Positions 1-64,000 of a DNA stretch of 64,000 bases are shown here, piece by piece; within the stretch, counting starts at the first letter, position 1; each line of letters begins with the position of its first letter. A program made the translations under genes and the position numbers. Below the pieces are notes generated by a model. The model was not told the DNA's origin. It saw only the letters and a program-made list of their open reading frames with translations, and made no database searches. Source of the DNA: Aestuariispira ectoiniformans (GTDB taxonomy: Bacteria > Pseudomonadota > Alphaproteobacteria > UBA8366 > Aestuariispiraceae); the NCBI RefSeq assembly GCF_025136295.1, contig NZ_CP062788.1, positions 1,395,001 to 1,459,000 on the forward strand, written 5' to 3'.

Positions 1-1468
<1,468 letters not shown>

Positions 1469-1579
1469 ATCTCCTCGCCGCATACAGCGGCAAGGATCTC
1501 AATCAATCGCTGATGAACTCGACCAACCCATAACATAACGCAACTATAAAAGACTTCTTGTGCTTCACTGTGTATCGAC

Positions 1580-1698
1580 GACCTGGTGGCTATGGCGAGG
1601 GAGGATCCACCCGATCCCATCCCGAACTCGGAAGTGAAAGCCCTCTGCGCCGATGGTACTTTGGCTTAAGCCACGGGAGAGTAGGTCGCTGCCAGGTC
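1580..1698 (+). rRNA. rrf: 5S ribosomal RNA
   Basis: A 119-base segment begins gacctggtggc and ends gctgccaggtc. The two ends pair to form helix I. The interior carries the conserved loop B/C sequence around cccatcccgaactcgg and the helix IV/V region tgcgccgatggtactttgg. It follows the 23S gene by about 110 bases, as expected for the same rRNA transcript. Confidence 0.96.
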
Positions 1699-1779
1699 TT
1701 CCATACACAGTCTTACCTATTCACTCTTCCAATCCATCCCCTATAAAAAATAAATCCCATAGGGGATTAAAAACTCTGA

Positions 1780-1856
<77 letters not shown>

Positions 1857-1860
1857 GCAC

Positions 1861-1890
1861 AAAGCCCTACACCATAGGTGTGGGGCTTTT
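1861..1890 (+). terminator. Rho-independent terminator of the rRNA/tRNA operon
   Basis: A 13-bp stem (aaagccctacacc with ggtgtggggcttt, one G-U pair) around a 3-base loop is followed by a T run. It lies four bases after the tRNA CCA end and would close the rRNA transcript. Confidence 0.85.
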
Positions 1891-2137
1891 GCTTTATAAC
1901 CTGACCTCTCCACCAGAAAGGAATAAAACGGCCTGCCGCCAGCTAGGCCGGTTTTGTGTTTGAGGCCCATTGCACTCCCCTACAACGACGGTCGCACGCA
2001 CATAAGGGCGCGCGACTGGACCAAAAAGGCAGCCTTGGGGAAATATTCAGGCTGGTTTGCTTGGCGAAAGGCAGCTTCCGGTTTTCCCTATTTGTGCTGA
2101 AATCTACCCCTGTGACATTTTGGCGAAGGGGCGCCTC
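1891..2137. other. Intergenic region without a recognisable gene
   Basis: About 250 bases separate the rRNA terminator from the GntR promoter. The only structure I see is a second imperfect inverted repeat at about 1925-1955 (aaaacggcct ... aggccggtttt) followed by T-rich sequence, possibly a back-up terminator. Short open frames here have no recognisable product or good ribosome-binding site. Confidence 0.5.
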
Positions 2138-2167
2138 TTGACATTCATCTGATGAATCTGGCATTAG
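2138..2167 (+). promoter_or_regulatory. Candidate sigma70 promoter of the GntR-mtn operon
   Basis: A perfect -35 hexamer TTGACA lies at 2138-2143. A weak -10 candidate, CATTAG at 2162-2167, follows after an 18-base spacer. The element sits between and partly inside the repeated operator sequences, as expected for a repressed promoter. The -10 match is poor (3 of 6), so the exact start site is a guess. Confidence 0.45.
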
Positions 2168-2265
2168 GTCATCAGATGAATTTTCGGTATTCAGGACCGT
2201 TCGATGAAAGCAAAGCTGCTATGGGATGGTTTTCTCGAATGGACATAAAAATTAATCAGATGAAT
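2143..2265 (+). promoter_or_regulatory. Three repeated operator-like sites upstream of the GntR gene
   Basis: The palindrome ATTCATCTGATGAAT lies at 2143-2157. Near-copies of its right half, TCATCAGATGAAT, occur at 2169-2181 and ATTAATCAGATGAAT at 2251-2265. The shared core is ATCAGATGAAT. GntR/HutC regulators usually bind short palindromes in their own promoters, so these are the likely targets of the adjacent regulator. The first copy overlaps the -35 element, and the last lies 28 bases before the start codon. Confidence 0.65.
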
Positions 2266-2293
2266 ATCGAATGTCTGTGGGAGAATTTGTTTC

Positions 2294-3013
2294 ATGAAGG
2301 CGACAGCGGAAAAGCCGCTGCAAGTGCGCGTCCAGACAGCGATCAGGGACCTGATCCGCGCCCAGGGGCTTGTGGCCGGTGATCAATTACCGACGGAAGG
2401 TGAGCTGACAAGCCTGCTTGATGTGGGGCGGTCGACCCTGCGTGAGGCGATGGCCAACCTGGAAAGTCAGGGCCTGCTTCAGCGTATTCAGGGTAAGGGC
2501 ACATTCATCAGACAAATCCCGTTGGTCCTGGAAAACGGGATTGATGAGCTGCGCTCCGTCTCCGAACATATTCGAGCCGTCGGCGCCACACCTTCTACCA
2601 GTCGCATCGAAATTCAGGTGATTGAGGCAAGCGACCTGCTGGCGGAAAAGCTGCAGGTGGAGGAAGGCGCACCGCTGGTGCGGATCGAACGCGTGCGGCG
2701 CGCCGATGGGGCCATTGCTGCCTTTTGTATCGATATCCTGCCGAAATCACTGGTGCCGGGGATCGAGAGCGAGGACTTCCGAGGGTCGCTGTTTGAGATG
2801 TTTTCCGGCGGCGGCAACAATCCTTCCTATGCGGAAAGCAATCTTCGGCCAACCATTCTGACGCGCCGCGATTTTCCGGAAATGAAAAGTGAGATCGGCC
2901 TGTTCCTGCTGTTTGAAGAAGTCTTCTACGACGATAACGGAACGCCGATCTGCTACAGCAACGACTATTACAGCGCGGATATCTTTGACTTCCGCATTGT
3001 GCGTAAACGCTAG
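2294..3013 (+). CDS. GntR/HutC-family transcriptional regulator
   Basis: The 239-residue protein has an N-terminal winged helix (about residues 5-72) with the family signature: LPTEGELTSLLDVGRSTLRE, a recognition helix and a wing ending in GKGTFI. A ligand-binding UTRA domain fills residues 90-235. It starts the operon for kinase, ABC importer, isomerase and aldolase, so it is probably a local repressor that responds to the imported pentose analogue or its phosphate. The start ATG is preceded by gggagaa. The identity of the ligand is inferred from neighbours only. Confidence 0.9.
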   Translation: MKATAEKPLQVRVQTAIRDLIRAQGLVAGDQLPTEGELTSLLDVGRSTLREAMANLESQGLLQRIQGKGTFIRQIPLVLENGIDELRSVSEHIRAVGATPSTSRIEIQVIEASDLLAEKLQVEEGAPLVRIERVRRADGAIAAFCIDILPKSLVPGIESEDFRGSLFEMFSGGGNNPSYAESNLRPTILTRRDFPEMKSEIGLFLLFEEVFYDDNGTPICYSNDYYSADIFDFRIVRKR

Positions 3014-3035
3014 TGTTACCTGGGGTGAACTGACT

Positions 3036-4301
3036 ATGGACTATCGCCAGCTCGACGAACATACCGTCACCGATTTTATCCGCGACCTGCCGGAAATGCA
3101 GGCGCTGTTTTCCGGTTTTGACGACCTTGAGATCAAGGAAGTAGGCGACGGAAACCTCAATTTCGTTTTCCTGATCACCAATCGGGCAAAGCCTGAGGAA
3201 ACCGTCGTTTTGAAACAGGCGGTGCCTTTCCTGCGCGTGGTCGGTGAAAGCTGGCCCCTGTCGCGGGAGCGTATGGATTCTGAAATCGCCGCACTCAGGG
3301 AACAGGAACGCCTTTGTCCCGGTCTGGTGCCGAAGATCTATTATGCCTCCAGCGAGATGTCCCTGGTCATCATGCAGAATTTGAACCGCCATAATATCCT
3401 GCGTGGCGATATCATCCAGGGGAAGGTTTTCCCGAAACTGGCAAATGATGTTTCGACCTTCCTGGCGCAAACCCTGTTCCATACCTCAGACCTTTACCTC
3501 GGTCATGACGTCAAGAAGGAAGCGGTCAAAAAGTCGGTGAATGTGGAGTTGTGCAAAATCACGGAGGATTTTGTCTTCACCCATCCTTTCGAAGGCAACG
3601 AGACCAATGCCTATAACGAGGAATTGAGCCAGGACGTCATCGACAGCATCCAAAAGGACCCGGCGGTTCGTGTCGCCGTGGGCGAGATGAAATATGCCTT
3701 CATGACCCAGGCGGAATCGCTATTGCATGGGGATTTGCATATCGGTTCCATCATGGCGAATGAGGATGAAACCTATGTCATCGACCCGGAATTTGCTTTC
3801 TATGGGCCGATGGGTTTCGATCTGGGGGCGATGCTGGGCAACCTCTATCTCTCCTATTTCTCCCATGACTATCGTCAGCGGGCGATGGGCAAAGACCCGG
3901 CGGCTTATCGTGGATGGCTGTTGCAATGCGCAGAAGATATCTGGACCGGCTTTGAAGAAAAATTCCTGACCTTGTGGCGCGACCATGAAGCAGCCCAGGG
4001 AACGGCCTTCTTCGGTAAGGACCTGGGCGGCGGCAGTGCCGAATTGTTCCGGGCGCATTTCATGAAGCGCGTGTTTTCCGACAGCATCGGTTTTGCCGCC
4101 TGCAAGATGATGCGCCGCATCGTCGGCCTCGCCAAAGTGGCCGATATTGCCGATATCCCGGACCTGAAGGAACGCGCCCTGGCGGAAGCCAACGCCCTGG
4201 CGATGGGCCGGGCCATGGTGGTCAACCGCAACGGCTATTCCTCCATCACCGAATTATCCGAACTGGCCCGCAGCATCTCGCCGCTGGGCGGCAGCCGCTA
4301 A
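3036..4301 (+). CDS. mtnK: S-methyl-5-thioribose kinase (or 5-deoxyribose kinase)
   Basis: The 421-residue protein has the aminoglycoside-phosphotransferase/choline-kinase fold. The catalytic loop reads LLHGDLHIGSIM and is followed by the metal-binding VIDPEFAFYGPMGFDLG, both typical of MtnK. It would phosphorylate C1 of 5-methylthioribose, giving the substrate of the MtnA isomerase encoded later in the operon. I chose the ATG at 3036 because it has ggggtga upstream and the homologous region begins there; the frame stays open further 5' but overlaps the regulator. MtnK-type kinases can also act on 5-deoxyribose in the DHAP shunt, and sequence alone does not separate the two substrates. Confidence 0.9.
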   Translation: MDYRQLDEHTVTDFIRDLPEMQALFSGFDDLEIKEVGDGNLNFVFLITNRAKPEETVVLKQAVPFLRVVGESWPLSRERMDSEIAALREQERLCPGLVPKIYYASSEMSLVIMQNLNRHNILRGDIIQGKVFPKLANDVSTFLAQTLFHTSDLYLGHDVKKEAVKKSVNVELCKITEDFVFTHPFEGNETNAYNEELSQDVIDSIQKDPAVRVAVGEMKYAFMTQAESLLHGDLHIGSIMANEDETYVIDPEFAFYGPMGFDLGAMLGNLYLSYFSHDYRQRAMGKDPAAYRGWLLQCAEDIWTGFEEKFLTLWRDHEAAQGTAFFGKDLGGGSAELFRAHFMKRVFSDSIGFAACKMMRRIVGLAKVADIADIPDLKERALAEANALAMGRAMVVNRNGYSSITELSELARSISPLGGSR

Positions 4302-4326
4302 CACCGGCCTTTGGGGGGAAGAATTG

Positions 4327-5865
4327 ATGTCTCAGTCTCCAGCCGTCGAAGTGCGCCATGTGGGCAAGAGCTTTGGCCCGACCCGCGCGCTTGACGATGT
4401 CTCCTTTGAGTTCCGGCCGGGAGAAATCTTTGCCATGGTCGGTGCCAACGGGGCGGGTAAATCGACCCTGATCAAGATTATTTGCGGCTACTACCCGGAT
4501 TTCGAAGGCGAAATCCTGGTAGGCGGCGAGCCGGTCTCTTTCACATCGCCCCATGATGCAACCGCCAAGGGGATCGCCACTGTCCATCAGATCATCAATC
4601 AGGGCGTGATCCAGACCATGACGGTTGCGGAAAACCTGGCGCTTGCCGAGTTGCTGTCGTCGGAAGAAGGCTCGCTTTTCTACAAGCCCAAAGTAATCGA
4701 GGCACGTGCCCGGGAAATCGCGGCGCGCATGGGGCTGGACCACCTGGACTTGAACCAGGAAGTGTCCGAACTGGAACAAAGCGACCGTCAGATGATTGCG
4801 ATCGCGCGGGCGCTGGCGACAAATCCCAAGCTTTTGATCCTGGACGAGCCGACCTCCTCCATCTCGGAGCGTGAAACCGAAGTTCTGTTTGAGAAGCTTT
4901 TCCGGTTGCGGGAAGAGGGCGTTTCGATCCTTTACGTGTCGCACCGCCTGCATGAGATCGAGCGCATCGCCGATCGTGTCGGCGTGATCCGTGACGGTAA
5001 ATACGGCGGCGTGTTGGAGCGACCTTTCAAGGTGAAGGAAATTGTCACCGCGATGGTCGGTGAGATTGAAGACAAGACCGCGAGCCGCCAGCGCAAGGAC
5101 TATGCTGCTGACGCGGTGCCCAAACTGGAATTGCGTGACCTTGTGGTTCAGCCGGGCCACAAGCCGATCAACCTGAAGGTCCACGCCGGGGAAATCCTGG
5201 GCATTACCGGGCTGATCGGTGCGGGCAAGTCGGAATTGGCGCAGGTCCTGTTCGGCCTGGCAGAGCCCCTGTCCGGTCAGCTGCTGATCGACGGAAAACC
5301 GGTCCACAGCAAAACCGTGGCGGAGGCCATCGGCAACGGCGTTTTCATGGTGCCGGAGGATCGCTCCAATAATGCGGTCATCCCGGAGTTTAATCTGCGC
5401 AAGAATATCACGCTGCCCTTCCTGGGGTCCTTCAGCAACGCTTTCGGTCTGATGAAACATCGGCTGGAAAGCCGGGAGGCGACCCGTATGGTCAACGCCA
5501 TGGGCGTGAAATGCGAAAGTGAGCTTTCCGATATTTCCGAATTGTCGGGGGGGAACCAGCAAAAGGTAGTGGTGGCCCGCTGGCTCATGAAAAATTTCAA
5601 CGTCCTGATCCTGGACGAGCCCTATCAGGGCGTGGATATCCGGTCGCGCCATGACATCAACACCTATATCCGTGCCAATTGTGGGGATCGGGCCTTGATC
5701 GTTCTCGCGGCGGATCTGGACGAGGTTTTGGAAGTGGCGGATCGCGTGGTCGTGATGAACCACGGGATGATTGTCGGCGAGCAGTATATCGATGCCGTTG
5801 ACCGGCCGACCCTTCTTCACTGGACATCTCAATCACCCGACGAAGTGACACAGGCCGTCGGGTAG
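4327..5865 (+). CDS. Sugar-type ABC transporter ATP-binding protein (two ATPase domains)
   Basis: The 512-residue protein belongs to the RbsA/MglA class with two fused nucleotide-binding domains. Domain 1 has Walker A GANGAGKST near residue 40 and Walker B LLILDEPTSS; its signature is degenerate (ELEQSDRQMIAIAR). Domain 2 has the altered Walker A GLIGAGKSE, signature LSGGNQQKVVVAR and Walker B VLILDEPYQGVD. One canonical and one altered Walker A is normal for this class. It energises the permease and binding protein encoded next. The ATG follows a ggggggaag ribosome-binding site, and a TTG one codon upstream is less likely. Confidence 0.93.
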   Translation: MSQSPAVEVRHVGKSFGPTRALDDVSFEFRPGEIFAMVGANGAGKSTLIKIICGYYPDFEGEILVGGEPVSFTSPHDATAKGIATVHQIINQGVIQTMTVAENLALAELLSSEEGSLFYKPKVIEARAREIAARMGLDHLDLNQEVSELEQSDRQMIAIARALATNPKLLILDEPTSSISERETEVLFEKLFRLREEGVSILYVSHRLHEIERIADRVGVIRDGKYGGVLERPFKVKEIVTAMVGEIEDKTASRQRKDYAADAVPKLELRDLVVQPGHKPINLKVHAGEILGITGLIGAGKSELAQVLFGLAEPLSGQLLIDGKPVHSKTVAEAIGNGVFMVPEDRSNNAVIPEFNLRKNITLPFLGSFSNAFGLMKHRLESREATRMVNAMGVKCESELSDISELSGGNQQKVVVARWLMKNFNVLILDEPYQGVDIRSRHDINTYIRANCGDRALIVLAADLDEVLEVADRVVVMNHGMIVGEQYIDAVDRPTLLHWTSQSPDEVTQAVG

Positions 5866-5884
5866 AGCAGGGGCAATAATAACA

Positions 5885-6865
5885 ATGGAACGTGTAACCG
5901 CATTTTCGATCAAATACGGCTTTTTGATCGTCATGGCCGCCTCCTTCATCGGTTTCGGCATGGTGCAGCCCGCCTTCTGGAGCGCATCAAACCTGTTTTC
6001 GATCCTGCTTGGGGTGACCATCTACGGCATTCTCGCGCTGGGCGTGACTTTCACCCTGGTGACCGATGGGCTGGATCTGTCCGTGGGTTCGACCGCCGCC
6101 ATGTCGGTAATGATGGCGTCATACAGCATGGTGGTGCTGGAACTGTCCGGCGTCATGGCAGTGGTGATCTGCCTGATCATCGGGGCGTTGATCGGCCTGG
6201 TGAACGGCTTCCTGATTGTTCGGGTCAAGATTCCCGACCTTCTGGCGACACTGGGCACCATGTTCCTGATCCAGGGGTTGCAGTTGATCCCGTCGGGTGG
6301 CCGGTCCATCGGGACAGGCATGCTGCTGTCCAATGGGGACGAGGCCATGGGCGAATTTACCGAAGGCTTCCTCTTCCTGGGGCAGGGCAGGCTCTTCGAC
6401 CTGGTTCCGACACCGGTTGTCTTCATGCTGGTGCTGGCGGTGCTGGTCTATGTGGTGCTGGAACATACCCGTTGGGGCCGCGTTTTCTATGCCATCGGCG
6501 GCAATGCCGAAGCAGCCCGTCTGGTTGGTGCCAGTGTCGACCGCTATCGCATCATGGCCTATGTGCTGTCCGGCCTGATCGCCTCCTTCGGTGGCGTGTT
6601 GCTGGCCTCGCGCGTCGGTCGCGGGGACGTCTCCAGCGGATCGGGCCTGTTGTTGGATGCGGTTGGTGCGGCGTTGATCGGCTTTGCGGTATTGGGCGCG
6701 CGTAAACCAAACGCCTTCGGCACAATCGTCGGGGCCATTTTTGTGGGCATGCTGTTGAACGGGCTGACCATGTTGAACCTGCCCTATTTCTGGCAGGATT
6801 TCATCAAGGGCAGCGTTTTGGTCGCCGCTTTGGCCTTCACGTTCAGCCTGGCCAAGCAACGATAA
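5885..6865 (+). CDS. Sugar-type ABC transporter permease
   Basis: The 326-residue, strongly hydrophobic protein is of the RbsC/BPD-transp-2 family with about 8-10 membrane spans. It has the family segment LGVTFTLVTDGLDLSVGS near residue 55 and the cytoplasmic coupling region around GRVFYAIGGNAEAARLVG (about 200-220). It starts 19 bases after the ATPase gene. With the ATPase and binding protein it forms an inner-membrane importer. The substrate is inferred from the kinase, isomerase and aldolase in the same operon. Confidence 0.92.
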   Translation: MERVTAFSIKYGFLIVMAASFIGFGMVQPAFWSASNLFSILLGVTIYGILALGVTFTLVTDGLDLSVGSTAAMSVMMASYSMVVLELSGVMAVVICLIIGALIGLVNGFLIVRVKIPDLLATLGTMFLIQGLQLIPSGGRSIGTGMLLSNGDEAMGEFTEGFLFLGQGRLFDLVPTPVVFMLVLAVLVYVVLEHTRWGRVFYAIGGNAEAARLVGASVDRYRIMAYVLSGLIASFGGVLLASRVGRGDVSSGSGLLLDAVGAALIGFAVLGARKPNAFGTIVGAIFVGMLLNGLTMLNLPYFWQDFIKGSVLVAALAFTFSLAKQR

Positions 6866-6918
6866 TAAAAACTGAGACTGTAACTGAATTAAAACCACTT
6901 ACGAACATGGAGGTTCTC

Positions 6919-7974
6919 ATGGTTTTCAAGGGAGTGATGAAGGCGGTTGGTTTGGCCGGTGGCCTGATCGCCGGTGTTGTCGGCACCAGTGTCGCGGCAG
7001 ACGCACCAGCGCCGTTTGACGGGTCGAAGAAAGTTCATATCGCACTGATCCGCCAGATGGTGGAAGGTGAGTTCATGCAGATGTATCAGGCGGGTGCACA
7101 GCGTCAGGCAGACCTGATCGGTGTGAAACTGACGGTCTTCGGCAAGAATATGGACAACCAGGCGCAGGCCAACTTTGTCTATCAGGCAATCAACATGGGC
7201 GTGGATGGTATCATTATCGACCATGGCCTGACCGAAACCATGAAGAAACCCGCCGCGGATGCAATCGCCAAGGGCATCCCGGTCGTTGCCTTCGACGTCA
7301 ACCTGAAGAACCCGGATATCAACCAGATATCCCAGGACGACCATCAATTGGGCAAGATGGCGCTGGACGCCATGCTTGATGATTTCGGCGGCAAGGCCAA
7401 TGTGGGGTATGTCTACGTGGCTGGTATCCTGCCCCTGGATAAACGCCATGTCAGCTTTGAAGAAGCCAAGAAGGCCAATCCGGGTCTGAAGGAAGTCGCG
7501 CGGACCGGTACACTGGAATCGCCGTTTTCCGTGAAGAACGCGGAACAGGTGAAGGCGGTTCTTTTGGCCAATCCGGATATCAATGCCTATTTCGCACCCT
7601 TTGATGAATTCGGCAAAGGCGTGATCATGGCGTTGGAAGAAAACAACATGGCGGACAAGGTCAAGGTCTATACCGCTGATATCTCCACCCAGGATATTCA
7701 GATGATGATCAAGCCCGGCAATCCCTGGGCGGCAACGGCAGCGACCAACCCGGCTGCGATCGGGGCGGTCAGTGTTCGCGCCATTGCCAAGAAGATTGCA
7801 GGCGAGAAACTGGACCACGAAATCACCATCCCGCCGATGCTGTTTACCCAGAAGATGCTGATCGACGCCGGTGTGAAAAGCATGAAACAGCTTCGCGCCA
7901 GCTTCCCTGAATTCAACCACGTGGACCGTGCCATGGCGGATTGGATTCCGGTTGATAAAAAAGGTCTTTTCTAA
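6919..7974 (+). CDS. Periplasmic sugar-binding protein of the ABC importer
   Basis: The 351-residue protein is a type I periplasmic binding protein (RbsB class). An N-terminal signal peptide ends near SVAADA, and mature domain 1 starts KVHIALIRQMVEGEF. The ATG at 6919 is preferred because ggagg at 6909-6913 sits at the right distance; the ATG at 6907 would swallow that site. It captures the ligand in the periplasm and delivers it to the permease. A strong hairpin follows the gene, which fits higher expression of the binding protein than of the downstream enzymes. Confidence 0.9.
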   Translation: MVFKGVMKAVGLAGGLIAGVVGTSVAADAPAPFDGSKKVHIALIRQMVEGEFMQMYQAGAQRQADLIGVKLTVFGKNMDNQAQANFVYQAINMGVDGIIIDHGLTETMKKPAADAIAKGIPVVAFDVNLKNPDINQISQDDHQLGKMALDAMLDDFGGKANVGYVYVAGILPLDKRHVSFEEAKKANPGLKEVARTGTLESPFSVKNAEQVKAVLLANPDINAYFAPFDEFGKGVIMALEENNMADKVKVYTADISTQDIQMMIKPGNPWAATAATNPAAIGAVSVRAIAKKIAGEKLDHEITIPPMLFTQKMLIDAGVKSMKQLRASFPEFNHVDRAMADWIPVDKKGLF

Positions 7975-7989
7975 CCCCGACTGCGAATT

Positions 7990-8023
7990 GGTTCGGGGAT
8001 ACCTCTCCCCGAACCGCTTTTTT
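7990..8023 (+). terminator. Intra-operon terminator/attenuator after the binding-protein gene
   Basis: A perfect 10-bp stem (ggttcgggga with tccccgaacc) is followed by gcttttttg. It lies between the binding-protein and mtnA genes. Such sites after binding-protein genes commonly lower downstream expression. It may split the operon, although no clear new promoter is visible before mtnA. Confidence 0.8.
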
Positions 8024-8071
8024 GATCCATTTTGTTTGATGATTTGACGACGCATTTTTAGGAGAGCAACA

Positions 8072-9136
8072 GTGCTGAACGGTCAATTAGCTGCAGACAA
8101 CCTGCCCCGTGCAGTCCGCTGGGAAGAGGGTGATCTTTACCTGCTGGACCAGACGCGATTGCCGTTGGAAACCTGCATGGAAAAACAGGAAACGGCACAG
8201 CAGGTCTGGGATTCCATTCATGTACTGAAAGTGCGCGGTGCACCTGCCATCGGGATTGCCGGGGCCTATGGCCTCTGCGTGGCGCTGAAGGACAAGACCG
8301 GCCTTGCCATTGACGAGTTTATGGCGGAAGTGGAAAATCAGGCGGCCTTCCTGGACAGTTCCCGTCCAACTGCGGTCAATCTCGGCTGGGCGCTGCGCCG
8401 TATGGTGGCGATGGCGAAGGCAAGCGGTATCACCGATGCGACCGCGCTCTATGACCGCCTTGTGGCTGAGGCTGTTGCGATCCATGAAGAAGATATCGGG
8501 CTGTGCCGTGCGATGGGGGAGAATGGCGCCCCCCTGATTACCGAAGGCATGGGCGTTCTCACCCATTGTAATGCGGGATCGCTGGCAACCTCCGAGTTGG
8601 GCACGGCGACCGCGCCCATGTATGTGGCCCACAGCCGTGGTGTGAATTTCCGGGTCTATGCCGATGAAACCCGGCCGCTGTTGCAGGGGGCACGGCTGAC
8701 CAGTTGGGAACTGCAGCAGTCGGGGATCGACGTGACCCTGCTTACCGACAATATGGCGGCCCACATCATGTCCCAGGGACTGATCGATCTGGTGATTACC
8801 GGGACCGACCGTGTTGCTGCCAATGGCGATGTGGCCAACAAGATCGGCACCATGGGCGTTGCGATCCTGGCCAAGCATTTCGGCATTCCCTTCTATGTGT
8901 GCTGTCCGTCGTCGACCATTGACCTGGATACGGCCCACGGCAAGGACATCCCGATTGAGGAGCGGGGAGACGACGAAGTGACCAGCTTTGGCGCCCGCCG
9001 TACGGCCCCGGAAGGGATCAAGGTCCGCAATCCGGCCTTTGACGTGACCCCCAATGAACTGGTTACCGGCCTGATTACGGAAAAGGGGATCATCTGCGAA
9101 CCCTATACCGAAAACCTGCGCGCCATGTTCGGTTGA
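8072..9136 (+). CDS. mtnA: S-methyl-5-thioribose-1-phosphate isomerase
   Basis: The 354-residue protein belongs to the MtnA/eIF2B-alpha family. Key segments are GAPAIGIAGAYG near residue 52, the catalytic-cysteine region LTHCNAGSLATSELGTA near 165, and the catalytic-aspartate region ITGTDRVAANGDVANKIGT near 245. It converts the aldose 1-phosphate made by MtnK into the ketose 1-phosphate. The start is GTG at 8072 with an aggaga site upstream. The aldolase gene follows after 10 bases. The window has no MtnB/C/D/X enzymes, which argues against the universal methionine salvage branch at this locus. Confidence 0.93.
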   Translation: MLNGQLAADNLPRAVRWEEGDLYLLDQTRLPLETCMEKQETAQQVWDSIHVLKVRGAPAIGIAGAYGLCVALKDKTGLAIDEFMAEVENQAAFLDSSRPTAVNLGWALRRMVAMAKASGITDATALYDRLVAEAVAIHEEDIGLCRAMGENGAPLITEGMGVLTHCNAGSLATSELGTATAPMYVAHSRGVNFRVYADETRPLLQGARLTSWELQQSGIDVTLLTDNMAAHIMSQGLIDLVITGTDRVAANGDVANKIGTMGVAILAKHFGIPFYVCCPSSTIDLDTAHGKDIPIEERGDDEVTSFGARRTAPEGIKVRNPAFDVTPNELVTGLITEKGIICEPYTENLRAMFG

Positions 9137-9146
9137 GGTTCGGGGC

Positions 9147-9803
9147 ATGAGTGATCAAGTGTTGCGGGTGGAATTGCTGGATACAGCCAGGGAAATGAAT
9201 GCCATCGGTATCAATCAGGGTACATCGGGCAATGTCAGCGTACGGTCGGGGGATGGTTTCCTGATCACGCCGTCCGGCCTGCCTTATGATGAAAGCACGC
9301 CCGACGATATGGTGCCGATGACCTTGGATGCGGACTGGTCGGGAGACCGGAAACCGTCCAGCGAATGGCGCTTCCATCTGGATATCTACAAGGCGCGTGA
9401 CGATGTGCAGGCTGTGGTCCATGTGCATTCGACCTTCGCCACAACTATCGCCTGCCTGGGCAAGGAAATTCCTGCCTTCCACTATATGGTGGCGGTGGCG
9501 GGCGGCAAGACCATCCGCTGCGCGCCCTATCATACATTCGGCACACAGGAACTGTCCGATGTGACGGTTGACGCGCTGGTGGACCGCAAGGCCTGCCTGC
9601 TTGCCAATCACGGGATGATTGCCACAGGTCCCAATCTGAAAAAGGCCCTGGCCATGGCGGTTGAGGTGGAAAAGCTGTGCGAGATGTATTGGCGCACGCT
9701 GCAACTGGGTGGCGGACCGGTTCTGGATGATGCGGAGATGGATATCATCCTGTCGAAATTCCAGTCTTACGGCCAGTTTGCGAAAAAGCCTGCCAATCAA
9801 TAG
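9147..9803 (+). CDS. ald2: Class II aldolase (5-methylthioribulose/5-deoxyribulose 1-phosphate aldolase type)
   Basis: The 218-residue zinc-dependent class II aldolase/adducin-family protein has visible ligands: HVHS near residue 94 and the distal His in LLANHGMI near 155. The catalytic acid is probably the Glu in SSEWRFH (about 73). FucA-like aldolases cleave ketose 1-phosphates to DHAP plus an aldehyde. Next to mtnK and mtnA, the expected reaction is 5-methylthioribulose 1-phosphate to DHAP and 2-methylthioacetaldehyde, or the 5-deoxy analogue to DHAP and acetaldehyde (Ald2/DrdA, DHAP shunt). MtnB dehydratases share this fold, but the remaining MtnB-pathway genes are absent here. Confidence 0.8.
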   Translation: MSDQVLRVELLDTAREMNAIGINQGTSGNVSVRSGDGFLITPSGLPYDESTPDDMVPMTLDADWSGDRKPSSEWRFHLDIYKARDDVQAVVHVHSTFATTIACLGKEIPAFHYMVAVAGGKTIRCAPYHTFGTQELSDVTVDALVDRKACLLANHGMIATGPNLKKALAMAVEVEKLCEMYWRTLQLGGGPVLDDAEMDIILSKFQSYGQFAKKPANQ

Positions 9804-9815
9804 AGGCTGTTGATT

Positions 9816-9856
9816 CCCCGGTGACGAGGCGCTGTTTCTGTGTCACCGGGTTTCTT
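9816..9856 (+). terminator. Terminator-like hairpin after the mtn operon
   Basis: A 9-bp perfect stem (cccggtgac with gtcaccggg) surrounds a 16-base loop and is followed by tttctt. It lies between the aldolase stop and the convergent cytochrome gene. Confidence 0.6.
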
Positions 9857-9875
9857 CCATGTCATCAAGGTAAAA

Positions 9876-10550
9876 TTAAGGGCGTTTGTATCCGGTTATC
9901 ATTGCCTTGGTGAGATTCTCGCGATGGACGATGCTGGCGAGAATTACACCGCCAATGTGCAGGATGACGAAGAACAGCATGGCATTTGCCAGAAGTTCAT
10001 GCAGTTCTTTCCAGAATCGCCCGGCACCGCTTTCATGGTCGCCGTGTCGGCCTTCCTCCTGCTCGTAATCGTCATCATGGTCCTGCAGGATCACCTGCGT
10101 ATTCGCGTCGCCCATCGGTGCTGCGACCTGGGTGAAGGAAGCCAGAGGGCCCGCGTTTTTCTCCGTGGCGTATAGTTCCAGTCCGACACCGACAGTGGCT
10201 GCCAGACCAATTAACAGCACGATCGCCATAGCGCCGCCCGCGGGGCTGTGGCCGATATGGCGTTTGGCCTTGAAGGTCATAAGGGCCAGCAGGTATTTCC
10301 ATATTGTGAAGGGGCCATAGAGAAAGTCTGCGAAACGCGCATGGCGCGGGCCGACGAAGCCCCAGATGATCCGCAAAATAACAAACACACCGATCGTATA
10401 CCCGGCCCAGACATGGAGTGTCAGGACGTCGTCTTCCGTAAAATAGGCGATGAAAAAGGCGGTTGCGACGACCCAGTGAGCGAGACGGACAAATATATCC
10501 CATACTTTAATGCTCGTTGCCGACGTTTGTGTGCCATGGCTATCGGACAT
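9876..10550 (-). CDS. Cytochrome b561 family protein
   Basis: The 224-residue integral membrane diheme-type cytochrome b has about four spans. Candidate axial histidines are in VRLAHWVVA (near 22), LTLHVWAGY (near 46), the LHELLANA helix (near 186) and FVILHIGG (near 199). A polar loop between helices 3 and 4 (about 155-180) is unusually rich in Asp, Glu and His and could bind metal. Proteins of this family pass electrons between quinones and periplasmic partners. It stands alone, convergent with the aldolase gene, so its partner is unknown. Confidence 0.85.
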   Translation of the reverse strand: MSDSHGTQTSATSIKVWDIFVRLAHWVVATAFFIAYFTEDDVLTLHVWAGYTIGVFVILRIIWGFVGPRHARFADFLYGPFTIWKYLLALMTFKAKRHIGHSPAGGAMAIVLLIGLAATVGVGLELYATEKNAGPLASFTQVAAPMGDANTQVILQDHDDDYEQEEGRHGDHESGAGRFWKELHELLANAMLFFVILHIGGVILASIVHRENLTKAMITGYKRP

Positions 10551-10655
10551 CGTGACCTACCCTCTCCGCAATCATGTCTCTCTTTGAGAAGTATTGTGGG
10601 GAATACAGATATGTCATTAATCGAGATTAACTTCGGTATACCTTCGTACAGAGGA

Positions 10656-11429
10656 TCAAGCCGCTTTCACGACAATGTCGTGCAGGATATCCCCCGCATG
10701 GGCCAGATGATCAGCCGCATTGGACAAATGCCGATACACCTCCCGTCTTTTCAACGCCTCCATGACAAAGGACAGTCCGCGGGCAACCGCCATGGACCGG
10801 TTCGGGTCCATGGGTTCCAGCAGCTTGGCGAGGTCTTCGTCTCCCTCCTTGTTCTGTTCTATGCGGCTGCGCAGGTAATGTTCCGGATCGAATAACTCTG
10901 CGATTGCTTTCCGGTAGACCTTCTCTGTCCGACGCTCTGATTTTCGAACGGAATTGGCGTGCAGGTCGGCGTCTGCGGGGGGCGACTTGAGCTTCACGAA
11001 ACCGGCCTGCAATTCGATTGCACCCTGACAGAGAATGCGGGCCATCTCCTGCGTATGGGCATCAGGGGTAACGTCGAGAATTTCCATTTCCCGGACCGTG
11101 GTCTTGGCGTAGTTGAGAACCTCATCTATGGCGGTGATGGCGCGGTAGATATCCTCGCGGTCAAAGGGCGTGGAAAAAGACCGGTTGAGAATGTCGATGT
11201 TGCGCAGTTTCAGCTTGTCGCCCCGATGCTCCAGATCACGGATTTCCAAGGCAAGTGCGGTGTCGCCTTCTGCCATATAGTTCACGAAGATTTCCATCGC
11301 CTCCACAACCAGGTCACATTGGTCGTTGAGGAGGCCATGGAAATCCGCCATGCGCGGGAAGAGGCTGTTCAGGAGCAACGAAACCCGCGACGGTTTTGCT
11401 CCCAAAATATCCGGCCTGTTTTCGTTCAT
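10656..11429 (-). CDS. PhoU-like DUF47 phosphate-transport accessory protein
   Basis: The 257-residue, mostly helical DUF47/PIT accessory protein belongs to the PhoU superfamily. Recognisable segments are FHGLLNDQCDLVVEAMEIF near the N terminus and the DLEHRGDKLK metal-binding type motif near residue 70. Such proteins partner PiT permeases and tune phosphate or metal-phosphate uptake. The start ATG at 11429 is 20 bases after the PiT stop; an open frame extends far upstream but is antisense-like overlap with the PiT gene. The pair is transcribed as PiT first, then this gene. Confidence 0.88.
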   Translation of the reverse strand: MNENRPDILGAKPSRVSLLLNSLFPRMADFHGLLNDQCDLVVEAMEIFVNYMAEGDTALALEIRDLEHRGDKLKLRNIDILNRSFSTPFDREDIYRAITAIDEVLNYAKTTVREMEILDVTPDAHTQEMARILCQGAIELQAGFVKLKSPPADADLHANSVRKSERRTEKVYRKAIAELFDPEHYLRSRIEQNKEGDEDLAKLLEPMDPNRSMAVARGLSFVMEALKRREVYRHLSNAADHLAHAGDILHDIVVKAA

Positions 11430-11449
11430 GATCTTTTCCTGCCTTCCGT

Positions 11450-12481
11450 TCAGAGGATAGCATGCTGCAAAGCGTAGAACCCGATGGAAAGAAGAGATGA
11501 TCCGGGAATGGTGATCAACCAGGCCCCGATGATCTCCCGGGCGCGTCGCCAGCGTACGGCCCTTGGGCGCTCTGAAGCGCCAATCCCCATGATTGCAGTG
11601 CTGACCACCTGGGTTGTTGATACCGGCCCGCCGAAAGAAGAGGCCGCCAGGATCACGCTGGCCGAGGTCAATTGCGCGTCGAGGGCGTGGATGGGCCGCA
11701 CCTTGTAAATCCCGAAACCCAATGTGCGGACAATCCGCCACCCACCGGCCAGCGTGCCCAGTGTAATAGCCGTCGAACTGGCGAGGATGACCCAGACAGG
11801 CACGTAGAACTCGGTTGTGATCCCACCCAGTACCAGCAGCATGGCGATGACCCCCATGCCTTTTTGGGCGTCGTTGGTCCCATGGGAAAACGCCAGGGCG
11901 GCGGTTGTGAACCATTGTATCCAGCGTAGGGGGCGGTTGGCGGAGGGTTTGGCGCCCCTCAAGGCAAACCGCATGATCCGGTGAATAATCCAGCCAACCG
12001 CAAAGCCGACGAAGGGGGAGAAGAGAAGGGCGGCCACTACTTTTACCACGCCGGTCAATCGGTGTTCCCCAAGTTCCGCAAGCCCCCAGACCACGTGATC
12101 CGGTCCGGCCCCCATAAGCACAGCCCCGATCAGGCCACCGACAAGCGCCTGTGACGAGGATGCGGGCAGGCCAAACCACCAGGTGATCAGATTCCACCCG
12201 ATCGCGCCGGCCAGACCGGACAGCACGATGGTAAGCGACGACAGTTCCTGCAAATCGGTTACATCGACGAAATTGCCGATTGTGTTGGCAACGGCGGTTC
12301 CGCCCAGGATTGGCCCGAGAAAGGTGAAAAAGGAAACCAGGACGGCTGCCTGGATCGGCGTCGTCGCCCGGGATGCAATAATGGTTGCCAGCATATTCGC
12401 CGCATCCTGCAGGCCGTTGGTATAGTCGAACACAAGAACCACGACCACGCCGATGATGGTGAGAACCATAACCGTCGTCAT
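11450..12481 (-). CDS. pit: PiT-family inorganic phosphate transporter
   Basis: The protein of about 343 residues has two inverted PiT repeats. The signature first repeat is NGLQDAANMLATIIASRA near residue 20, and the second is FSHGTNDAQKGMG near 195. About ten membrane spans are visible. It is a low-affinity phosphate (metal-phosphate) symporter. The ATG at 12481 has gggtga seven bases upstream; an ATG two codons earlier overlaps that site, and further 5' extension is polar and unlike the family. Confidence 0.92.
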   Translation of the reverse strand: MTTVMVLTIIGVVVVLVFDYTNGLQDAANMLATIIASRATTPIQAAVLVSFFTFLGPILGGTAVANTIGNFVDVTDLQELSSLTIVLSGLAGAIGWNLITWWFGLPASSSQALVGGLIGAVLMGAGPDHVVWGLAELGEHRLTGVVKVVAALLFSPFVGFAVGWIIHRIMRFALRGAKPSANRPLRWIQWFTTAALAFSHGTNDAQKGMGVIAMLLVLGGITTEFYVPVWVILASSTAITLGTLAGGWRIVRTLGFGIYKVRPIHALDAQLTSASVILAASSFGGPVSTTQVVSTAIMGIGASERPRAVRWRRAREIIGAWLITIPGSSLLSIGFYALQHAIL

Positions 12482-12649
12482 GGGCATTTCACCCGTGTTG
12501 CTGCTAGGATTTCCCCAAGGCCGGGCATTTGCCCCCTCCTTTGCCCTGTACTGTTTTTCCTTATTTTTCAGTTTAATACGAAATTCGGCGCGGGCACATG
12601 AAGAACTGTGCATCAACAGCAGGGTAGGATATTTTTTGCAAGCGGTGGG

Positions 12650-14392
12650 TCAGGCGGTCAGGGCTTCGGCCTTGGTGAGGCCTTCCCGCAGGTGCTGCAA
12701 GTCGGCCTCATTTGCGTAATGCATGGCGTCCAGGAATGCATCCACGGTGAATTCCGGATCAACCTGGGCGGCTTGGGTGAAATGGGCGGCGGCACGGCTG
12801 TCGCCAAGCCAGCCGAAAGAGGCTGCGGCAAAGGCGTGCTGAAGGGAATCCATGCTGGATAGATGCATGAATGCGTCGATTGCCTGATCATACTGACGTG
12901 CCGCGAAATGCGCCTTGCCCAGATGGCTCCAGAAGCGTTCCGGATGATGCGGGTTGAGACGCATCGCCTTTCGGATCCATTCGATCCCTTCCTCCGCTCG
13001 GCCAAGCCAGGTCAGTAACTCCCCCTGTTGAACAACCACCAGATCGTAATTGGGGTTGAGGGCAAGCGCGCGCTCCTGGTGGTACAGCGCCCGCGTCAGG
13101 TCATTCCGTGTGACGTTGATGGCGGCAAGGATGCGATGCACGTCGGCATCATAATCATCAAGGCTCTGTGCTTTTTCCAGCTCACGGACCACTTCTTCAA
13201 AGGTGCCTTCCAGGTCCTCCACCCATTGATAAGACCATGCCTGGCCAAGGATACAGCCGCGCCAGGCATGCGCATGGGCATAATCCGGGTCCAGGGAAAT
13301 AGCGCGCTCGATCAGCTTCTGCGCCTCGATATTCTCTTCTTTGTTGGACCGGTGATGGCGAACCTTCGCGGCCAGAACGCATTCATAGGCAGCAAGGCTT
13401 GTGGGCTTCTTCCGGACGAGCTGGTCTTGCTGGGCGGCCTCGACACGACCGGGCAGGGTGGCGACGATTGCGGCGGTTACCTCATCCTGCAGAGCGAAGA
13501 TATCATCAAGTTGGCGGTCGTATTTCTCTGCCCAGATATGGGAGTCAGTGGCGGTGTCGATTAACTGCACGGTGACGCGCAGGCGGTCGCCCGCCTTGCG
13601 GACACTTCCTTCCACCAGATATTGGGCGCCCAGTTTTTCCGCCACCTCTCTCAGGTTTACGGCCTGCCCTTTGTAGACGAAGGTGGAGTTGCGCGAGATG
13701 ACAAATAATTCGTGGCGGCGTGACAGCTCCGTCAGGATGTCTTCGGTCAGGCCATCGACGAAATATTCCTGTTCCGGATCGCCGCTCATATTGGTGAAGG
13801 GCAGCACGGCGATGGATGGTTTGACGACTGCGCGCGGCTCCGCCTTCTCATCGATGCCGTATGTTGTCTTCGGTTCCTCATCCATCCGGACCTGCCAGAC
13901 CCGGATCGGGCGGGCGATATTCTTGAGCGATTTTTCCCCGAGGTCCTCGAAGGCGACAGTGAGCCGGTTGGCAACCTGTTCATGAACGGCATGGGAAACG
14001 CTGATGCCGCCGACATCGGCAATCTGTTCAAGGCGTGCGGCAACATTAACGCCATCGCCATAGATATCGTCCTCATCGAAGATGATGTCGCCGAGATTGA
14101 TCCCGATGCGAAACTGGATGCGCCGGTCCGCCGCCACATCCGTATTGCGGCGACGCATGCGGGTCTGGACCTCAACGGCACAGCGGACGGCATCCGCCAC
14201 GGACTGAAACTCCACCAGCAGGCCGTCGCCGGTGGTTTTGATGATATGTCCCTGGTTTTTTTCGATGGCCGGGTCGATCAGTTCGATCCTGTGGCTGCGC
14301 AATCGCGCGAGGGTTCCTTCCTCGTCGGCACCCATCAGCCGGGAGTATCCCGCCATATCGGCGGCAAGAACGGCGGCAAGTCTGCGTTCCAT
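12650..14392 (-). CDS. Class III adenylate/guanylate cyclase with TolB-like and TPR domains
   Basis: In the 580-residue protein, residues 1-165 are a class III cyclase catalytic domain. Metal-binding aspartates lie in AADMAGYSRL and KTTGDGLLVEF, and the conserved FRIGINLGDI and GDGVNVAARLE segments follow. Residues 190-320 match the TolB-like segment that often follows this cyclase type (SIAVLPFTNMSGDPEQ, then DGLTEDILTELSR). The C-terminal 230 residues are TPR-like helical repeats. No transmembrane segment is obvious. It probably makes cAMP in response to protein interactions through the TPRs. The catalytic metal residues look intact, so an active enzyme is likely. Confidence 0.9.
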   Translation of the reverse strand: MERRLAAVLAADMAGYSRLMGADEEGTLARLRSHRIELIDPAIEKNQGHIIKTTGDGLLVEFQSVADAVRCAVEVQTRMRRRNTDVAADRRIQFRIGINLGDIIFDEDDIYGDGVNVAARLEQIADVGGISVSHAVHEQVANRLTVAFEDLGEKSLKNIARPIRVWQVRMDEEPKTTYGIDEKAEPRAVVKPSIAVLPFTNMSGDPEQEYFVDGLTEDILTELSRRHELFVISRNSTFVYKGQAVNLREVAEKLGAQYLVEGSVRKAGDRLRVTVQLIDTATDSHIWAEKYDRQLDDIFALQDEVTAAIVATLPGRVEAAQQDQLVRKKPTSLAAYECVLAAKVRHHRSNKEENIEAQKLIERAISLDPDYAHAHAWRGCILGQAWSYQWVEDLEGTFEEVVRELEKAQSLDDYDADVHRILAAINVTRNDLTRALYHQERALALNPNYDLVVVQQGELLTWLGRAEEGIEWIRKAMRLNPHHPERFWSHLGKAHFAARQYDQAIDAFMHLSSMDSLQHAFAAASFGWLGDSRAAAHFTQAAQVDPEFTVDAFLDAMHYANEADLQHLREGLTKAEALTA

Positions 14393-14593
14393 GCTTTTTC
14401 CTCACCAATGCCTGATTTTAGCAGGTTGCCGGTCTCTGCAAAAGTGTCATGGAGGGAAACCCTGTAAGGAAATTTGCAACTATGCGCTTCCAATAATTAG
14501 ATATGCTGTCTAAACTTTACGATGATTGCTAAGCCTTTTGTATAAAAGGGTTTTAAGCAAGTCGATATTCAACAATGAAGCATGAGGATGTCT

Positions 14594-15307
14594 ATGCCGC
14601 TCCCAGTTCGTTATCTTCAGGTTGTTTTGGATATTTCAGACAATGACCATCAGGGGCGGATGTTCGAACATTACATGCACGAACTGTTACCGACTTTCAT
14701 GGAGAAACCCTGGCCGGGTTGGGAGTTGTTTCTTTCCGCGCAACGCACGCCCAGCCGTGTTCCGTCGACGGAACCGGATGACCGCGACTACAAAAGTTAC
14801 CTCCATATCTGGCGGCTGCGTGACTACAACTCACTGCCGTATCTGATGGAATATTTTGACGACGATGAGGTTTATAGGAATCTCAATGCGATGGTCCTGC
14901 GGGAGACGCAGGAACTGACCGGGGCCATGGTCTATAACCCGCAGAACAATATGCCGTCGTTCCGACCGCCTGAGGGGACCCGTTTTTTTCTGTATACGGA
15001 AATGAATATGGTCCAGTCACCGGAGGTCCTGTCGGAATACAGGACGTTCATGATTGACGCGGCCAATGACCCAAGCTCGCCGCTGTCTGAAGCATTCGAC
15101 TGGCGAATGGTCCAGGGCACCTATTCACAGACCGGGCGGCTGCGCCGTTATATCACCATATTTTCTACCTCCTCACCGTTGCCGCAGGCGCAGGAAGCGA
15201 TCGACTGGCTCTTTGAACAGCCGGAGGTTCAAAATGCGGTAGTTGGCGGCAAGGACGGTATCGTCTGGAAACTTTACGAACCCATCAGTTATCTAAACGA
15301 ACAGTGA
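14594..15307 (+). CDS. Protein of unknown function with two related alpha/beta halves
   Basis: I do not recognise this 237-residue protein. Two halves look related: about residues 50-100 (YKSYLHIWRLRD, then LPYLMEYFDDDEVYRNL) and about 185-230 (RRYITIFSTS, then AIDWLFEQPEVQNAV). Each has a beta strand followed by an amphipathic helix, suggesting a duplicated dimeric alpha-beta-barrel (NIPSNAP/ABM-like) fold; this is inference. There is no signal peptide or membrane segment. The ATG at 14594 is chosen because gagga lies five bases upstream. It converges on tfuA with only five bases between stop codons, and neighbours give no functional hint. Confidence 0.75.
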   Translation: MPLPVRYLQVVLDISDNDHQGRMFEHYMHELLPTFMEKPWPGWELFLSAQRTPSRVPSTEPDDRDYKSYLHIWRLRDYNSLPYLMEYFDDDEVYRNLNAMVLRETQELTGAMVYNPQNNMPSFRPPEGTRFFLYTEMNMVQSPEVLSEYRTFMIDAANDPSSPLSEAFDWRMVQGTYSQTGRLRRYITIFSTSSPLPQAQEAIDWLFEQPEVQNAVVGGKDGIVWKLYEPISYLNEQ

Positions 15308-15312
15308 GGCGG

Positions 15313-16656
15313 CTACTGCAATCGGTTCTCGAACAGGTATTCGCGCGCCAGGGCCTGGATGAAGGAATAGCGGTTGTGGATACCCAGTGACCGGCAGTAG
15401 CTGTCTATGTCTGCCGGTCGCGCCTGCCCGCCCCGCTGTTCAAAATACCAGGAAATGAGGTCCTCCTCTGTAAGGCCGCAGGAATCCAGACTGGCATTTT
15501 CCAGCCCTATTTCCTCTAGATAGCGGGCCTTTGCAAGGGCGCGCCCCATGTAACGGTCAAAACATCCCAAGGTACGAAGCGTATCGGGCAGTTGCTGGAT
15601 CGTTGCATCCTGGAAAAACGTTTCAACATGCCCGATGATCGTTTCCTGCCGGATCAATGTGGTCAGGCCGTCTTCATCAAGACCCTGCCGTGCCATCCAT
15701 TCTGCAATCTGTTCCGGGGTGCGTAGTCCGCGTTGATGGAAAAATGTGTGCAGGACTTCCCGGAACCGTTGTTGATCCACGGAAATGCCCTGTCTGCTGC
15801 CTTCCTGCAGGGCAAGCGCGCGCGACGCCGCCCGCGGCATGATCTGATTATAGTCCTGGCCGCCGAGGCGCAGTTCGTCGAGCAGCAATTGCGTGAGCGG
15901 TTTGTTGGATGTGCCTCCCCGTGAACGTTGTCCGGCATCCCGTGTCGCCTGCTCCCACGTGTCGGTATGTTCGAAGTGATAGCCAACCTGCTTGGGCGGA
16001 AAGTCGCCGGAATGTGAGGCTTTGATATGGTTCAGGAGCGCAATGGCATCCAATCGCTTCTGGTCCACCTTGTTGGTGGGCAGCCAGCCTTCAAGGGCGT
16101 TCAGCTCCGCTTCGGGAAGTCTGGCTTCCCTGCCTTTTGCGATCACGCCCGCGTAGGTGCGGGAAGGATAATACATCCGTTTTGCAAGCACGGTCAGGGT
16201 AGCAGCGGTGTGTTCTGAAATAGTCCCTTCGCCGGCGGCCTTTGCAAAAGTTGTGCGGATATTGACCATGGCCTCGGAGGTGATTGGATAGCCGAGTTCA
16301 CGTGGTCCATGTGTGACGGCAACCTCGTCGTCATCTTCCAGTTCACAAGTGGCAAATGCTTCATATACATGTCCGATTCCGGTCATGCCGAATGGTGCCA
16401 GTTCGGCTGCGCGAAGCGCACCCATGCTGGATGCCCCGTAAACATGGATACCCTCCTTCATGGCCCATAACACTTCCTTGTGCCAGACGGCGGGGACCTG
16501 CTCGAAATAACCATCAATCAGGGCAATGACTTTGGTCCCTTCGGACGCGGCATTGTAAAGATCGCCTTGTGCGGCGGGCGGGCGGAAATCCGCATCCAGG
16601 AATTCTTTCGCCTCGGAAGGGGGCAGGCTTGGCCCCAGAAACACGGTTATACTCAT
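15313..16656 (-). CDS. TfuA-like protein (YcaO partner)
   Basis: In the 447-residue protein, the N-terminal 200 residues match the TfuA core: it begins ITVFLGPSLP and carries the hallmark IHVYGASSMGALRAAEL near residue 75. The C-terminal 240 residues are helical and of no family I recognise. TfuA proteins work with YcaO enzymes to install backbone thioamides (methyl-coenzyme M reductase glycine, thioviridamide-type peptides) and occur in the trifolitoxin cluster. The start codon overlaps the YcaO stop (ATGA), so the two are translationally coupled. The expected role is to help the YcaO modify a peptide backbone. Confidence 0.88.
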   Translation of the reverse strand: MSITVFLGPSLPPSEAKEFLDADFRPPAAQGDLYNAASEGTKVIALIDGYFEQVPAVWHKEVLWAMKEGIHVYGASSMGALRAAELAPFGMTGIGHVYEAFATCELEDDDEVAVTHGPRELGYPITSEAMVNIRTTFAKAAGEGTISEHTAATLTVLAKRMYYPSRTYAGVIAKGREARLPEAELNALEGWLPTNKVDQKRLDAIALLNHIKASHSGDFPPKQVGYHFEHTDTWEQATRDAGQRSRGGTSNKPLTQLLLDELRLGGQDYNQIMPRAASRALALQEGSRQGISVDQQRFREVLHTFFHQRGLRTPEQIAEWMARQGLDEDGLTTLIRQETIIGHVETFFQDATIQQLPDTLRTLGCFDRYMGRALAKARYLEEIGLENASLDSCGLTEEDLISWYFEQRGGQARPADIDSYCRSLGIHNRYSFIQALAREYLFENRLQ

Positions 16657-17954
16657 ACGGTTTTGCTTTTCAGAATTTCCTGGGCGCGCCTGCCTGGGAT
16701 ATAGCCCGGCGCATCGTGCAGGCCTTCAAGTCCGGGAATTATGACCCGGACAAATGCCATATCCGGAATCCGGCTTTGCAGGTCTATGGCGATGGTCTGT
16801 TTAATGCTGACGGCTTTAAGCTGCTGTAAAAGATGGCTCAGATCATCGTCCAGGGATTGTCCGCTGTAATCCGGTGTGTTTTCAAACTGGCGCAGTGGAC
16901 CTTTGGCGGTTTCAGCCAGATCACGGTTGACTTGCGCAATGCGGTCCGGGTTTCGGGACAGGTCGAACATATCTCTATGGGCGTCATCGCGTGCGCCTGC
17001 AATATAGGTGAGGCGCGTTTGCGCCGCCTCCGTCAGGGCCCGGAGCAAGGCAATGTTCCGGCTGGGATGTGTGCCGCTGCCGTGGCTTGAATAAAACTGT
17101 CCGAGATGATTGGACTGTTTGTCCACGAGACAGCACACGAATGACGCGATGCCGATATCGGTGCTGATATCCCATACGGCCACGGTCATCTCGGCCCGTT
17201 GCAGTTTCTCAAGGACGTCACGGCAGTCCGGATCGCGAAGAGAGCACAAATCCATTCGACCGACCGGGTTGGCGGTTCCGCCTTGCAAGCTCCACAACGC
17301 CAGGGCGTCGCGCTCAACAAGTTCGCAAATACCGTGATTGATGGCTTCCAGGCGGTGGTTGCCGGATGCCAGCCCGTTTGAACTCATCAGGAAGTTGCCG
17401 CTGCCCGTCGGAAGGGGGCGCGTATAGTTTGTATGCACCATCTCATAGGGGACCCAGGTCTCCCGGTCGGAGAGCATGTCATCGCCTTCGCACCACAAAA
17501 GGGGTTTGTCTACGCTGAAGTTGCTGACGCTGAGGCGGGGCAACGCGTCCGTGTCCGCAATGAGGCGGGTTTGGGCCATTTCGTCTGCGCTGGCCAAGAT
17601 AAGAGGCAACTGGAGGTGTTCTGCGTGAAAGGATTCAATCGCCTCCATTATGCCGGAAACCCTCGCCGCTGTTTCTGTCAGGCCTTTACCCTGTGAAACG
17701 GCGATAGAGCGTGCGTTGGGACGATAGACGGCAAACACAGGCACGCCGATCCGGTCAAGGCCGGTAATGTTGGCAACCCGGGTAATGCCCATTTCCAATA
17801 GGTACGGCTTGATTTTATTTAATGTTTCCGAAGGGCTGATCAGGCGGTGGGTGCCTCGGTCAAAGCCTTTCTCTGCCGCAGTATCACTAATGTGTAATGG
17901 GGAAGGTGGAATACCACCGTCCCCATCATTTTTAAGATTTCTACCGAACTGCAA
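16653..17954 (-). CDS. YcaO-domain ATP-dependent cyclodehydratase/thioamidase
   Basis: In the 433-residue protein, the YcaO domain spans nearly the whole length. Visible motifs are THRLISPSETL at the start, GITRVANITGLDRIGVPVF near 60, the ATP-binding helices SGIMEAIESFHAE near 103 and ICELVERDALALW near 210, and SHGSGTHPSRNIALLRALTEAAQ near 290. YcaO enzymes phosphorylate a backbone amide oxygen and add a Cys/Ser/Thr side chain or sulfide. The C terminus lacks the proline-rich tail of many azoline-forming YcaOs. The only in-frame start before the conserved region is TTG, two bases after the stop of the small upstream gene, with no clear ribosome-binding site. Coupling to that peptide is therefore likely. 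Confidence 0.92.
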   Translation of the reverse strand: MQFGRNLKNDGDGGIPPSPLHISDTAAEKGFDRGTHRLISPSETLNKIKPYLLEMGITRVANITGLDRIGVPVFAVYRPNARSIAVSQGKGLTETAARVSGIMEAIESFHAEHLQLPLILASADEMAQTRLIADTDALPRLSVSNFSVDKPLLWCEGDDMLSDRETWVPYEMVHTNYTRPLPTGSGNFLMSSNGLASGNHRLEAINHGICELVERDALALWSLQGGTANPVGRMDLCSLRDPDCRDVLEKLQRAEMTVAVWDISTDIGIASFVCCLVDKQSNHLGQFYSSHGSGTHPSRNIALLRALTEAAQTRLTYIAGARDDAHRDMFDLSRNPDRIAQVNRDLAETAKGPLRQFENTPDYSGQSLDDDLSHLLQQLKAVSIKQTIAIDLQSRIPDMAFVRVIIPGLEGLHDAPGYIPGRRAQEILKSKTV

Positions 17955-17956
17955 AA

Positions 17957-18181
17957 TTATACGTCAGGTTTGATGGCACTCAGGTCGACCAGATAGCAGG
18001 CAGACCCGATGCCTTCACCGGTCTGTGAGACCGAGCCCAGGATAGAGCCGCGGGATACCAATTGTTGAACTTCTGCCTTCAGATCATCCGGCAGCTTTTC
18101 TTTCTGCCATGCTTCTGCAGGTACATAATAGATTTCAGAACCCCATTTAATTGCGAGACCATGATCATATTTATTCGCCAT
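17957..18181 (-). CDS. Small peptide, candidate RiPP precursor for the YcaO-TfuA pair
   Basis: I recognise no family for this 74-residue product. Residues 1-45 are charged and partly helical (MANKYDHGLAIKWGSEIYYV at the start, a Lys/Glu/Asp-rich middle). Residues 45-62 are rich in Gly, Ser and Thr and end in the only cysteine, Cys62 (GEGIGSAC), followed by a 12-residue tail ending KPDV. That leader/core layout and its position two bases before the YcaO gene suggest the substrate peptide. The ATG at 18181 has gggag 11 bases upstream. A GTG four codons earlier is possible but would overlap that site. No modification can be proven from sequence. Confidence 0.75.
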   Translation of the reverse strand: MANKYDHGLAIKWGSEIYYVPAEAWQKEKLPDDLKAEVQQLVSRGSILGSVSQTGEGIGSACYLVDLSAIKPDV

Positions 18182-18193
18182 GATTTTTCGCAC

Positions 18194-18303
18194 TCCCTAT
18201 TGATTGAAAAGAAAGATAAGCTAGCAATCAAATCGAGAGTGGTGAAGAAAAAAGTGAATGATTAGTGTTGCTTAACATTTGTATTAAATTTTTTGTTTCT
18301 TTC
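18194..18303 (-). other. AT-rich gap between the iron-importer operon and the YcaO cassette
   Basis: This 110-base gap is clearly richer in A and T than the flanking genes. I see no hairpin followed by T residues and no convincing promoter hexamer pair. It cannot be told from sequence whether the peptide-YcaO-TfuA genes share the upstream iron transcript or have their own. Confidence 0.5.
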
Positions 18304-19050
18304 TCACATGGCTTTCCCATCCACAATAACGCGCCGGATTCCCCGGCTGCAGGCCTCAATCCGGGCGGCGACGTTATAGTAGTCGCGCAGGGTTGTTTCG
18401 GTGACAATTTCCGCGCTGGGACCGCAGGCCGCAAGCTGTCCGTTTGCGATCAGCATGGCCTGGTCAGCATATTGCAGCACGTCATTCAGGTCGTGAAGAG
18501 CGGCGAAAATGATCATGCCGCGTTCCCGCGCGAGCCGTCTGGCAAAGGTCAGAACCTCCACCTGACGATAGAGGTCGAGGGCCGCCGTCGGTTCGTCCAT
18601 GAGTAGGATTGCGGGTTCTCGCACAAGGGCCTGGGCAAGGCCGACCAACTGGCGCTGGCCGCCGCTTAATTCCGCGATGTTGCGGTGGGCGAGGCCTACA
18701 ATGTCGAGCGCACTCAGGGTTTCGTCGATGATCGCGAGGTCCTGTCTGCCGACCGACCAGGAGGCCCCCTGCTTGCGGGCGAGGAGAACCGATTCATAGA
18801 CGCTCAGCGCCGCATTGGCATTTGTGTCCTGCGGCATATAACAGACAGATGCATCATCACCGGACAGCATGACGTCGCCGGGGCCCGGCAGAAGGCCTGC
18901 CATGCGTTTGAACAGGGTGGATTTACCTGCCGCATTGGGGCCGATGACGGCAACCACGTCGCCCCCTTTGAAGGTTGGTGTGGTGATGCCGGATAACGTC
19001 AGTTTCCGGCCATGCCGCGCGCCGAGATCCGTCAGTTTGATCGCTACCAT
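18304..19050 (-). CDS. Iron-siderophore ABC transporter ATP-binding protein
   Basis: The 248-residue ATPase of the FecE/FepC class has Walker A GPNAAGKST near residue 37, signature LSGGQRQLVGLAQ near 135, Walker B ILLMDEPTAALD near 157 and the switch His in FAALHDLND near 190. It overlaps the permease gene by seven bases and completes an importer with the permease and binding protein. Substrate by context: the ferric complex of the siderophore made by the same gene block. Confidence 0.92.
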   Translation of the reverse strand: MVAIKLTDLGARHGRKLTLSGITTPTFKGGDVVAVIGPNAAGKSTLFKRMAGLLPGPGDVMLSGDDASVCYMPQDTNANAALSVYESVLLARKQGASWSVGRQDLAIIDETLSALDIVGLAHRNIAELSGGQRQLVGLAQALVREPAILLMDEPTAALDLYRQVEVLTFARRLARERGMIIFAALHDLNDVLQYADQAMLIANGQLAACGPSAEIVTETTLRDYYNVAARIEACSRGIRRVIVDGKAM

Positions 19051-20111
19051 GACTGCCTCGAGTTGGAGAAGATGAGCATCACGAAAAACGGGATGCCGAC
19101 AAGGGAGGTGACGATCCCGATTGGCAGGATCGCCCCGGCCATGAGGGATTTGCTGGCAATCGAGCTGGCTGACAGGATCAAGGCACCCGATAGTGCGGAG
19201 GCTGGCAGGAAAAACCGCTGGTCTTCCCCGATCAGCATCCGGGCGATATGCGGCCCGACCAGTCCGACAAAGCCGATGGTGCCGACGAAGGCAACCGGAA
19301 TGGCGGAGAGCAGGCTGACCAGGATCAGGGTCTCCAGTCGCAATCGCCCCACATTCACACCAAAGCTGGCCGCCTTGTCATCGCCCAGGCGCATGGCGGT
19401 CAAAGCCCAGGCACGGCGCGCGAACAGGGGCAGGACAAGAAGCAGTATCGCCAACGTCACGAATACTTTCGGCCAGGTCGCTTTGGTCAGGCTGCCCATG
19501 GTCCAGAACACGACTGCCGACAAGGCTTCGGATGAGGCAAAAAACTGGATCAGGGACAAAAGGGCGTTGAAACTGAAGACCAGGGCAATGCCTAATAGCA
19601 CGATTGTCTGGACGGTGACGCCGCGTTTCATACTCAGGATATGGATCAGCCCTGCGGTGAGCATGGCAACCACAAAGGCATTGATCGGCACCACGTAATC
19701 CGTGGCTGCGGGAATGATCGTCAGCCCGAAGGCCAGCGCCAGGGCGGCGCCGAAACTGGCGGCAGCGGAAATACCCAGGGTGAAGGGGCTGGCAAGCGGG
19801 TTGTTCAGGATCGTCTGCATTTGTGCGCCTGCCACGGCCAGGGCCGCGCCCACCACAACGGCCATAATCGCAATCGGCATGCGGATTTTCCAGATGACCA
19901 CTGAAATCTGTTCATCACTGCTGCCGGGGGCGAAAATGGCTGTGAATACATCACTCAGGGCGTAGCGCGCGGGGCCAAGCGACACATCAATGCAGATGCT
20001 TAACAGTAACGAAAACGCCAACACGCCGAGCAGGACTGCCCGGCGTCTGACCTGTGTCTGATAAAACAGCCGCCCCGATTGTGCCGGGGGGGCCAGTTCT
20101 TCCACCGTCAT
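19044..20111 (-). CDS. Iron-siderophore ABC transporter permease (FecCD family)
   Basis: The 355-residue protein has about ten membrane spans and is of the FecCD/BtuC family. Diagnostic segments are AGAQMQTILNNPLASPFTLG near 95, the family motif for coupling to the ATPase, and VGTIGFVGLVGPHIARML near 265. There is one permease gene only, so the channel is probably a homodimer. The start overlaps the binding-protein stop by four bases. Confidence 0.93.
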   Translation of the reverse strand: MTVEELAPPAQSGRLFYQTQVRRRAVLLGVLAFSLLLSICIDVSLGPARYALSDVFTAIFAPGSSDEQISVVIWKIRMPIAIMAVVVGAALAVAGAQMQTILNNPLASPFTLGISAAASFGAALALAFGLTIIPAATDYVVPINAFVVAMLTAGLIHILSMKRGVTVQTIVLLGIALVFSFNALLSLIQFFASSEALSAVVFWTMGSLTKATWPKVFVTLAILLLVLPLFARRAWALTAMRLGDDKAASFGVNVGRLRLETLILVSLLSAIPVAFVGTIGFVGLVGPHIARMLIGEDQRFFLPASALSGALILSASSIASKSLMAGAILPIGIVTSLVGIPFFVMLIFSNSRQSW

Positions 20112-21250
20112 GACGATCCTCCCTTGCTTTTAAGAGAGGCGAAATATCCCGGCTGGAAGCCGATTGGCAGGAACTTGTCATGCAATTCCCGGAAGGTCGC
20201 CTGCGGGTCGAGGTCGGTGAAAAGGTCCGGGTGGAACCATTTTGCGAATTGCTGGACGGCGATGAATTGATAGGGGCTGTTGTAGAACTGGTGCCAGGCT
20301 GCGTGGAAGGCCAGGGTCTTTTGTGCGGCAATACCGGTATAGGCCGGGCGTGTCGGATAATAGGCAAGCTTGCGCTGTACCTCTGTCATGTCCGCGCCGG
20401 GGCCGACAGGTACCCATTTGCCGCCGGGAACATAGGCCGCCCAATCCGCGCTGGTGACGATCACATGCGCAGGGTTCGAGGCAATCACCTGTTCCGCGTT
20501 AAGCTGGCCGAAGGTGCCGGGCAGCAGGCTGTTTGCGATATTGTCGCCGCCTGCAAGCGTGACAAGCCTGCCGAAATTCCCATCCCCGAACGTATGACAG
20601 CAATCCTCATAATAGCCCGCCGCCCGGTCCAGAAAGACCTTGGGTCTGGCAGGGGTTGCCTGGGCAAGGCGGTCCGTGACCCGCGCAATTTGCTTTTCCC
20701 GGAAGCGGATAAGGGCCTCCGCCCGATCTTCCCGGCCAAAGAGCTTGCCGAAAAGGCGGATGGACGGCGTGGTGTTTTTCATGGGTTTGTGCCGGAAATC
20801 CACATAGATCACCGGAATATTCAAGGCAGCCAGCTTTTCCACATATTGTGCGTCTTTGGTTGCCCGTTGGCTTTCCACGTTCAGGAACACCACATCCGGT
20901 TTTCGGCTGATTGCCGTTTCAATATCAATCAGGCTTTGCTCCAACCCGGAGAAGGTCGGGATGTCGGCGAAGGCGGGAAATTTCTCTCGATAGGCCGCAT
21001 AGGTGGCCGGGTCCGCCTGGATCAGGTCATCCCGCCAAGCAGCAATGCGGCTCGCCGGGTTTTCCCTGTCGAGAGCGGCAATCACATAAAGCATGCGGCC
21101 TTCGCCCAGGATTGCCCGTTTGATCGGCGTATTTACCGTGACGTTCCGCCCGACAATATCGGTAACGGTGACGGGGTCGGCCTGCCCCGCGCCAATGGTC
21201 AGCAGGAAACCCGCCATGGCGGCGAGAAAGCCGGGGAGCTTTCTTGTCAT
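20108..21250 (-). CDS. Iron-siderophore periplasmic binding protein
   Basis: The 380-residue protein has a signal peptide (MTRKLPGFLAAMAGFLLTIG, cut after GQA) and a class III binding-protein fold (FepB/FecB/BtuF type). The domain opens VTVTDIVGRNVTVNTPIKRAIL. It delivers the ferric complex to the FecCD permease. The ATG at 21250 is preferred for its agagga site; an ATG ten codons upstream would add a hydrophilic stretch before the signal peptide. It lies 34 bases after the MFS exporter gene. Confidence 0.88.
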   Translation of the reverse strand: MTRKLPGFLAAMAGFLLTIGAGQADPVTVTDIVGRNVTVNTPIKRAILGEGRMLYVIAALDRENPASRIAAWRDDLIQADPATYAAYREKFPAFADIPTFSGLEQSLIDIETAISRKPDVVFLNVESQRATKDAQYVEKLAALNIPVIYVDFRHKPMKNTTPSIRLFGKLFGREDRAEALIRFREKQIARVTDRLAQATPARPKVFLDRAAGYYEDCCHTFGDGNFGRLVTLAGGDNIANSLLPGTFGQLNAEQVIASNPAHVIVTSADWAAYVPGGKWVPVGPGADMTEVQRKLAYYPTRPAYTGIAAQKTLAFHAAWHQFYNSPYQFIAVQQFAKWFHPDLFTDLDPQATFRELHDKFLPIGFQPGYFASLKSKGGSS

Positions 21251-21284
21251 GTTGATCCTCTCTTTTTCTTGTTCTTTCATAGCC

Positions 21285-22532
21285 CTAGTGACTGCTTTCG
21301 GTGGCAGGTTCGTTGAGGGCGGAGTTGGCTGAAGCGCCGTTTCGGAAACGAACGGCGAGCGCCCCGGCCAGCGCGACTGCATAGACGGCGGCGACAAGGA
21401 AATAGGTGTATTCAAGACCCACTGCCTGGCTGAACCAGCCGCCCAATGCGATTCCGGCGATGGAGGAGAACTGGATGGTGCTTTGTGCGATACCCAGGAT
21501 ATGCCCCTGCCTCAGGTTGCCTGCGGCATTGGATATCTGCGACATCAGGACGGGCGTGGTTGCGCCCAGCAATATCCCCCAGAGGAAATAGATGCCGATG
21601 AAAACATTTGCCGATCTCGTCAGGCCCGCGATAACCATCAGCAGGATACAGACCCCGGCAACCAGGGCCATCCTGCCCAGAACGGATTGCAGTGTCCGGC
21701 CCTCGAAATATTTTGCCCAAAGCGAGGCAGAGACAACAAAGCCAAAGGCCTGCAGGCCATAGCACAGGCCGACGATCCAGTTATCCACGTTGAAAATGCC
21801 GCTGACATAAAGGGAAAAGGGCGTTTGCGGGATCAGGCGGCTGACCAGTAATGCCCCCATGACGACCAGCAGCCCCAGGACCGGCGGTTGTCGCCAGACA
21901 CCGGGTTGCCTCTGGGAGGACGGCTTTGCACTTGCCGATGAAGCGGTGGTGGGCTGAACATCCGGCAGGATGATCCATACAGCCACGGCAGACAGGGCGC
22001 AGAGGATCGAGGCGGTGAAGTTGATCCAGAAGAAGGTTGCAATATCGAGGATGACACCGCCGAGGATGGCCCCGACCATCGACCCCAGATTGGTGGAAAC
22101 CTGCAGATAGGCGAACAGCCGTGCCCGGCGGGACGGGTCTTCGATGCTGACGCCATAGGCCTGGGCGGGGGCGATATAACCTGCGCAGGCCCCTTGTAGA
22201 AAGCGCAGCACCAGAATCATCCAGACGTCATTGGAATAGGCCAGCGCCATCTGTGTGACGGCCAGACCGGCCAGCGCCCGGATCATCATCAGCTTGTGGC
22301 CCGTGCGGTCTCCCAGCCGTCCCCAGAAGGAACTGGTCAGCATGATGCCCAGCATGGGACCCACATAAACCGCAATCCCGGCGAAACCGAAAAGCCAGTC
22401 GGAAGAACTCAGGGATTTGAGGTGAACGGGCCAGAACGGCCCGCTCATCTCCATGGCACCCATGGATACAAGTTGGATGGCGAAAAGGACGTGGATCTGC
22501 CAGCGGCCCTGCGAAGCAAGCGATGCGGTCAT
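21285..22532 (-). CDS. MFS transporter, probable siderophore exporter
   Basis: The 415-residue protein has 12 predicted membrane spans in two halves joined by a polar loop (about 185-205). The MFS loop motif is GRLGDRTGHKLMM near residue 75. It lies between the NIS synthetase (eight bases away) and the iron-importer genes. That position is typical of siderophore exporters such as those in aerobactin- and staphyloferrin-type clusters. A drug-efflux role cannot be excluded from sequence. Confidence 0.82.
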   Translation of the reverse strand: MTASLASQGRWQIHVLFAIQLVSMGAMEMSGPFWPVHLKSLSSSDWLFGFAGIAVYVGPMLGIMLTSSFWGRLGDRTGHKLMMIRALAGLAVTQMALAYSNDVWMILVLRFLQGACAGYIAPAQAYGVSIEDPSRRARLFAYLQVSTNLGSMVGAILGGVILDIATFFWINFTASILCALSAVAVWIILPDVQPTTASSASAKPSSQRQPGVWRQPPVLGLLVVMGALLVSRLIPQTPFSLYVSGIFNVDNWIVGLCYGLQAFGFVVSASLWAKYFEGRTLQSVLGRMALVAGVCILLMVIAGLTRSANVFIGIYFLWGILLGATTPVLMSQISNAAGNLRQGHILGIAQSTIQFSSIAGIALGGWFSQAVGLEYTYFLVAAVYAVALAGALAVRFRNGASANSALNEPATESSH

Positions 22533-22539
22533 ATAGATG

Positions 22540-24444
22540 TCACTCCGCCGCAGGCGTGATCGGGTTCGGCAACTCATGCTGAATCCGATAATCGGCATAT
22601 TGTTCCAGATGCATCCGCAGAAGCGAGCGCGTCGACCAGGGCTGCGTCAGGAAAATCCGGCGTTCGTCTTCCCAGAAATTCCTGTCATGCACACGCGGTG
22701 CGATTGCCTGGAAGGCGGCGTCGGTTTCCTCGCCAATGATGTGCCATAATCGGTTGGAGGCGAGGCCGTATTCCGTCGACAGCATCAGTGCCATCTCATG
22801 CAGATGGCAGACATAGACCGCATCCAGGATGAAGGAGCGGATCGGTTCAATACTGTCGTCAAAGACCGTCGGCAGGATCACACCATAGCGATATGGCTTG
22901 ATCGAATGCCCGCGTTTTTCCAGCAACGGTGAATAGGCACGGGCATCGCCGTAGTCCCGGATGAGGAGGCTTTTGGGCGTGCCGTCGGCATCGAACAGGA
23001 TGGAGGTATTCTGTTGATGCGCCTCCAGTGTCAGACCGTAAAGCAGATACATATTCACCACCGGCTTCACGACAACCTGGACATAGCGCCGGAAGAAATT
23101 CTCGACCTGATCGGCCGTTGCCCGCTCCCCGCCCTTCTCTACGAGTTCGGTGATCAGCGGACGGGCATTCGATGGGGATTGTGCGAACAGGGCCGCGACC
23201 GTGACCGGTAACAGCCCATCATTGCGGTTCAGGGCCTTGGCGGTCGTGCGGAAGACGACGGAGAGATGCTTGCCTGCGTGATCGTCCTGTTTCACCGCAT
23301 GTTTAAAGTGAAAACCCAGGTCTTCGGGGAAGAATTCCAGCGCTTTGTTAAAGCCGTCCTCTTCATAGAGAATGCGTTCGATAACGGTGCTGAACCTTGG
23401 GCCCATATTGATGGATTTTGCCTGTAGGCCGCGCAGTTCGCTGGTCAGCCAGATGGCGACCGGCAGTTTGATGAAAGGCGCGTCGTCCGGCGTTTCCGGC
23501 AGCATGGTCCGGAAGGACATACTGGGCCTTGTATCAAGGTCGGGGCCATCGGTGATCAGGATGCCGTCAGCAATTTCCTCGGCATATTCGGTTTTGACGA
23601 AATTCTCCAGATGCCAGGAATGCACTGGCAGCGGCAGGTATTCCGCAGGCACCAGATCCTTGCTCTCCAGGCCGGATTTCCAAGCCGCATAGAGGTCGGG
23701 AAAGTTTTCCGCGAACCAGACATGATAGTCACTGACATGGGGCATGCGTTCCATATAGGCCATGTCGGCGCGCAAGGCGGTGATGCGGACCGGCACGACG
23801 GCGTCGAATTCGGGAGAAAGCCGTTCTACCTCATCCGGCGTCAGGTTCGGCTTGCACTTCCAGGTGGGATAGAAGGGATGCCCTTCCAATGATCCCCATT
23901 GATCGAGCAGTATGGCTGCCTTCCGCGTGGATTGTGTCTGGCGCATGAGATCAACCAGCCCCTTTGCGCCGTGGGCTTTGATTTCCTTACGCAGACGTTC
24001 GTTCCAGTCATGGCGATAGGTCCGTGCCTGGGCGTCGTTTGTTGTGCTGTTGGCGATATCCGCTTTGGTTTTTTCCAGCCCTTCTTCGCCGACCTGGAAA
24101 CAGAAAAGCGGGTGAAGCAGGTCCAGCAAGGCACCGGCGGTCTCAATCTCCTGCGCTGCCTGCCCTTGCCGGATCAACCGGATATTGCCGTTGTTGATGA
24201 AGGTATTGGCCGGGGCGGCCTTCAGGTCTTCGAAAAAGAGCAGGGCCTTCCGGTCCCAAAGGGGCAGCCAGGCACCGTTGCCGGTTGGCGCGTAAAACAG
24301 TTGGTCTTTATCAATAAGCTTTTCGGCGAAGATACAGCGAATTACCCGGCGCAGGGCATTGCGCTGTGAGTATTGCTCGACAACCGCCCGGTCGTTGGAT
24401 TCAAGGGACGTTTTTGCAGGGATCATGGTCTGGATCGTATTCAT
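22540..24444 (-). CDS. IucA/IucC-family NRPS-independent siderophore synthetase
   Basis: The 634-residue protein has the IucA/IucC N-terminal domain (motif SLEGHPFYPTWKCKPNLT near 150, an ATP-binding region) followed by the FhuF-like C-terminal part (EAHQQNTSILFDADG and LLIRDYGDARAYSP near 490-515). NIS synthetases adenylate a carboxylate such as citrate or 2-oxoglutarate and join it to an amine. With SbnA- and SbnH-like enzymes upstream, the amine is probably 2,3-diaminopropionate or diaminoethane. Only one synthetase is present, whereas staphyloferrin B needs three. The start ATG overlaps the preceding stop by four bases. Confidence 0.93.
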   Translation of the reverse strand: MNTIQTMIPAKTSLESNDRAVVEQYSQRNALRRVIRCIFAEKLIDKDQLFYAPTGNGAWLPLWDRKALLFFEDLKAAPANTFINNGNIRLIRQGQAAQEIETAGALLDLLHPLFCFQVGEEGLEKTKADIANSTTNDAQARTYRHDWNERLRKEIKAHGAKGLVDLMRQTQSTRKAAILLDQWGSLEGHPFYPTWKCKPNLTPDEVERLSPEFDAVVPVRITALRADMAYMERMPHVSDYHVWFAENFPDLYAAWKSGLESKDLVPAEYLPLPVHSWHLENFVKTEYAEEIADGILITDGPDLDTRPSMSFRTMLPETPDDAPFIKLPVAIWLTSELRGLQAKSINMGPRFSTVIERILYEEDGFNKALEFFPEDLGFHFKHAVKQDDHAGKHLSVVFRTTAKALNRNDGLLPVTVAALFAQSPSNARPLITELVEKGGERATADQVENFFRRYVQVVVKPVVNMYLLYGLTLEAHQQNTSILFDADGTPKSLLIRDYGDARAYSPLLEKRGHSIKPYRYGVILPTVFDDSIEPIRSFILDAVYVCHLHEMALMLSTEYGLASNRLWHIIGEETDAAFQAIAPRVHDRNFWEDERRIFLTQPWSTRSLLRMHLEQYADYRIQHELPNPITPAAE

Positions 24445-25607
24445 GCGATTGATCTTTCTGCGGGCCAGTGTTCGGGGAAATAGTCGAGGGCGGATTTCCG
24501 CAATCCGCCCATATGGGCAACGCACCAGCCGAAGATTTCTTCGATATGGGGCATGGGAACCGACAGTCGCCGGCCCATCTCCACCAGCAGGGCGAGGCCG
24601 AAGGCGATGTCTTCATGGAAGGCGCGGCTTTCGCGGTCTATCTCATAGCCGTCGCCGGATGCGGCGGGCACAAGCGGGGCCTCGATTGCCTCATAGGCCC
24701 TGTTCGTCCGCAGCACGCCCAGCATCGTGTGCGGGTCACGGATCTGGTCGCCGTAAGCGTCCGTGATCTCCTTCTTGAGCGGGTCGACGGAGGAAAGGTC
24801 AACCTTGAGTCGCCCCTCGATGGCCCGGCACAGGGCGCGGCTTTCCTCGTCGCTGCGTTCCAGGAAATAGGCGCTGAGTTCCGTGCTGTCCGTCCACCAG
24901 CAGACGCGCCAGTTAAACGGGCGCTGATGCCATTGCGCATATGGCCCGATCAGCCCGTATATGGCCGAGCTGTGCATGATTGGATTGCCCGGTGTCAGAG
25001 TGATTTCCAGATAGTTATCCAGCAAGTCGACGGGAGCGTCATACAGACGCTGCAGAATGGTATGCAGATTCTGACGGTTTTCATCCGTCTCCCGGGCATG
25101 GGCGGCAATATGCAGGCGGCTTTTCGCTCCTCCCATGCGGATGGAGACACCGGGGGCCAGTTCAAAGGCGGTGTGCGGCACGTCCTTCATGCCCCAGATG
25201 ACAACATTGGGTTGCCCGGCAAAGACCTTCTCTGCCAGCCAGTCGAACCCGCAGAAGCCGGGAATGGCTCCAACATAGACGGGCTTGTCCGTTGGCAGGG
25301 CTGGCCGGAGGGATTGTAGGACGGCTTCCCGGACGTGGGCGGGCACGGTGACGATGACAAGGTCGGCGTCAGCGGCCACCTCGACGGCGTCATCGGACAC
25401 GGCGTCCGGTGCGGCGGTGATCTGTCCGCCATCGGGCAATTGTGCGGTGATGCGACAGTCGCCCTTGCGGTGGCGGTCGATGAGGGGCTTGCTGCCTGTC
25501 AGGATGCTGACTTTCACGCCCGGTAGCTGTTTGAACAGGACGGCGTTGAGATGCCCGGTCTTTCCGCCGCCACAGATGACGACGTGAAGCGGAGAAGGTG
25601 CGGTCAT
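24441..25607 (-). CDS. Opine/octopine dehydrogenase-family oxidoreductase
   Basis: The 388-residue protein has an N-terminal Rossmann domain (VVICGGGKTGHLNAVLF near residue 9) and a C-terminal NAD/NADP octopine/nopaline dehydrogenase domain with the catalytic-type segment LTPGNPIMHSSAIYGL near 205. Family members reductively join an amino acid to a keto acid, or run the reverse. In Sbn clusters the dehydrogenase SbnB splits N-(2-amino-2-carboxyethyl)-glutamate into diaminopropionate and 2-oxoglutarate, but SbnB is of the ornithine cyclodeaminase family. This enzyme sits in the same slot with a different fold. It may replace SbnB or make an opine-type metallophore. Four-base overlaps on both sides show tight coupling. 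Confidence 0.8.
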   Translation of the reverse strand: MTAPSPLHVVICGGGKTGHLNAVLFKQLPGVKVSILTGSKPLIDRHRKGDCRITAQLPDGGQITAAPDAVSDDAVEVAADADLVIVTVPAHVREAVLQSLRPALPTDKPVYVGAIPGFCGFDWLAEKVFAGQPNVVIWGMKDVPHTAFELAPGVSIRMGGAKSRLHIAAHARETDENRQNLHTILQRLYDAPVDLLDNYLEITLTPGNPIMHSSAIYGLIGPYAQWHQRPFNWRVCWWTDSTELSAYFLERSDEESRALCRAIEGRLKVDLSSVDPLKKEITDAYGDQIRDPHTMLGVLRTNRAYEAIEAPLVPAASGDGYEIDRESRAFHEDIAFGLALLVEMGRRLSVPMPHIEEIFGWCVAHMGGLRKSALDYFPEHWPAERSIA

Positions 25608-26065
25608 CGTGCCTCTCCACCGGTTGCGGCCAGCTCGACTACATTGCGCGCGCCATGCTCATGGCCCAGTTCATCAAGGCCAAAGGCGCATTCCAGCCGC
25701 CAGGAGGATGGGATCAGATGGCGCGTGGTCTTGGGCGGGTACAGCCGACCCGTACGCGCACGGGTGCGCACATCCGTCGGCGTGACCGTGAATTGTGCGC
25801 GGCGCGATTCCACCGCGACGCTGCGGTAATCCGCCAGAAGACAGGGTACATGGCTGAGGCCCTGCTCACGCGCGAAGGCCAGGCGGTGGTGTCCGTCCAT
25901 CAGCACGAGGTCGTCCCATTCGACCAGCAGTGGCGTTGTCCAGACACCGGCGCAGCTGATCGTCTCACGGATCTCCTCCAGGCGTTCGGGGATATGTTCC
26001 TCGTGACGGAGAATGCGGCTGGTTTCGACCAGAACCACCGGCGTGCCTGATGTCTGACTGATCAT
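25604..26065 (-). CDS. ParB/Srx-fold protein, SbnI-like (possible free serine kinase)
   Basis: The 153-residue, single-domain ParB N-terminal/sulfiredoxin-like protein has the core LVLMDGHHRLAFAREQG near residue 50. There is no DNA-binding helix-turn-helix domain, so partition function is unlikely. In staphyloferrin B clusters SbnI has this fold and makes O-phospho-L-serine, the substrate of SbnA. The adjacent SbnA-like gene supports that role here. The start ATG overlaps the sbnA-like stop (ATGA); a longer frame upstream overlaps that gene and is unlikely. Confidence 0.82.
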   Translation of the reverse strand: MISQTSGTPVVLVETSRILRHEEHIPERLEEIRETISCAGVWTTPLLVEWDDLVLMDGHHRLAFAREQGLSHVPCLLADYRSVAVESRRAQFTVTPTDVRTRARTGRLYPPKTTRHLIPSSWRLECAFGLDELGHEHGARNVVELAATGGEAR

Positions 26066-27099
26066 GCGATCTTCTCCATAGGTTCTGTCCTGGCGTAGGG
26101 ATGGTCCAGCGGGACCCACTGGCGCAGGCGATGCCAGACCGCCGGATCGGTCAGGTCGCGCTCCTGCAGCCATTCTTCGCTGAAAACAGTGTGCAGATAT
26201 TTCTCGCCACCATCGGCGACACAGCAGACCACGGTGCCGCGCAGGTTTCTTTCATGGATCAGTTCAAGCGCCTTGTAGACTGCGCCACCGGTCGAACCAC
26301 CGACTAGCAGGCCGGTCTCACGGGCCAAAAAACGCGCGGTTTCAAAGGCTTCCGTGTCGCCCACCTGCATGCCTTCGTCGATGACGTCGTAGTCCACGAC
26401 CTTTCCGATTTCGTCGCCTTTGGGTGTGCCCGTGCCCGACTGGTAATAGGGATATCCGGGTTGGCCGAAAATGATGGAACCCTTTGGTTCCACGCCATAG
26501 GACGTGATCTGCGGTTTACGCGCCTTCATCGCGCGGGCCATCCCGCTGAGCGACCCACCGGTGCCGGTGCAGCCGACCAGATAGTCGATCTCGCCGCCTG
26601 TCTGGTCGAACAACTCATCGACCAGTCCCTCATAGCCCGCCGGGTTGGCCGGGTTGTCGGACTGGTTCATGAAAATCGCACCGGGGATTTCCCGCGCCAA
26701 CCGGGCGGCTGTGTTCTGTCGTTCGACGACAGCCACCTCGTCTTCGGCGTAGTCGCCTTCGACAAATTGCAGTTCCGCGCCAAGCGCCCTCATGACCGCC
26801 AGTTTGTCCGGGGCCGCATGGTGATCGACGATGGCGATAAAGCGGAAGCCCAGCTCGGCGGCGGTGATCGCCAGGCCGATGCCCGTATTGCCGGAGGAGG
26901 ATTCGACAATGGTACCGCCGGGCTGCAGGCGGCCATCCTCAATGGCGGTCAGGACCATGTTCCGGGCCATGCGGTCTTTCATGCTGCCGCCGGGATTATT
27001 CTTTTCGATCTTGAGAAGCAAACGCACTTCGGGGGCGGCAACGGGAAGCGCCAGAACCGGCGTGTTGCCCATGAGATCAGTTACCTTTTGATAGATCAT
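26062..27099 (-). CDS. SbnA-like PLP-dependent synthase (O-phosphoserine + glutamate condensation)
   Basis: The 345-residue enzyme of the cysteine-synthase/cystathionine beta-synthase fold has PLP lysine in NNPGGSMKDRMARNM near 40, the substrate loop VESSSGNTGIGLA near 67 and the phosphate-binding GCTGTGGSLSGMA near 175. By analogy with SbnA it would make N-(2-amino-2-carboxyethyl)-L-glutamate, the precursor of L-2,3-diaminopropionate. Its context (SbnH-like, SbnI-like and an NIS synthetase, all with overlapping starts and stops) makes cysteine synthesis unlikely. A second copy of this family lies at 61669-62715. Confidence 0.87.
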   Translation of the reverse strand: MIYQKVTDLMGNTPVLALPVAAPEVRLLLKIEKNNPGGSMKDRMARNMVLTAIEDGRLQPGGTIVESSSGNTGIGLAITAAELGFRFIAIVDHHAAPDKLAVMRALGAELQFVEGDYAEDEVAVVERQNTAARLAREIPGAIFMNQSDNPANPAGYEGLVDELFDQTGGEIDYLVGCTGTGGSLSGMARAMKARKPQITSYGVEPKGSIIFGQPGYPYYQSGTGTPKGDEIGKVVDYDVIDEGMQVGDTEAFETARFLARETGLLVGGSTGGAVYKALELIHERNLRGTVVCCVADGGEKYLHTVFSEEWLQERDLTDPAVWHRLRQWVPLDHPYARTEPMEKIA

Positions 27100-28511
27100 T
27101 CAGCTTCTCCTGAAAGGTCGTCGAGGACGACGGTGGTTAGGTCGCTGTTGACGGCGATGCGGTTTGGCATGGGAACCCGGTGGAATTCGTTCTCCAGCAG
27201 GTCCATCTGGTAGCCTGCGGTATTGGCATAGACGATCAGGTCGCCCGTCTGCGGGCGGGATTGGAACGGGAGGAAACGGTTGGTAATGACGTCCTCGTCC
27301 AGACAGCTATGCCCCGCGATATAGGCGCGGCAGGGCTTGTCATCGTTGGCTCCGGCGAGGCCGCAGGGCAGGTGGATCGGGTCCTGCAGGAATTCTGAAT
27401 TGAACCAGGTCTCGCAGGCGCTGAAGCTGCTGCCTTCGACAAAGAGGACATAGTCGTTTTCGCCCAGTGCCTTGACCCGTGTGATGCGGAAGGCGGTAAC
27501 GGCCGTCTGGTCCACCAGGCTGCGGCCCGGCTCCAGGCCCAGCACAAGGTTTTCCTGTTTCAGGTAATCGGCAATGTTCTGCCCGTCCCGGCAGGGGGAT
27601 GCCAGGAACAGGGATAGCCATTTCTGTGCATCCATTCGCCCGCCATATGGATAGAAGGACGTCGGCGTTGTGGCGTTGCGATAGTGCCCGTCGTGATGAC
27701 TGGCGATGAAGGCATCATAGCTGTCACTTTCGACATAACGGATCGGAATACCGCCACCAATATCCACCATTCTGGGGGACAGGCCGAGGGCGCGGGCCGT
27801 ATCGACCCAATCAACAAGCTCACACAGGGCTTCGGCGCGTGGGGCGGGCCGATAACCGCCAAGATGGAAATGGAACCCTTCGAATTGGAAGGCCGCCTTT
27901 TGTGTCGAGAGCTTTCTAAGGCAATGTTCCAGATCATTGGCGGTCATGCCGAACCGGCTTTGCAGCGAGGCGCTCGGGCGATAGCGCAGGGTCACCCGAA
28001 TGGGCCAGTTGTCGCGGTAATCGGACAAGAGGCTTTCCAGCACAGCCAGTTCCTCCACAGAATCGATTGAGATCAGGGCGCCGCGGCTCACAAGATCGGC
28101 GATAAAGGCGTCCGGCTTTGCCGGGCCGGTGCCGCATATCTGCTCCGGTTTGGCGCCGGCGCGCAGGGCATCCCGAAATTCATAAAGGCTGGACGCATCC
28201 ACGCCCAATCCGGCGTCGACTGCGGCGTGGACAAGCGATTGCGACTTATTCACTTTGATGGCGTAAAAAATTTGATGCTCCACACCATGCGCCTGGAGGA
28301 CGGATCGCATGGCGTGGAGGTTCTTGTGCAGGATATGCGGCCAGACAATGTTCAACGGCGATCCGAATTGTTCCACCAGTTCCATCACCCTGCCGGGGCT
28401 ATGCTCCAGCAGGGTGGCGATGGTCGGATCCAGCAGCGGAGGGAGGGCCGGAACTTTCGTTTCGGTATCTGACATCAAAGGACTGGCCGCATTGGCGGTG
28501 GTCGGTTGCAT
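27096..28511 (-). CDS. SbnH-like PLP-dependent decarboxylase (fold type III)
   Basis: The 471-residue enzyme of the diaminopimelate/ornithine decarboxylase family has PLP lysine in IFYAIKVNKSQS near 85, FHFHLGG near 210, the phosphate-binding LGLEPGRSLVDQ near 320, the catalytic cysteine region FSACETWFNS near 365 and the conserved tyrosine in NTAGYQMD near 440. SbnH decarboxylates a citryl-diaminopropionate intermediate in staphyloferrin B synthesis. The ATG at 28511 has a clear aagggag site; an ATG twelve codons upstream does not. It is the first biosynthetic gene after the receptor. Confidence 0.88.
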   Translation of the reverse strand: MQPTTANAASPLMSDTETKVPALPPLLDPTIATLLEHSPGRVMELVEQFGSPLNIVWPHILHKNLHAMRSVLQAHGVEHQIFYAIKVNKSQSLVHAAVDAGLGVDASSLYEFRDALRAGAKPEQICGTGPAKPDAFIADLVSRGALISIDSVEELAVLESLLSDYRDNWPIRVTLRYRPSASLQSRFGMTANDLEHCLRKLSTQKAAFQFEGFHFHLGGYRPAPRAEALCELVDWVDTARALGLSPRMVDIGGGIPIRYVESDSYDAFIASHHDGHYRNATTPTSFYPYGGRMDAQKWLSLFLASPCRDGQNIADYLKQENLVLGLEPGRSLVDQTAVTAFRITRVKALGENDYVLFVEGSSFSACETWFNSEFLQDPIHLPCGLAGANDDKPCRAYIAGHSCLDEDVITNRFLPFQSRPQTGDLIVYANTAGYQMDLLENEFHRVPMPNRIAVNSDLTTVVLDDLSGEAE

Positions 28512-28574
28512 GTACGTCTCCCTTGGCGTGGTGGGGGCTTGGGTCATGGGTGAGATTGTCTGGCTGCCTGTTGA

Positions 28575-31025
28575 TCAGAATTTAGAGGTCAATGAGACGT
28601 AGAATGTGCGCGGCGCGCCCTGGGAAATCATGCTCCAGCTATTCACGCCGGACCAATATTCGTTATCGAAGACATTCTCGACGGTGCCCCGGACGGTCAG
28701 CGGTGTTTTGCCGACCTCGAAATCGTAGTAGGCGGCCAGGTCCAACGTGGTCCAGTCATCGACACTGTTGGTGTTGGCGGCATCGACAAATTGTTTGCCT
28801 GTATGGATGACCGTGCCCGCCAGGGTCAGCCCGTCAACAAAGGAGGTATCCCATTCGGCGGTTACATTGGCCTGGAAGTCAGGCACGCCGACCGGGGTTT
28901 TGCCCAGGGTGCTGGCGCTGCTGGTGCTGGTCATTTCGGCATCAATGAACATGGCGCCTGCCATCAGTCGAATGCTGGGACTTACCTCGCCGAAGACATT
29001 GAGTTCAATGCCACGGTTCCGCTGTTCGCCATCGCTTGTGTAGACATTACCTGCATTCAATTGGCCGAATGGCTTTGTGATCTGGAAAACACTGGCGGTC
29101 GTGGCGACGGTATCGAAGTCCAGTTTGACACCCGCCTCATATTGCTTTGTCACATAAGGCGCGAGCGCTTCGCCTGCGTTGTTGGCGGTGTTCGGGGCTA
29201 TATCGCCCTTGCTCAGGCCTTCGGCATAGTTGGTGTAGACCGAAACATGCTCCCAGGGCTTCACGACGATCCCGGCCATGGGGGACAGGGCGCTTTCGTC
29301 ATAGGAATCGCTGGCGGCCCCGTTGGCGTCGAAATTGTCCGTTTCCACACGCTGCTGGCGTGCGCCCAGGGTCAATTGAACCCGCTCGTCCCAGACGGAC
29401 AGGGTGTCAGCAAGGGCAACGCCGGTTATCGTGTTTTTTGACCGGGTAACGATATTGGACGGCTTTGCCACGGACTGTGCCGGGCGGTTGATCGGATCGT
29501 AGATGTTGGAGGTCAGGCCCACGCCGTTTGCGGAACCCTTCTTGAGGCGGTCACCGTAGTAGTTGGCCTGCAAAGTCAGGCTATGGTTGACTGCCGCCGT
29601 GTCGAATTGAACCCGGATTCCGGCATCGCTGCTCCATCTATAGGATTTGAAGACATAGCGTGACGGGGTGTCCGAGGTATCCCCGGCGCTGTTTTGAATG
29701 ACCGGATAGCCGAACAGACGGTCAACCTCGGAAATGCCACCGCCCAGGCCACCGAAAACCATCAGGCTGTCGTTGATGTCGTATTCCGCCCGGAGCAGGG
29801 CCGTATTATCCTCTGTTTCAGACCATTCCCAGGCCTGCGTGATGTTGCGTGCGCCGTTGGGGGCGTCGGGCAGGGCGACGCCGGCTGCCAACCGGACTTC
29901 GCGGGACGGCGCATTGAAATCCTCGCGCTGATTGATCAGGTCGAGGGTCGCCCGGAAATCCTCACCGCGATAATCGAGTGCGGCGGACCCGAGGCGTGCG
30001 GTTCGGGTTTGATTGTCCAATGCTGTATCGCCATCGGAATAACCTGCGTTCAGGCGGATGCCGAATTCGTTGTTTTCTCCGAAGCGGCGGCCGACATCCG
30101 CATGGGCGCCTGCCTGCTCTCCGCGTCCGAAGGTACCTTTGATGGCCGTCAGGTCCTCGTCGCCTGCGCGTTTGGGCACAATGTTGATGGTGCCGCCAAC
30201 GGCGCTGTTCGGGGCCATGCCGTAAATCAGTGCGGTCGGCCCCTTCACGACTTCCACCCGCTCCGCCAGGTCGGACATGATGCGATAGCTGGGCGTGACA
30301 CCATAAATGCCGTCGAAGGCAATGTCGCTGGAGTTGCCGATGTTGATCGGGAAGCCGCGAATGTAATAAGCGTCCAGCATGCCGCCCGAGCTGCTGGATA
30401 CGCGGACGGACGGGTCCTGTTTTGCCACATCGGCGACGGTCCCGGCCTGCTGGTTTTCGATCTTTTCCCGGGTGAAGCTGGTTGTGCTGAAGGGCGTGTC
30501 CATGATGTCCTTGTTGCCCAGCATGCCGACCCGTCCGCCACTTGCGACCATATTGCCTGCATAGGGCGCGGGCAGTGTGTTGATCACGGCGTTGGGGCTG
30601 GTCTGTGTGGCTTCCACATCAATTGGACGCAGTTGGACCGTACCGTCGTCGGCGGTGGTTGCCGAAGCCGTCCGGTCTACAAGGATAACGGATTTATCGG
30701 CGGTCACCTTGTAGGACAGCTCCGTCCCGCGCAGCAGATGGGAAATCGCCTGTGGCACGGTGAGAGAACCCTTCACCTGAACCGTCTCATCAATCGTCGG
30801 CAGATTAAAGGTGTAGGCGATGTTCCAGCCGGATGCCCTGCCGATATCGGCAATACCGGCGGCCAGCGTGTCGGCCTCGATATCGAATTGATACGTCTGG
30901 TCGGCGACCTGGTCTTGAGCCAGGGCAGGCGTCGCCACACCCAAAATCGGCGCAACGATTGCGCTGGATACCATCAAAGCTGCGACGAGGGATCTGGACT
31001 TGGGGTACGGGCGTGACGCCAACAT
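28575..31025 (-). CDS. TonB-dependent siderophore receptor with STN signalling domain
   Basis: The 816-residue protein has a signal peptide (about 1-36, ending TPALA). A secretin/TonB short N-terminal (STN) domain at about 45-115 opens QFDIEADTLAAGIADIG. A plug domain spans about 150-280 (NVVASGGRVGML is not present; the plug shows KDIMDTPFSTTSFTREKIE). A 22-strand barrel ends FYVSLTSKF with the terminal Phe typical of outer-membrane proteins. The STN domain marks a transducing receptor that signals ligand binding to FecR. FecR and FecI genes lie just upstream. The likely ligand is the product of the downstream enzymes. Confidence 0.94.
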   Translation of the reverse strand: MLASRPYPKSRSLVAALMVSSAIVAPILGVATPALAQDQVADQTYQFDIEADTLAAGIADIGRASGWNIAYTFNLPTIDETVQVKGSLTVPQAISHLLRGTELSYKVTADKSVILVDRTASATTADDGTVQLRPIDVEATQTSPNAVINTLPAPYAGNMVASGGRVGMLGNKDIMDTPFSTTSFTREKIENQQAGTVADVAKQDPSVRVSSSSGGMLDAYYIRGFPINIGNSSDIAFDGIYGVTPSYRIMSDLAERVEVVKGPTALIYGMAPNSAVGGTINIVPKRAGDEDLTAIKGTFGRGEQAGAHADVGRRFGENNEFGIRLNAGYSDGDTALDNQTRTARLGSAALDYRGEDFRATLDLINQREDFNAPSREVRLAAGVALPDAPNGARNITQAWEWSETEDNTALLRAEYDINDSLMVFGGLGGGISEVDRLFGYPVIQNSAGDTSDTPSRYVFKSYRWSSDAGIRVQFDTAAVNHSLTLQANYYGDRLKKGSANGVGLTSNIYDPINRPAQSVAKPSNIVTRSKNTITGVALADTLSVWDERVQLTLGARQQRVETDNFDANGAASDSYDESALSPMAGIVVKPWEHVSVYTNYAEGLSKGDIAPNTANNAGEALAPYVTKQYEAGVKLDFDTVATTASVFQITKPFGQLNAGNVYTSDGEQRNRGIELNVFGEVSPSIRLMAGAMFIDAEMTSTSSASTLGKTPVGVPDFQANVTAEWDTSFVDGLTLAGTVIHTGKQFVDAANTNSVDDWTTLDLAAYYDFEVGKTPLTVRGTVENVFDNEYWSGVNSWSMISQGAPRTFYVSLTSKF

Positions 31026-31057
31026 TTCTCAACTCTCCAACAAACAATGAGTACTTT

Positions 31058-31075
31058 GGCAGCAAAGATGCTGCC
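31058..31075 (-). other. Small hairpin between fecR and the receptor gene
   Basis: A perfect 6-bp stem (ggcagc with gctgcc) surrounds a 6-base loop in the 112-base leader before the receptor gene. There is no T run. It may be an mRNA stability element or weak attenuator; function unknown. Confidence 0.4.
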
Positions 31076-31137
31076 TTCACTAAGGACTAACGGTTGGCGG
31101 GAAGAGACCCTCACATGCGAATGAAAATTTTTCGCAA

Positions 31138-32091
31138 CTAGAAAAGGATGGTCAGCCAGGGGGTGCTGTGAAGCACTGTGCTATCGGTTGCCGCGGCAAT
31201 GGTATCCAGGGCGCGGTCGATGTCGGTTGCGGGGAAAGTGCCGGAAATCTTTCGAGAAGCTAACGGCCCGATGACCACGATCCGCCCCGTGCCATATCGT
31301 TCCAACTGGTCGGTCAGGTCTCCGACGGGGATATTCTGAACGCTGATTTGCCCGTTCAACCATGACAGGACGAGGTCGAGATTGGCGGATGTGATCGCAG
31401 AGCTATGACCGTCGCGGACGGAGACGGATTGCCCCGGTATAAGGCGGGCAGGGTTTGTATCGGCGTTGCCGGTTACCTCGACTGCGCCCCGATTGACGCT
31501 GACGACCGTCTGGTCTGGTTGCAGGTCCACATTGAATCGCGTACCGACAACCCGGACAGTTGCCTCCTTCGCATTGACGATGAAAGGGCTGGTGTCATGA
31601 TGCGCTACATCGAACAGGGCCTGGCCGCGTAACAGCGTAACCTGACGTCGTCCCTGTTCGAAGTTGGTTGAAAGGGCCGTATCCGCGCTGAGGGTTAAGG
31701 TGGAACCGTCCGGCAGTGTCGCGGTGGTGGCGATGTCACGGCCTGCAACGATATCGGCCTGCCAGTCCTGCAGGATATTCGGGGAGGTGAACCAGACAGC
31801 AGCCCAAAGCGCGCAGGACGCTCCCAGCAATGCGAGGGAGCCACGCCACCCCGGCCTGCGCAGGCGTTTCCAGGGCAGTTTGCTTTTTTGTGCAAGCCGT
31901 TTTGCCGGGGCTTCAAGCTGTGCCCAGAGGATACGCATCTGGTCAAAGGCCAACCGGTTGCCCGGGGCGGCGTTCAGCCAATCCTCAAGCTGGCGCTTCT
32001 CGTCTTCCGACAGTGAACCACCGGCGCGTTTTGCCAGCCAAAACGCGGCCTTGTCTTTCTGCTCGTCTGTCGGTTCGATGTCGCGCTGCAT
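31138..32091 (-). CDS. FecR-type anti-sigma/signal transducer
   Basis: The 317-residue protein has an N-terminal cytoplasmic DUF4880 segment (AAFWLAKRAGGSLSEDEKRQ, then LAFDQMRILWAQL) that binds the sigma factor. One membrane span lies at about 85-103, followed by a periplasmic FecR domain (TLPDGSTLTLSADTALS near 130) and an STN-like C-terminal part. It relays receptor occupancy to FecI. The ATG at 32091 is used; a TTG four codons upstream is possible. It lies 111 bases after the sigma-factor gene. Confidence 0.92.
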   Translation of the reverse strand: MQRDIEPTDEQKDKAAFWLAKRAGGSLSEDEKRQLEDWLNAAPGNRLAFDQMRILWAQLEAPAKRLAQKSKLPWKRLRRPGWRGSLALLGASCALWAAVWFTSPNILQDWQADIVAGRDIATTATLPDGSTLTLSADTALSTNFEQGRRQVTLLRGQALFDVAHHDTSPFIVNAKEATVRVVGTRFNVDLQPDQTVVSVNRGAVEVTGNADTNPARLIPGQSVSVRDGHSSAITSANLDLVLSWLNGQISVQNIPVGDLTDQLERYGTGRIVVIGPLASRKISGTFPATDIDRALDTIAAATDSTVLHSTPWLTILF

Positions 32092-32202
32092 GGTTCCCGG
32101 CAACCCTTATGCCCCGTTTGCATTGTTCAGTGAGTTGGCTTTTCCCTACTCATAATGAACGCTCGGGATCAAAAAGACCGCATGTGGCAGTTGGATGGGT
32201 TC

Positions 32203-32817
32203 TTATGGCTGGTTAATATGCTCAGCCAGGTGGCGTTGGCAATGGCGCATGACACGGGCCAACTGCTTTTCCACCGCACTGACGGATATTCCATAGCGTC
32301 TGGCGATTTCGGCGTTGGGAACACCCTTGACCCTATGCAGGAGAAAAATCTCCCGGGCCTGCGGTCTTAATTCCATCAGGGCCTTGTCCAGTGTGGACAA
32401 GGCCCGGCGGGCCCCGACCTGCTCTTCCGGTGAAGAGGCCAGCACATGACCCAATTGATTGGGCAAGACCTGGTTCATCGCATGTTGCCGGCGGTGACTG
32501 CTGCGCCGGTGATCTGTGACGGCGTTGCGCACAGCCGCATAAAGGATTTTGGTATCGTCGTTGTCGCCACCACCGCTGCTGCCTGCCTGCAGCATCCTGG
32601 TATAGACATCCTGAACGATTTCCCCGGCGACCTCGCGGTCCTGCACACGCCTCGCCGCCAGCGATACAAGATGTCGGCTGTGCTTTTCGAACAGAATTGC
32701 GAGCTTGCGGTGCCAGGCATTCATGGGGCGGGAACGACATTCTGCCAACAGGGTTGCAACCAATCGGTCAGCAACGGCAATCCTGCCTTGTTTTGCAGAA
32801 ATTAACTCAACCACCAC
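32203..32817 (-). CDS. FecI-type ECF sigma factor
   Basis: The protein of about 204 residues has sigma70 region 2 (LFEKHSRHLVSLAARRV, then IVQDVYTRML) and region 4 (LRPQAREIFLLHRVKGVPNAEIARRYGISVSAVEKQLARV). Group FecI by context with FecR and an STN receptor. It would drive transcription of the receptor and probably of downstream biosynthesis. The start is GTG at 32817 with a weak agg site; an ATG at 32724 would begin nearer region 2 and is also plausible. A strong Fur-like box lies 27 bases upstream. Confidence 0.9.
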   Translation of the reverse strand: MVVELISAKQGRIAVADRLVATLLAECRSRPMNAWHRKLAILFEKHSRHLVSLAARRVQDREVAGEIVQDVYTRMLQAGSSGGGDNDDTKILYAAVRNAVTDHRRSSHRRQHAMNQVLPNQLGHVLASSPEEQVGARRALSTLDKALMELRPQAREIFLLHRVKGVPNAEIARRYGISVSAVEKQLARVMRHCQRHLAEHINQP

Positions 32818-32843
32818 TGACCTGCGTGGACGATATCAATGTT

Positions 32844-32862
32844 AATAATGATTATCAATAAC
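32844..32862 (-). promoter_or_regulatory. Fur-box-like operator upstream of the ECF sigma gene
   Basis: Read on the minus strand, GTTATTGATAATCATTATT matches 16 of 19 positions of the Fur consensus GATAATGATAATCATTATC. It overlaps a plausible promoter (TTGATA, 17 bases, TATCGT) just before fecI. Iron-bound Fur (or a related alphaproteobacterial regulator) would thus shut off the sigma factor and the iron block it activates. It could also be recognised by RirA- or Irr-type regulators, whose boxes differ. Confidence 0.75.
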
Positions 32863-32908
32863 AAGTTTGCATCCCGGTTGGCACCGCGATGGTGAGCCTA
32901 TAAGGGGG

Positions 32909-32945
32909 GAGGCTCCTTTTTGATCTCAGGAAGATAAGGAGCCTC
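32909..32945. repeat. Perfect inverted repeat between the methyltransferase and fecI
   Basis: gaggctcctt at 32909-32918 pairs perfectly with aaggagcctc at 32936-32945 around a 17-base loop. It follows the methyltransferase stop by 13 bases and is likely a terminator-type hairpin, but neither strand shows a proper T run. Confidence 0.55.
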
Positions 32946-32958
32946 GGTGGCGGGAACC

Positions 32959-33864
32959 TTAGTTTGGAAAATCTATATTTGTCAGGATTGCTGTGCGGAT
33001 CGACAGTTCGTCCTGGCTATAACGCTCAGTCCACCAAGGCGCGATTGATGTGGGTAGTGCTTGAGCTTGCATATCCAAAGGTATTGCGTTGAGTGCCAGC
33101 CCGGCCTCTTCGAAAATTTTAGCCATTTCGAACATTCGTAGGCCGTTGATATTGCCTTTCCATTTTTTGGAAAACTCATGCATTGGCATTTCATACAGTT
33201 CGGCAAAGGGGCGATCTTTGTATAAATGGTTCGAAAAATTCACGATGTGAAAATGTATCGTGTCTTTCGAAATATTTGCGATGTCGCGAGCCGCTTTGGA
33301 AAAGTCGTGGATATGTTCGAGGCAAGATATTGATACAACAAGGTCTACATGTGGCTCGTCCGTCGGGCGTTGTGAAATGCCGCCCTTCTTGAAGCTTACT
33401 TTGGGCATTGCCGATTGTGGGCCAACATCTTGTGTTCTTATGCCGGGAACGTTGCTCCTCAGAAAGGACGCATTTTCTGGCAGAGCTGTTTCAAGGTATC
33501 GCCCGCCTGCCGCAATATCGGAAAACAGCTGTTCATTGAAGAGTGGGTCGACGCCGATGTAGTTTTTTGCTCCTGCGACCAATGCCAGGGGCATCGTTCC
33601 GCCGTGCGGACCGCAGCCGATTTCAAGAACGGTTTTGTCTCTCATTAGCCTGATGAGATAGGAAAAATCCACTCCAGCCAACTTGCAGGCATCGAATAGG
33701 ATTTTTGCCGCTTTTTCCGGTCGCTGGAACTCTTTCGCGTACAAAAAGTCGATGCGCTGCAGAGTGTATGAATCGAAACCGGTTTTCCGGAGTGCCTTGG
33801 CGAAAACTGCCGGTAAGGGCAAACTGCGAGCTGTATTGTAGTAAGCGGTCAGTTTTGAGAACAA
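32959..33864 (-). CDS. SAM-dependent class I methyltransferase
   Basis: The 301-residue protein has motif I VLEIGCGPHGGTMPLA near 80, the acidic end of beta 2 in YIGVDPLF near 105, and a central VDLVVSISCLEHIHDF near 180. The SISCLEH...D type is common in small-molecule or glycan methyltransferases. The substrate is not evident. Codon use is noticeably richer in A and T than the flanking siderophore and nap genes. It is a lone gene bounded by hairpins on both sides, consistent with acquisition by transfer. I see no partner glycosyltransferase. Confidence 0.82.
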   Translation of the reverse strand: MFSKLTAYYNTARSLPLPAVFAKALRKTGFDSYTLQRIDFLYAKEFQRPEKAAKILFDACKLAGVDFSYLIRLMRDKTVLEIGCGPHGGTMPLALVAGAKNYIGVDPLFNEQLFSDIAAGGRYLETALPENASFLRSNVPGIRTQDVGPQSAMPKVSFKKGGISQRPTDEPHVDLVVSISCLEHIHDFSKAARDIANISKDTIHFHIVNFSNHLYKDRPFAELYEMPMHEFSKKWKGNINGLRMFEMAKIFEEAGLALNAIPLDMQAQALPTSIAPWWTERYSQDELSIRTAILTNIDFPN

Positions 33865-33978
33865 GCCAACGCATCCCTGTATGACAAGCTGATATTGGAT
33901 CGTTTGATGTACTCTTGATTGATTTCGGTGTAAATAGGCACCGATATTTGGAGTTCTGAGAGCTTGTGCCGTTACTGT

Positions 33979-34007
33979 GAAGGCTGCTCCAAACTGAAGC
34001 AGCCTTC
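33979..34007 (-). terminator. Hairpin downstream of napC, probable end of the nap transcript
   Basis: A perfect 10-bp inverted repeat (gaaggctgct with agcagccttc, 9-base loop) lies 29 bases after the napC stop. It lacks a T run, so intrinsic termination would be weak. Confidence 0.5.
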
Positions 34008-34035
34008 CTTTGACGCAGAGTAATGTGATGTATCG

Positions 34036-34635
34036 CTAATGCCACCCCTCAACACCGGACATATCCGGCAGTTGGTGGGCGATGCCCTTGTGGCAGTCGA
34101 TACAGGTCTTGTCTCCTTCGATCAGGAATTTCTTATGGGCTTCTGCCGCGCGTGGTCCCTGCATGGTCAAATCCATGGACTCTTCGCTATGGCAGTTTCT
34201 GCATTCAAGCGAGTCATTGGATTTCAGGCGGTTCCATTCATGACTGGCAAGCCGCAATCGTTCATCCAGGAATTTGTCACGGGTGTTGATCGTGCCGAAG
34301 ATTGCACCCCAGACCTCTTTCGATGCCTGCATTTTGCGGGCAATCTTGTCGGTCCAGTTATGCGGCACATGGCAGTCCGGGCAGGTTGCCCGCACACCGG
34401 AGGCATTGGAGAAATGCACGGTGGTCTTCAGTTCTGAAAACACATTGTCGCGCATTTCGTGACAGGATGTGCAGAAGGTCTCCGTGTTGGTGGCTTCCAA
34501 GGCGGTGTTGAACCCGCCCCAGAACAGAACCCCGGCGACAAATCCACCGACGGTCAGGAAACCAAGGCTCAGGTGCACGGCGGGCCGTGTCAGCGTCTGC
34601 CAGAAAATCTTTAGGAGATATATGAGCTTTCGCAT
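34036..34635 (-). CDS. napC: NapC/NirT-family tetraheme cytochrome c quinol dehydrogenase
   Basis: The 199-residue protein has an N-terminal membrane anchor (about 20-42) and four CxxCH heme sites: CTSCH, CPDCH, CRNCH and CIDCH. It oxidises membrane quinol and passes electrons through NapB to NapA in the periplasm. The ATG at 34635 has a caggag site. It is the last gene of the nap operon, 13 bases after napB. With napGH absent, it is the only visible quinol route. Confidence 0.95.
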
Positions 34636-34648
34636 GCCGATCTCCTGT

Positions 34649-35110
34649 CTATTCTTTGTTCTTCGGCAGGATGAGTGAATCAATGTCGACGAATTCGTTT
34701 TCGATCATCGGCTTCACATCCATCTGCGGAACATGACATTGGTTGCAGAAATAACGGCGCGGGGAGACGGTCGCCAGGAACTGGTAATCCCGATCCATGA
34801 AGTGGGTGATGCTGAGCATCGGGGCACCACTTTCGCCCGTGCGGTTTCTCGCATGGCAGGACAAGCATTTATTGGCGTTTTTGGTCACCTGATAACCGTC
34901 GATCTCATGGGGGATGGTCGGCGGCTGTTCAGGGTAGTTGCGAACCCGCCGCCCGGCCTTGTCTTCGGTCTTGGGCATGACGGGGGGCGTGGCATTATCC
35001 GCCAGCGGTTCCTCGCTGCGAAGGTCGGCAATGGATGTTCCCGCCTCCTGCGCAAAGACAGCCTGTGAGATGATCAGTGTCAGTGCTGCTACTATAATCC
35101 CGATACGCAT
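34649..35110 (-). CDS. napB: Periplasmic nitrate reductase diheme electron-transfer subunit
   Basis: The 153-residue protein has a Sec signal peptide (cut near VFAQ) and two CxxCH heme sites, CLSCH near 82 and CNQCH near 120, with candidate distal histidines in IPHEIDGY and [10 protein letters not shown]. It is the small subunit that feeds NapA. It lies between napA (25 bases) and napC. Confidence 0.95.
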
Positions 35111-35135
35111 CGGTTTATCCTCCTCGTCCCACAGG

Positions 35136-37640
35136 TCATGCTTTTACGATCCGGACCGCACATTTCTTGTAATCGGTCTGTTTCGAAATCGGGTCGGTCG
35201 CGTCAAAGGTCACCTTGTTGATAAGCTGGCTGGCGTCGAACCAGGGCACGAAAACCAGACCGCGTGGCGGCTTGTTACGGCCGCGTGTTTCCACACGGGT
35301 CAGGATGTGGCCCCGGCGCGATTCCACCTTCACCTCATCACCCCGGCGCAGGCCCATCTCCCGGGCGTCATCCGGATGCATGAAGCATTTGGCGTCCGGC
35401 ATGGCCTTGTAGAGTTCTGGCACGCGCTGTGTCATGGAGCCGGAATGCCAGTGTTCCAGAACACGTCCGGTTGCCAGCCAGAAGGGATAGCTATCATCCG
35501 GGGATTCTGCAGGCGGCTCATAGGGCAGGGCGAAGATACGCGCCTTGCCGTCCTTGTGTCCGTAGAACTGGATGCCGGTTCCCGGTTCGACAAAGGGGTC
35601 GCTGCCTTCGCGGAAGCGCCAGCGCGTTTCCTTGCCGTCCACCACCGGCCAACGCAGTCCGCGTTCTTCGTGGTAACGGTCGAAATCCGCCAGGTCGTGG
35701 CCATGACCACGGCCAAAGCTGGCATATTCCTCAAACAGGCCCTTCTGGATGTAAAAACCGAAATCGTCGGCCTCATGGTTGGCATAATCCATGTTGCGGT
35801 CGGCTAATGGATAGCGGTCGACATTTCCGTTTCGGTAGAGGACTTCGTAGAGGGTCTTGCCGCGATATTCCGGCGCTTTGGCCAACAATTCCTCCGGCCA
35901 GACCTCGTCTGTGGTGAAGCGTTTGGAGAACTCAACCAGTTGCCAAAGGTCGGATTTGGATTCGCCCGGCGCATCGACCATTTGATACCAGAACTGGGTC
36001 CGCCGTTCGGCATTGCCATAGGCACCTTCCTTTTCCACCCACATGGCGGTGGGCAGGATCAGGTCGGCGGCCTGGGCGGTGACCGTCGGATAGGCGTCGG
36101 AGACGACGATGAAGTTATCCGGGTTGCGATAACCGGGAAGGGTTTCTTCCATCATATTCGCCGCGGCCTGCATGTTATTGTTCACCTGCACCCAATAGGC
36201 GTTCAGCTTGCCGTCCTTGAGCATCCGGTTCTGAAGCACGGCGTGGTAGCCGGGTTTGGGCGGAATAGTTCCGTCCGGCAGGCGCCAGATTTTTTCCGCA
36301 ATGGCGCGGTGTTCCGGTTTGGCGACGACAAGGTCGGCGGGCAGGCGGTGGGAGAAGGTCCCGACCTCACGTGCAGTGCCGCAGGCGGACGGCTGGCCGG
36401 TGAGCGAGAAGGGGCTGTTGCCGGGTTCGGAGATTTTCCCCGTCAGCAGATGAACGTTATAGATCAGGTTGTTCGCCCAGACGCCGCGGGTGTGCTGGTT
36501 GAAGCCCATGGTCCAGAAGGACGTAACCTTGATGTTCGGATCGGCGTAGATTTCCGCCATTTCCAGCAGCCGCTCTTTCGGCACGCCGGACATTTCATGC
36601 GCCTTGTCGAGGGTGTATTCGGAGACGAATTCCGCATATTCCTCAAAAGTCATCGGCGAGGAACCGCCAGCCTTGTCCGCATTCTCGGCGGCTTGCTGTA
36701 ACGGATGCTCGGGTCGCAGGCCATAGCCGATATCGGTGTTGCCCCGACGGAAGGTCGTGTGTCTGTCGACAAAGTCCTTGTTCACCTTGCCGGTCTGGAT
36801 GATGTGATTGGCGATGAAGTTCAACAGGACCAGGTCGGTCTGGGGCTTGAACACCATCGGGATATCCGCCAGGTCAAAACAGCGATGCTCAAAGGTGGAA
36901 AGCACGCCGACCTTCACATGCGGGGCGCTGAGGCGGCGGTCGGTGACACGCGTCCAAAGGATCGGATGCATTTCCGCCATGTTGGAACCCCAGAGGAAGA
37001 AGGCGTCCGCGTTTTCGATATCGTCATAACAGCCCATCGGCTCGTCGATGCCGAAGGTCCGCATGAAGCCACCCACGGCAGATGCCATACAGTGCCGGGC
37101 GTTGGGGTCGATATTGTTGGAGCGGAAACCGGCCTTCATCAGTTTTGAGGCGGCATAGCCCTCCCAGACCGTCCATTGCCCTGACCCGAACATGCCGACG
37201 GCAGTGGGGCCTTTTTCCTTCAGGGTTTTCTTGAATTTCTCGGCCATGACGTCGAAGGCTTCGTCCCAGGAAACGGGTTCGAATTCACCATTCTTGTCAT
37301 ATTGGCCGTTCGTCTTACGCAGAAGAGGGGTCGTCAGGCGGTCTTTGCCATACAGGATTTTTGAAAGAAAATACCCTTTCACGCAGTTGAGGCCACGGTT
37401 GACCTCCGCCTTGACGTCACCATGGGTGGCGACCACACGGCCCTGTTTGGTCGCGACCATAACCGAACAACCCGTGCCACAGAAGCGGCAAGCCGCCTTG
37501 GACCATTTCAGGCCGGTCTTCTCGCGGTTTGTGACCAGGTTCTGCGCCTGGGCGGGAAGGGTTATGCCCGCAGCAGCGACCGCTACAGCAGCGGCCTGCG
37601 CCTTGAGCAGCGCGCGTCTGGAGGTAGCAAACTCTGTCAT
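35136..37640 (-). CDS. napA: Periplasmic nitrate reductase catalytic subunit
   Basis: The 834-residue protein has a twin-arginine signal ([10 protein letters not shown]). The 4Fe-4S site opens CRFCGTGC and continues to a downstream cysteine in GLNCVKGY. The molybdenum-ligand cysteine sits in [13 protein letters not shown] near 180. A C-terminal molybdopterin-dinucleotide domain includes [19 protein letters not shown]. It reduces nitrate to nitrite in the periplasm. Length and motifs are normal, and the gene overlaps napD by one base. Confidence 0.97.
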
Positions 37641-37912
37641 CAGTGGCTCTCCTGCATTGGGGCGTCTTCTTCCTCGTCGATGGCATGGAAGACGAGGTCA
37701 CAGCTCAAGACGCCGTTGAACTGGGTACATGTCGTGCTGAAATCCGAAATATCGTTAGCGCGTTCGGCGCTGAGCACGACAACGATTTTGCCGCTTGGGT
37801 CGGTTGCGTGAATGTCGAGGTTCTCGAAATCGGCGAGGGCGGCTTCGACAGTGGCGAGACAGTCCGGCTGACAGCGGACCACCAGGCTTGCGATATGACA
37901 GGGGGCATTCAT
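37640..37912 (-). CDS. napD: NapA signal-peptide-binding chaperone
   Basis: The 90-residue protein of the NapD ferredoxin-like fold opens with [14 protein letters not shown], then [18 protein letters not shown]. It binds the NapA twin-arginine signal during cofactor loading. The ATG at 37912 overlaps the napF stop by four bases. The longer open frame upstream lies inside napF and is not used. Confidence 0.92.
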
Positions 37913-38430
37913 GCGGTTTCCTCCATGGGCGCTCTGGCGCTGATGGCGTTGGCGGGGCACAGGGAAAGGCATGCGCCGCAGCCGTTGCATTTTTCCTGAT
38001 CAATGTCGGGTTGGGCTGGTCCGCCCAGACGGGGGCGGAAGGCAATCGCGGACTGTTCGCATGCGTCGCGGCAAGCCTCGCAGTGAATGCCAGCATGGGG
38101 CAGGCAGTTGTCTTTGTTGACGGTCAGGGTCAGATTCCAGGGTGGTTCCTGACGGCGATTGAAAACCGGTTCGGGGCATACATCCGCGCAGGCCCCACAG
38201 AAGGTGCATTCGCCTTGCCCGCGCATGAAGTCGATGGTTGGAAAGCCACCGTCGCCGCGGACGAGTATGTCTTGCGGGCAGGCGTCAAGACAGGCGTCGC
38301 ACCGGCTGCATCGGTCGATGAGGGTTTCATTATCCGTCCAAGGCGGCCTCAGCGCAGGCGCAGGCCTGTGCCATGATCCGCGCAGCAGGGCGCGGCGCCC
38401 CGGGTCCGGTTTGTCGGCGGCGGCTGGCAT
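37909..38430 (-). CDS. napF: Ferredoxin-type protein for nitrate reductase maturation
   Basis: The 173-residue protein carries four iron-sulfur cysteine clusters: CSRCDACLDACP, CTFCGACADVCP, CEACRDACE, CNGCGACLSLCP. NapF is cytoplasmic and helps assemble the NapA iron-sulfur centre. The ATG at 38430 has aaagga upstream. An in-frame extension further 5' overlaps napE and is rejected. Confidence 0.93.
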   Translation of the reverse strand: MPAAADKPDPGRRALLRGSWHRPAPALRPPWTDNETLIDRCSRCDACLDACPQDILVRGDGGFPTIDFMRGQGECTFCGACADVCPEPVFNRRQEPPWNLTLTVNKDNCLPHAGIHCEACRDACEQSAIAFRPRLGGPAQPDIDQEKCNGCGACLSLCPANAISARAPMEETA

Positions 38431-38452
38431 CGCATTGATTCCTTTTGGTTGA

Positions 38453-38620
38453 CTAAACCGGGCCCGGAGGGCCGAAAACCATCTGCGATAACCACACCAC
38501 CAGGCCATAGGCGCCGACAAAGGCAACCGCAAAACCCGGTATCAGAATAAATGTTGTAAACAGAAAAGTGCGGAATTCCGCCTTTTTCGAACTTGTGTCG
38601 ACTGCTTGTTGTGCCGCCAT
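38453..38620 (-). CDS. napE: Small membrane protein NapE
   Basis: The 55-residue protein reads MAAQQAVDTS at the start. A single hydrophobic helix (about residues 19-48, including FTTFILIPGFAVAFVG) follows, then the tail FGPPGPV. Length, single span and position as first gene of napEFDABC match NapE. The ATG has aaggacag upstream. Function in the family is uncertain. Confidence 0.88.
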   Translation of the reverse strand: MAAQQAVDTSSKKAEFRTFLFTTFILIPGFAVAFVGAYGLVVWLSQMVFGPPGPV

Positions 38621-38721
38621 CGTCTGCTGTCCTTGAGCTACGTGTTGGCTATTTATAGGTCGCTCACATCGCGATCCCTGATCCTCGCTTAGATGACTAA
38701 TTGTTCCTGATGCGCGTCGAT

Positions 38722-38735
38722 ATGATTTCGATCAA
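38722..38735 (-). promoter_or_regulatory. FNR/Crp-family box upstream of napE
   Basis: ATGATTTCGATCAA matches 9 of the 10 defined positions of the anaerobox TTGAT-N4-ATCAA. It lies about 108 bases before the napE start, in the 186-base gap between nap and the TetR gene. It suggests activation under low oxygen or by an NNR/DNR-type regulator. I could not place a convincing -10 element. Confidence 0.6.
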
Positions 38736-38806
38736 TTATGCGCGTTTTATGTCATCACGGTCGAGAAATGGTACGGTCATACAGCTTAGGGTGTCAAATC
38801 AATGTA

Positions 38807-39445
38807 CTACGGGTGGGGGATAAGCGTGGACAGGTCGACGGGCAGCAGCCGTTTGAACATGGCGATGCTGCGGTCTCCGCAGGCGCGATCCTGAATGACG
38901 GCGTGGCGGACAGCGCTTGCCAATTGTTCCATGACAAGGGCGGCGAGAATATCCCGGTCGCCCCGGTTCATAGTCGGCCATACCGGCTCCATTGCGTCAG
39001 TCAGGGTTTGCGCATGGGCCTTGCAGTCTTCGCTATCCAGGGTCTGCAAGGCCTTGTCACCCTGTGTTGCCCGCCAGATATCCCGCATGGCCGGTTCTGC
39101 CAGGAACATCTGGTAGTATCCATCCACCGTTCCCAAAAGCGCCTCGTGCAACTCTTCTTGCGTGCCAATACCCGCAAGGGCTGCTTTGACGCATTCCCGA
39201 CCCTGTTCGTTGTATCGTTCGGCCAGCGTGTAAACGATGGCCGCCTTGTCCGGGAAATACTGGTAGAGCGAGCCTATGGAAACCTCAGCCTGATCGGCAA
39301 TCTCGCTCATGTGAACCGCATCCAACCCCTTTTCGGTGATCAGCCTTGTTGCGACGTCAAGCATGCGTTCGAATCGTTCGCGGCTGCGTTTTTGCGTGGG
39401 AATCCGGCGGGGGGCAAGGGCTTTCGCGGCGGTGGTTTCGGGCAT
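38807..39445 (-). CDS. TetR-family transcriptional regulator
   Basis: The 212-residue protein has an N-terminal helix-turn-helix (about 20-68) with TRLITEKGLDAVHMSEIADQ, then VSIGSLYQYFPDKAAIVYTL, followed by a helical ligand domain. It is divergent from the small fragment and DUF1772 genes, with repeated palindromes between them, so it probably represses that unit and itself. The ligand is unknown. Confidence 0.92.
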   Translation of the reverse strand: MPETTAAKALAPRRIPTQKRSRERFERMLDVATRLITEKGLDAVHMSEIADQAEVSIGSLYQYFPDKAAIVYTLAERYNEQGRECVKAALAGIGTQEELHEALLGTVDGYYQMFLAEPAMRDIWRATQGDKALQTLDSEDCKAHAQTLTDAMEPVWPTMNRGDRDILAALVMEQLASAVRHAVIQDRACGDRSIAMFKRLLPVDLSTLIPHP

Positions 39446-39490
39446 GTCGGTTCACGATTGTCTATTTTCTGACTTGACTTGGAAAATATA

Positions 39491-39530
39491 TGAGGGATTA
39501 TCACATTTGTAAATATGAGTGATACTCACA
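39491..39530. promoter_or_regulatory. Paired operator-like repeats in the TetR divergent promoter
   Basis: The palindrome TGAGTGATACTCA (39516-39528) is preceded by a similar sequence, TGAGGGATTATCACA at 39491-39505, which matches TGAGTGATACTCACA at 12 of 15 positions. The spacing of about 25 bases and the position between divergent starts suggest a TetR operator pair. Confidence 0.6.
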
Positions 39531-39544
39531 TTTTGAGAAGAATA

Positions 39545-39661
39545 ATGGCTGACCCATTGTTTTTGGTTGCCGATGGCGTTCGGCGCGCCTTGGGTCGTGA
39601 GCCAAAGGACTTCCGCGACTATGTGCGTCAAACAGCGGCGACAGAAATCTGGAGCGTCTGA
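39545..39661 (+). pseudogene. 38-residue remnant resembling the C terminus of an NmrA-type NAD(P)-binding protein
   Basis: The frame encodes 38 residues (MADPLFLVADGVRRALGREP, then KDFRDYVRQTAATEIW). This resembles the tail of NmrA/azoreductase-like NAD(P)-binding proteins often found next to TetR and DUF1772 genes. The Rossmann domain is missing, so an internal deletion probably removed most of the gene. An agaagaa site and a TGATG overlap with the next start remain, so it may still be translated as a leader. The family assignment is from memory of the motif. Confidence 0.5.
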
Positions 39662-40143
39662 TGATTGAAACGGGACTGGCTAGTGCGATACTGGCGGCGG
39701 CCGTTGGGAGCAGCCTGATAGCAGGGGTGTTCTTCGCATTTTCCAGCTTTGTTATGGCGGGGCTGCGAAACGTGCCTGTGGCACAGGGCGTTGCCGCGAT
39801 GCAGGCAATCAATGTGACGGTGCTGCGGTCGACATTTCTGGCGGTGTTCATGGCAACGGCGGTGTTGTCTGCTCTCCTGATTGTCGTAGCCGTCCTTCGC
39901 TGGGGGCGACCGGGCTGCATGTATATCGTGGTCGGTGGATTATGTTATGTGATCGGGAGTTTTCTGGTCACAGCCGTCTTCAATGTGCCGCTTAACGACA
40001 AACTGGCTCTTGTTGGTGGCGATGCGCTGGAAATGGCGGAAGTCTGGGGTGTTTACCTGCGGGACTGGATGCTCTGGAACCATGTCAGGACGGTATTCTC
40101 GCTTCTGGCTGCCTTATTCTTCATACTGGCCCACGCTACGTAA
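39661..40143 (+). CDS. DUF1772 (anthrone-oxygenase-like) membrane protein
   Basis: The 160-residue protein has four membrane spans and the family segments SLIAGVFFAFSSFVM near 18-32, then FNVPLNDKL near 107. It starts at the ATG overlapping the stop of the preceding fragment. DUF1772 proteins are commonly TetR-controlled beside NAD(P)-binding proteins. The biochemical role is not established for bacterial members. Confidence 0.82.
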   Translation: MIETGLASAILAAAVGSSLIAGVFFAFSSFVMAGLRNVPVAQGVAAMQAINVTVLRSTFLAVFMATAVLSALLIVVAVLRWGRPGCMYIVVGGLCYVIGSFLVTAVFNVPLNDKLALVGGDALEMAEVWGVYLRDWMLWNHVRTVFSLLAALFFILAHAT

Positions 40144-40235
40144 GCCATTCGTGTGAAATACCCGCCCGAAATTCGGCGGCAGGGGTGACACGCCTATGAT
40201 ACAAAGCGGTCATCTACTGTGGTCAGGTGACAATA

Positions 40236-41294
40236 ATGCTGTTCGAAACGACAAATGATGACGATCTCTACGACGCGTTTATGGCGCGAGACCCGGCCTA
40301 TGACGGCTTTGCCTATGTCGGGGTGAAAAGCACGGGCATATTCTGCCGCCTGACCTGTCCGGCGCGAAAGCCGAAGCGGGAAAATGCGGTTTTCTTCGCG
40401 ACTGTCTCTGAATGCATGGAATCGGGGTTCCGGCCCTGCAAGCGCTGTAAGCCATTGGTCCGGGCGGGCGAGGCCGATCCGATGATCCGGGCTTTGACCG
40501 ATGCCCTGGAACGCGAACCGGAAAGGCGGTGGTGCGAAGAGGATATCGTCAGGATGGGTTTTGATCCGTCGACGGTCAGGCGCGGGTTCAAGCGCCATTT
40601 CGGTATTACCTTCCTGGAAATGGCGCGTCTGCGCCGGGTGGGGAAGGTCACGGATCAACTGGCATCAGGCGGTAGTGTGATTGATGCCCAACTGGACGCG
40701 GGATTTGATTCGGGAAGTGGCTTTCGGGCGGCCTTTAAGCGGTTGCTGGGCCAGCCGCCTGTCAATCTTCGCGGGGGCGAGTTGCTGACTGCTGATTGGA
40801 TTGATACGCCGGTCGGGGCAATGATCGCCGTGGCAGACAGACATGCGCTGCACCTGCTGGAATTTCATGATCGCAAGGCATTGCCCACTGAACTGAAGAA
40901 ACTTCAGATTGCAACGAAATCTGCAGTCGGTATTGGTCGCCAGCCGCCGATCGACCAGATCGAGGCGGAACTGAAGACCTATTTTTCAGGGGAAAGTGCC
41001 AATTTTCGAACACCTCTGGTGCTGCATGGCTCTTCCTTCACGCGGAATGTCTGGCAATCTTTACAGCGTATTCCGGCGGGTGAAACACAAAGCTACAGCC
41101 GGTTGGCGGCGGATATGGGACGACCGACGGCGGTGCGCGCCGTGGCCCGTGCCAATGGCGCAAACCAGATCGCCATTGTTATCCCCTGCCACCGGGTCTT
41201 GGGCGCGGATGGATCGCTGACCGGCTATGGCGGCGGGCTGTGGCGGAAACGGTGGTTGCTGGAACATGAACGCCGAATGGCATCTTTGAACTGA
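40236..41294 (+). CDS. ada: Bifunctional Ada DNA methyltransferase/activator
   Basis: The 352-residue protein begins with a zinc-binding phosphotriester methyl-acceptor domain (cysteines in GIFCRLTCPAR near 38-42 and RPCKRC near 70). An AraC-type helix-turn-helix spans about 90-180, and a C-terminal O6-alkylguanine acceptor domain carries the active-site motif IVIPCHRVLG near 318. It repairs alkylated DNA and activates the adaptive response when methylated. The ATG at 40236 has aggtga upstream. All acceptor cysteines are present. Confidence 0.94.
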   Translation: MLFETTNDDDLYDAFMARDPAYDGFAYVGVKSTGIFCRLTCPARKPKRENAVFFATVSECMESGFRPCKRCKPLVRAGEADPMIRALTDALEREPERRWCEEDIVRMGFDPSTVRRGFKRHFGITFLEMARLRRVGKVTDQLASGGSVIDAQLDAGFDSGSGFRAAFKRLLGQPPVNLRGGELLTADWIDTPVGAMIAVADRHALHLLEFHDRKALPTELKKLQIATKSAVGIGRQPPIDQIEAELKTYFSGESANFRTPLVLHGSSFTRNVWQSLQRIPAGETQSYSRLAADMGRPTAVRAVARANGANQIAIVIPCHRVLGADGSLTGYGGGLWRKRWLLEHERRMASLN

Positions 41295-41312
41295 TTTTTT
41301 CGGGGGAAGGCT

Positions 41313-42071
41313 ATGAACCAAAAAGAAAAAGCAGACCTGTTTCAGGCATTGCACGTGAAAGGCGACCCGGTCGTCCTCTATAATATCTGGGACGCTGGAA
41401 GCGCCAAGGCCGTTACAGAGGCCGGTGCGAAGGCCATCGCCACGGGCAGCATGTCCGTCGCCGCCGCACAGGGATATCCGGATGGCCAAGTCCTGCCGAT
41501 GGACCTGTTGCTTACAATTGTAGAACGGATCGTTGCAACAACGGACCTGCCGGTTACAGTTGATTTCGAGGGGGGATATGCGCGGGCCGCGGAAGAGGTG
41601 GCGGCGAATGTTTTGACAGTCCTGAAGGCCGGGGCGGTCGGGATCAACTTCGAAGATCAGATCGTCGGCGGCGACGGCATTTACTGCATCGAGGAGCAGG
41701 CCGCACGGATCAGGGCCATCCGCCATATGGCGGATGAAGCGGGGGTGCCATTCTATATCAATGCGCGCACTGATCTTTTCCTGAAGAACAGTGACGTAGA
41801 GACGCATGCCGGATTGATGGCGGAGACAAAAGAGCGTGCCAAGGCCTATGCAGAGGCCGGGGCCAGCGGTTTCTTCGCACCGATGTTGTCGAACGAAAAT
41901 CTTATCGCTGACCTTTGTGAGACAACAAAACTGCCTGTCAATATTATGCATATAGACGGGGCTCGCGGGTTGGCAGAACTGGGCGTGGCCCGCATCAGCT
42001 ATGGTCCGGGTCCCTATTTCCAGCAGATGACCAGACTGTCCAATGCGGCAAGGGATGTCTATCAGGCCTAA
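41313..42071 (+). CDS. PEP mutase/isocitrate lyase-superfamily protein
   Basis: The 252-residue TIM-barrel protein has VVLYNIWDAGSAKAV near the start, VTVDFEGGYA near 82, GINFEDQ near 108 and YINARTD near 147. The KKCGH motif of true isocitrate lyase is missing, which points to a C-C lyase or hydrolase of the oxaloacetate-decarboxylase/2-methylisocitrate-lyase-like subgroup. It follows ada by 18 bases and overlaps the stop of the convergent XRE gene by four bases. The substrate is unknown. Confidence 0.82.
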   Translation: MNQKEKADLFQALHVKGDPVVLYNIWDAGSAKAVTEAGAKAIATGSMSVAAAQGYPDGQVLPMDLLLTIVERIVATTDLPVTVDFEGGYARAAEEVAANVLTVLKAGAVGINFEDQIVGGDGIYCIEEQAARIRAIRHMADEAGVPFYINARTDLFLKNSDVETHAGLMAETKERAKAYAEAGASGFFAPMLSNENLIADLCETTKLPVNIMHIDGARGLAELGVARISYGPGPYFQQMTRLSNAARDVYQA

Positions 42072-42892
42072 TCGTTCGACTGCTCCAGTATATGGCGCAT
42101 TGTCGTGGCAGTGAAATTGTCCATCGGGTAGAAGGCTTCGATCGCAAGTTCCGACAGACTGACATCCAGCGCAGTACCGAAAACGGTCGTTGTGCTGATA
42201 AAGGTCAGGACATCGTCGGAATGTTTCAACTGCAGTGGAACAGCGATACTGCCATATGGTCGGGCGGTACCGGTCGTATAGGGGCTCGCGCCGATGGGAA
42301 CGGGCAGGGAGGTCAGTTCCTCCAAAAGTTCGACCAAGGCAGTGTCACCTGTGGTGTCGATCTGTTGTTTCAGGCGCTCAAAGATATGATGCCGCCACTC
42401 CCGGATATTGCTTATTCGTGGGGCCAGCCCATTAGGATGCAGGCTGAGCCTCAGGACATTGACCGGTGGTTCGAGCAAGAACGGATCGACATTGTCCAAA
42501 AGGGCGAAGATGGCGCGGTTGGCTGATATCAGGTGCCAATGCCTGTCGATGGCAAGGGCCGGATGCGGCTCATGACCTTTCAGTATCTGTTCCACGGTGT
42601 GGCGTGTGGCGTCCAGGGCCGGATGGTCCATCGCCCGTTCCTGATAGGCCGGTGCAAAGCCCGCCGCAACAAGAAGGGTATTCTGTTCTCTGAGTGGTAT
42701 GGAAAGCTGGTCCGCCAGGCGCAGGATCATGTCCCGGCTGGGTCGGGATCGTCCCGATTCCAAAAAGCTGAGGTGACGCTGGGAAATGTCGGCTTCTGAA
42801 GCAAGGTCAAGTTGGCTCAATCGGCGGCGTTTCCGCCATTCCTTCAATTGCGGACCAAAGCCAGGCCGGGTTTTTAAGACTGTGTTTTCCAT
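42068..42892 (-). CDS. XRE-family regulator with MmyB-like ligand domain
   Basis: In the 274-residue protein, residues 10-70 form a lambda-repressor-like helix-turn-helix (LKEWRKRRRLSQLDLASEAD, then ISQRHLSFLESGRSRPSRD). The rest is the MmyB ligand-binding domain of PAS-like fold (ALAIDRHWHLISANRAIFALL near 108). Related regulators bind fatty-acyl or similar ligands. It is divergent from the DUF1330 gene with a palindrome in between, so it is the probable regulator of that gene. Confidence 0.88.
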   Translation of the reverse strand: MENTVLKTRPGFGPQLKEWRKRRRLSQLDLASEADISQRHLSFLESGRSRPSRDMILRLADQLSIPLREQNTLLVAAGFAPAYQERAMDHPALDATRHTVEQILKGHEPHPALAIDRHWHLISANRAIFALLDNVDPFLLEPPVNVLRLSLHPNGLAPRISNIREWRHHIFERLKQQIDTTGDTALVELLEELTSLPVPIGASPYTTGTARPYGSIAVPLQLKHSDDVLTFISTTTVFGTALDVSLSELAIEAFYPMDNFTATTMRHILEQSND

Positions 42893-42926
42893 GGGTGGAC
42901 GGTATCAGGCGATTTTTCTTACGTCT

Positions 42927-42943
42927 ATTACCTGTGAGGTAAT
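42927..42943. promoter_or_regulatory. Palindromic operator candidate between the MmyB-type regulator and DUF1330 gene
   Basis: ATTACCTGTGAGGTAAT is a perfect 7+7 inverted repeat with a 3-base centre. It lies 35 bases from the regulator start and 78 bases from the divergent gene. It is a likely target of the helix-turn-helix protein. Confidence 0.65.
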
Positions 42944-43020
42944 CGATTAAAGAAACGAGTTGGACAAAACTCTGTTCATGACGCTTCCGATTGTGGGGGC
43001 TTTAATCGAAGGAGTTTGCT

Positions 43021-43347
43021 ATGAAAGCCTATGCCATTGCCGATTTGCATTCGGTCGATATGGGGCCGGAAATCGTGCAGTATCTTGAAAATATTGATGA
43101 AACCCTGGCCCCTTTTGAAGGGCGGTTTATCGTCCATGGTGGGGCCAAGTCTGTAGTGGAAGGCACATGGCCCGGTGACCTGATCATCGTTGAGTTTCCG
43201 AGCAAATCAGCCGCGCAGGCATGGTATGCTTCGCCAGCCTATCAACGGATTTTGGCGCTGCGGGCCAATAATTCCGACGGTGACGTTGCAATTGTAGAGG
43301 GCGTATCTCCGGGGCATCGGGCAACCGATATCCTCACTTCTTCTTGA
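43021..43347 (+). CDS. DUF1330 domain protein
   Basis: The 108-residue protein has a small dimeric alpha-beta barrel-type fold. Recognisable segments are RFIVHGG, DLIIVEFPSKSAAQAWYASPAYQ and ALRANNSDGDVAIVEG. The ATG has a gaaggag site. It probably belongs to the regulon of the divergent MmyB-type regulator. Enzymatic role unknown. Confidence 0.85.
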   Translation: MKAYAIADLHSVDMGPEIVQYLENIDETLAPFEGRFIVHGGAKSVVEGTWPGDLIIVEFPSKSAAQAWYASPAYQRILALRANNSDGDVAIVEGVSPGHRATDILTSS

Positions 43348-43441
43348 AAGGGCGAAGAGTGATTTCGGTCAATGTATTCGCCTGATTGTCTGGTAGGATA
43401 TTTGCAAACAGGTCAACACAATATCTGATTGCGAGGGGCTT

Positions 43442-45097
43442 ATGGGCGAGAGGCCGGAATCCTGTAAATCACTGGATGGTATTAACCTTACCTTTTGTGG
43501 TGCTGCGGGAACTGTCACCGGTTCCTGTTATCTGATCGAACATGCCGATGGCCGCTTCCTTGTGGATTGCGGCATGTTCCAGGGGAACAAGACACTAAAG
43601 TCCCTGAACTATGGGGCATTCCCTTTCGATCCGGCGACGATAGACTTCGTGCTGCTGACCCATGCCCATATCGACCATAGCGGCCTGATCCCCAAACTCT
43701 GCAAGCATGGGTTCAAGGGACCGGTCCATATGACGGAACCGACCGCAAGTCTGTTGGCTTTCATGCTGCCGGACAGTGGCCATATCCAGGAAAGCGAAGT
43801 CCGCCTGTTGAACCGCCGCAATGTCCAGCGTGGCAGGCGGGCAGTACAGCCCATCTACAGTCAGCGTGAGGCGATTAACAGCCTCAACCAGTTGCAGACC
43901 GTTGATTATGATGAATGGATGTCGCCGGGCGAAGGGGTGCGGGCACGTTTCTGGAATGCCGGTCACATCCTGGGGTCGGCCTCCGTTGAGATCGAGGTTC
44001 AAAACGGCGAAAGCGGCCCTATTCGATTGGTCTTCTCCGGTGATATCGGTCCGCTAGAAAAGGAATTCCATGATGACCCGGAAGGTCCCGCAGGTGTGGA
44101 CTACCTGATTTCGGAAGGGACCTACGGCAGCCGCGAACGTGAGGATCAGTCGGTTGCGCATCGCCGCGAGATTTTGAAGCAGGAATTACTCGACGGCTAT
44201 AACGCAGGTGGCAACATCCTGATTCCGGCCTTTGCGGTGGAACGCACGCAGGAACTTCTTTTCGATATCAGTTGGCTGATCAAACACAGCCAGATTCCGC
44301 CCATGCCGGTTTTCCTGGACTCGCCCATGGCCATCGAGGCCACGCGGACCTTTGCGCGCTATGCCGACCTTTTGCAGGGGATTGGCGATGAAAGAGAATT
44401 CCTGAGCGAAGAGGATTTCCGGGCCACCGAGACCGTGGAGGAAAGCAAGGAAATCGCGAAGATTTCCGGTGGTGCGATTATCATTGCCGCCAGCGGGATG
44501 TGCGATGCCGGGCGTATCCGGCATCACCTGAAAAACAACCTGTGGCGGGATAATGCGACCGTCATCTTTGTTGGATATCAGGCCCCGGGCACGTTGGGAA
44601 ACCTGCTTCTGGAAGGCAAAAACCCGGTTCGCATCCATGGTGAGGAAGTGTCGGTGCGCGCGCGGATACGCCGGATCGAGACCTATTCCGCCCATGCCGA
44701 CCAGTCAGAACTGGTTGCCTGGGTTGAGGCGCGGATGCCGGTTCAGAACGCCATTTTCCTGTCCCATGGTGAGGCGTCGGCTTTGGAGGTGTTGCGCGGA
44801 GAACTGATCAAGGCGGGCTGTCAGGAAGACCTGATCCATGTGCCGCAGATCGACGACTGTTATCACCTGACCGGCAAGGGCTATATCAAACAGCGCCATG
44901 TGCCCCATCGCGTCGAACAGGAGGAAATCGTCAATACGGACTGGCATAACGACTATGCCGGTTTCCTGTCGGACCTCTCCCGGGAACTGTCCGCCATGCC
45001 CGATAACAAGGAACGGCAGAAGATGCTGCGGCGTTTACAGGGCATGATCACGGGACATGCGGTGGATGATCGACATGGAAAAAAGCATCATGAGTGA
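43442..45097 (+). CDS. Metallo-beta-lactamase/beta-CASP RNA-processing-type hydrolase
   Basis: The 551-residue protein has metal-binding motif THAHIDHSGLIPKL near 74, a further His in NAGHILGSA near 175, Asp in SGDIGP, a beta-CASP domain at about 245-390 (IPAFAVERTQELLF near 263) and the RMMBL end with YSAHADQSEL near 418. It resembles YSH1/CPSF-type bacterial exonucleases rather than RNase J. A C-terminal 100-residue extension is present. It probably degrades or processes RNA. Its 3' end overlaps the channel gene. Confidence 0.9.
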   Translation: MGERPESCKSLDGINLTFCGAAGTVTGSCYLIEHADGRFLVDCGMFQGNKTLKSLNYGAFPFDPATIDFVLLTHAHIDHSGLIPKLCKHGFKGPVHMTEPTASLLAFMLPDSGHIQESEVRLLNRRNVQRGRRAVQPIYSQREAINSLNQLQTVDYDEWMSPGEGVRARFWNAGHILGSASVEIEVQNGESGPIRLVFSGDIGPLEKEFHDDPEGPAGVDYLISEGTYGSREREDQSVAHRREILKQELLDGYNAGGNILIPAFAVERTQELLFDISWLIKHSQIPPMPVFLDSPMAIEATRTFARYADLLQGIGDEREFLSEEDFRATETVEESKEIAKISGGAIIIAASGMCDAGRIRHHLKNNLWRDNATVIFVGYQAPGTLGNLLLEGKNPVRIHGEEVSVRARIRRIETYSAHADQSELVAWVEARMPVQNAIFLSHGEASALEVLRGELIKAGCQEDLIHVPQIDDCYHLTGKGYIKQRHVPHRVEQEEIVNTDWHNDYAGFLSDLSRELSAMPDNKERQKMLRRLQGMITGHAVDDRHGKKHHE

Positions 45098-45887
45098 CCG
45101 GCAGGTCTTTTTCGATACGGATGCCTATACGCCGAAGCAAATGGCCGCGCGGGTTGAAACCTCAGGCGTGGCAAAGGCGGAACTGGCCATTATTCCATTA
45201 TTGATGCTGTCTATCCTGGCCGGTGCCTTCATAGCCTTCGGGGCGATGTTCTACACGATGACGGTGACCGGTTCCACAATGGGGCTGGGTCCGACGCGGC
45301 TATTGGGTGGGGCTGCCTTTTCGCTCGGGCTGATCCTGGTTCTGGTTGGCGGGGCGGAACTGTTCACCGGCAACAGCCTTGTCGTCATGGCCTGGGCGGA
45401 CCGCAAGGTCTCGACCGTGGCGCTTTTGCGAAACTGGGGGCTTGTCTACATCGGGAATTTTGTCGGTGCCCTGGCGACCGCCGCCTTCGTTTGGTTGTCC
45501 GGCGTCTTGGCAATTGACCACGGGGCGGTCGCACAAACCGCAATTGCGATTGCGGCGGGAAAGCTGCAGCTTGGATGGCAGGAAGCCTTTTTCCGGGGCA
45601 TTCTGTGCAATGTGCTGGTTTGTCTGGCCGTGTGGCTGTGCTTTGCGGCACGCTCGGTCGCCGGTAAAATCCTGGCAATCCTTTTCCCGATCACGGCGTT
45701 TGTCGCGCTGGGGTTCGAACATAGTGTTGCGAATATGTATCTTATTCCAATCGGCATGGCGTCGGCCGGTGTAATCAATATCGTGGGTTTTCTGCACAAC
45801 CTGTTTTTTGTGACTCTCGGGAACATAGTGGGAGGCGGCCTGTTGGTGGCGGCGGTCTACTATGTGATCTATGTCCGCCGGTCCTGA
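45075..45887 (+). CDS. Formate/nitrite transporter (FNT) family channel
   Basis: The protein of about 270 residues has six membrane spans and family motifs: GGAELFTGNSLVVMAW near 98 and GFEHSVANMYLIPIG near 220. FNT channels form pentamers passing formate, nitrite or hydrosulfide. The start is uncertain: ATG at 45075 or 45090, both inside the 3' end of the beta-CASP gene, so translation is coupled to it. Its 3' end overlaps the convergent P-type ATPase by 19 bases. Nitrite export is possible because the cell has Nap, but is only inferred. Confidence 0.88.
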   Translation: MEKSIMSDRQVFFDTDAYTPKQMAARVETSGVAKAELAIIPLLMLSILAGAFIAFGAMFYTMTVTGSTMGLGPTRLLGGAAFSLGLILVLVGGAELFTGNSLVVMAWADRKVSTVALLRNWGLVYIGNFVGALATAAFVWLSGVLAIDHGAVAQTAIAIAAGKLQLGWQEAFFRGILCNVLVCLAVWLCFAARSVAGKILAILFPITAFVALGFEHSVANMYLIPIGMASAGVINIVGFLHNLFFVTLGNIVGGGLLVAAVYYVIYVRRS

Positions 45888-48634
45888 GGTCTGGCTGGTG
45901 GCCGCAGGTTGAACAGTCCCTTTTCAATTTCGATGATCAGGAAAATACTGCCTGCGATCAGGGCACATATCCCCCACAGGCCCGCGCCCATCGGGTGGGT
46001 GCCGAACAGCAGGTTCATCGCGGGCAGATAGGTATAGACCGCCTGCAGGGCCAGGACGGTCGCAACTGAGATCCAGGCGGGCAGGGCGGCGCGTGTGAAC
46101 AGGTCGTGGACGGCAGCGCTGTGCTGGCGGCGGATGTTGAACAGATAGAATATCTCAAACAGGACGAGCGTGTTGACCGCGGCTGTCCGAGCCAGTTCCA
46201 CCGGTGACCCTTCTTCCAGAAGATAGACATATATTCCAAAGACTCCGGCAACCAGAATGACGGAGACAAAGCAGGTTCGCCAAAACAGGAAAGCCGATAA
46301 CAGTGGGGCTTTTGCCGGGCGTGGTGGTCGTCCCATGATGTTACTTTCCGCCCCTTCGAAGGCCAGGGCCAGAGACAGGGTGACGGTGGTCACCATATTG
46401 ACCCACAGGATTTGCACCGGCGTGATCGGAAGTGTCAGGCCCAATGCGACGGCGAGCGCGATGGTCATGGCTTCGCCCGCGCTGGTGGGAAGGATATAGA
46501 GAATGGCCTTTTTGAGATTGTCATAGACCACCCGGCCTTCTTCGACCGCATGGGCGATGGAGGCGAAATTGTCGTCGGCAAGCACGATCCGCGCGGCTTC
46601 CTTCGCCGCTTCCGTGCCCTTCTTGCCCATGGCGATGCCCACGTCCGCCCGTTTCAAGGCAGGCGCGTCATTCACGCCGTCACCGGTCATGGCGACAATC
46701 TCGCCGTTGCTTTGCAGTGCTTCGACAAGGCGCAGTTTCTGTTCCGGTGAGGTCCGGGCGAAAACGTCGACCTCACTTGCCGCTTGCGCCAGATCCGGGC
46801 CGGTCATGGTTTCCAGGTCGCTGCCGGACAGCGCGGTTGTACTGTTGACGAGGCCCAGTTGACCGGCGATCGCCTTGGCCGTTTCCGCGTGGTCACCAGT
46901 GATCATTTTTACCCGGATGCCCGCCGCATGACAGCGTTTGATCGCCTCAACCGCCTCTTCGCGTGGCGGATCCTCAAGACCGAACAGGCCCAGAAAGACA
47001 AGGCCGCCTTCAACGTCACCAAAAGTCAGGTCGCGTGTTTCCGTATCAACCACCCGCATGGCCAGGGCCAGCACACGTTCCCCGTTTGCGGTCATGGTGC
47101 TGATCTTCCGGTACCAGTGGTCGGTGTCCAGTGGTTCGATCAACTGGCTTGCCGCCTGCCGGTCGCACATGCGCAGGACCCTCTCGGGCGCGCCTTTCAC
47201 GAAGATTGCGGCCTCGCCTTCATGGCTGTGGTTCAGGGTTGCCATGAAGCGGTGGCCGGTGTCGAAGGGGATTTCGTCGCTGCGTGGCCATTGTTTTTCC
47301 AGGTCGGACCTGGCGATGCCGCTTTTTAACGCCAGCGTTAATAAGGCCGCTTCCATGGGGTCGCCGGTAATCCACCAGTCGCCATCGTCGTTTTGCTGCA
47401 GGGAGGCGTCGTTGCAAAGGACGGCGGCCCGCAATAGCTGCGTCAGGTAATCGCCGTCCTGGCCCAATATGGTTTTGCCCCCGGCCTCAATATCGCCATG
47501 AGGCGCATAGCCTGTTCCGGTAACCTTATAGTCCCGTTTTGCGGTTGCGATGTCGCAGACGCACATTTCGTTGCGGGTGAAGGTGCCGGTCTTGTCAGAA
47601 CAGATCACCGTGACCGACCCCAATGTTTCCACGGCAGGCAGTCGCCGGATTATGGCATGTCGTCCGGCCATTCGCTCCACGCCGATGGCCATGGTGATGG
47701 TTATGATGGCGGGCAGCCCTTCTGGAATAGCGGCAACAGCCAAGCCGACCGCTGCGAGGAACATTTCATCCGCTGCAAACTGGTAGAGGTAATAACCAGC
47801 CAGAAAAGTGACCGCCGCCAGCGCCAGGATACCTGCGGTCAGAACGTGCCCGAAACGCGTCATCTGGCGCAACAGAGGCGTGGTAATTGTGCCGACGCGT
47901 TGGATAAGGGCGCCGATGCGCCCGATTTCCGTCTGACGGCCTGTGGCAACGACAATACCGGCACCGCTGCCTTGTGTGACAAGGGTCCCCGAATAAGCCA
48001 TGCAACCGCGATCGCCCAGGGCGGCATCCGGGCTGGCAGAGGTCACGTTTTTCTCTACAGGTACAGATTCCCCGGTCAGCAGGGCTTCTTCTATGAAAAG
48101 CCCCTTGGTCCGGAACAGGCGCAGGTCGGCAGCCACGCGGTCTCCCGGCTGCAGTATGACAATGTCGCCCGGCACGATTTCGACTGCGGGAACATCTACA
48201 CGGCGGTTATCCCTAAGCAGGCTTGCCTGCGGGGATACAAGGTTCCTGATGGCATCGAGCGCTCGTTCCGCCCGTCCTTCCTGAATAAAGCCGATGACGG
48301 CATTGATCAGCGTGACGCCCAGAATGACGCTGCAATCGAGCCAGTGTCCCAGAATGGCGGTAACCACTGCGGCAGTGAGCAGGACATAGATCAGGACATT
48401 GTTGAACTGGTTCAGGAAGCGGATGTAGGCGGGGTGGGGCGCGGTTGTCGGCAGTTGGTTCGGCCCATAGACTTTAAGCCTTGCCTCTACGTCGCCGCCG
48501 GTCAGCCCGTTCCTGCTTGTCTGAAATGCCGCAAAGGCCTGTTCAATGGGAACGGCATGCCAGGGCTGGCCGCTGCCCTGCTGCTGTGACATGCCCTGTC
48601 GCCTCTGCCTTTCCATCGTTCCTGCCCTTTTCAT
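45869..48634 (-). CDS. P-type cation-transporting ATPase (P2 type)
   Basis: The protein has up to 921 residues. In order: an N-terminal cation-ATPase segment (PWHAVPIEQAFAAF), actuator motif ALLTGESVPVEKN near 190, M4 motif AAIPEGLPA near 298, phosphorylation site CSDKTGTFTRNEM near 348, the nucleotide domain with FVKGAPERVL near 480, the hinge MTGDGVNDAPALKRADVGIAMG near 625 and six C-terminal spans. The phosphorylation motif reads DKTGTF rather than the usual DKTGTL. The PEGLP motif places it with Ca2+/Mn2+ or Na+ type pumps, but the ion is not clear. Starts at 48616 or 48592 are also possible. Confidence 0.92.
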   Translation of the reverse strand: MKRAGTMERQRRQGMSQQQGSGQPWHAVPIEQAFAAFQTSRNGLTGGDVEARLKVYGPNQLPTTAPHPAYIRFLNQFNNVLIYVLLTAAVVTAILGHWLDCSVILGVTLINAVIGFIQEGRAERALDAIRNLVSPQASLLRDNRRVDVPAVEIVPGDIVILQPGDRVAADLRLFRTKGLFIEEALLTGESVPVEKNVTSASPDAALGDRGCMAYSGTLVTQGSGAGIVVATGRQTEIGRIGALIQRVGTITTPLLRQMTRFGHVLTAGILALAAVTFLAGYYLYQFAADEMFLAAVGLAVAAIPEGLPAIITITMAIGVERMAGRHAIIRRLPAVETLGSVTVICSDKTGTFTRNEMCVCDIATAKRDYKVTGTGYAPHGDIEAGGKTILGQDGDYLTQLLRAAVLCNDASLQQNDDGDWWITGDPMEAALLTLALKSGIARSDLEKQWPRSDEIPFDTGHRFMATLNHSHEGEAAIFVKGAPERVLRMCDRQAASQLIEPLDTDHWYRKISTMTANGERVLALAMRVVDTETRDLTFGDVEGGLVFLGLFGLEDPPREEAVEAIKRCHAAGIRVKMITGDHAETAKAIAGQLGLVNSTTALSGSDLETMTGPDLAQAASEVDVFARTSPEQKLRLVEALQSNGEIVAMTGDGVNDAPALKRADVGIAMGKKGTEAAKEAARIVLADDNFASIAHAVEEGRVVYDNLKKAILYILPTSAGEAMTIALAVALGLTLPITPVQILWVNMVTTVTLSLALAFEGAESNIMGRPPRPAKAPLLSAFLFWRTCFVSVILVAGVFGIYVYLLEEGSPVELARTAAVNTLVLFEIFYLFNIRRQHSAAVHDLFTRAALPAWISVATVLALQAVYTYLPAMNLLFGTHPMGAGLWGICALIAGSIFLIIEIEKGLFNLRPPARPQDRRT

Positions 48635-48809
48635 GACGCATGGTAAACTTGTGTTTTGTTCATCATATTCTTTTTGCGGGCGATTTCCGTGACAAAGATC
48701 AACTTGAATATGTCATGCCCGGCATAAGTCTTTTTGTATCCGGCGGATTGGCATTTTGCTGTCTGGCCGACTATCTTGTCGTCAAAACAACATTGAATGG
48801 GGGTGGGTC

Positions 48810-49718
48810 ATGAGCGACCTGGCGAGCAATGTAACCATGGCCCTTTGGGCGACGAACCTGGGTGTCTCCGTTGAGGGCCTTCATGGTTGGGCGGCATGCG
48901 TGGATCATGAAATGGCTGAGGCCAGGCGCAACGGGGCCGATATCTTTGTCATGCCCGAATATGCAAGTGAACAATGGCTTGCGTTCAAACCGGAAGGGTT
49001 GGCGTCGGATCGTGAAATCGCCTGGATGGCGGACCTTGCCCCGGAGGCTGTGGACCTGGCGGCCAAACTGGCGGCCAAACACGACATGCTTCTGGTTGCG
49101 GGCAGCCTGCCCTGGCATACCGATGCGGGCCAGACCAACCGCGCCGTGATCCTCACCCCTGAAGGAGACCGCTATTTCCAGGACAAGCTCAGCCTGACGC
49201 CCGGTGAACAGGAGGAGGATGCCTGGAATCTTGTTCCGGGAAAGGAGCTGCAGATCATGCAGTGGCGTGGGCTGCGTTTTGCTGTCCTGATCTGTCTGGA
49301 TGTGGAGATGCCGGCGCTTTCCTGCCTGCTCGCCCCTCATTCGCCTGATCTGGTTATTGTTCCATCGATGACGGCTCAACCGTCAGGCTATAACCGGGTG
49401 TTTGGCTGCGCGAAGGCGCGGGCGGTGGAACTGATGACGGCTGTGGCCGTGGTCGGCACTACGGGAACTGCGGTGAATTCAACCCAGAACCCAACCAATT
49501 ATTCCGGGGCGGCGGTCTATATTCCCTGTGAGCCGGACCTGGGTTTTGATGGTGTTTTCGACAAAATGGAGCCGGGATGGGACGACGGCAAGGCAGGGCC
49601 TTTACTGCTGGCCCGGGATGTGCCAATTGGCACTATTCGCAAGCTGCGTTCCGGTGAGGCAGAGGTTTGGCCCGGGGGCTGGTCGGCGGCGAATGTGAAG
49701 GTCATTGAAAACGGTTAG
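48810..49718 (+). CDS. Carbon-nitrogen hydrolase (nitrilase superfamily)
   Basis: The 302-residue protein has the catalytic triad Glu in VMPEYASEQW near 49, Lys in QDKLSLTPGEQE near 130 and Cys in AVLICLDVEMP near 165. The family hydrolyses amides or nitriles, and the substrate is not evident. The ATG at 48810 follows a gggggtggg site; an upstream in-frame extension lacks one. GreB follows 16 bases later, so the two may share a transcript. Confidence 0.87.
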   Translation: MSDLASNVTMALWATNLGVSVEGLHGWAACVDHEMAEARRNGADIFVMPEYASEQWLAFKPEGLASDREIAWMADLAPEAVDLAAKLAAKHDMLLVAGSLPWHTDAGQTNRAVILTPEGDRYFQDKLSLTPGEQEEDAWNLVPGKELQIMQWRGLRFAVLICLDVEMPALSCLLAPHSPDLVIVPSMTAQPSGYNRVFGCAKARAVELMTAVAVVGTTGTAVNSTQNPTNYSGAAVYIPCEPDLGFDGVFDKMEPGWDDGKAGPLLLARDVPIGTIRKLRSGEAEVWPGGWSAANVKVIENG

Positions 49719-49734
49719 TCAAGTATCAGGTTCC

Positions 49735-50214
49735 ATGGGCAGGCCCAATTATATCACCGCAGAAGGTTTGAAGACGCTACAGGACGAACTGGATCATCTG
49801 TGGAAAAAAGAACGGCCGGAGATCGTGTCCGTCGTCTCCTGGGCGGCGGGCAACGGCGACCGTAGTGAAAACGGCGATTACATCTACGGCAAAAAGCGCC
49901 TGCGTGAAATTGACCGGCGCGTGCGCTTCCTGCGTAAACGCCTGGAGGTGGCCGTGGTGGTCAATCCGTCGGAACAGCCCAATAAGGATCAGGTCTTCTT
50001 TGGTGCGACTGTTGAGTATGAAAACAGTCGTGAAGAAGTCAAAAAAGTCCGGATTGTCGGTGAAGACGAGGCGGAATCGCTGAAGGGAAAAATCAGTTGG
50101 ATTTCGCCCGTGGCCCGCGCCCTGATGAAAGGCCGGGTGGGGGACTTGGTTATGGTCCGCACACCTGCCGGGGAAGATGAGCTGGAGATCCTTCGAATCT
50201 CTTATGAGGCCTGA
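49735..50214 (+). CDS. greB: Transcription elongation factor GreB
   Basis: The 159-residue protein has an N-terminal coiled coil (YITAEGLKTLQDELDHLWKK) with the GreB-type tip SWAAGNGDRSENGDYIYGKK and the acidic residues used for RNA cleavage. A C-terminal FKBP-like domain follows (FGATVEYENSREE, then WISPVARALMKGRVGD). It rescues backtracked RNA polymerase. The ATG at 49735 is preferred over an upstream TTG because the family begins there. Confidence 0.93.
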   Translation: MGRPNYITAEGLKTLQDELDHLWKKERPEIVSVVSWAAGNGDRSENGDYIYGKKRLREIDRRVRFLRKRLEVAVVVNPSEQPNKDQVFFGATVEYENSREEVKKVRIVGEDEAESLKGKISWISPVARALMKGRVGDLVMVRTPAGEDELEILRISYEA

Positions 50215-50328
50215 CTTTCAGTCGCTCAAGCCGGAAAAACTAAAAAAAATCGCATTAGTTGATATGAGTCAAGCTTATGCACGTCTCCAAACTATATTAT
50301 AGTTAGCTAAGAAATGGCTTTTGCCTGA

Positions 50329-50402
50329 CTGGTTCCCTGGTCGCAAGGATTGGCGCGACTGAAAGCCGTAAATAGGGAACCGGAATCTCGCCTGACGGGG
50401 CG
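50329..50402 (+). ncRNA. Possible structured 5' leader of the chemoreceptor mRNA
   Basis: A 10-bp outer stem (ctggttccct with agggaaccgg, one G-U) encloses an inner hairpin (gtcgc/gcgac, 10-base loop). A short cgcc/ggcg hairpin follows, all ending about 24 bases before the start codon. The outer junction contains a purine-rich segment tgaaagccgtaaat. The layout could be a regulatory leader. It lacks the defining elements of the cyclic-di-GMP and cobalamin riboswitches, so the class is unknown and the structure is only predicted by eye. Confidence 0.4.
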
Positions 50403-50425
50403 CAATTAGCTTTTGGGGATGTGAG

Positions 50426-52480
50426 ATGCTTGGTAACTTGTCGATCAACAAGAAGCTTGTGCTGGTGCTGCTTCTGCCTGTTGCCGTGGCGATAATGTTC
50501 TCCGGCTTTACGGTTTTTCGTGATTATTCGATCAGCCGGGAAATGAAGCACATTGAGGCGTTGGCGGAGATTTCTCCGGAGATCAGCGCCCTTGTCCATG
50601 AAATGCAGAAGGAGCGCGGAATATCTGCCGGGTTTATCGGCAGTAATGGTGCCGGTGATTTTCAATCCAGGCTCGATAGCCAGAAAACCTTGACGGACAA
50701 GGCACTCCTGCAGTTGAAGGAACACCTGACCACCTTCAACGGCAAGTCCTATGGCGAAGATTTCGAAAACAGCCTGAAACAGGCGCTGGACAGCCTTGGC
50801 CCCCTGGCTGATATGCGCGGGCGTGTTGCCAGACTGGATGCCAGTGTTGCCGACATGGCAGGTTATTACACCAAGACGATTGCCGGCCTGTTGACGATCA
50901 TTGAAGAGATGGTGACGTTGAGCACAGATGGTCCCTTGAGTAATCGGATATCTGGCTATGTTGCCTTGCTGCAGGCAAAGGAACGTGCGGGCATTGAACG
51001 GGCGATGGGGGCCAATGGCTTTGGGGCTGGAAAGTTTCCACCCGCTATCCATCAGCGTTTCCTGTCTTTGATTGCGCAGCAGCAGGCCTATCTGGACAGT
51101 TTCCGGGTCAGTGCCCCGGAACCCCTTGTTGAAGAATTGGACACATTCCTGAAAACAGCACCTGCCGTGGCGGAGGTGCAGGCAATGCGCGATGTCGCCA
51201 TCAAGGCGGGCTATGGCGCGGAAACCCGGGGTATCAAGGGTGTGGACTGGTTCGACACGATCTCCCAAAAAGTCGAAGGTCTGAAGGTGGTGGAAGACCT
51301 GACCTCGAAAGATCTTCTTGCCTATGCGCGGAAACTGGACAGCGAAGCACAACGCAGCTTCTACATTGCCTTGGCTGTCATGCTGGCGGGTGTTGCGGCA
51401 GCGATTTTGCTGGCTGTGGTCGTCGGGCGGGAAATGTCTGCGTCCATGCGGCGGCTGCTGATGGCTGTAGATGCTCTGGGCCACGGCGACAAATCCGTGA
51501 CCTTCCACGGGCATGAACGCCGTGACGAGATTGGTGTGTTGTCCCGGGCCATGATCGATTTTCAAAAGGGATTGGTCGAGGCTGACCGGCTGGAGGCGGA
51601 ACAGAAAGCCAGTCAGGAAGCAGAAGTGAAGCGCAGCCGGTTGGTGGCGCAGCTTTCCCATGACTTTGAAAGTATCATCTCTCTGGAACTGGAGAAACTG
51701 ACAACGGCCGGTGGGTCGTTGGATGAGGCCGCTGTTTCCATGAATTCCGTGGCAAACGACACCCAAAGGCGCGCGACGGATGTGGTTTCCGCGACCGGAC
51801 AGGTGAACGCCAACGTTCAGAATGTCTCTGCCGCGGTGGAGGAGTTGAGCGCGTCTATTGAGGAAATTGGTGCCCAGATTTCAAGGGCGTCCAGCAATGC
51901 TGACAATGCAAGAACGGAAGCGGAAAGTACCCATAAAGTCGTGCAGGAACTGGCCCAGGCAACGCGGCAGATCGACGACGTGATGTCGATGATCACGGAT
52001 ATCGCGGAGCAGACAAACCTTCTTGCGCTGAATGCCACGATTGAGGCCGCCCGGGCTGGTGAGGCCGGTAAGGGGTTTGCCGTCGTGGCGCATGAGGTGA
52101 AGAGCCTTGCCAATCAGACTGCAAATGCGACGGACCAGATATCGAGCCTTGTCCGCAATATTCAGACGATTTCCGGGCAGGCGGTGGAATCCATCAGGCA
52201 GATTTCCGGGAAGGTTACCGAGATCAGCGAAAACACAAATGCGATTGCGGCAGGGGTGGAACAGCAAAGTGCCGCTACTCGTGATATTGCCTCCAGCGTT
52301 GCCGAAGCGGCGCGCGGTGTCGAATCCGTGACCGGCAATATCGGTGAAGTCTCCAGCGGGTCCAGTCAGACATTGGGCGCTGGTGAGATGGTCATAGAAA
52401 CAGCAGAAACATTGAACCGGACCATGGAAACCGTCCGGGAACAGATCGACGCATTCCTGCACAAGGTGAGGGCTGCATAG
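50426..52480 (+). CDS. Methyl-accepting chemotaxis protein with NIT nitrate/nitrite-sensor domain
   Basis: In the 684-residue protein, TM1 spans about residues 10-30. A periplasmic NIT domain (about 50-300) has the hallmark [16 protein letters not shown] near 53. TM2 spans about 310-332, followed by a HAMP segment ([19 protein letters not shown]) and a cytoplasmic signalling domain with hairpin tip [33 protein letters not shown] domains bind nitrate or nitrite in characterised sensors. A nap operon in the same window makes nitrate taxis plausible. The ATG has tggggatgtgag upstream. Confidence 0.92.
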
Positions 52481-52493
52481 GCTGGCTTACGGC

Positions 52494-52521
52494 AGCGGCC
52501 GATGTTGAGGGGCCGCTTATT
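52494..52521. terminator. Possible hairpin terminator after the chemoreceptor
   Basis: A 7-bp stem (agcggcc with ggccgct) surrounds a 10-base loop and is followed by tattg. It sits between two convergent genes. The T run is weak. Confidence 0.4.
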
Positions 52522-52523
52522 GC

Positions 52524-52790
52524 CTATTGAATCAGGATGCCGGTTGCGAGTGCGATACCAAAGACGGCAACAACGCCGATTACAATAATGATCGTGGTTG
52601 TTACGCCGCTGCCTGATGAATTCTTGTTGTTTTTCTTTGGGTTGGCCTGAAGCTTTTTGATTTCGGCTTCCAGTTGGGAAATCTGCGTATACAGCTTTTC
52701 CCGCGCATCGGTCCTGTCTTCCGGCGTGGCCTTGTACATCATGACCATGCGGGAATGTTCGGTTTTTACCTGCTGTAATGTACGAGCCAA
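52524..52790 (-). CDS. Small tail-anchored coiled-coil protein of unknown function
   Basis: The 88-residue protein has a charged helical N-terminal part (about 1-50; YTQISQLEAEIKKLQ looks coiled-coil) and an Asn/Ser/Gly linker. One C-terminal membrane span (TTTIIIVIGVVAVFGIALA, about 66-84) leaves almost nothing after it. I recognise no family. It is convergent with the chemoreceptor gene and upstream sequence is AT-rich. Confidence 0.65.
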   Translation of the reverse strand: MARTLQQVKTEHSRMVMMYKATPEDRTDAREKLYTQISQLEAEIKKLQANPKKNNKNSSGSGVTTTIIIVIGVVAVFGIALATGILIQ

Positions 52791-52928
52791 ACTGACCTGC
52801 CAATTCGTTATATTAATAAGAGAATACCATAGAGCTAACCCATTAAGAATTAAACAAAAAATTTGAGAGGCAAAAATTCTTCCTATGCGGGATTTTTATT
52901 TTTTTGCTCTCTTGGGTGAGCGGACGGG

Positions 52929-54707
52929 TCATAGCGGAAATTGAGACGGCAGGACAAAGGCCAATATCACCCCTCCGGCGATCAATGCACCACGAAGCCA
53001 GATTGCTTTCGGTGCAATCAGGCCATAGGAAATCAGTGCCAGGGCCAGTCCGGTTGTAATCGCGCCTGTGATGGCGGCGAACGGGTGGTGAGCAAATTCG
53101 ATAAGGGACGGATTGGCGACCATCGCCAGGGGAATGATATAGAGGCCAAGCCCCAGCGCCATGGCGTTCCAGGCAACCTGCAGCCAGTTTTCCCCGACCA
53201 TACCGGCGGCGATGAAAACCGCCCCGCAAACGGGAGGGGTGATGGTTGACAACAAGGCAAACCAGAAGACGAACAGATGGGCCTGCAGGGCGGACAATCC
53301 CAGGTTCATCAAGGCCGGGCCTGCGACGGATACGCAGATCACATAGGCTGCTGTGGTGGGGACTTCCATACCCAATATCAGGCAGGCCAATGCTGTGAGC
53401 AACAGGGCGGGCCAGAGCAATCCTCCCGAGCCGGACAGGATGAGAGAGGTGATCTTTACCCCCAGTCCCGTGATGCCCAACACACCGATAATGATGGAGG
53501 CGCAGAGGATAATGGCGGCGATGGTTGCGATCTGCTGGCCTGCGCCAAGGCAGGCCTGTTCGGCGCGTTCCAGCGTCCGGCGCCAGTTGAAATTCAATCT
53601 GCCATTTAAGAGCAGCAAAGCCGCGCCAGCCAGGATCGCCAGGCAGGCGGCATATTGAGGCGTGTAACCGGCCCCGAACATCCCCCAGAGAAGCAGGGTG
53701 AAGGGCACCAGGAAAAAGGCGGACGTTACCAAGACGGTCCGCATGGGCGGGTGTTCGTCTTCAGGCAGGCCTTTCAGGTCATGGCGGCTGGCGAAGGCGT
53801 TGATGCCGAACCAGACGGCAGCGAAATACAAAACTGCGGGCAGGAAGGCCGCCGCCATGATTTCCGTGTATGGCGTCCCGGTGAGTTCAACCATCACAAA
53901 GGCCCCGGCCCCCATCAAAGGCGGCATGATCTGGCCGCCGGAGGAGGCGACGGCCTCGACCGCCGCTGCCAGTGCCTTCGGATAGCCCAGTCTTGTCATG
54001 GCGGGCAGGGTGATGGCCCCGGTTGAGGCAACATTGGCAGAGGCTGATCCTGAAATGGAGCCGAATAAGGCGGAGGAAACGACAGATACCTTTGCCGCTC
54101 CGCCTTTCAGGCGGCCCGCCGCAGCAGCGGCCACATTCATAAAGCCCTGGCCCGCTTCGCCCGCATTCAGGACAGCCCCGAAGATCACGAAAATGGCGAC
54201 GATATTGACCGATACGCCGGTCAGCTTGCCCCAGACCCCGCCCTCGGCAATGGTCAAAGTTCCGAGAAAACTGGAAAGCGGCACACCGGCATGACCGAAT
54301 TCGCCGGGGATATGCTGTCCCCAAAGGCCATAGGCCAGGGCGGTGGCCGCGACCAAGGGCAGCGGCCAGCCGATGGCGCGCCGGGCCATTTCAAGAACGA
54401 TCAGCAGCAGGGCAACGGCCATCGCTGTTTGGTAGTCGTTGGTGAGGAAGCCGTATTGATCGCCGAGGCTGGACTCATTCGCCGCAATCCACAGGCAGAT
54501 ACCAATGCCGACGGCTCCCAGGATGACGCCACTGACCTTCTGGCCCTTTGTTTTTGCCATGAACAGCATGACCCAGGGCAGGGCCAGTGCCATGTGCAGG
54601 GGGCGGCTGACCAGGTTGGGGATCAGGCCCGTGAAGATCAGCCAAAGATGAAAACCGATCGAAAGTGCGCCAAGCGCAGGCCAGATGAGGCGGTTGAATT
54701 GCGGCAT
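52929..54707 (-). CDS. TRAP transporter fused permease (DctQM, TAXI-type)
   Basis: The 592-residue protein has about 16 membrane spans: an N-terminal 4-span DctQ-like part (about 1-130) fused to a 12-span DctM part. The DctM part has segments typical of TAXI-associated permeases (GSISGSASANVASTGAITLPAM near 210 and GGQIMPPLMGAGAFVMVE near 250). It uses the ion gradient to import an organic acid with the binding protein encoded just upstream. A terminator-type hairpin separates the two genes. Confidence 0.93.
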   Translation of the reverse strand: MPQFNRLIWPALGALSIGFHLWLIFTGLIPNLVSRPLHMALALPWVMLFMAKTKGQKVSGVILGAVGIGICLWIAANESSLGDQYGFLTNDYQTAMAVALLLIVLEMARRAIGWPLPLVAATALAYGLWGQHIPGEFGHAGVPLSSFLGTLTIAEGGVWGKLTGVSVNIVAIFVIFGAVLNAGEAGQGFMNVAAAAAGRLKGGAAKVSVVSSALFGSISGSASANVASTGAITLPAMTRLGYPKALAAAVEAVASSGGQIMPPLMGAGAFVMVELTGTPYTEIMAAAFLPAVLYFAAVWFGINAFASRHDLKGLPEDEHPPMRTVLVTSAFFLVPFTLLLWGMFGAGYTPQYAACLAILAGAALLLLNGRLNFNWRRTLERAEQACLGAGQQIATIAAIILCASIIIGVLGITGLGVKITSLILSGSGGLLWPALLLTALACLILGMEVPTTAAYVICVSVAGPALMNLGLSALQAHLFVFWFALLSTITPPVCGAVFIAAGMVGENWLQVAWNAMALGLGLYIIPLAMVANPSLIEFAHHPFAAITGAITTGLALALISYGLIAPKAIWLRGALIAGGVILAFVLPSQFPL

Positions 54708-54721
54708 TGTGATTACTCTGA

Positions 54722-54749
54722 CAAAAAGGCCCGGAGGGGACTCCGGGCG
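54722..54749 (-). terminator. Attenuating terminator between TAXI binding-protein and permease genes
   Basis: On the minus strand, gcccggag and ctccgggc form a perfect 8-bp stem with a 4-base loop, followed by ctttttg. It would stop part of the transcription after the abundant binding protein and before the permease, which begins 15 bases later. Confidence 0.8.
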
Positions 54750-54773
54750 CTTAATGATTCGGGACAGTATAGA

Positions 54774-55727
54774 TTAACGCTGTGCGTCGGTGACCGGGAA
54801 GCCCGCTTCCTCGTAATATTTCAAGGCGCCGGGGTGGAGTTTGCCCGTGATGTTGGACATCAACCCCTTGTCGACACCTTTCCACCAGGCGGCTTCGCTG
54901 CCCATTTTGGCCTTCTGTTCCCAGAAAGTCTTGGTCAGCTCATAGGCCGTGTCGTTATCCATCTGCGTGGTGGTGTAGGCCACGACCGGCAGGGAGGTTG
55001 TGCTGATCGCTTTATCCTGCCCGGCGTAGGTGCCCGCGGGAATGACCAGTTTCGTACGTTTGGTCTTGGCGATCTGGTCGTCGGTCAGCGACAGGACGTT
55101 GACGCCCGTGCCGGCGGCGGCTTCGATCACGTTGGGTGCGGGCCAGGAACCGGCAGTGACAAATCCGTCGATCTGGCCGTTCTTCAGGGCCGGGACCGCG
55201 TTGGACAGTTCCATGTCAATCAGGGATACCTTGCCTTCCAGCCCGAACAGGCCGAGGTATTTGGCGCCTTCACGGGCCCCGAAAGACCCCTTGCCGATCA
55301 GGATTTTCTTACCTTCCATATCCGCAAACGTCTTGATCCCGCTATCGTCGCGCATGACGAAATGCATGGTCAGGGACGGAATGGGGAACAGGGCCCGGAT
55401 TTCGTCGAACTTCGGGTTGGACTTGTCCTTGAACATGGCCTTGCCGCCCTGGGCGAGCTTTACCAGTACCGGCGGGGTGGTGAAAACATAGTTACCGGGG
55501 CGGACGGCGGCTTCCATCACGTTCTGGACGGACCCTTGGCTTTCTTCCACGGTGACGATGACGTCACCCTTGGTGCCGGCCTTCATGGCTTCGGCGATCT
55601 GGACCGCCATCTGATAATAGGATGAACTGGTCTTCGCGGATTTGTAGGTCACGCGGGTTTCCGCCTGCGATGCGGTGGCGGTCATCAGACCTAGGGCCAG
55701 AAGGCCCGCGGCTTTCAATAATTTCAT
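54774..55727 (-). CDS. TAXI-family TRAP solute-binding protein
   Basis: The 317-residue protein has a signal peptide (MKLLKAAGLLALGLMTATAS, cut after QA). The TAXI domain opens YKSAKTSSSYYQMAVQIAEAM and carries ILIGKGSFGAREGAK near 150. It binds a small organic anion in the periplasm for the fused permease. The ATG at 55727 has a ggggagga site; an upstream in-frame start would place residues before the signal peptide. Ligand unknown. Confidence 0.92.
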   Translation of the reverse strand: MKLLKAAGLLALGLMTATASQAETRVTYKSAKTSSSYYQMAVQIAEAMKAGTKGDVIVTVEESQGSVQNVMEAAVRPGNYVFTTPPVLVKLAQGGKAMFKDKSNPKFDEIRALFPIPSLTMHFVMRDDSGIKTFADMEGKKILIGKGSFGAREGAKYLGLFGLEGKVSLIDMELSNAVPALKNGQIDGFVTAGSWPAPNVIEAAAGTGVNVLSLTDDQIAKTKRTKLVIPAGTYAGQDKAISTTSLPVVAYTTTQMDNDTAYELTKTFWEQKAKMGSEAAWWKGVDKGLMSNITGKLHPGALKYYEEAGFPVTDAQR

Positions 55728-55861
55728 CTTGTCCTCCCCAGGTGAAACGACTTTGCTGGCCATTTAAGATATGGCGAATATTTGTGCTAGACATAGACGA
55801 TGAAGAGGCGGATGAAAACAGCTTCTGACACAAAAGCAGTTGTTCCGCAGGCGATAGGATG

Positions 55862-55889
55862 CTGTGTCAGGGCTTATGCCCCGACACAG
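55862..55889 (-). terminator. Long hairpin overlapping the FAH-family stop codon
   Basis: ctgtgtcagggc and gccccgacacag form a 12-bp stem with one mismatch and a 4-base loop, spanning the stop codon at 55874-55876. There is no T run after it, so it may protect the mRNA end as well as terminate. Confidence 0.5.
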
Positions 55890-56716
55890 GTTAATTCCTG
55901 ACTGCCCAGGCCCTCAACGCCCAATTCCATGACATCACCGGCTTTCAGGAAGACCGGCGGCTTCTGGCCCAGGCCGACGCCGGGCGGTGTGCCCGTGGAA
56001 ATGATGTCACCCGGCTCCAGCGTCATGAAGCGTGACAGATAGCTGATCAGGAAAGGCACCTGATAGATCATGGTTTCCGTCGAGCCGTCCTGGAAGCGGT
56101 GGCCGTTGACCGACAGCCATAACGGCAGGTTCTGCGGGTCGGCGATTTCATCTTTGGTGACCAGCCAGGGGCCGATGGGGGCAAAGGTATCGTGGCTTTT
56201 TCCCTTTACCCATTGCCCGGCGTGATGAATCTGGAAATCCCGCTCGGAAATGTCATTGACGACGCAATATCCCGCAATATGGTCCATCGCCGCGTCTTCG
56301 GTCACATATTTGGCGCGCTTGCCGATGACCACGCCCAGTTCCACTTCCCAATCGGTTTTCGTGGCACCGCGGGGGATTTCGACAGTGTCCGTCGGGCCGC
56401 AGATGGCCGAGGTTGCCTTGAAGAAGATAACCGGTTCCGGTGGCACTTCCATACCTGCCTCTGCGGCATGATCGGAATAGTTCAGTCCGATGCAGACCAG
56501 TTTGCCCGGTCGTGCGACGCAGGCACCGATGCGGGGGCTGTTCTCTACAACGGGTAATGAGGTCGGATCGATGGCGGCAAGCCGCTGCAAAACATCATCT
56601 GTGATGGTCTGCGGTGTCAGGTCCGCCACATGGCTGCTGAGGTCGCGGATATTACCGTCGGAATCCAACAGCCCCGGTTGTTCTGCGCCTGCAGGACCGT
56701 AACGAAGTAACTTCAT
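55874..56716 (-). CDS. Fumarylacetoacetate hydrolase (FAH) family protein
   Basis: In the 280-residue protein, the C-terminal FAH domain (about 70-278) has metal-binding Glu residues in DWEVELGVVIGKRAKY near 120 and Asp in VNDISERDFQ near 150. ISTGTPPGVGLG near 245 is also diagnostic. Family members are acylpyruvases, ureidoglycolate lyase-like enzymes or oxaloacetate decarboxylases; which applies is not visible. It lies 147 bases downstream of the TRAP binding-protein start region, in the same direction, so it could act on the imported acid. The ATG at 56716 has aaaggt upstream. Confidence 0.88.
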   Translation of the reverse strand: MKLLRYGPAGAEQPGLLDSDGNIRDLSSHVADLTPQTITDDVLQRLAAIDPTSLPVVENSPRIGACVARPGKLVCIGLNYSDHAAEAGMEVPPEPVIFFKATSAICGPTDTVEIPRGATKTDWEVELGVVIGKRAKYVTEDAAMDHIAGYCVVNDISERDFQIHHAGQWVKGKSHDTFAPIGPWLVTKDEIADPQNLPLWLSVNGHRFQDGSTETMIYQVPFLISYLSRFMTLEPGDIISTGTPPGVGLGQKPPVFLKAGDVMELGVEGLGSQELTCVGA

Positions 56717-56902
56717 GAAAATACCTTTCGCACCTGTTCTGTTGTCGCTGCTTGTCGTTCCCGGCGCGACTCTTTTGATTGCGGGTATCATTCAATCTAA
56801 GGCTAATGAATTCAAGGGGGCAGCGTTGCAAAGACTTGTGCGGGGTTGTTGAAAATGGCCGCCGGACGCACTTTCCAATAGCGGTAGGCCTCGGTTTCCC
56901 GA

Positions 56903-57928
56903 CTAGATGTCAAGGAGTGCGATCAGGCCGAAGCTGATGATGACGAGCGTGAGGATCGACAGGCTTGCGGTTATGATGATGCGCCCGCCTGCGTGGCAGA
57001 CGGAACGTAGGTCAACCGTCAGGCCGAGGCCTGCCATGGCAATGACGGTCAGGGCATTGGACCCCGTGTTGAATGTTGCGGCCAGATCATCGTGGATGAT
57101 GCCGATGGACCGCAACACCATCATGACGGCAAAGCCGATGATGAACCAGGGCAGGACCTGATCGAGCCGAAAGGACGTCCGGGCACCGCGTTGCCGGAAG
57201 GTGGCGAGGCCCAGGAGAACGGGGCCAAGCATCAAAACACGGATCAACTTTACCAGTGTTCCGGTTTGCACGGCAATCGCCCCACCGGGTTGGGCGGCGG
57301 CCAGGACCTGCGGGACGGCGTAGACCGTCAGGCCAGAGAGCACACCGTATTCAATGCCCGTCATGGAAAAGAGATGAAGGGTAAGGGGAAGGAGGAGGAC
57401 CACTAAAACCCCGAGCACGGCCGTGAAGGCGATGGCCGAGGCGACGTCATCGCTTTTTGCGCCGATGACGGGGGCGACGGCCGCGACCGCCGAATTGCCG
57501 CAGATTGAATTACCGCAGGCAACGAGCATCGCCAGCTTTCGGTTCAGCCTGAACAGGCGTCCCAACAGATAACTTGTCGGGATGACCACGACCACAAGAA
57601 AGACGACACCTGCCACAAGTTCAAAGCCCGCCGCCTCGATCGCGCCGAGGCTGATGGACGCGCCCAGCAGAACAATCGCGGCTTCCATGACACGTTTGGC
57701 GCAAAAGGATATACCGGGCTCGAAGAGTTCTCCCAATGGAATGAAGGTGCGGACCAATGCGCCCATCACAATCGCAAGGACAAGGTTCTCAATGAACTTG
57801 CCGCCGAAGGCGTGAAACTCGATTGCCTCTGTCAGGAAGGCCGTGGCGGATATGGCGATGGCGAGGATGAGCCCGGGCAGGACGGGAATACAGTTTGTAA
57901 CAAAGGGCCGGGCCTTGAAGCTGTGCAT
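56903..57928 (-). CDS. YeiH/UPF0324 family putative sulfate/sulfonate exporter
   Basis: The 341-residue protein has about ten membrane spans and the family signature ACGNSICGNSAVAAVAPVIGA near 150. It is divergent from a LysR-type gene, the standard yeiE-yeiH layout. Members have been linked to export of sulfite- or sulfonate-derived anions, but the transported ion is not settled. The ATG at 57928 is used; an upstream TTG is possible. Confidence 0.87.
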   Translation of the reverse strand: MHSFKARPFVTNCIPVLPGLILAIAISATAFLTEAIEFHAFGGKFIENLVLAIVMGALVRTFIPLGELFEPGISFCAKRVMEAAIVLLGASISLGAIEAAGFELVAGVVFLVVVVIPTSYLLGRLFRLNRKLAMLVACGNSICGNSAVAAVAPVIGAKSDDVASAIAFTAVLGVLVVLLLPLTLHLFSMTGIEYGVLSGLTVYAVPQVLAAAQPGGAIAVQTGTLVKLIRVLMLGPVLLGLATFRQRGARTSFRLDQVLPWFIIGFAVMMVLRSIGIIHDDLAATFNTGSNALTVIAMAGLGLTVDLRSVCHAGGRIIITASLSILTLVIISFGLIALLDI

Positions 57929-57956
57929 GGGAAAATCCAAAAATTAGGAACAACTC

Positions 57957-58038
57957 ATGCATATTGCCTCATGTGATCATATTAAAAAATCGAATAATAT
58001 TTGATGATTTATGCAGTTTAGTCTAACAATATATGCAT
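57957..58038. promoter_or_regulatory. AT-rich LysR-type control region between yeiH and the lysR gene
   Basis: The gap carries ATATTA-N10-TAATAT (57979-58000), a dyad with T-N11-A spacing as bound by LysR regulators. A second, wider pair, ATGCATATT (57957-57965) and AATATATGCAT (58028-58038), flanks it. Both support autoregulation and control of yeiH by the LysR protein. Confidence 0.5.
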
Positions 58039-58939
58039 GATGACATTCGAACAACTTGCTGTCTTTGTTGCCGTTGCTGAACGGGAACATCTGACCCAGG
58101 CGGCGGAACGCCTGCATCTGACGCCTTCTGCTGTCAGTTCGGCATTGCGTAAGCTGGAGGAAACTTATGCCATCAGGTTGTTTGACCGTGTGGGGCGAGG
58201 ACTGGTTCTCACGACCGAAGGGCGTTTGTTTCTCAACGAGGCGCGCGCGATCCTGGATCGCATGCAGTCCGCGGAGCGCTTTCTGGGTGAACTGGGTGGC
58301 CTCGACCGCGGTTCGCTCTGCATTGCGGCCAGTCAAACAATCGCCAACCATTGGCTCCCCGATATTCTGATGCGTTTCCACGCGCGATATCCCGGGATCG
58401 CGATCTCACTGCAGATCGGAAACAGTGCAGAGGTTGCCAAACTTGTCGAAAGCGGTACGGCGGAAGTCGGTTATATCGAGGGGAACCTGGAAAATCCCGT
58501 GCTGTCCCGGCGTCCGGTGGCAGACGATGCGCTTATGGTTGTCACGCGGCCCGATCATCCGCTGGCGGAATGCACCTCGGTCTCGGCGGCGGAACTTGTG
58601 GCGCGCTCTGCCTGGGTCCTGCGCGAACGCGGTTCCGGCACGCGCGAGGTCTTCGAGACGGCGATGGAAGTGGCGGACATGGAGCCCACTGCGTTGGATG
58701 TGGTCATGGAGCTTCCCTCCAACGAGGCGGTGCTTTGTGCGCTCCGGTCGGATCAGGATGCGCGCCCGGTTGCGGGTGTTGTCTCCTGTGTCGTGGCTGC
58801 GCCCTGGATCGCCATGGGCGCGCTCACCCGGATTGCCTTTGACCTGCCCGTTCGCACATTCACCCTGCTCAGTCATAAGGATCGTCACGTCAGCAAAGCA
58901 GCCGAACAGTTCGCCGAGCTCAGTCTGTCGCGCCTTTAA
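58037..58939 (+). CDS. LysR-family regulator (YeiE/CbbR-like)
   Basis: The 300-residue protein has an N-terminal winged helix (residues 1-60; LAVFVAVAEREHLTQAAERL, then HLTPSAVSSALRKLEE) and a periplasmic-binding-like effector domain opening SLCIAASQTIANHWLPDIL. Similarity in layout to YeiE and the divergent yeiH gene suggest that it controls the exporter. The effector could be a sulfur anion; this is inference. Confidence 0.9.
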   Translation: MMTFEQLAVFVAVAEREHLTQAAERLHLTPSAVSSALRKLEETYAIRLFDRVGRGLVLTTEGRLFLNEARAILDRMQSAERFLGELGGLDRGSLCIAASQTIANHWLPDILMRFHARYPGIAISLQIGNSAEVAKLVESGTAEVGYIEGNLENPVLSRRPVADDALMVVTRPDHPLAECTSVSAAELVARSAWVLRERGSGTREVFETAMEVADMEPTALDVVMELPSNEAVLCALRSDQDARPVAGVVSCVVAAPWIAMGALTRIAFDLPVRTFTLLSHKDRHVSKAAEQFAELSLSRL

Positions 58940-59092
58940 TTCGCTATGTTGATTGATACGGTGAGAAAAAATCGCTTTTTGTTAGGCGTCCAGTCCGATA
59001 AGTAGCCTCCTTCACTGACACCGAAGCAATGTCAGGTATGCAGAGGCGCGATTTCCGCGCCTGATGTTGCGTAACCGGAGTATTCCCAGGCT

Positions 59093-60943
59093 ATGGCTCG
59101 ACTGACCGGGGTTATACAAACTCTTTTGCCGTTCCGTGATTTCCTGCCCGCAACCCATTGGTTGGCGGAGATCAGGGACAAGCAGGCCCTGGCCAGCGAT
59201 TGCATTGCGGGCCTGACCGGCGCGGCCTTTGCCCTGCCGCAGGGGGTTGCCTTTGCGATTATTGCGGGCCTGCCGCCGGAATATGGGCTTTATACCGCCA
59301 TTGTCTGTTCGGTGGTTGCCGCGATTTTCGGCGACAGTCGACAGATGGTGACGGGCCCGACCACGGCAATTTCGATCCTGGTCTTTTCCACCGTGTCCCA
59401 GCATGCGGTGCCGGGCACGGATCGGTTTGTCGCGCTGGCGCTGACATTGACCTTTCTGGTCGGTGTGTTCCAGGTGGGCTTTGCCCTGTTGCGGGCCGGG
59501 CGACTGGCGAATTTCGTGTCGCATTCGGTGATCGTCGGCTTTACCGCCGGTGCGGCGGTGCTGATCGTGACCAGCCAGGTTAGGCATGTCTTCGGCCTTG
59601 ATCTGGCTGAAGGGCTCAGCGCCTTTGAAACCTGGGAAGCTCTGGTGAACCGGATATCGTCGGTCAACGTGGCGTCGGCCTCCCTGTGTTTTGCGACGCT
59701 GGCAGTGATTGTGGGCTTTCGCCGGTTCCTGCCGCGCAGCCCCTTCATGCTGATTGCGCTGGTCGGTGGCAGTCTGGTTGCCTATCTGATCGACGCCCGC
59801 GCCTTCGGTATTGCCTATTTGCCGGGAATTCCGGACAGTCTGCCCGTGCCGACGCTGCCGGCGCTGGACTCGCGCAGTCTTAAACTGTTGTCGACCGATG
59901 CGCTCGCCATTGCGGTTTTTGGGATCATCGAGGCGATTTCCATTGCCCAGGCCCTGTCGTTGAAGACCCAGCACCCCGTCAATGTCACCCGGGAAGTCAG
60001 CGGCCAGGGGATGGCGAACCTGATCGGCAGTTTCGTCGGCGGCTATGCGGTTTCCGGCTCCTTCACGCGGTCAGGCCTGAATTTCCAGGCCGGTGCAGTC
60101 ACGCCTCTGGCCGTTATCATTTCCAGTGTCCTGCTCGCCTTTGCGGCATGGCTGGCCGCCCCGCTGGCCTCTGAGATTCCCATGCCGGTTTTGAGCGGCG
60201 TAATCCTCTTTGTGGCCTACCGGCTGATTGACTGGGGGCAGATCCGCGAGATTCTGCAGGCGGACCTGCGCGAGGCCTGTGTGCTGGGCACGACCTTTGT
60301 GGGCACGCTGGTCCTGGATCTGGAATTCGCCATTCTGGGCGGTGTTTTCCTGTCGCTGATCTTCTATCTGAACCGCAGCTCCAGCCCGGCGGTCTTCCGG
60401 CTCGCGCCTGACCCGGACCAACCCAATCGCCGCCTCGTGCATCGGGATATCAAGGCCCTTGAGACCTGTCCGCAATTCGAGATTGTCGGCATTCGCGGGC
60501 CGCTGTTCTTTGGCGGTATCAGCTATGTGACGGAATGTTTCCGCGAAGTCCGCCGCCGCTCGCTACGCTGCCGGCATTTGCTGGTAGAGGCCAAAGGCAT
60601 CTCGGTGATCGACGTTGCCGCGGCGGAATTCCTGCGCGCAGAGGCGCGGATCTGGCAGCGGCGTGGCGGCAGTCTGACGATTTCCGGCATCAGCCATCAT
60701 GACCGCAACCTTCTGAAACGCGGCGGCTATCTGCGCGTGATCGGCGAAGAGAATATCTTCCTGTCCAAATCGGATGCCATTGCGGAAATCACAGATCGCC
60801 TCGACCGGTCGGTCTGCGCCCATTGCCACCTCGACGTCTTCAGCGAATGCAGCCGCCTCAAGGCACAACGGCAAGCTCAGGACCTGGAAGGCGACGTCTC
60901 CGAACCGGAAGTTGCAGTCGCACAGGAAGCGCGGGCGGGATAA
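59093..60943 (+). CDS. SulP-family anion transporter with STAS domain
   Basis: In the 616-residue protein, the membrane part (about 1-420) has the SulP signature ALPQGVAFAIIAGLPPEYGLYTA near 45-68 and GGYAVSGSFTRSGLN near 305. A cytoplasmic STAS domain spans about 455-560 (FFGGISYVTECF, then LLVEAKGISVIDVAAAEFL). A C-terminal tail carries CAHCHLDVFSEC, a possible metal site. The anion could be sulfate, bicarbonate or another; it is not decided by sequence. Confidence 0.92.
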   Translation: MARLTGVIQTLLPFRDFLPATHWLAEIRDKQALASDCIAGLTGAAFALPQGVAFAIIAGLPPEYGLYTAIVCSVVAAIFGDSRQMVTGPTTAISILVFSTVSQHAVPGTDRFVALALTLTFLVGVFQVGFALLRAGRLANFVSHSVIVGFTAGAAVLIVTSQVRHVFGLDLAEGLSAFETWEALVNRISSVNVASASLCFATLAVIVGFRRFLPRSPFMLIALVGGSLVAYLIDARAFGIAYLPGIPDSLPVPTLPALDSRSLKLLSTDALAIAVFGIIEAISIAQALSLKTQHPVNVTREVSGQGMANLIGSFVGGYAVSGSFTRSGLNFQAGAVTPLAVIISSVLLAFAAWLAAPLASEIPMPVLSGVILFVAYRLIDWGQIREILQADLREACVLGTTFVGTLVLDLEFAILGGVFLSLIFYLNRSSSPAVFRLAPDPDQPNRRLVHRDIKALETCPQFEIVGIRGPLFFGGISYVTECFREVRRRSLRCRHLLVEAKGISVIDVAAAEFLRAEARIWQRRGGSLTISGISHHDRNLLKRGGYLRVIGEENIFLSKSDAIAEITDRLDRSVCAHCHLDVFSECSRLKAQRQAQDLEGDVSEPEVAVAQEARAG

Positions 60944-60952
60944 CGGCGCGAC

Positions 60953-61672
60953 CTATATGAGGTTGTCTTCCGTCTGGCCGGGATTGAAAACTGCGATGGA
61001 ATAGCCTGGCACATGCGGTGGCAGCGCCAGCGAACAATGGCAATTGTCAAAGGGCAGGGCTATGTCGCGGACTTGCACAATGGCGGGATGCGTGAACAGC
61101 GGGGCGGTCGCCCCCAGTTGCATGTCCAGGGCAGCCAGATTATCCGCCACACCAAGGCCCGCCGCTTTCAACAGGGCTTCCTTGCGTGTCCAGCAACGGG
61201 CGAAGGCCGCTTTGCTTTTCCTTGGCGGCAATGATTCAAGATGGGATTTTTCCTGCGGGTGACAAACCAGGCCGTAATATATTTTTGCCTGACCAAGGCG
61301 CGAGAGGCTTTCGATATCAATGCCGATATCAGGTTCGTCGTGGAAGACGACGACCAGGACACCTGCACCATGGGATATATTGAAGTTGGGGTGTCCGGGC
61401 AGGAAGGGTTTGCCGCCGGGCATCCTGTCGAACGGGCGGGGAGGGCTGTCCGGCATCAGCAACCAGCGTGTCAGCATTCGCCCGAGCCCATAGGCTGCCC
61501 GGTCCCGGGCAAAGCGGTATCGTTTCTGCCGTTCCTGTTCCTCGGGCAGAAGTTGTGCACCTGGCGGTGGCGCGGCGTTTACGGCAATTGCCGCGACCAG
61601 GGCAAAACCGGACTCGCGGCAGCCCTCCCAGCGTTGTTGGAGGTTGTGATGCCAGCGGGTGATGTCCGTCAC
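60953..61672 (-). CDS. 4'-phosphopantetheinyl transferase (Sfp type)
   Basis: The 239-residue protein has KPFLPGHPNFNISHGAG near 90, Mg-binding GIDIESLSR near 115 and WTRKEALLKAAGLG near 160: the three Sfp/PPTase motifs. It activates carrier-protein domains of NRPS or PKS enzymes. The start is GTG at 61672, overlapping the SbnA-like stop (GTGA). This ties it to the diaminopropionate-type genes and suggests an NRPS assembly line to the right of the window. Confidence 0.9.
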   Translation of the reverse strand: MTDITRWHHNLQQRWEGCRESGFALVAAIAVNAAPPPGAQLLPEEQERQKRYRFARDRAAYGLGRMLTRWLLMPDSPPRPFDRMPGGKPFLPGHPNFNISHGAGVLVVVFHDEPDIGIDIESLSRLGQAKIYYGLVCHPQEKSHLESLPPRKSKAAFARCWTRKEALLKAAGLGVADNLAALDMQLGATAPLFTHPAIVQVRDIALPFDNCHCSLALPPHVPGYSIAVFNPGQTEDNLI

Positions 61673-62715
61673 TCAGTGGCCTGTAATCGGGATCGGTTTT
61701 TCTGAACCTGCGCCCGGTAGTCCGGTCCACCGGTCAGCATTTCAGTCACTTCGTTAATGGCCTGGTCAATATCGGGAAGTCTCGTTCTGAGCCATTCGTC
61801 GTCATAGATACTGTCCAGATATTTGGTGCCATTGTCGCAGGCCAGTGTCACGACCCGGGTGCCTTCGGGGGCGGTTGCGCAATAGCGGATGGCTTCGAAT
61901 ATAGCGCCACCGGCGGAGCCGCCGACCATCAGGCCATAGCAGTTGGCCAGCGCCCTGCAGGTTGCAAAGGCCATCAGGTCGCTCACCTTTTTACCCTGGT
62001 CGATCACTTCGTAATCAATCACCAAGCCAACACTCGCGCCGTCTGGTGTGCCGGTGCCGGACTGGAGGTAGTCCTGCGCCGGGCCGCCGAAAATGATGCT
62101 GCCTTCCGGCTCTACCCCGATGACCGTGATGGCCGGATTGGCCTGTTTCAATGCGCGCGATGTGCCGCACAGAGAACCGCCGGTTCCGATCGCGGCAAAA
62201 AAATGTGTGATGTTCGGGCCGATCTGATTGAGAAGTTCCCCCGCCAGGGCGGTATAACCGTCCGCATTGGCTGGATTGTCGTGCTGTGCGGTACAGTAGG
62301 TATTGTCGTCTTCGGCTGCCAGGCGATGCGCAATTTCGTCCCTTTCGGCCGTTGCAAGACGGCCCTCGGCAGCCCCGATCAATCTGACTTCACCGCCGAG
62401 CGCGCGTACAGCGCTGACCTTATCCGCAGCGGCGTGACCATCCATGATGGCGGTGAATTTATAGTTTCGCTCGGTGCATAGCATGGACAGAGCCGTTGCC
62501 GTATTGCCAGATGAGGATTCGACAATATGCAACTGGTCTGGATCGCCTGCCTGCTGTTCTACCCTGTTCAGCATGCTCAAAGCCATGCGGTCTTTCATTG
62601 ATCCGCAGGGATTGAAGATTTCCAGTTTAATGAACAGTTCGACTTTGTTGCCTTGAAAGGGGATGCGGAGGATCGGGGTGTTGCCGATCAATTCGCTCAG
62701 GGATGATACGATCAT
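61669..62715 (-). CDS. Second SbnA-like PLP-dependent synthase
   Basis: The 348-residue protein has the same fold and motifs as the 26-27 kb copy: PLP lysine in NPCGSMKDRMALSM near 40, VESSSGNTATALSM near 68 and IGTGGSLCGTSRAL near 178. The copies differ at many positions, so this is not a recent duplication. The likely product is the diaminopropionate precursor N-(2-amino-2-carboxyethyl)-glutamate. It overlaps genes on both sides by four bases. Confidence 0.85.
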   Translation of the reverse strand: MIVSSLSELIGNTPILRIPFQGNKVELFIKLEIFNPCGSMKDRMALSMLNRVEQQAGDPDQLHIVESSSGNTATALSMLCTERNYKFTAIMDGHAAADKVSAVRALGGEVRLIGAAEGRLATAERDEIAHRLAAEDDNTYCTAQHDNPANADGYTALAGELLNQIGPNITHFFAAIGTGGSLCGTSRALKQANPAITVIGVEPEGSIIFGGPAQDYLQSGTGTPDGASVGLVIDYEVIDQGKKVSDLMAFATCRALANCYGLMVGGSAGGAIFEAIRYCATAPEGTRVVTLACDNGTKYLDSIYDDEWLRTRLPDIDQAINEVTEMLTGGPDYRAQVQKNRSRLQATE

Positions 62716-63989
62716 AATCCAGTGAAACTCCCGATATTGACCTCAGAATCAAGCTGGCATGCAGGGGTGCTCCCGGCAAAGAATATGGATGCTTTCCGAG
62801 GTAGGGGAATCCGGTGGAACGGACTTTCGTTCGAATCCATCTGATAACCCGCCGTGTTGTGGAAATAGAACAGGTCGCCAGGCTGGGGTTGGCTCCCGAA
62901 CTGTTCAAGCCGCCAACGGATGATATCCCGTTCCAGGCAGGAGCGCCCGACCAGAACGTAATGTTGGTTATTGGGTTCGCTGGTCCGCCCGGAGAGCAGC
63001 ACAGGCTTTGGAACAAAATCGGAATTGAACCAGGTCTCGGACAACGAGAAACTCATGCCTTCCAGAATGGCGGCATTCGCTCCGCTTGATGTTGGTTTGG
63101 TGCCGGTCACGGAAAAAAGAGTGCCGCCACATTGATCAAGCAAGGCGCGACCCGGTTCCAGTAAAAGCCGGATATCATTTTGCAAAAGGGTCTCGCGGCT
63201 TTCCGGATCGGACAGGATGCCGTCGAGAATGGAGGCAGCCTGATGTTCCGCGCAGGTCTTGCCTGCATAGGGGTAGGTGTCTTCGATGGACTTGTTATGC
63301 CAGTAATTCTCCGGTTCGAAGGTTTGGCTATCCATCGGCTCGTCCAGGTAGCGCATCAGATAACCGCCGCCAATGCTGAGACTTTTTACGGCGATCCCAT
63401 GCGCCCGCATTTCCCGGATAAGGCCAAGTGCTTCTCTAGCCACACGAATTCGCGCGTTACTGTCATATCTGGACAGATGGAACGAAAGCCCCTCAATATC
63501 GCTTCCTGCCGCCTTGAGATCACGGGCGGCGGAAAGCAGGTCACCTGCGCCGAAGCCAAATCGCGACTCTGCCTGTTCCGCCGGGCGCAGCCGCAGCACC
63601 GGTCTGCCTTTGCGGCTCAGCATCTTCTGCAGGTCGAGAAAGCGTTTCAATTCACAAGTGCTGTCAAGGTTCACACCGACGCCATGGACAATGCACATGG
63701 CCAGGTCATGGCTGGGCTTGTCCGGTCCGGTAAAGGAAATGCGGTCCCCGCAGGCGTAGGCCTCCAGCGCCGCGGTCAATTCCTGCGCGCTGGAGACGTC
63801 CAATCCCAGGCCGGCAAGGGTAAAGGCCTTTGCCAAGGCGTCGCTTTTGCAGGCCTTCATGCTGAACCGGATATCCGTGTTCGGGTAAACGGCTGTTACT
63901 GTGTCCCGCCAGCGCCGGGCGTTCTCCACACCGATTTCCGGAAATGTCAGGTTGAGTGGCGAGCCAAAGCAATCCACCCATTGCCTCAT
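62712..63989 (-). CDS. Second SbnH-like PLP decarboxylase (5' end probably beyond the window)
   Basis: 425 residues are visible. PLP lysine lies in IRFSMKACKSDA near 45, the His in LSFHLSRYD near 167, EPGRALLDQ near 280 and NTAGYQMD near 382. The segment that holds the catalytic cysteine in the first copy (FSACETWFNS) reads FSLSETWFNS here, so Cys is replaced by Ser. The first copy has about 55 more residues before the matching region, and the frame stays open to the right edge, so the true start is probably outside. The product may have altered activity. Confidence 0.82.
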   Translation of the reverse strand: MRQWVDCFGSPLNLTFPEIGVENARRWRDTVTAVYPNTDIRFSMKACKSDALAKAFTLAGLGLDVSSAQELTAALEAYACGDRISFTGPDKPSHDLAMCIVHGVGVNLDSTCELKRFLDLQKMLSRKGRPVLRLRPAEQAESRFGFGAGDLLSAARDLKAAGSDIEGLSFHLSRYDSNARIRVAREALGLIREMRAHGIAVKSLSIGGGYLMRYLDEPMDSQTFEPENYWHNKSIEDTYPYAGKTCAEHQAASILDGILSDPESRETLLQNDIRLLLEPGRALLDQCGGTLFSVTGTKPTSSGANAAILEGMSFSLSETWFNSDFVPKPVLLSGRTSEPNNQHYVLVGRSCLERDIIRWRLEQFGSQPQPGDLFYFHNTAGYQMDSNESPFHRIPLPRKASIFFAGSTPACQLDSEVNIGSFTGL

Positions 63990-64000
63990 TTGTGACCGGT

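Follow-up and report, generated by a model that had tools for sequence, protein, structure and literature searches.

Related siderophore gene sets

The operon type considered here is already known and annotated in Proteus and in nodule bacteria, and it is the mechanistic reading given below which is new. For Sinorhizobium fredii, the y4y/y4x genes were reported as part of a flavonoid-linked type III secretion locus in which their role was termed enigmatic, with Y4xP being reported as a cysteine synthase (PMC3973906). In a review citing Himpsl 2010, PbtA of the proteobactin system and Y4xN are assigned to a type B NIS synthetase clade (PMC11026637), which speaks against the reading given below. 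For rhizoferrin, a single synthetase is normally enough, and in Francisella a synthetase and a decarboxylase act via citryl-ornithine (PMC7857480). A description of the product of the proteobactin/Y4x family was not found in the open literature searched, and a route combining an opine dehydrogenase with SbnA, rhizoferrin or 2,3-diaminopropionate (Dap) was reported nowhere in the literature searched.

Organization of the operon

The window, i.e., the whole stretch of 64,000 nucleotides from Aestuariispira ectoiniformans that was analysed, carries five genes on its minus strand (28547-22540; all parts of the operon given below lie on this strand), which a first-pass annotation had described as overlapping; this was borne out, the genes being real and tightly coupled with 4-bp ATGA overlaps at 4/4 internal junctions. 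They encode a Y4yA-family fold-type III PLP decarboxylase (first labelled SbnH-like; 27096..28547, PF02784), a Y4xP-type beta-replacement PLP enzyme (SbnA-like; 26062..27099, PF00291), a short-form SbnI-like free serine kinase of 153 aa (25604..26065; SerK NCBIfam 55 bits, under the cut-off), an octopine/nopaline-dehydrogenase-family enzyme (ODH; 24441..25607, PF02317) and an NIS synthetase with IucA/IucC and FhuF domains, which is of the FslA/rhizoferrin type by best model and tree (22540..24444). For the SbnI-like and the NIS gene the long open reading frame starts are wrong and were corrected to 26065 and 24444, respectively.

The siderophore unit extends beyond this core to 18304-32862 and is bigger than first annotated. 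Upstream locate the genes of a TonB-dependent siderophore receptor with an N-terminal STN signalling domain (28575..31025; TIGR01783 365 bits), for which STN scores slightly below and Plug and barrel score above their Pfam cut-offs, of a FecR-like anti-sigma regulator (31138..32103; PF04773 FecR, DUF4880) and of a FecI-like ECF sigma factor (32203..32817; Sigma70_r4_2 and Sigma70_ECF). Just upstream of the sigma factor gene a Fur-box-like 19-mer was identified (GTTATTGATAATCATTATT, 32844..32862), which is the sole match to the Fur consensus with at most three mismatches within the 64 kb and had no counterpart in 100 shuffles. As a scan of the related loci at four mismatches returned sites in only 10/80, Fur control is claimed for this window alone. 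Downstream follow an MFS exporter resembling the rhizoferrin exporter FslB (21285..22532; best NCBIfam model FslB at 166.8 bits, under the cut-off, start codon uncertain), a periplasmic siderophore-binding protein (20108..21253, the start at 21253 being our choice; PF01497, PRK14048 241 bits), a FecCD-type ABC permease (19044..20111) and an ABC transporter ATPase (18304..19050), the latter two being supported by blastp matches and by annotated orthologues at the same positions in a Bradyrhizobium locus. A YcaO/TfuA pair (17954-15313) was ruled out as a member of the unit, as it is present in none of the ODH loci.

Distribution of the operon type and its sister clusters

The first-pass annotation had proposed to search for the gene set elsewhere, and this search found the SbnA-like, decarboxylase, ODH and synthetase genes together in 79/80 related loci, the 80th being cut by a contig end, so that their grouping is not owed to chance. 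The SbnA-like gene adjoins that of ODH in 74/79 loci, with SbnI alone intervening in four more, and the serine kinase gene is present in 74/80 clusters. Clusters of Y4yA, SbnA-like, ODH, one NIS and MFS genes, usually with the kinase, i.e., the proteobactin/Y4x type, thus comprise these 80 loci and that of P. mirabilis, with Pseudomonas, Pectobacterium, Burkholderiaceae, rhizobia, Thalassospira and Proteus among the taxa concerned. SbnB relatives were not found in any of the 80 ODH loci.

A second kind of cluster was identified in Aureimonas and in two Agrobacterium loci, where the order is SbnI, a member of the ornithine cyclodeaminase (OCD) family, Y4yA and SbnA-like, and in Rhodococcus, where OCD, Y4yA and SbnA-like genes follow each other. 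In all four, OCD replaces ODH, and both ODH and NIS are absent; within the loci examined ODH and OCD never co-occur. The OCDs scanned from three of them (Aureimonas, Rhodococcus and one Agrobacterium locus) have SbnB as their best NCBIfam model (89-103 bits, under the cut-off), and the SbnA-like proteins from ODH and OCD loci form one clade (100/99). The first-pass annotation had placed a different fold in the position of SbnB, and this natural exchange of ODH for OCD supports it: sister clusters in which an OCD-family enzyme, nearest to SbnB, stands where ODH is found here, the two never occurring together, are the best evidence that ODH probably fills the SbnB-equivalent step.

A true SbnB together with additional NIS synthetases elsewhere in the genome, named beforehand as a finding that would refute this view, was looked for, and neither is present. 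The four OCD-family proteins of the genome are of the ornithine cyclodeaminase, EutC, BhcD and P2C-reductase types and were rejected as a hidden SbnB, given that their scores for SbnB lie at 93-116 bits and the cut-off of that model is 327. Hence SbnB is lacking from cluster and genome alike. Of NIS synthetases the genome has one, as compared to three for staphyloferrin B biosynthesis.

The opine dehydrogenase and the direction of its reaction

The initial family assignment of ODH was confirmed by PF02317 (91.1 bits, cut-off 30), for which it is the only protein in the genome, and by its structural model (pLDDT 92), whose fold matches octopine dehydrogenase (Z 40.4); to SbnB, similarity is confined to the Rossmann stretch. 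The catalytic residues His212, Arg328 and Asp333 are kept in 86/86 sequences, so that Pfam family, fold, catalytic His/Asp and NADH-sensing Arg are all those of the octopine dehydrogenase family. In octopine dehydrogenase, Glu142 and Trp278 grip the arginine side chain (PMC2924402). The corresponding ODH positions are Lys and Glu in 86/86, and His212, Arg324 and Asp329 of octopine dehydrogenase are retained, which would suit substrates such as Dap whose head group is that of an amino acid. Identity as a staphylopine-type (CntKLM) dehydrogenase was rejected, since a search for PF10100 in ODH gave no match; likewise, a nicotianamine-synthase-like domain of the CntL partner type was absent from the cluster genes scanned.

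Whether ODH runs oxidatively, towards Dap or the diamine, appears evenly balanced. In metallophore pathways (staphylopine, pseudopaline, yersinopine), enzymes with the ODH fold work reductively, and the ODH model matches these too (Z 27-32). In the manner of staphylopine-type dehydrogenases, a reductive ODH would couple a keto acid to a primary amine, which might be that of Dap, of diaminoethane or of an N-(2-aminoethyl)amino acid, and the resulting opine or aminopolycarboxylate (EDDS-like) unit would receive citrate by the synthetase. The OCD quartets lend something to this idea, as they adjoin MATE exporters and iron ABC importers without any NIS gene, which would fit a quartet that makes a chelator by itself; in Aureimonas and A. 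vitis this suggests that the dehydrogenase may act reductively, building a metallophore. For the operon itself the reductive reading is nevertheless considered less likely, as PF10100 is not matched, ODH is nearest to octopine and CENDH-type enzymes, and the chelator would be complete with a rhizoferrin-type synthetase and an FslB-like exporter, no opine arm being needed. As the product, a dicitrate siderophore is preferred to the small carboxylate or opine-type metallophore envisaged at first, which is nonetheless possible.

The serine kinase and the PLP enzymes

Among the initial labels, that of SbnI stood, whereas SbnA and SbnH hold at the superfamily level alone. The kinase matches the free serine kinase in the PDB (E 3e-10), including the HE, DGHHR and PKTTRH motifs, and shares 39% identity with the ParB-like protein of an Sbn cluster, which makes it SbnI-type. 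The SbnA-like enzyme scores 239.9 bits on NCBIfam SbnA (cut-off 349.95) and higher, 250.7, on cystathionine beta-synthase. With 32% identity to S. aureus SbnA, as compared to 53-59% among the SbnAs of SbnB clusters, and with its relatives forming a clade of their own apart from SbnA, it is not an SbnA orthologue; from the second of the SbnA-like trees a distant, long-branched SbnA (L124) was omitted.

SbnA binds O-phosphoserine via Arg132 (PMC12414870), and this position is occupied by Arg in all SbnA-like proteins (85/85), as opposed to Ala in CysK/CysM. It is the only one of the three O-phosphoserine residues to be kept, Tyr152 being replaced by Ser and Ser185 by Gly, the latter being the CysK/CysM residue too. 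Together with the description of Y4xP in S. fredii (PMC3973906), these two exchanges would be in line with an ordinary cysteine synthase, in which case ODH would supply or remove an unrelated opine and the siderophore would be built on other amines. The dedicated serine kinase gene, found in most clusters, the conserved Arg132 equivalent and the strict co-occurrence with decarboxylase, NIS synthetase and receptor genes render this quite improbable.

The decarboxylase shares 22-26% identity with true SbnH, partly over short stretches (best E ~1e-11), and its model matches diaminopimelate decarboxylase (Z 35), N-citrylornithine decarboxylase (31.5) and SbnH (30.6), i.e., other fold-III decarboxylases are at least as near to it in fold as SbnH is, and it is not an SbnH orthologue. 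As the family is found also in clusters without any NIS gene, its substrate may be something other than citryl-Dap.

The NIS synthetase

The single IucA/IucC synthetase noted at first pass proved to be the only one in the whole genome. FslA is its best NCBIfam model (280.8 bits, below the cut-off of 1000), compared to SbnF (103) and SbnC (88.5). In a quick tree with weak deep branches it groups with clusters containing only NIS and MFS genes (L167/L168, 97 SH-aLRT; HMM and gene content alone mark these as rhizoferrin-type, and L169 is outside their group), apart from the three staphyloferrin B synthetases. The first-pass picture of an Sbn cluster with one gene swapped and three synthetases cut to one did not hold: a true Sbn cluster that arose from staphyloferrin B genes by replacement of SbnB and loss of two synthetases and SbnG would share the kinds of reaction and the SbnI-like kinase, but is highly improbable, as the SbnA-like, SbnH-like, NIS and dehydrogenase proteins belong to other families or clades and the trees contradict it.

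A proposed route

Considering the gene set, this operon of the proteobactin/Y4x type may well make an NIS siderophore under iron regulation by the route suggested here, for which we see a nearly even chance. Initially, the SbnI-like kinase would convert serine to O-phosphoserine, whose phosphate the SbnA-like enzyme would swap for the amino group of an amino acid, yielding a secondary amine; this amino acid is glutamate in the Sbn pathway and may be another one here. Next, ODH is assumed to work oxidatively, taking a hydride from the secondary amine, whereby hydrolysis of the imine would give Dap and a keto acid, i.e., SbnB chemistry by a different fold. The Y4yA decarboxylase would then take off CO2 from free Dap or from citryl-Dap, leaving a diaminoethane unit, and the FslA-type synthetase would put citrate on both amines, although the order of these last three steps might differ. 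In vitro with Dap, FigA plus FigC, as well as the Ralstonia pickettii synthetase, yielded no siderophore (PMC7857480), which speaks against the route. The product is put forward with some reserve as N,N'-dicitryl-1,2-diaminoethane, which would be related to rhizoferrin but with a short spacer; that it should be distinct from staphyloferrin B, as expected at first pass, is supported. Export would be carried out by the FslB-like MFS protein and re-import by the TonB receptor and the FhuD/FecCD-type ABC transporter, under control of Fur and FecI/FecR.

A more tentative generalization is that a widespread siderophore type, proteobactin and y4x included, uses a reversed opine dehydrogenase as non-homologous SbnB replacement for making a Dap/diaminoethane core, the product being an ethylenediamine analogue of rhizoferrin. 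If true, mass and backbone would be predicted for a siderophore family of all the taxa listed above, and the y4y/y4x genes in the S. fredii type III secretion locus would be assigned a function. Closely related gene sets would further offer a clean case of one step being taken by either of two unrelated dehydrogenase folds, and the in vivo direction of opine dehydrogenase chemistry would become directly testable in this way.

Comparison with known systems

Among the closest systems is the Fur-regulated proteobactin operon of Proteus mirabilis (pbt, PMI0229-0239), which holds the same NIS, TonB receptor, decarboxylase, PLP enzyme, ODH, MFS, binding protein and SbnI-like genes (PMC11026637), but differs in gene order, in an extra CitE-like pbtI, absent here, and in having the ABC permease and ATPase at the opposite end; the structure of its siderophore was not found in the literature searched. 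In S. fredii NGR234, y4yB-y4yA-y4xP-y4xO-y4xN-y4xM encode SbnI-like, decarboxylase, SbnA-like, ODH, NIS and MFS proteins in a single run, with receptor and ABC importer genes absent from the stretch examined. Rhizoferrin clusters (fslABC/figABC and the NIS plus MFS pair of R. pickettii) share the one synthetase of the same family and the FslB-like exporter, Francisella adding a decarboxylase, but are devoid of SbnA-like, kinase and dehydrogenase genes, their diamine being putrescine or ornithine-derived. The sbn clusters follow the same logic, with serine kinase, SbnA-like enzyme, NAD-binding dehydrogenase, decarboxylase and NIS, and differ by the OCD-fold SbnB, three NIS synthetases and other SbnA and SbnH clades; those of Gram-negative bacteria examined also possess an SbnG-like aldolase, unlike this operon. 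Finally, the SbnI-OCD-Y4yA-SbnA-like-MATE clusters of Aureimonas and Agrobacterium have OCD for ODH and a MATE exporter and are without NIS, but have in common with the operon the families of kinase, decarboxylase and SbnA-like enzyme, next to which a dehydrogenase gene is located.

Operon architecture and neighbouring genes

A compact operon on the minus strand extends from a Fur-box-like site (32862-32844), the sole such match in 64 kb with none in shuffled sequences, down to the end of an ATPase gene at 18304. The site is followed by genes for an ECF sigma factor and FecR, both identified by domain search, and by that of a TonB receptor whose STN signalling domain scored slightly below the Pfam cut-off. 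The genes for the decarboxylase (28547-27096), the SbnA-like enzyme (27099-26062), the SbnI-like kinase (26065-25604), the opine dehydrogenase (ODH; 25607-24441, PF02317) and the NIS synthetase (24444-22540) overlap by ATGA at all four junctions, hence their translational coupling is likely. Genes for an MFS exporter, a periplasmic binding protein, a permease and the ATPase occupy the remainder down to 18304.

Also on the minus strand (15313-18193), a 78-codon ORF (17957-18193) directly followed by YcaO (17954-16653) and TfuA (16656-15313) genes resembles the precursor of a thioamide-type RiPP accompanied by its maturation pair; this region does not belong to the siderophore operon type. A second minus-strand set (60953-63998), which runs outside the window to about 64662 (locus L141, 6957-10662), comprises genes for an SbnI-like protein (outside the window), a Y4yA decarboxylase, an SbnA-like protein (46-47% identity with that of the siderophore operon) as well as a phosphopantetheinyl transferase, and is devoid of ODH, ornithine-cyclodeaminase-family (OCD) and NIS genes. 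Divergent genes of the ketosynthase, AMP-ligase-like, SDR and N-acetyltransferase kinds come next, beyond the window, and the second set possibly yields a different product from the same unit as the siderophore operon.

Comparison with the staphyloferrin B components

The first-pass annotation had taken the five genes for an Sbn-like module with an ODH in place of SbnB. Comparison with genuine SbnB clusters shows that this is no Sbn cluster with a single exchange, as the SbnA-like enzyme, decarboxylase, synthetase and dehydrogenase all differ. The SbnA-like enzyme shares 32% identity with S. aureus SbnA, no more than with E. coli CysM (34.5%), whereas the SbnAs of SbnB clusters share 53-59% with the S. 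aureus protein, and two trees placed the ODH-linked SbnA-like proteins in a clade separate from SbnA. Among the three SbnA residues credited with O-phosphoserine binding, Arg132 is matched by Arg in 85 of 85 SbnA-like proteins (Ala in CysK and CysM), and the Tyr152 and Ser185 positions are Ser and Gly. The decarboxylase belongs to the Y4yA family (22-26% identity to true SbnHs), and its model matches SbnH (Z 30.6) no better than it does other fold-III decarboxylases. The kinase is shorter than the archaeal free serine kinase and retains its active-site motifs. For the synthetase, the FslA rhizoferrin model scored highest (280.8 bits, under its own cut-off; SbnF 103), and in the NIS tree it joins two clusters of NIS and MFS genes only (97), not the three synthetases of staphyloferrin B; L169, the third FslA-like synthetase, lies outside this group on a long branch.

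The predicted ODH structure (pLDDT 92) matched octopine dehydrogenase best (Z 40.4), followed by CENDH (Z 36.4), with lower values for the yersinopine, pseudopaline and staphylopine dehydrogenases (Z 27-32); comparison with SbnB revealed no relation except a weak Rossmann stretch. His212, Arg324 and Asp329 of octopine dehydrogenase are retained in the alignment of 86/86 dehydrogenases, and the positions of its arginine-holding residues, Glu142 and Trp278, are Lys and Glu in all 86. At the alignment's roughly 20% identity, this charge pattern would be compatible with the zwitterionic head of an amino acid such as 2,3-diaminopropionate (Dap).

Exchange of dehydrogenase folds and the proposed route

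Using the decarboxylase as query, NIS-less clusters were identified in Aureimonas (L176), Agrobacterium (L177, L180) and, without the kinase, Rhodococcus (L175), which encode an SbnI-like protein, an OCD-family enzyme, a Y4yA decarboxylase and an SbnA-like protein, usually followed by a MATE exporter; those of Aureimonas and A. vitis include an iron ABC importer. The SbnA-like proteins encoded there show 47-50% identity with that of the window and share one clade with it (100/99), and the tested OCDs have SbnB as top NCBIfam match, under its cut-off. As these four loci hold neither ODH nor NIS and no SbnB relative occurs in 80 ODH loci, the comparative evidence indicates that OCD-fold and ODH-fold dehydrogenases replace each other in closely related gene sets, a comparison which is neutral on reaction direction. 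The NIS-less quartet may resemble [S,S]-EDDS biosynthesis.

A more distant version resides on mycobacterial plasmids (L174, Mycobacterium avium; L181, M. intracellulare), where Y4yA decarboxylase, MATE exporter and cysteine-synthase genes, with an OCD also in L174, adjoin CsoR (L174) or ArsR/SmtB (L181) metal-responsive regulators; it looks like an unstudied metallophore cluster.

By analogy with the SbnI/SbnA/SbnB roles established in S. aureus (PMC3179956, PMC12414870) and with the Francisella pair FigA/FigC, in which the synthetase forms citryl-ornithine, the decarboxylase converts it to citryl-putrescine and the synthetase adds a second citrate (PMC7857480), a route is tentatively proposed, to which we give slightly less than an even chance. 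Serine would be converted to O-phosphoserine and condensed with an amino acid, whereupon the ODH would release Dap oxidatively; decarboxylation and attachment of two citrates by the single synthetase would follow. Given that the decarboxylase is also encoded in loci devoid of NIS genes, its substrate may be free Dap or the product of the condensation instead of citryl-Dap, and each case would give the same end product. The main rival, in which the dehydrogenase works reductively and adds a keto-acid arm, is considered rather unlikely.

Distribution and relation to known systems

The window operon belongs to a known type that is widespread. One genome per species was scanned, and loci were selected with two peptide patterns from this subfamily of ODH; this gave 95 relatives, of which 80 were kept; many are closely related (Pseudomonas, Pectobacterium, Bradyrhizobium), so that the counts do not represent independent events. 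NIS genes are present in 80/80, single in 79 (L065 has two adjacent partial frames), SbnA-like, decarboxylase and MFS genes in 79 each and SbnI-like genes in 74, contig ends accounting for most missing genes. CitE-like and class V aminotransferase genes, found in 33 and 24 of the 80 loci and absent from the window, likely represent a side branch of the pathway; the gammaproteobacterial versions (L008, L012, L027-L054, L058-L065, L077) often carry the former and sometimes the latter. Apart from the window's own genome, 42 genomes of its order lacked the ODH and one of 385 further genomes sampled from its class had it, which suggests gain by transfer. S. fredii NGR234 holds two ODH copies, one within the type III secretion locus of pNGR234a and one on the larger replicon NC_012586 (L009 and search match H16).

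Within the open-access literature, no siderophore structure was found for this operon type. Its members include the published proteobactin (pbt) operon of Proteus mirabilis, where the opine dehydrogenase had already been listed, and y4yB-y4xM of Sinorhizobium fredii NGR234, genes which adjoin those for type III secretion and were called enigmatic. With the staphyloferrin B system the window operon shares the SbnI-like kinase as its only component.
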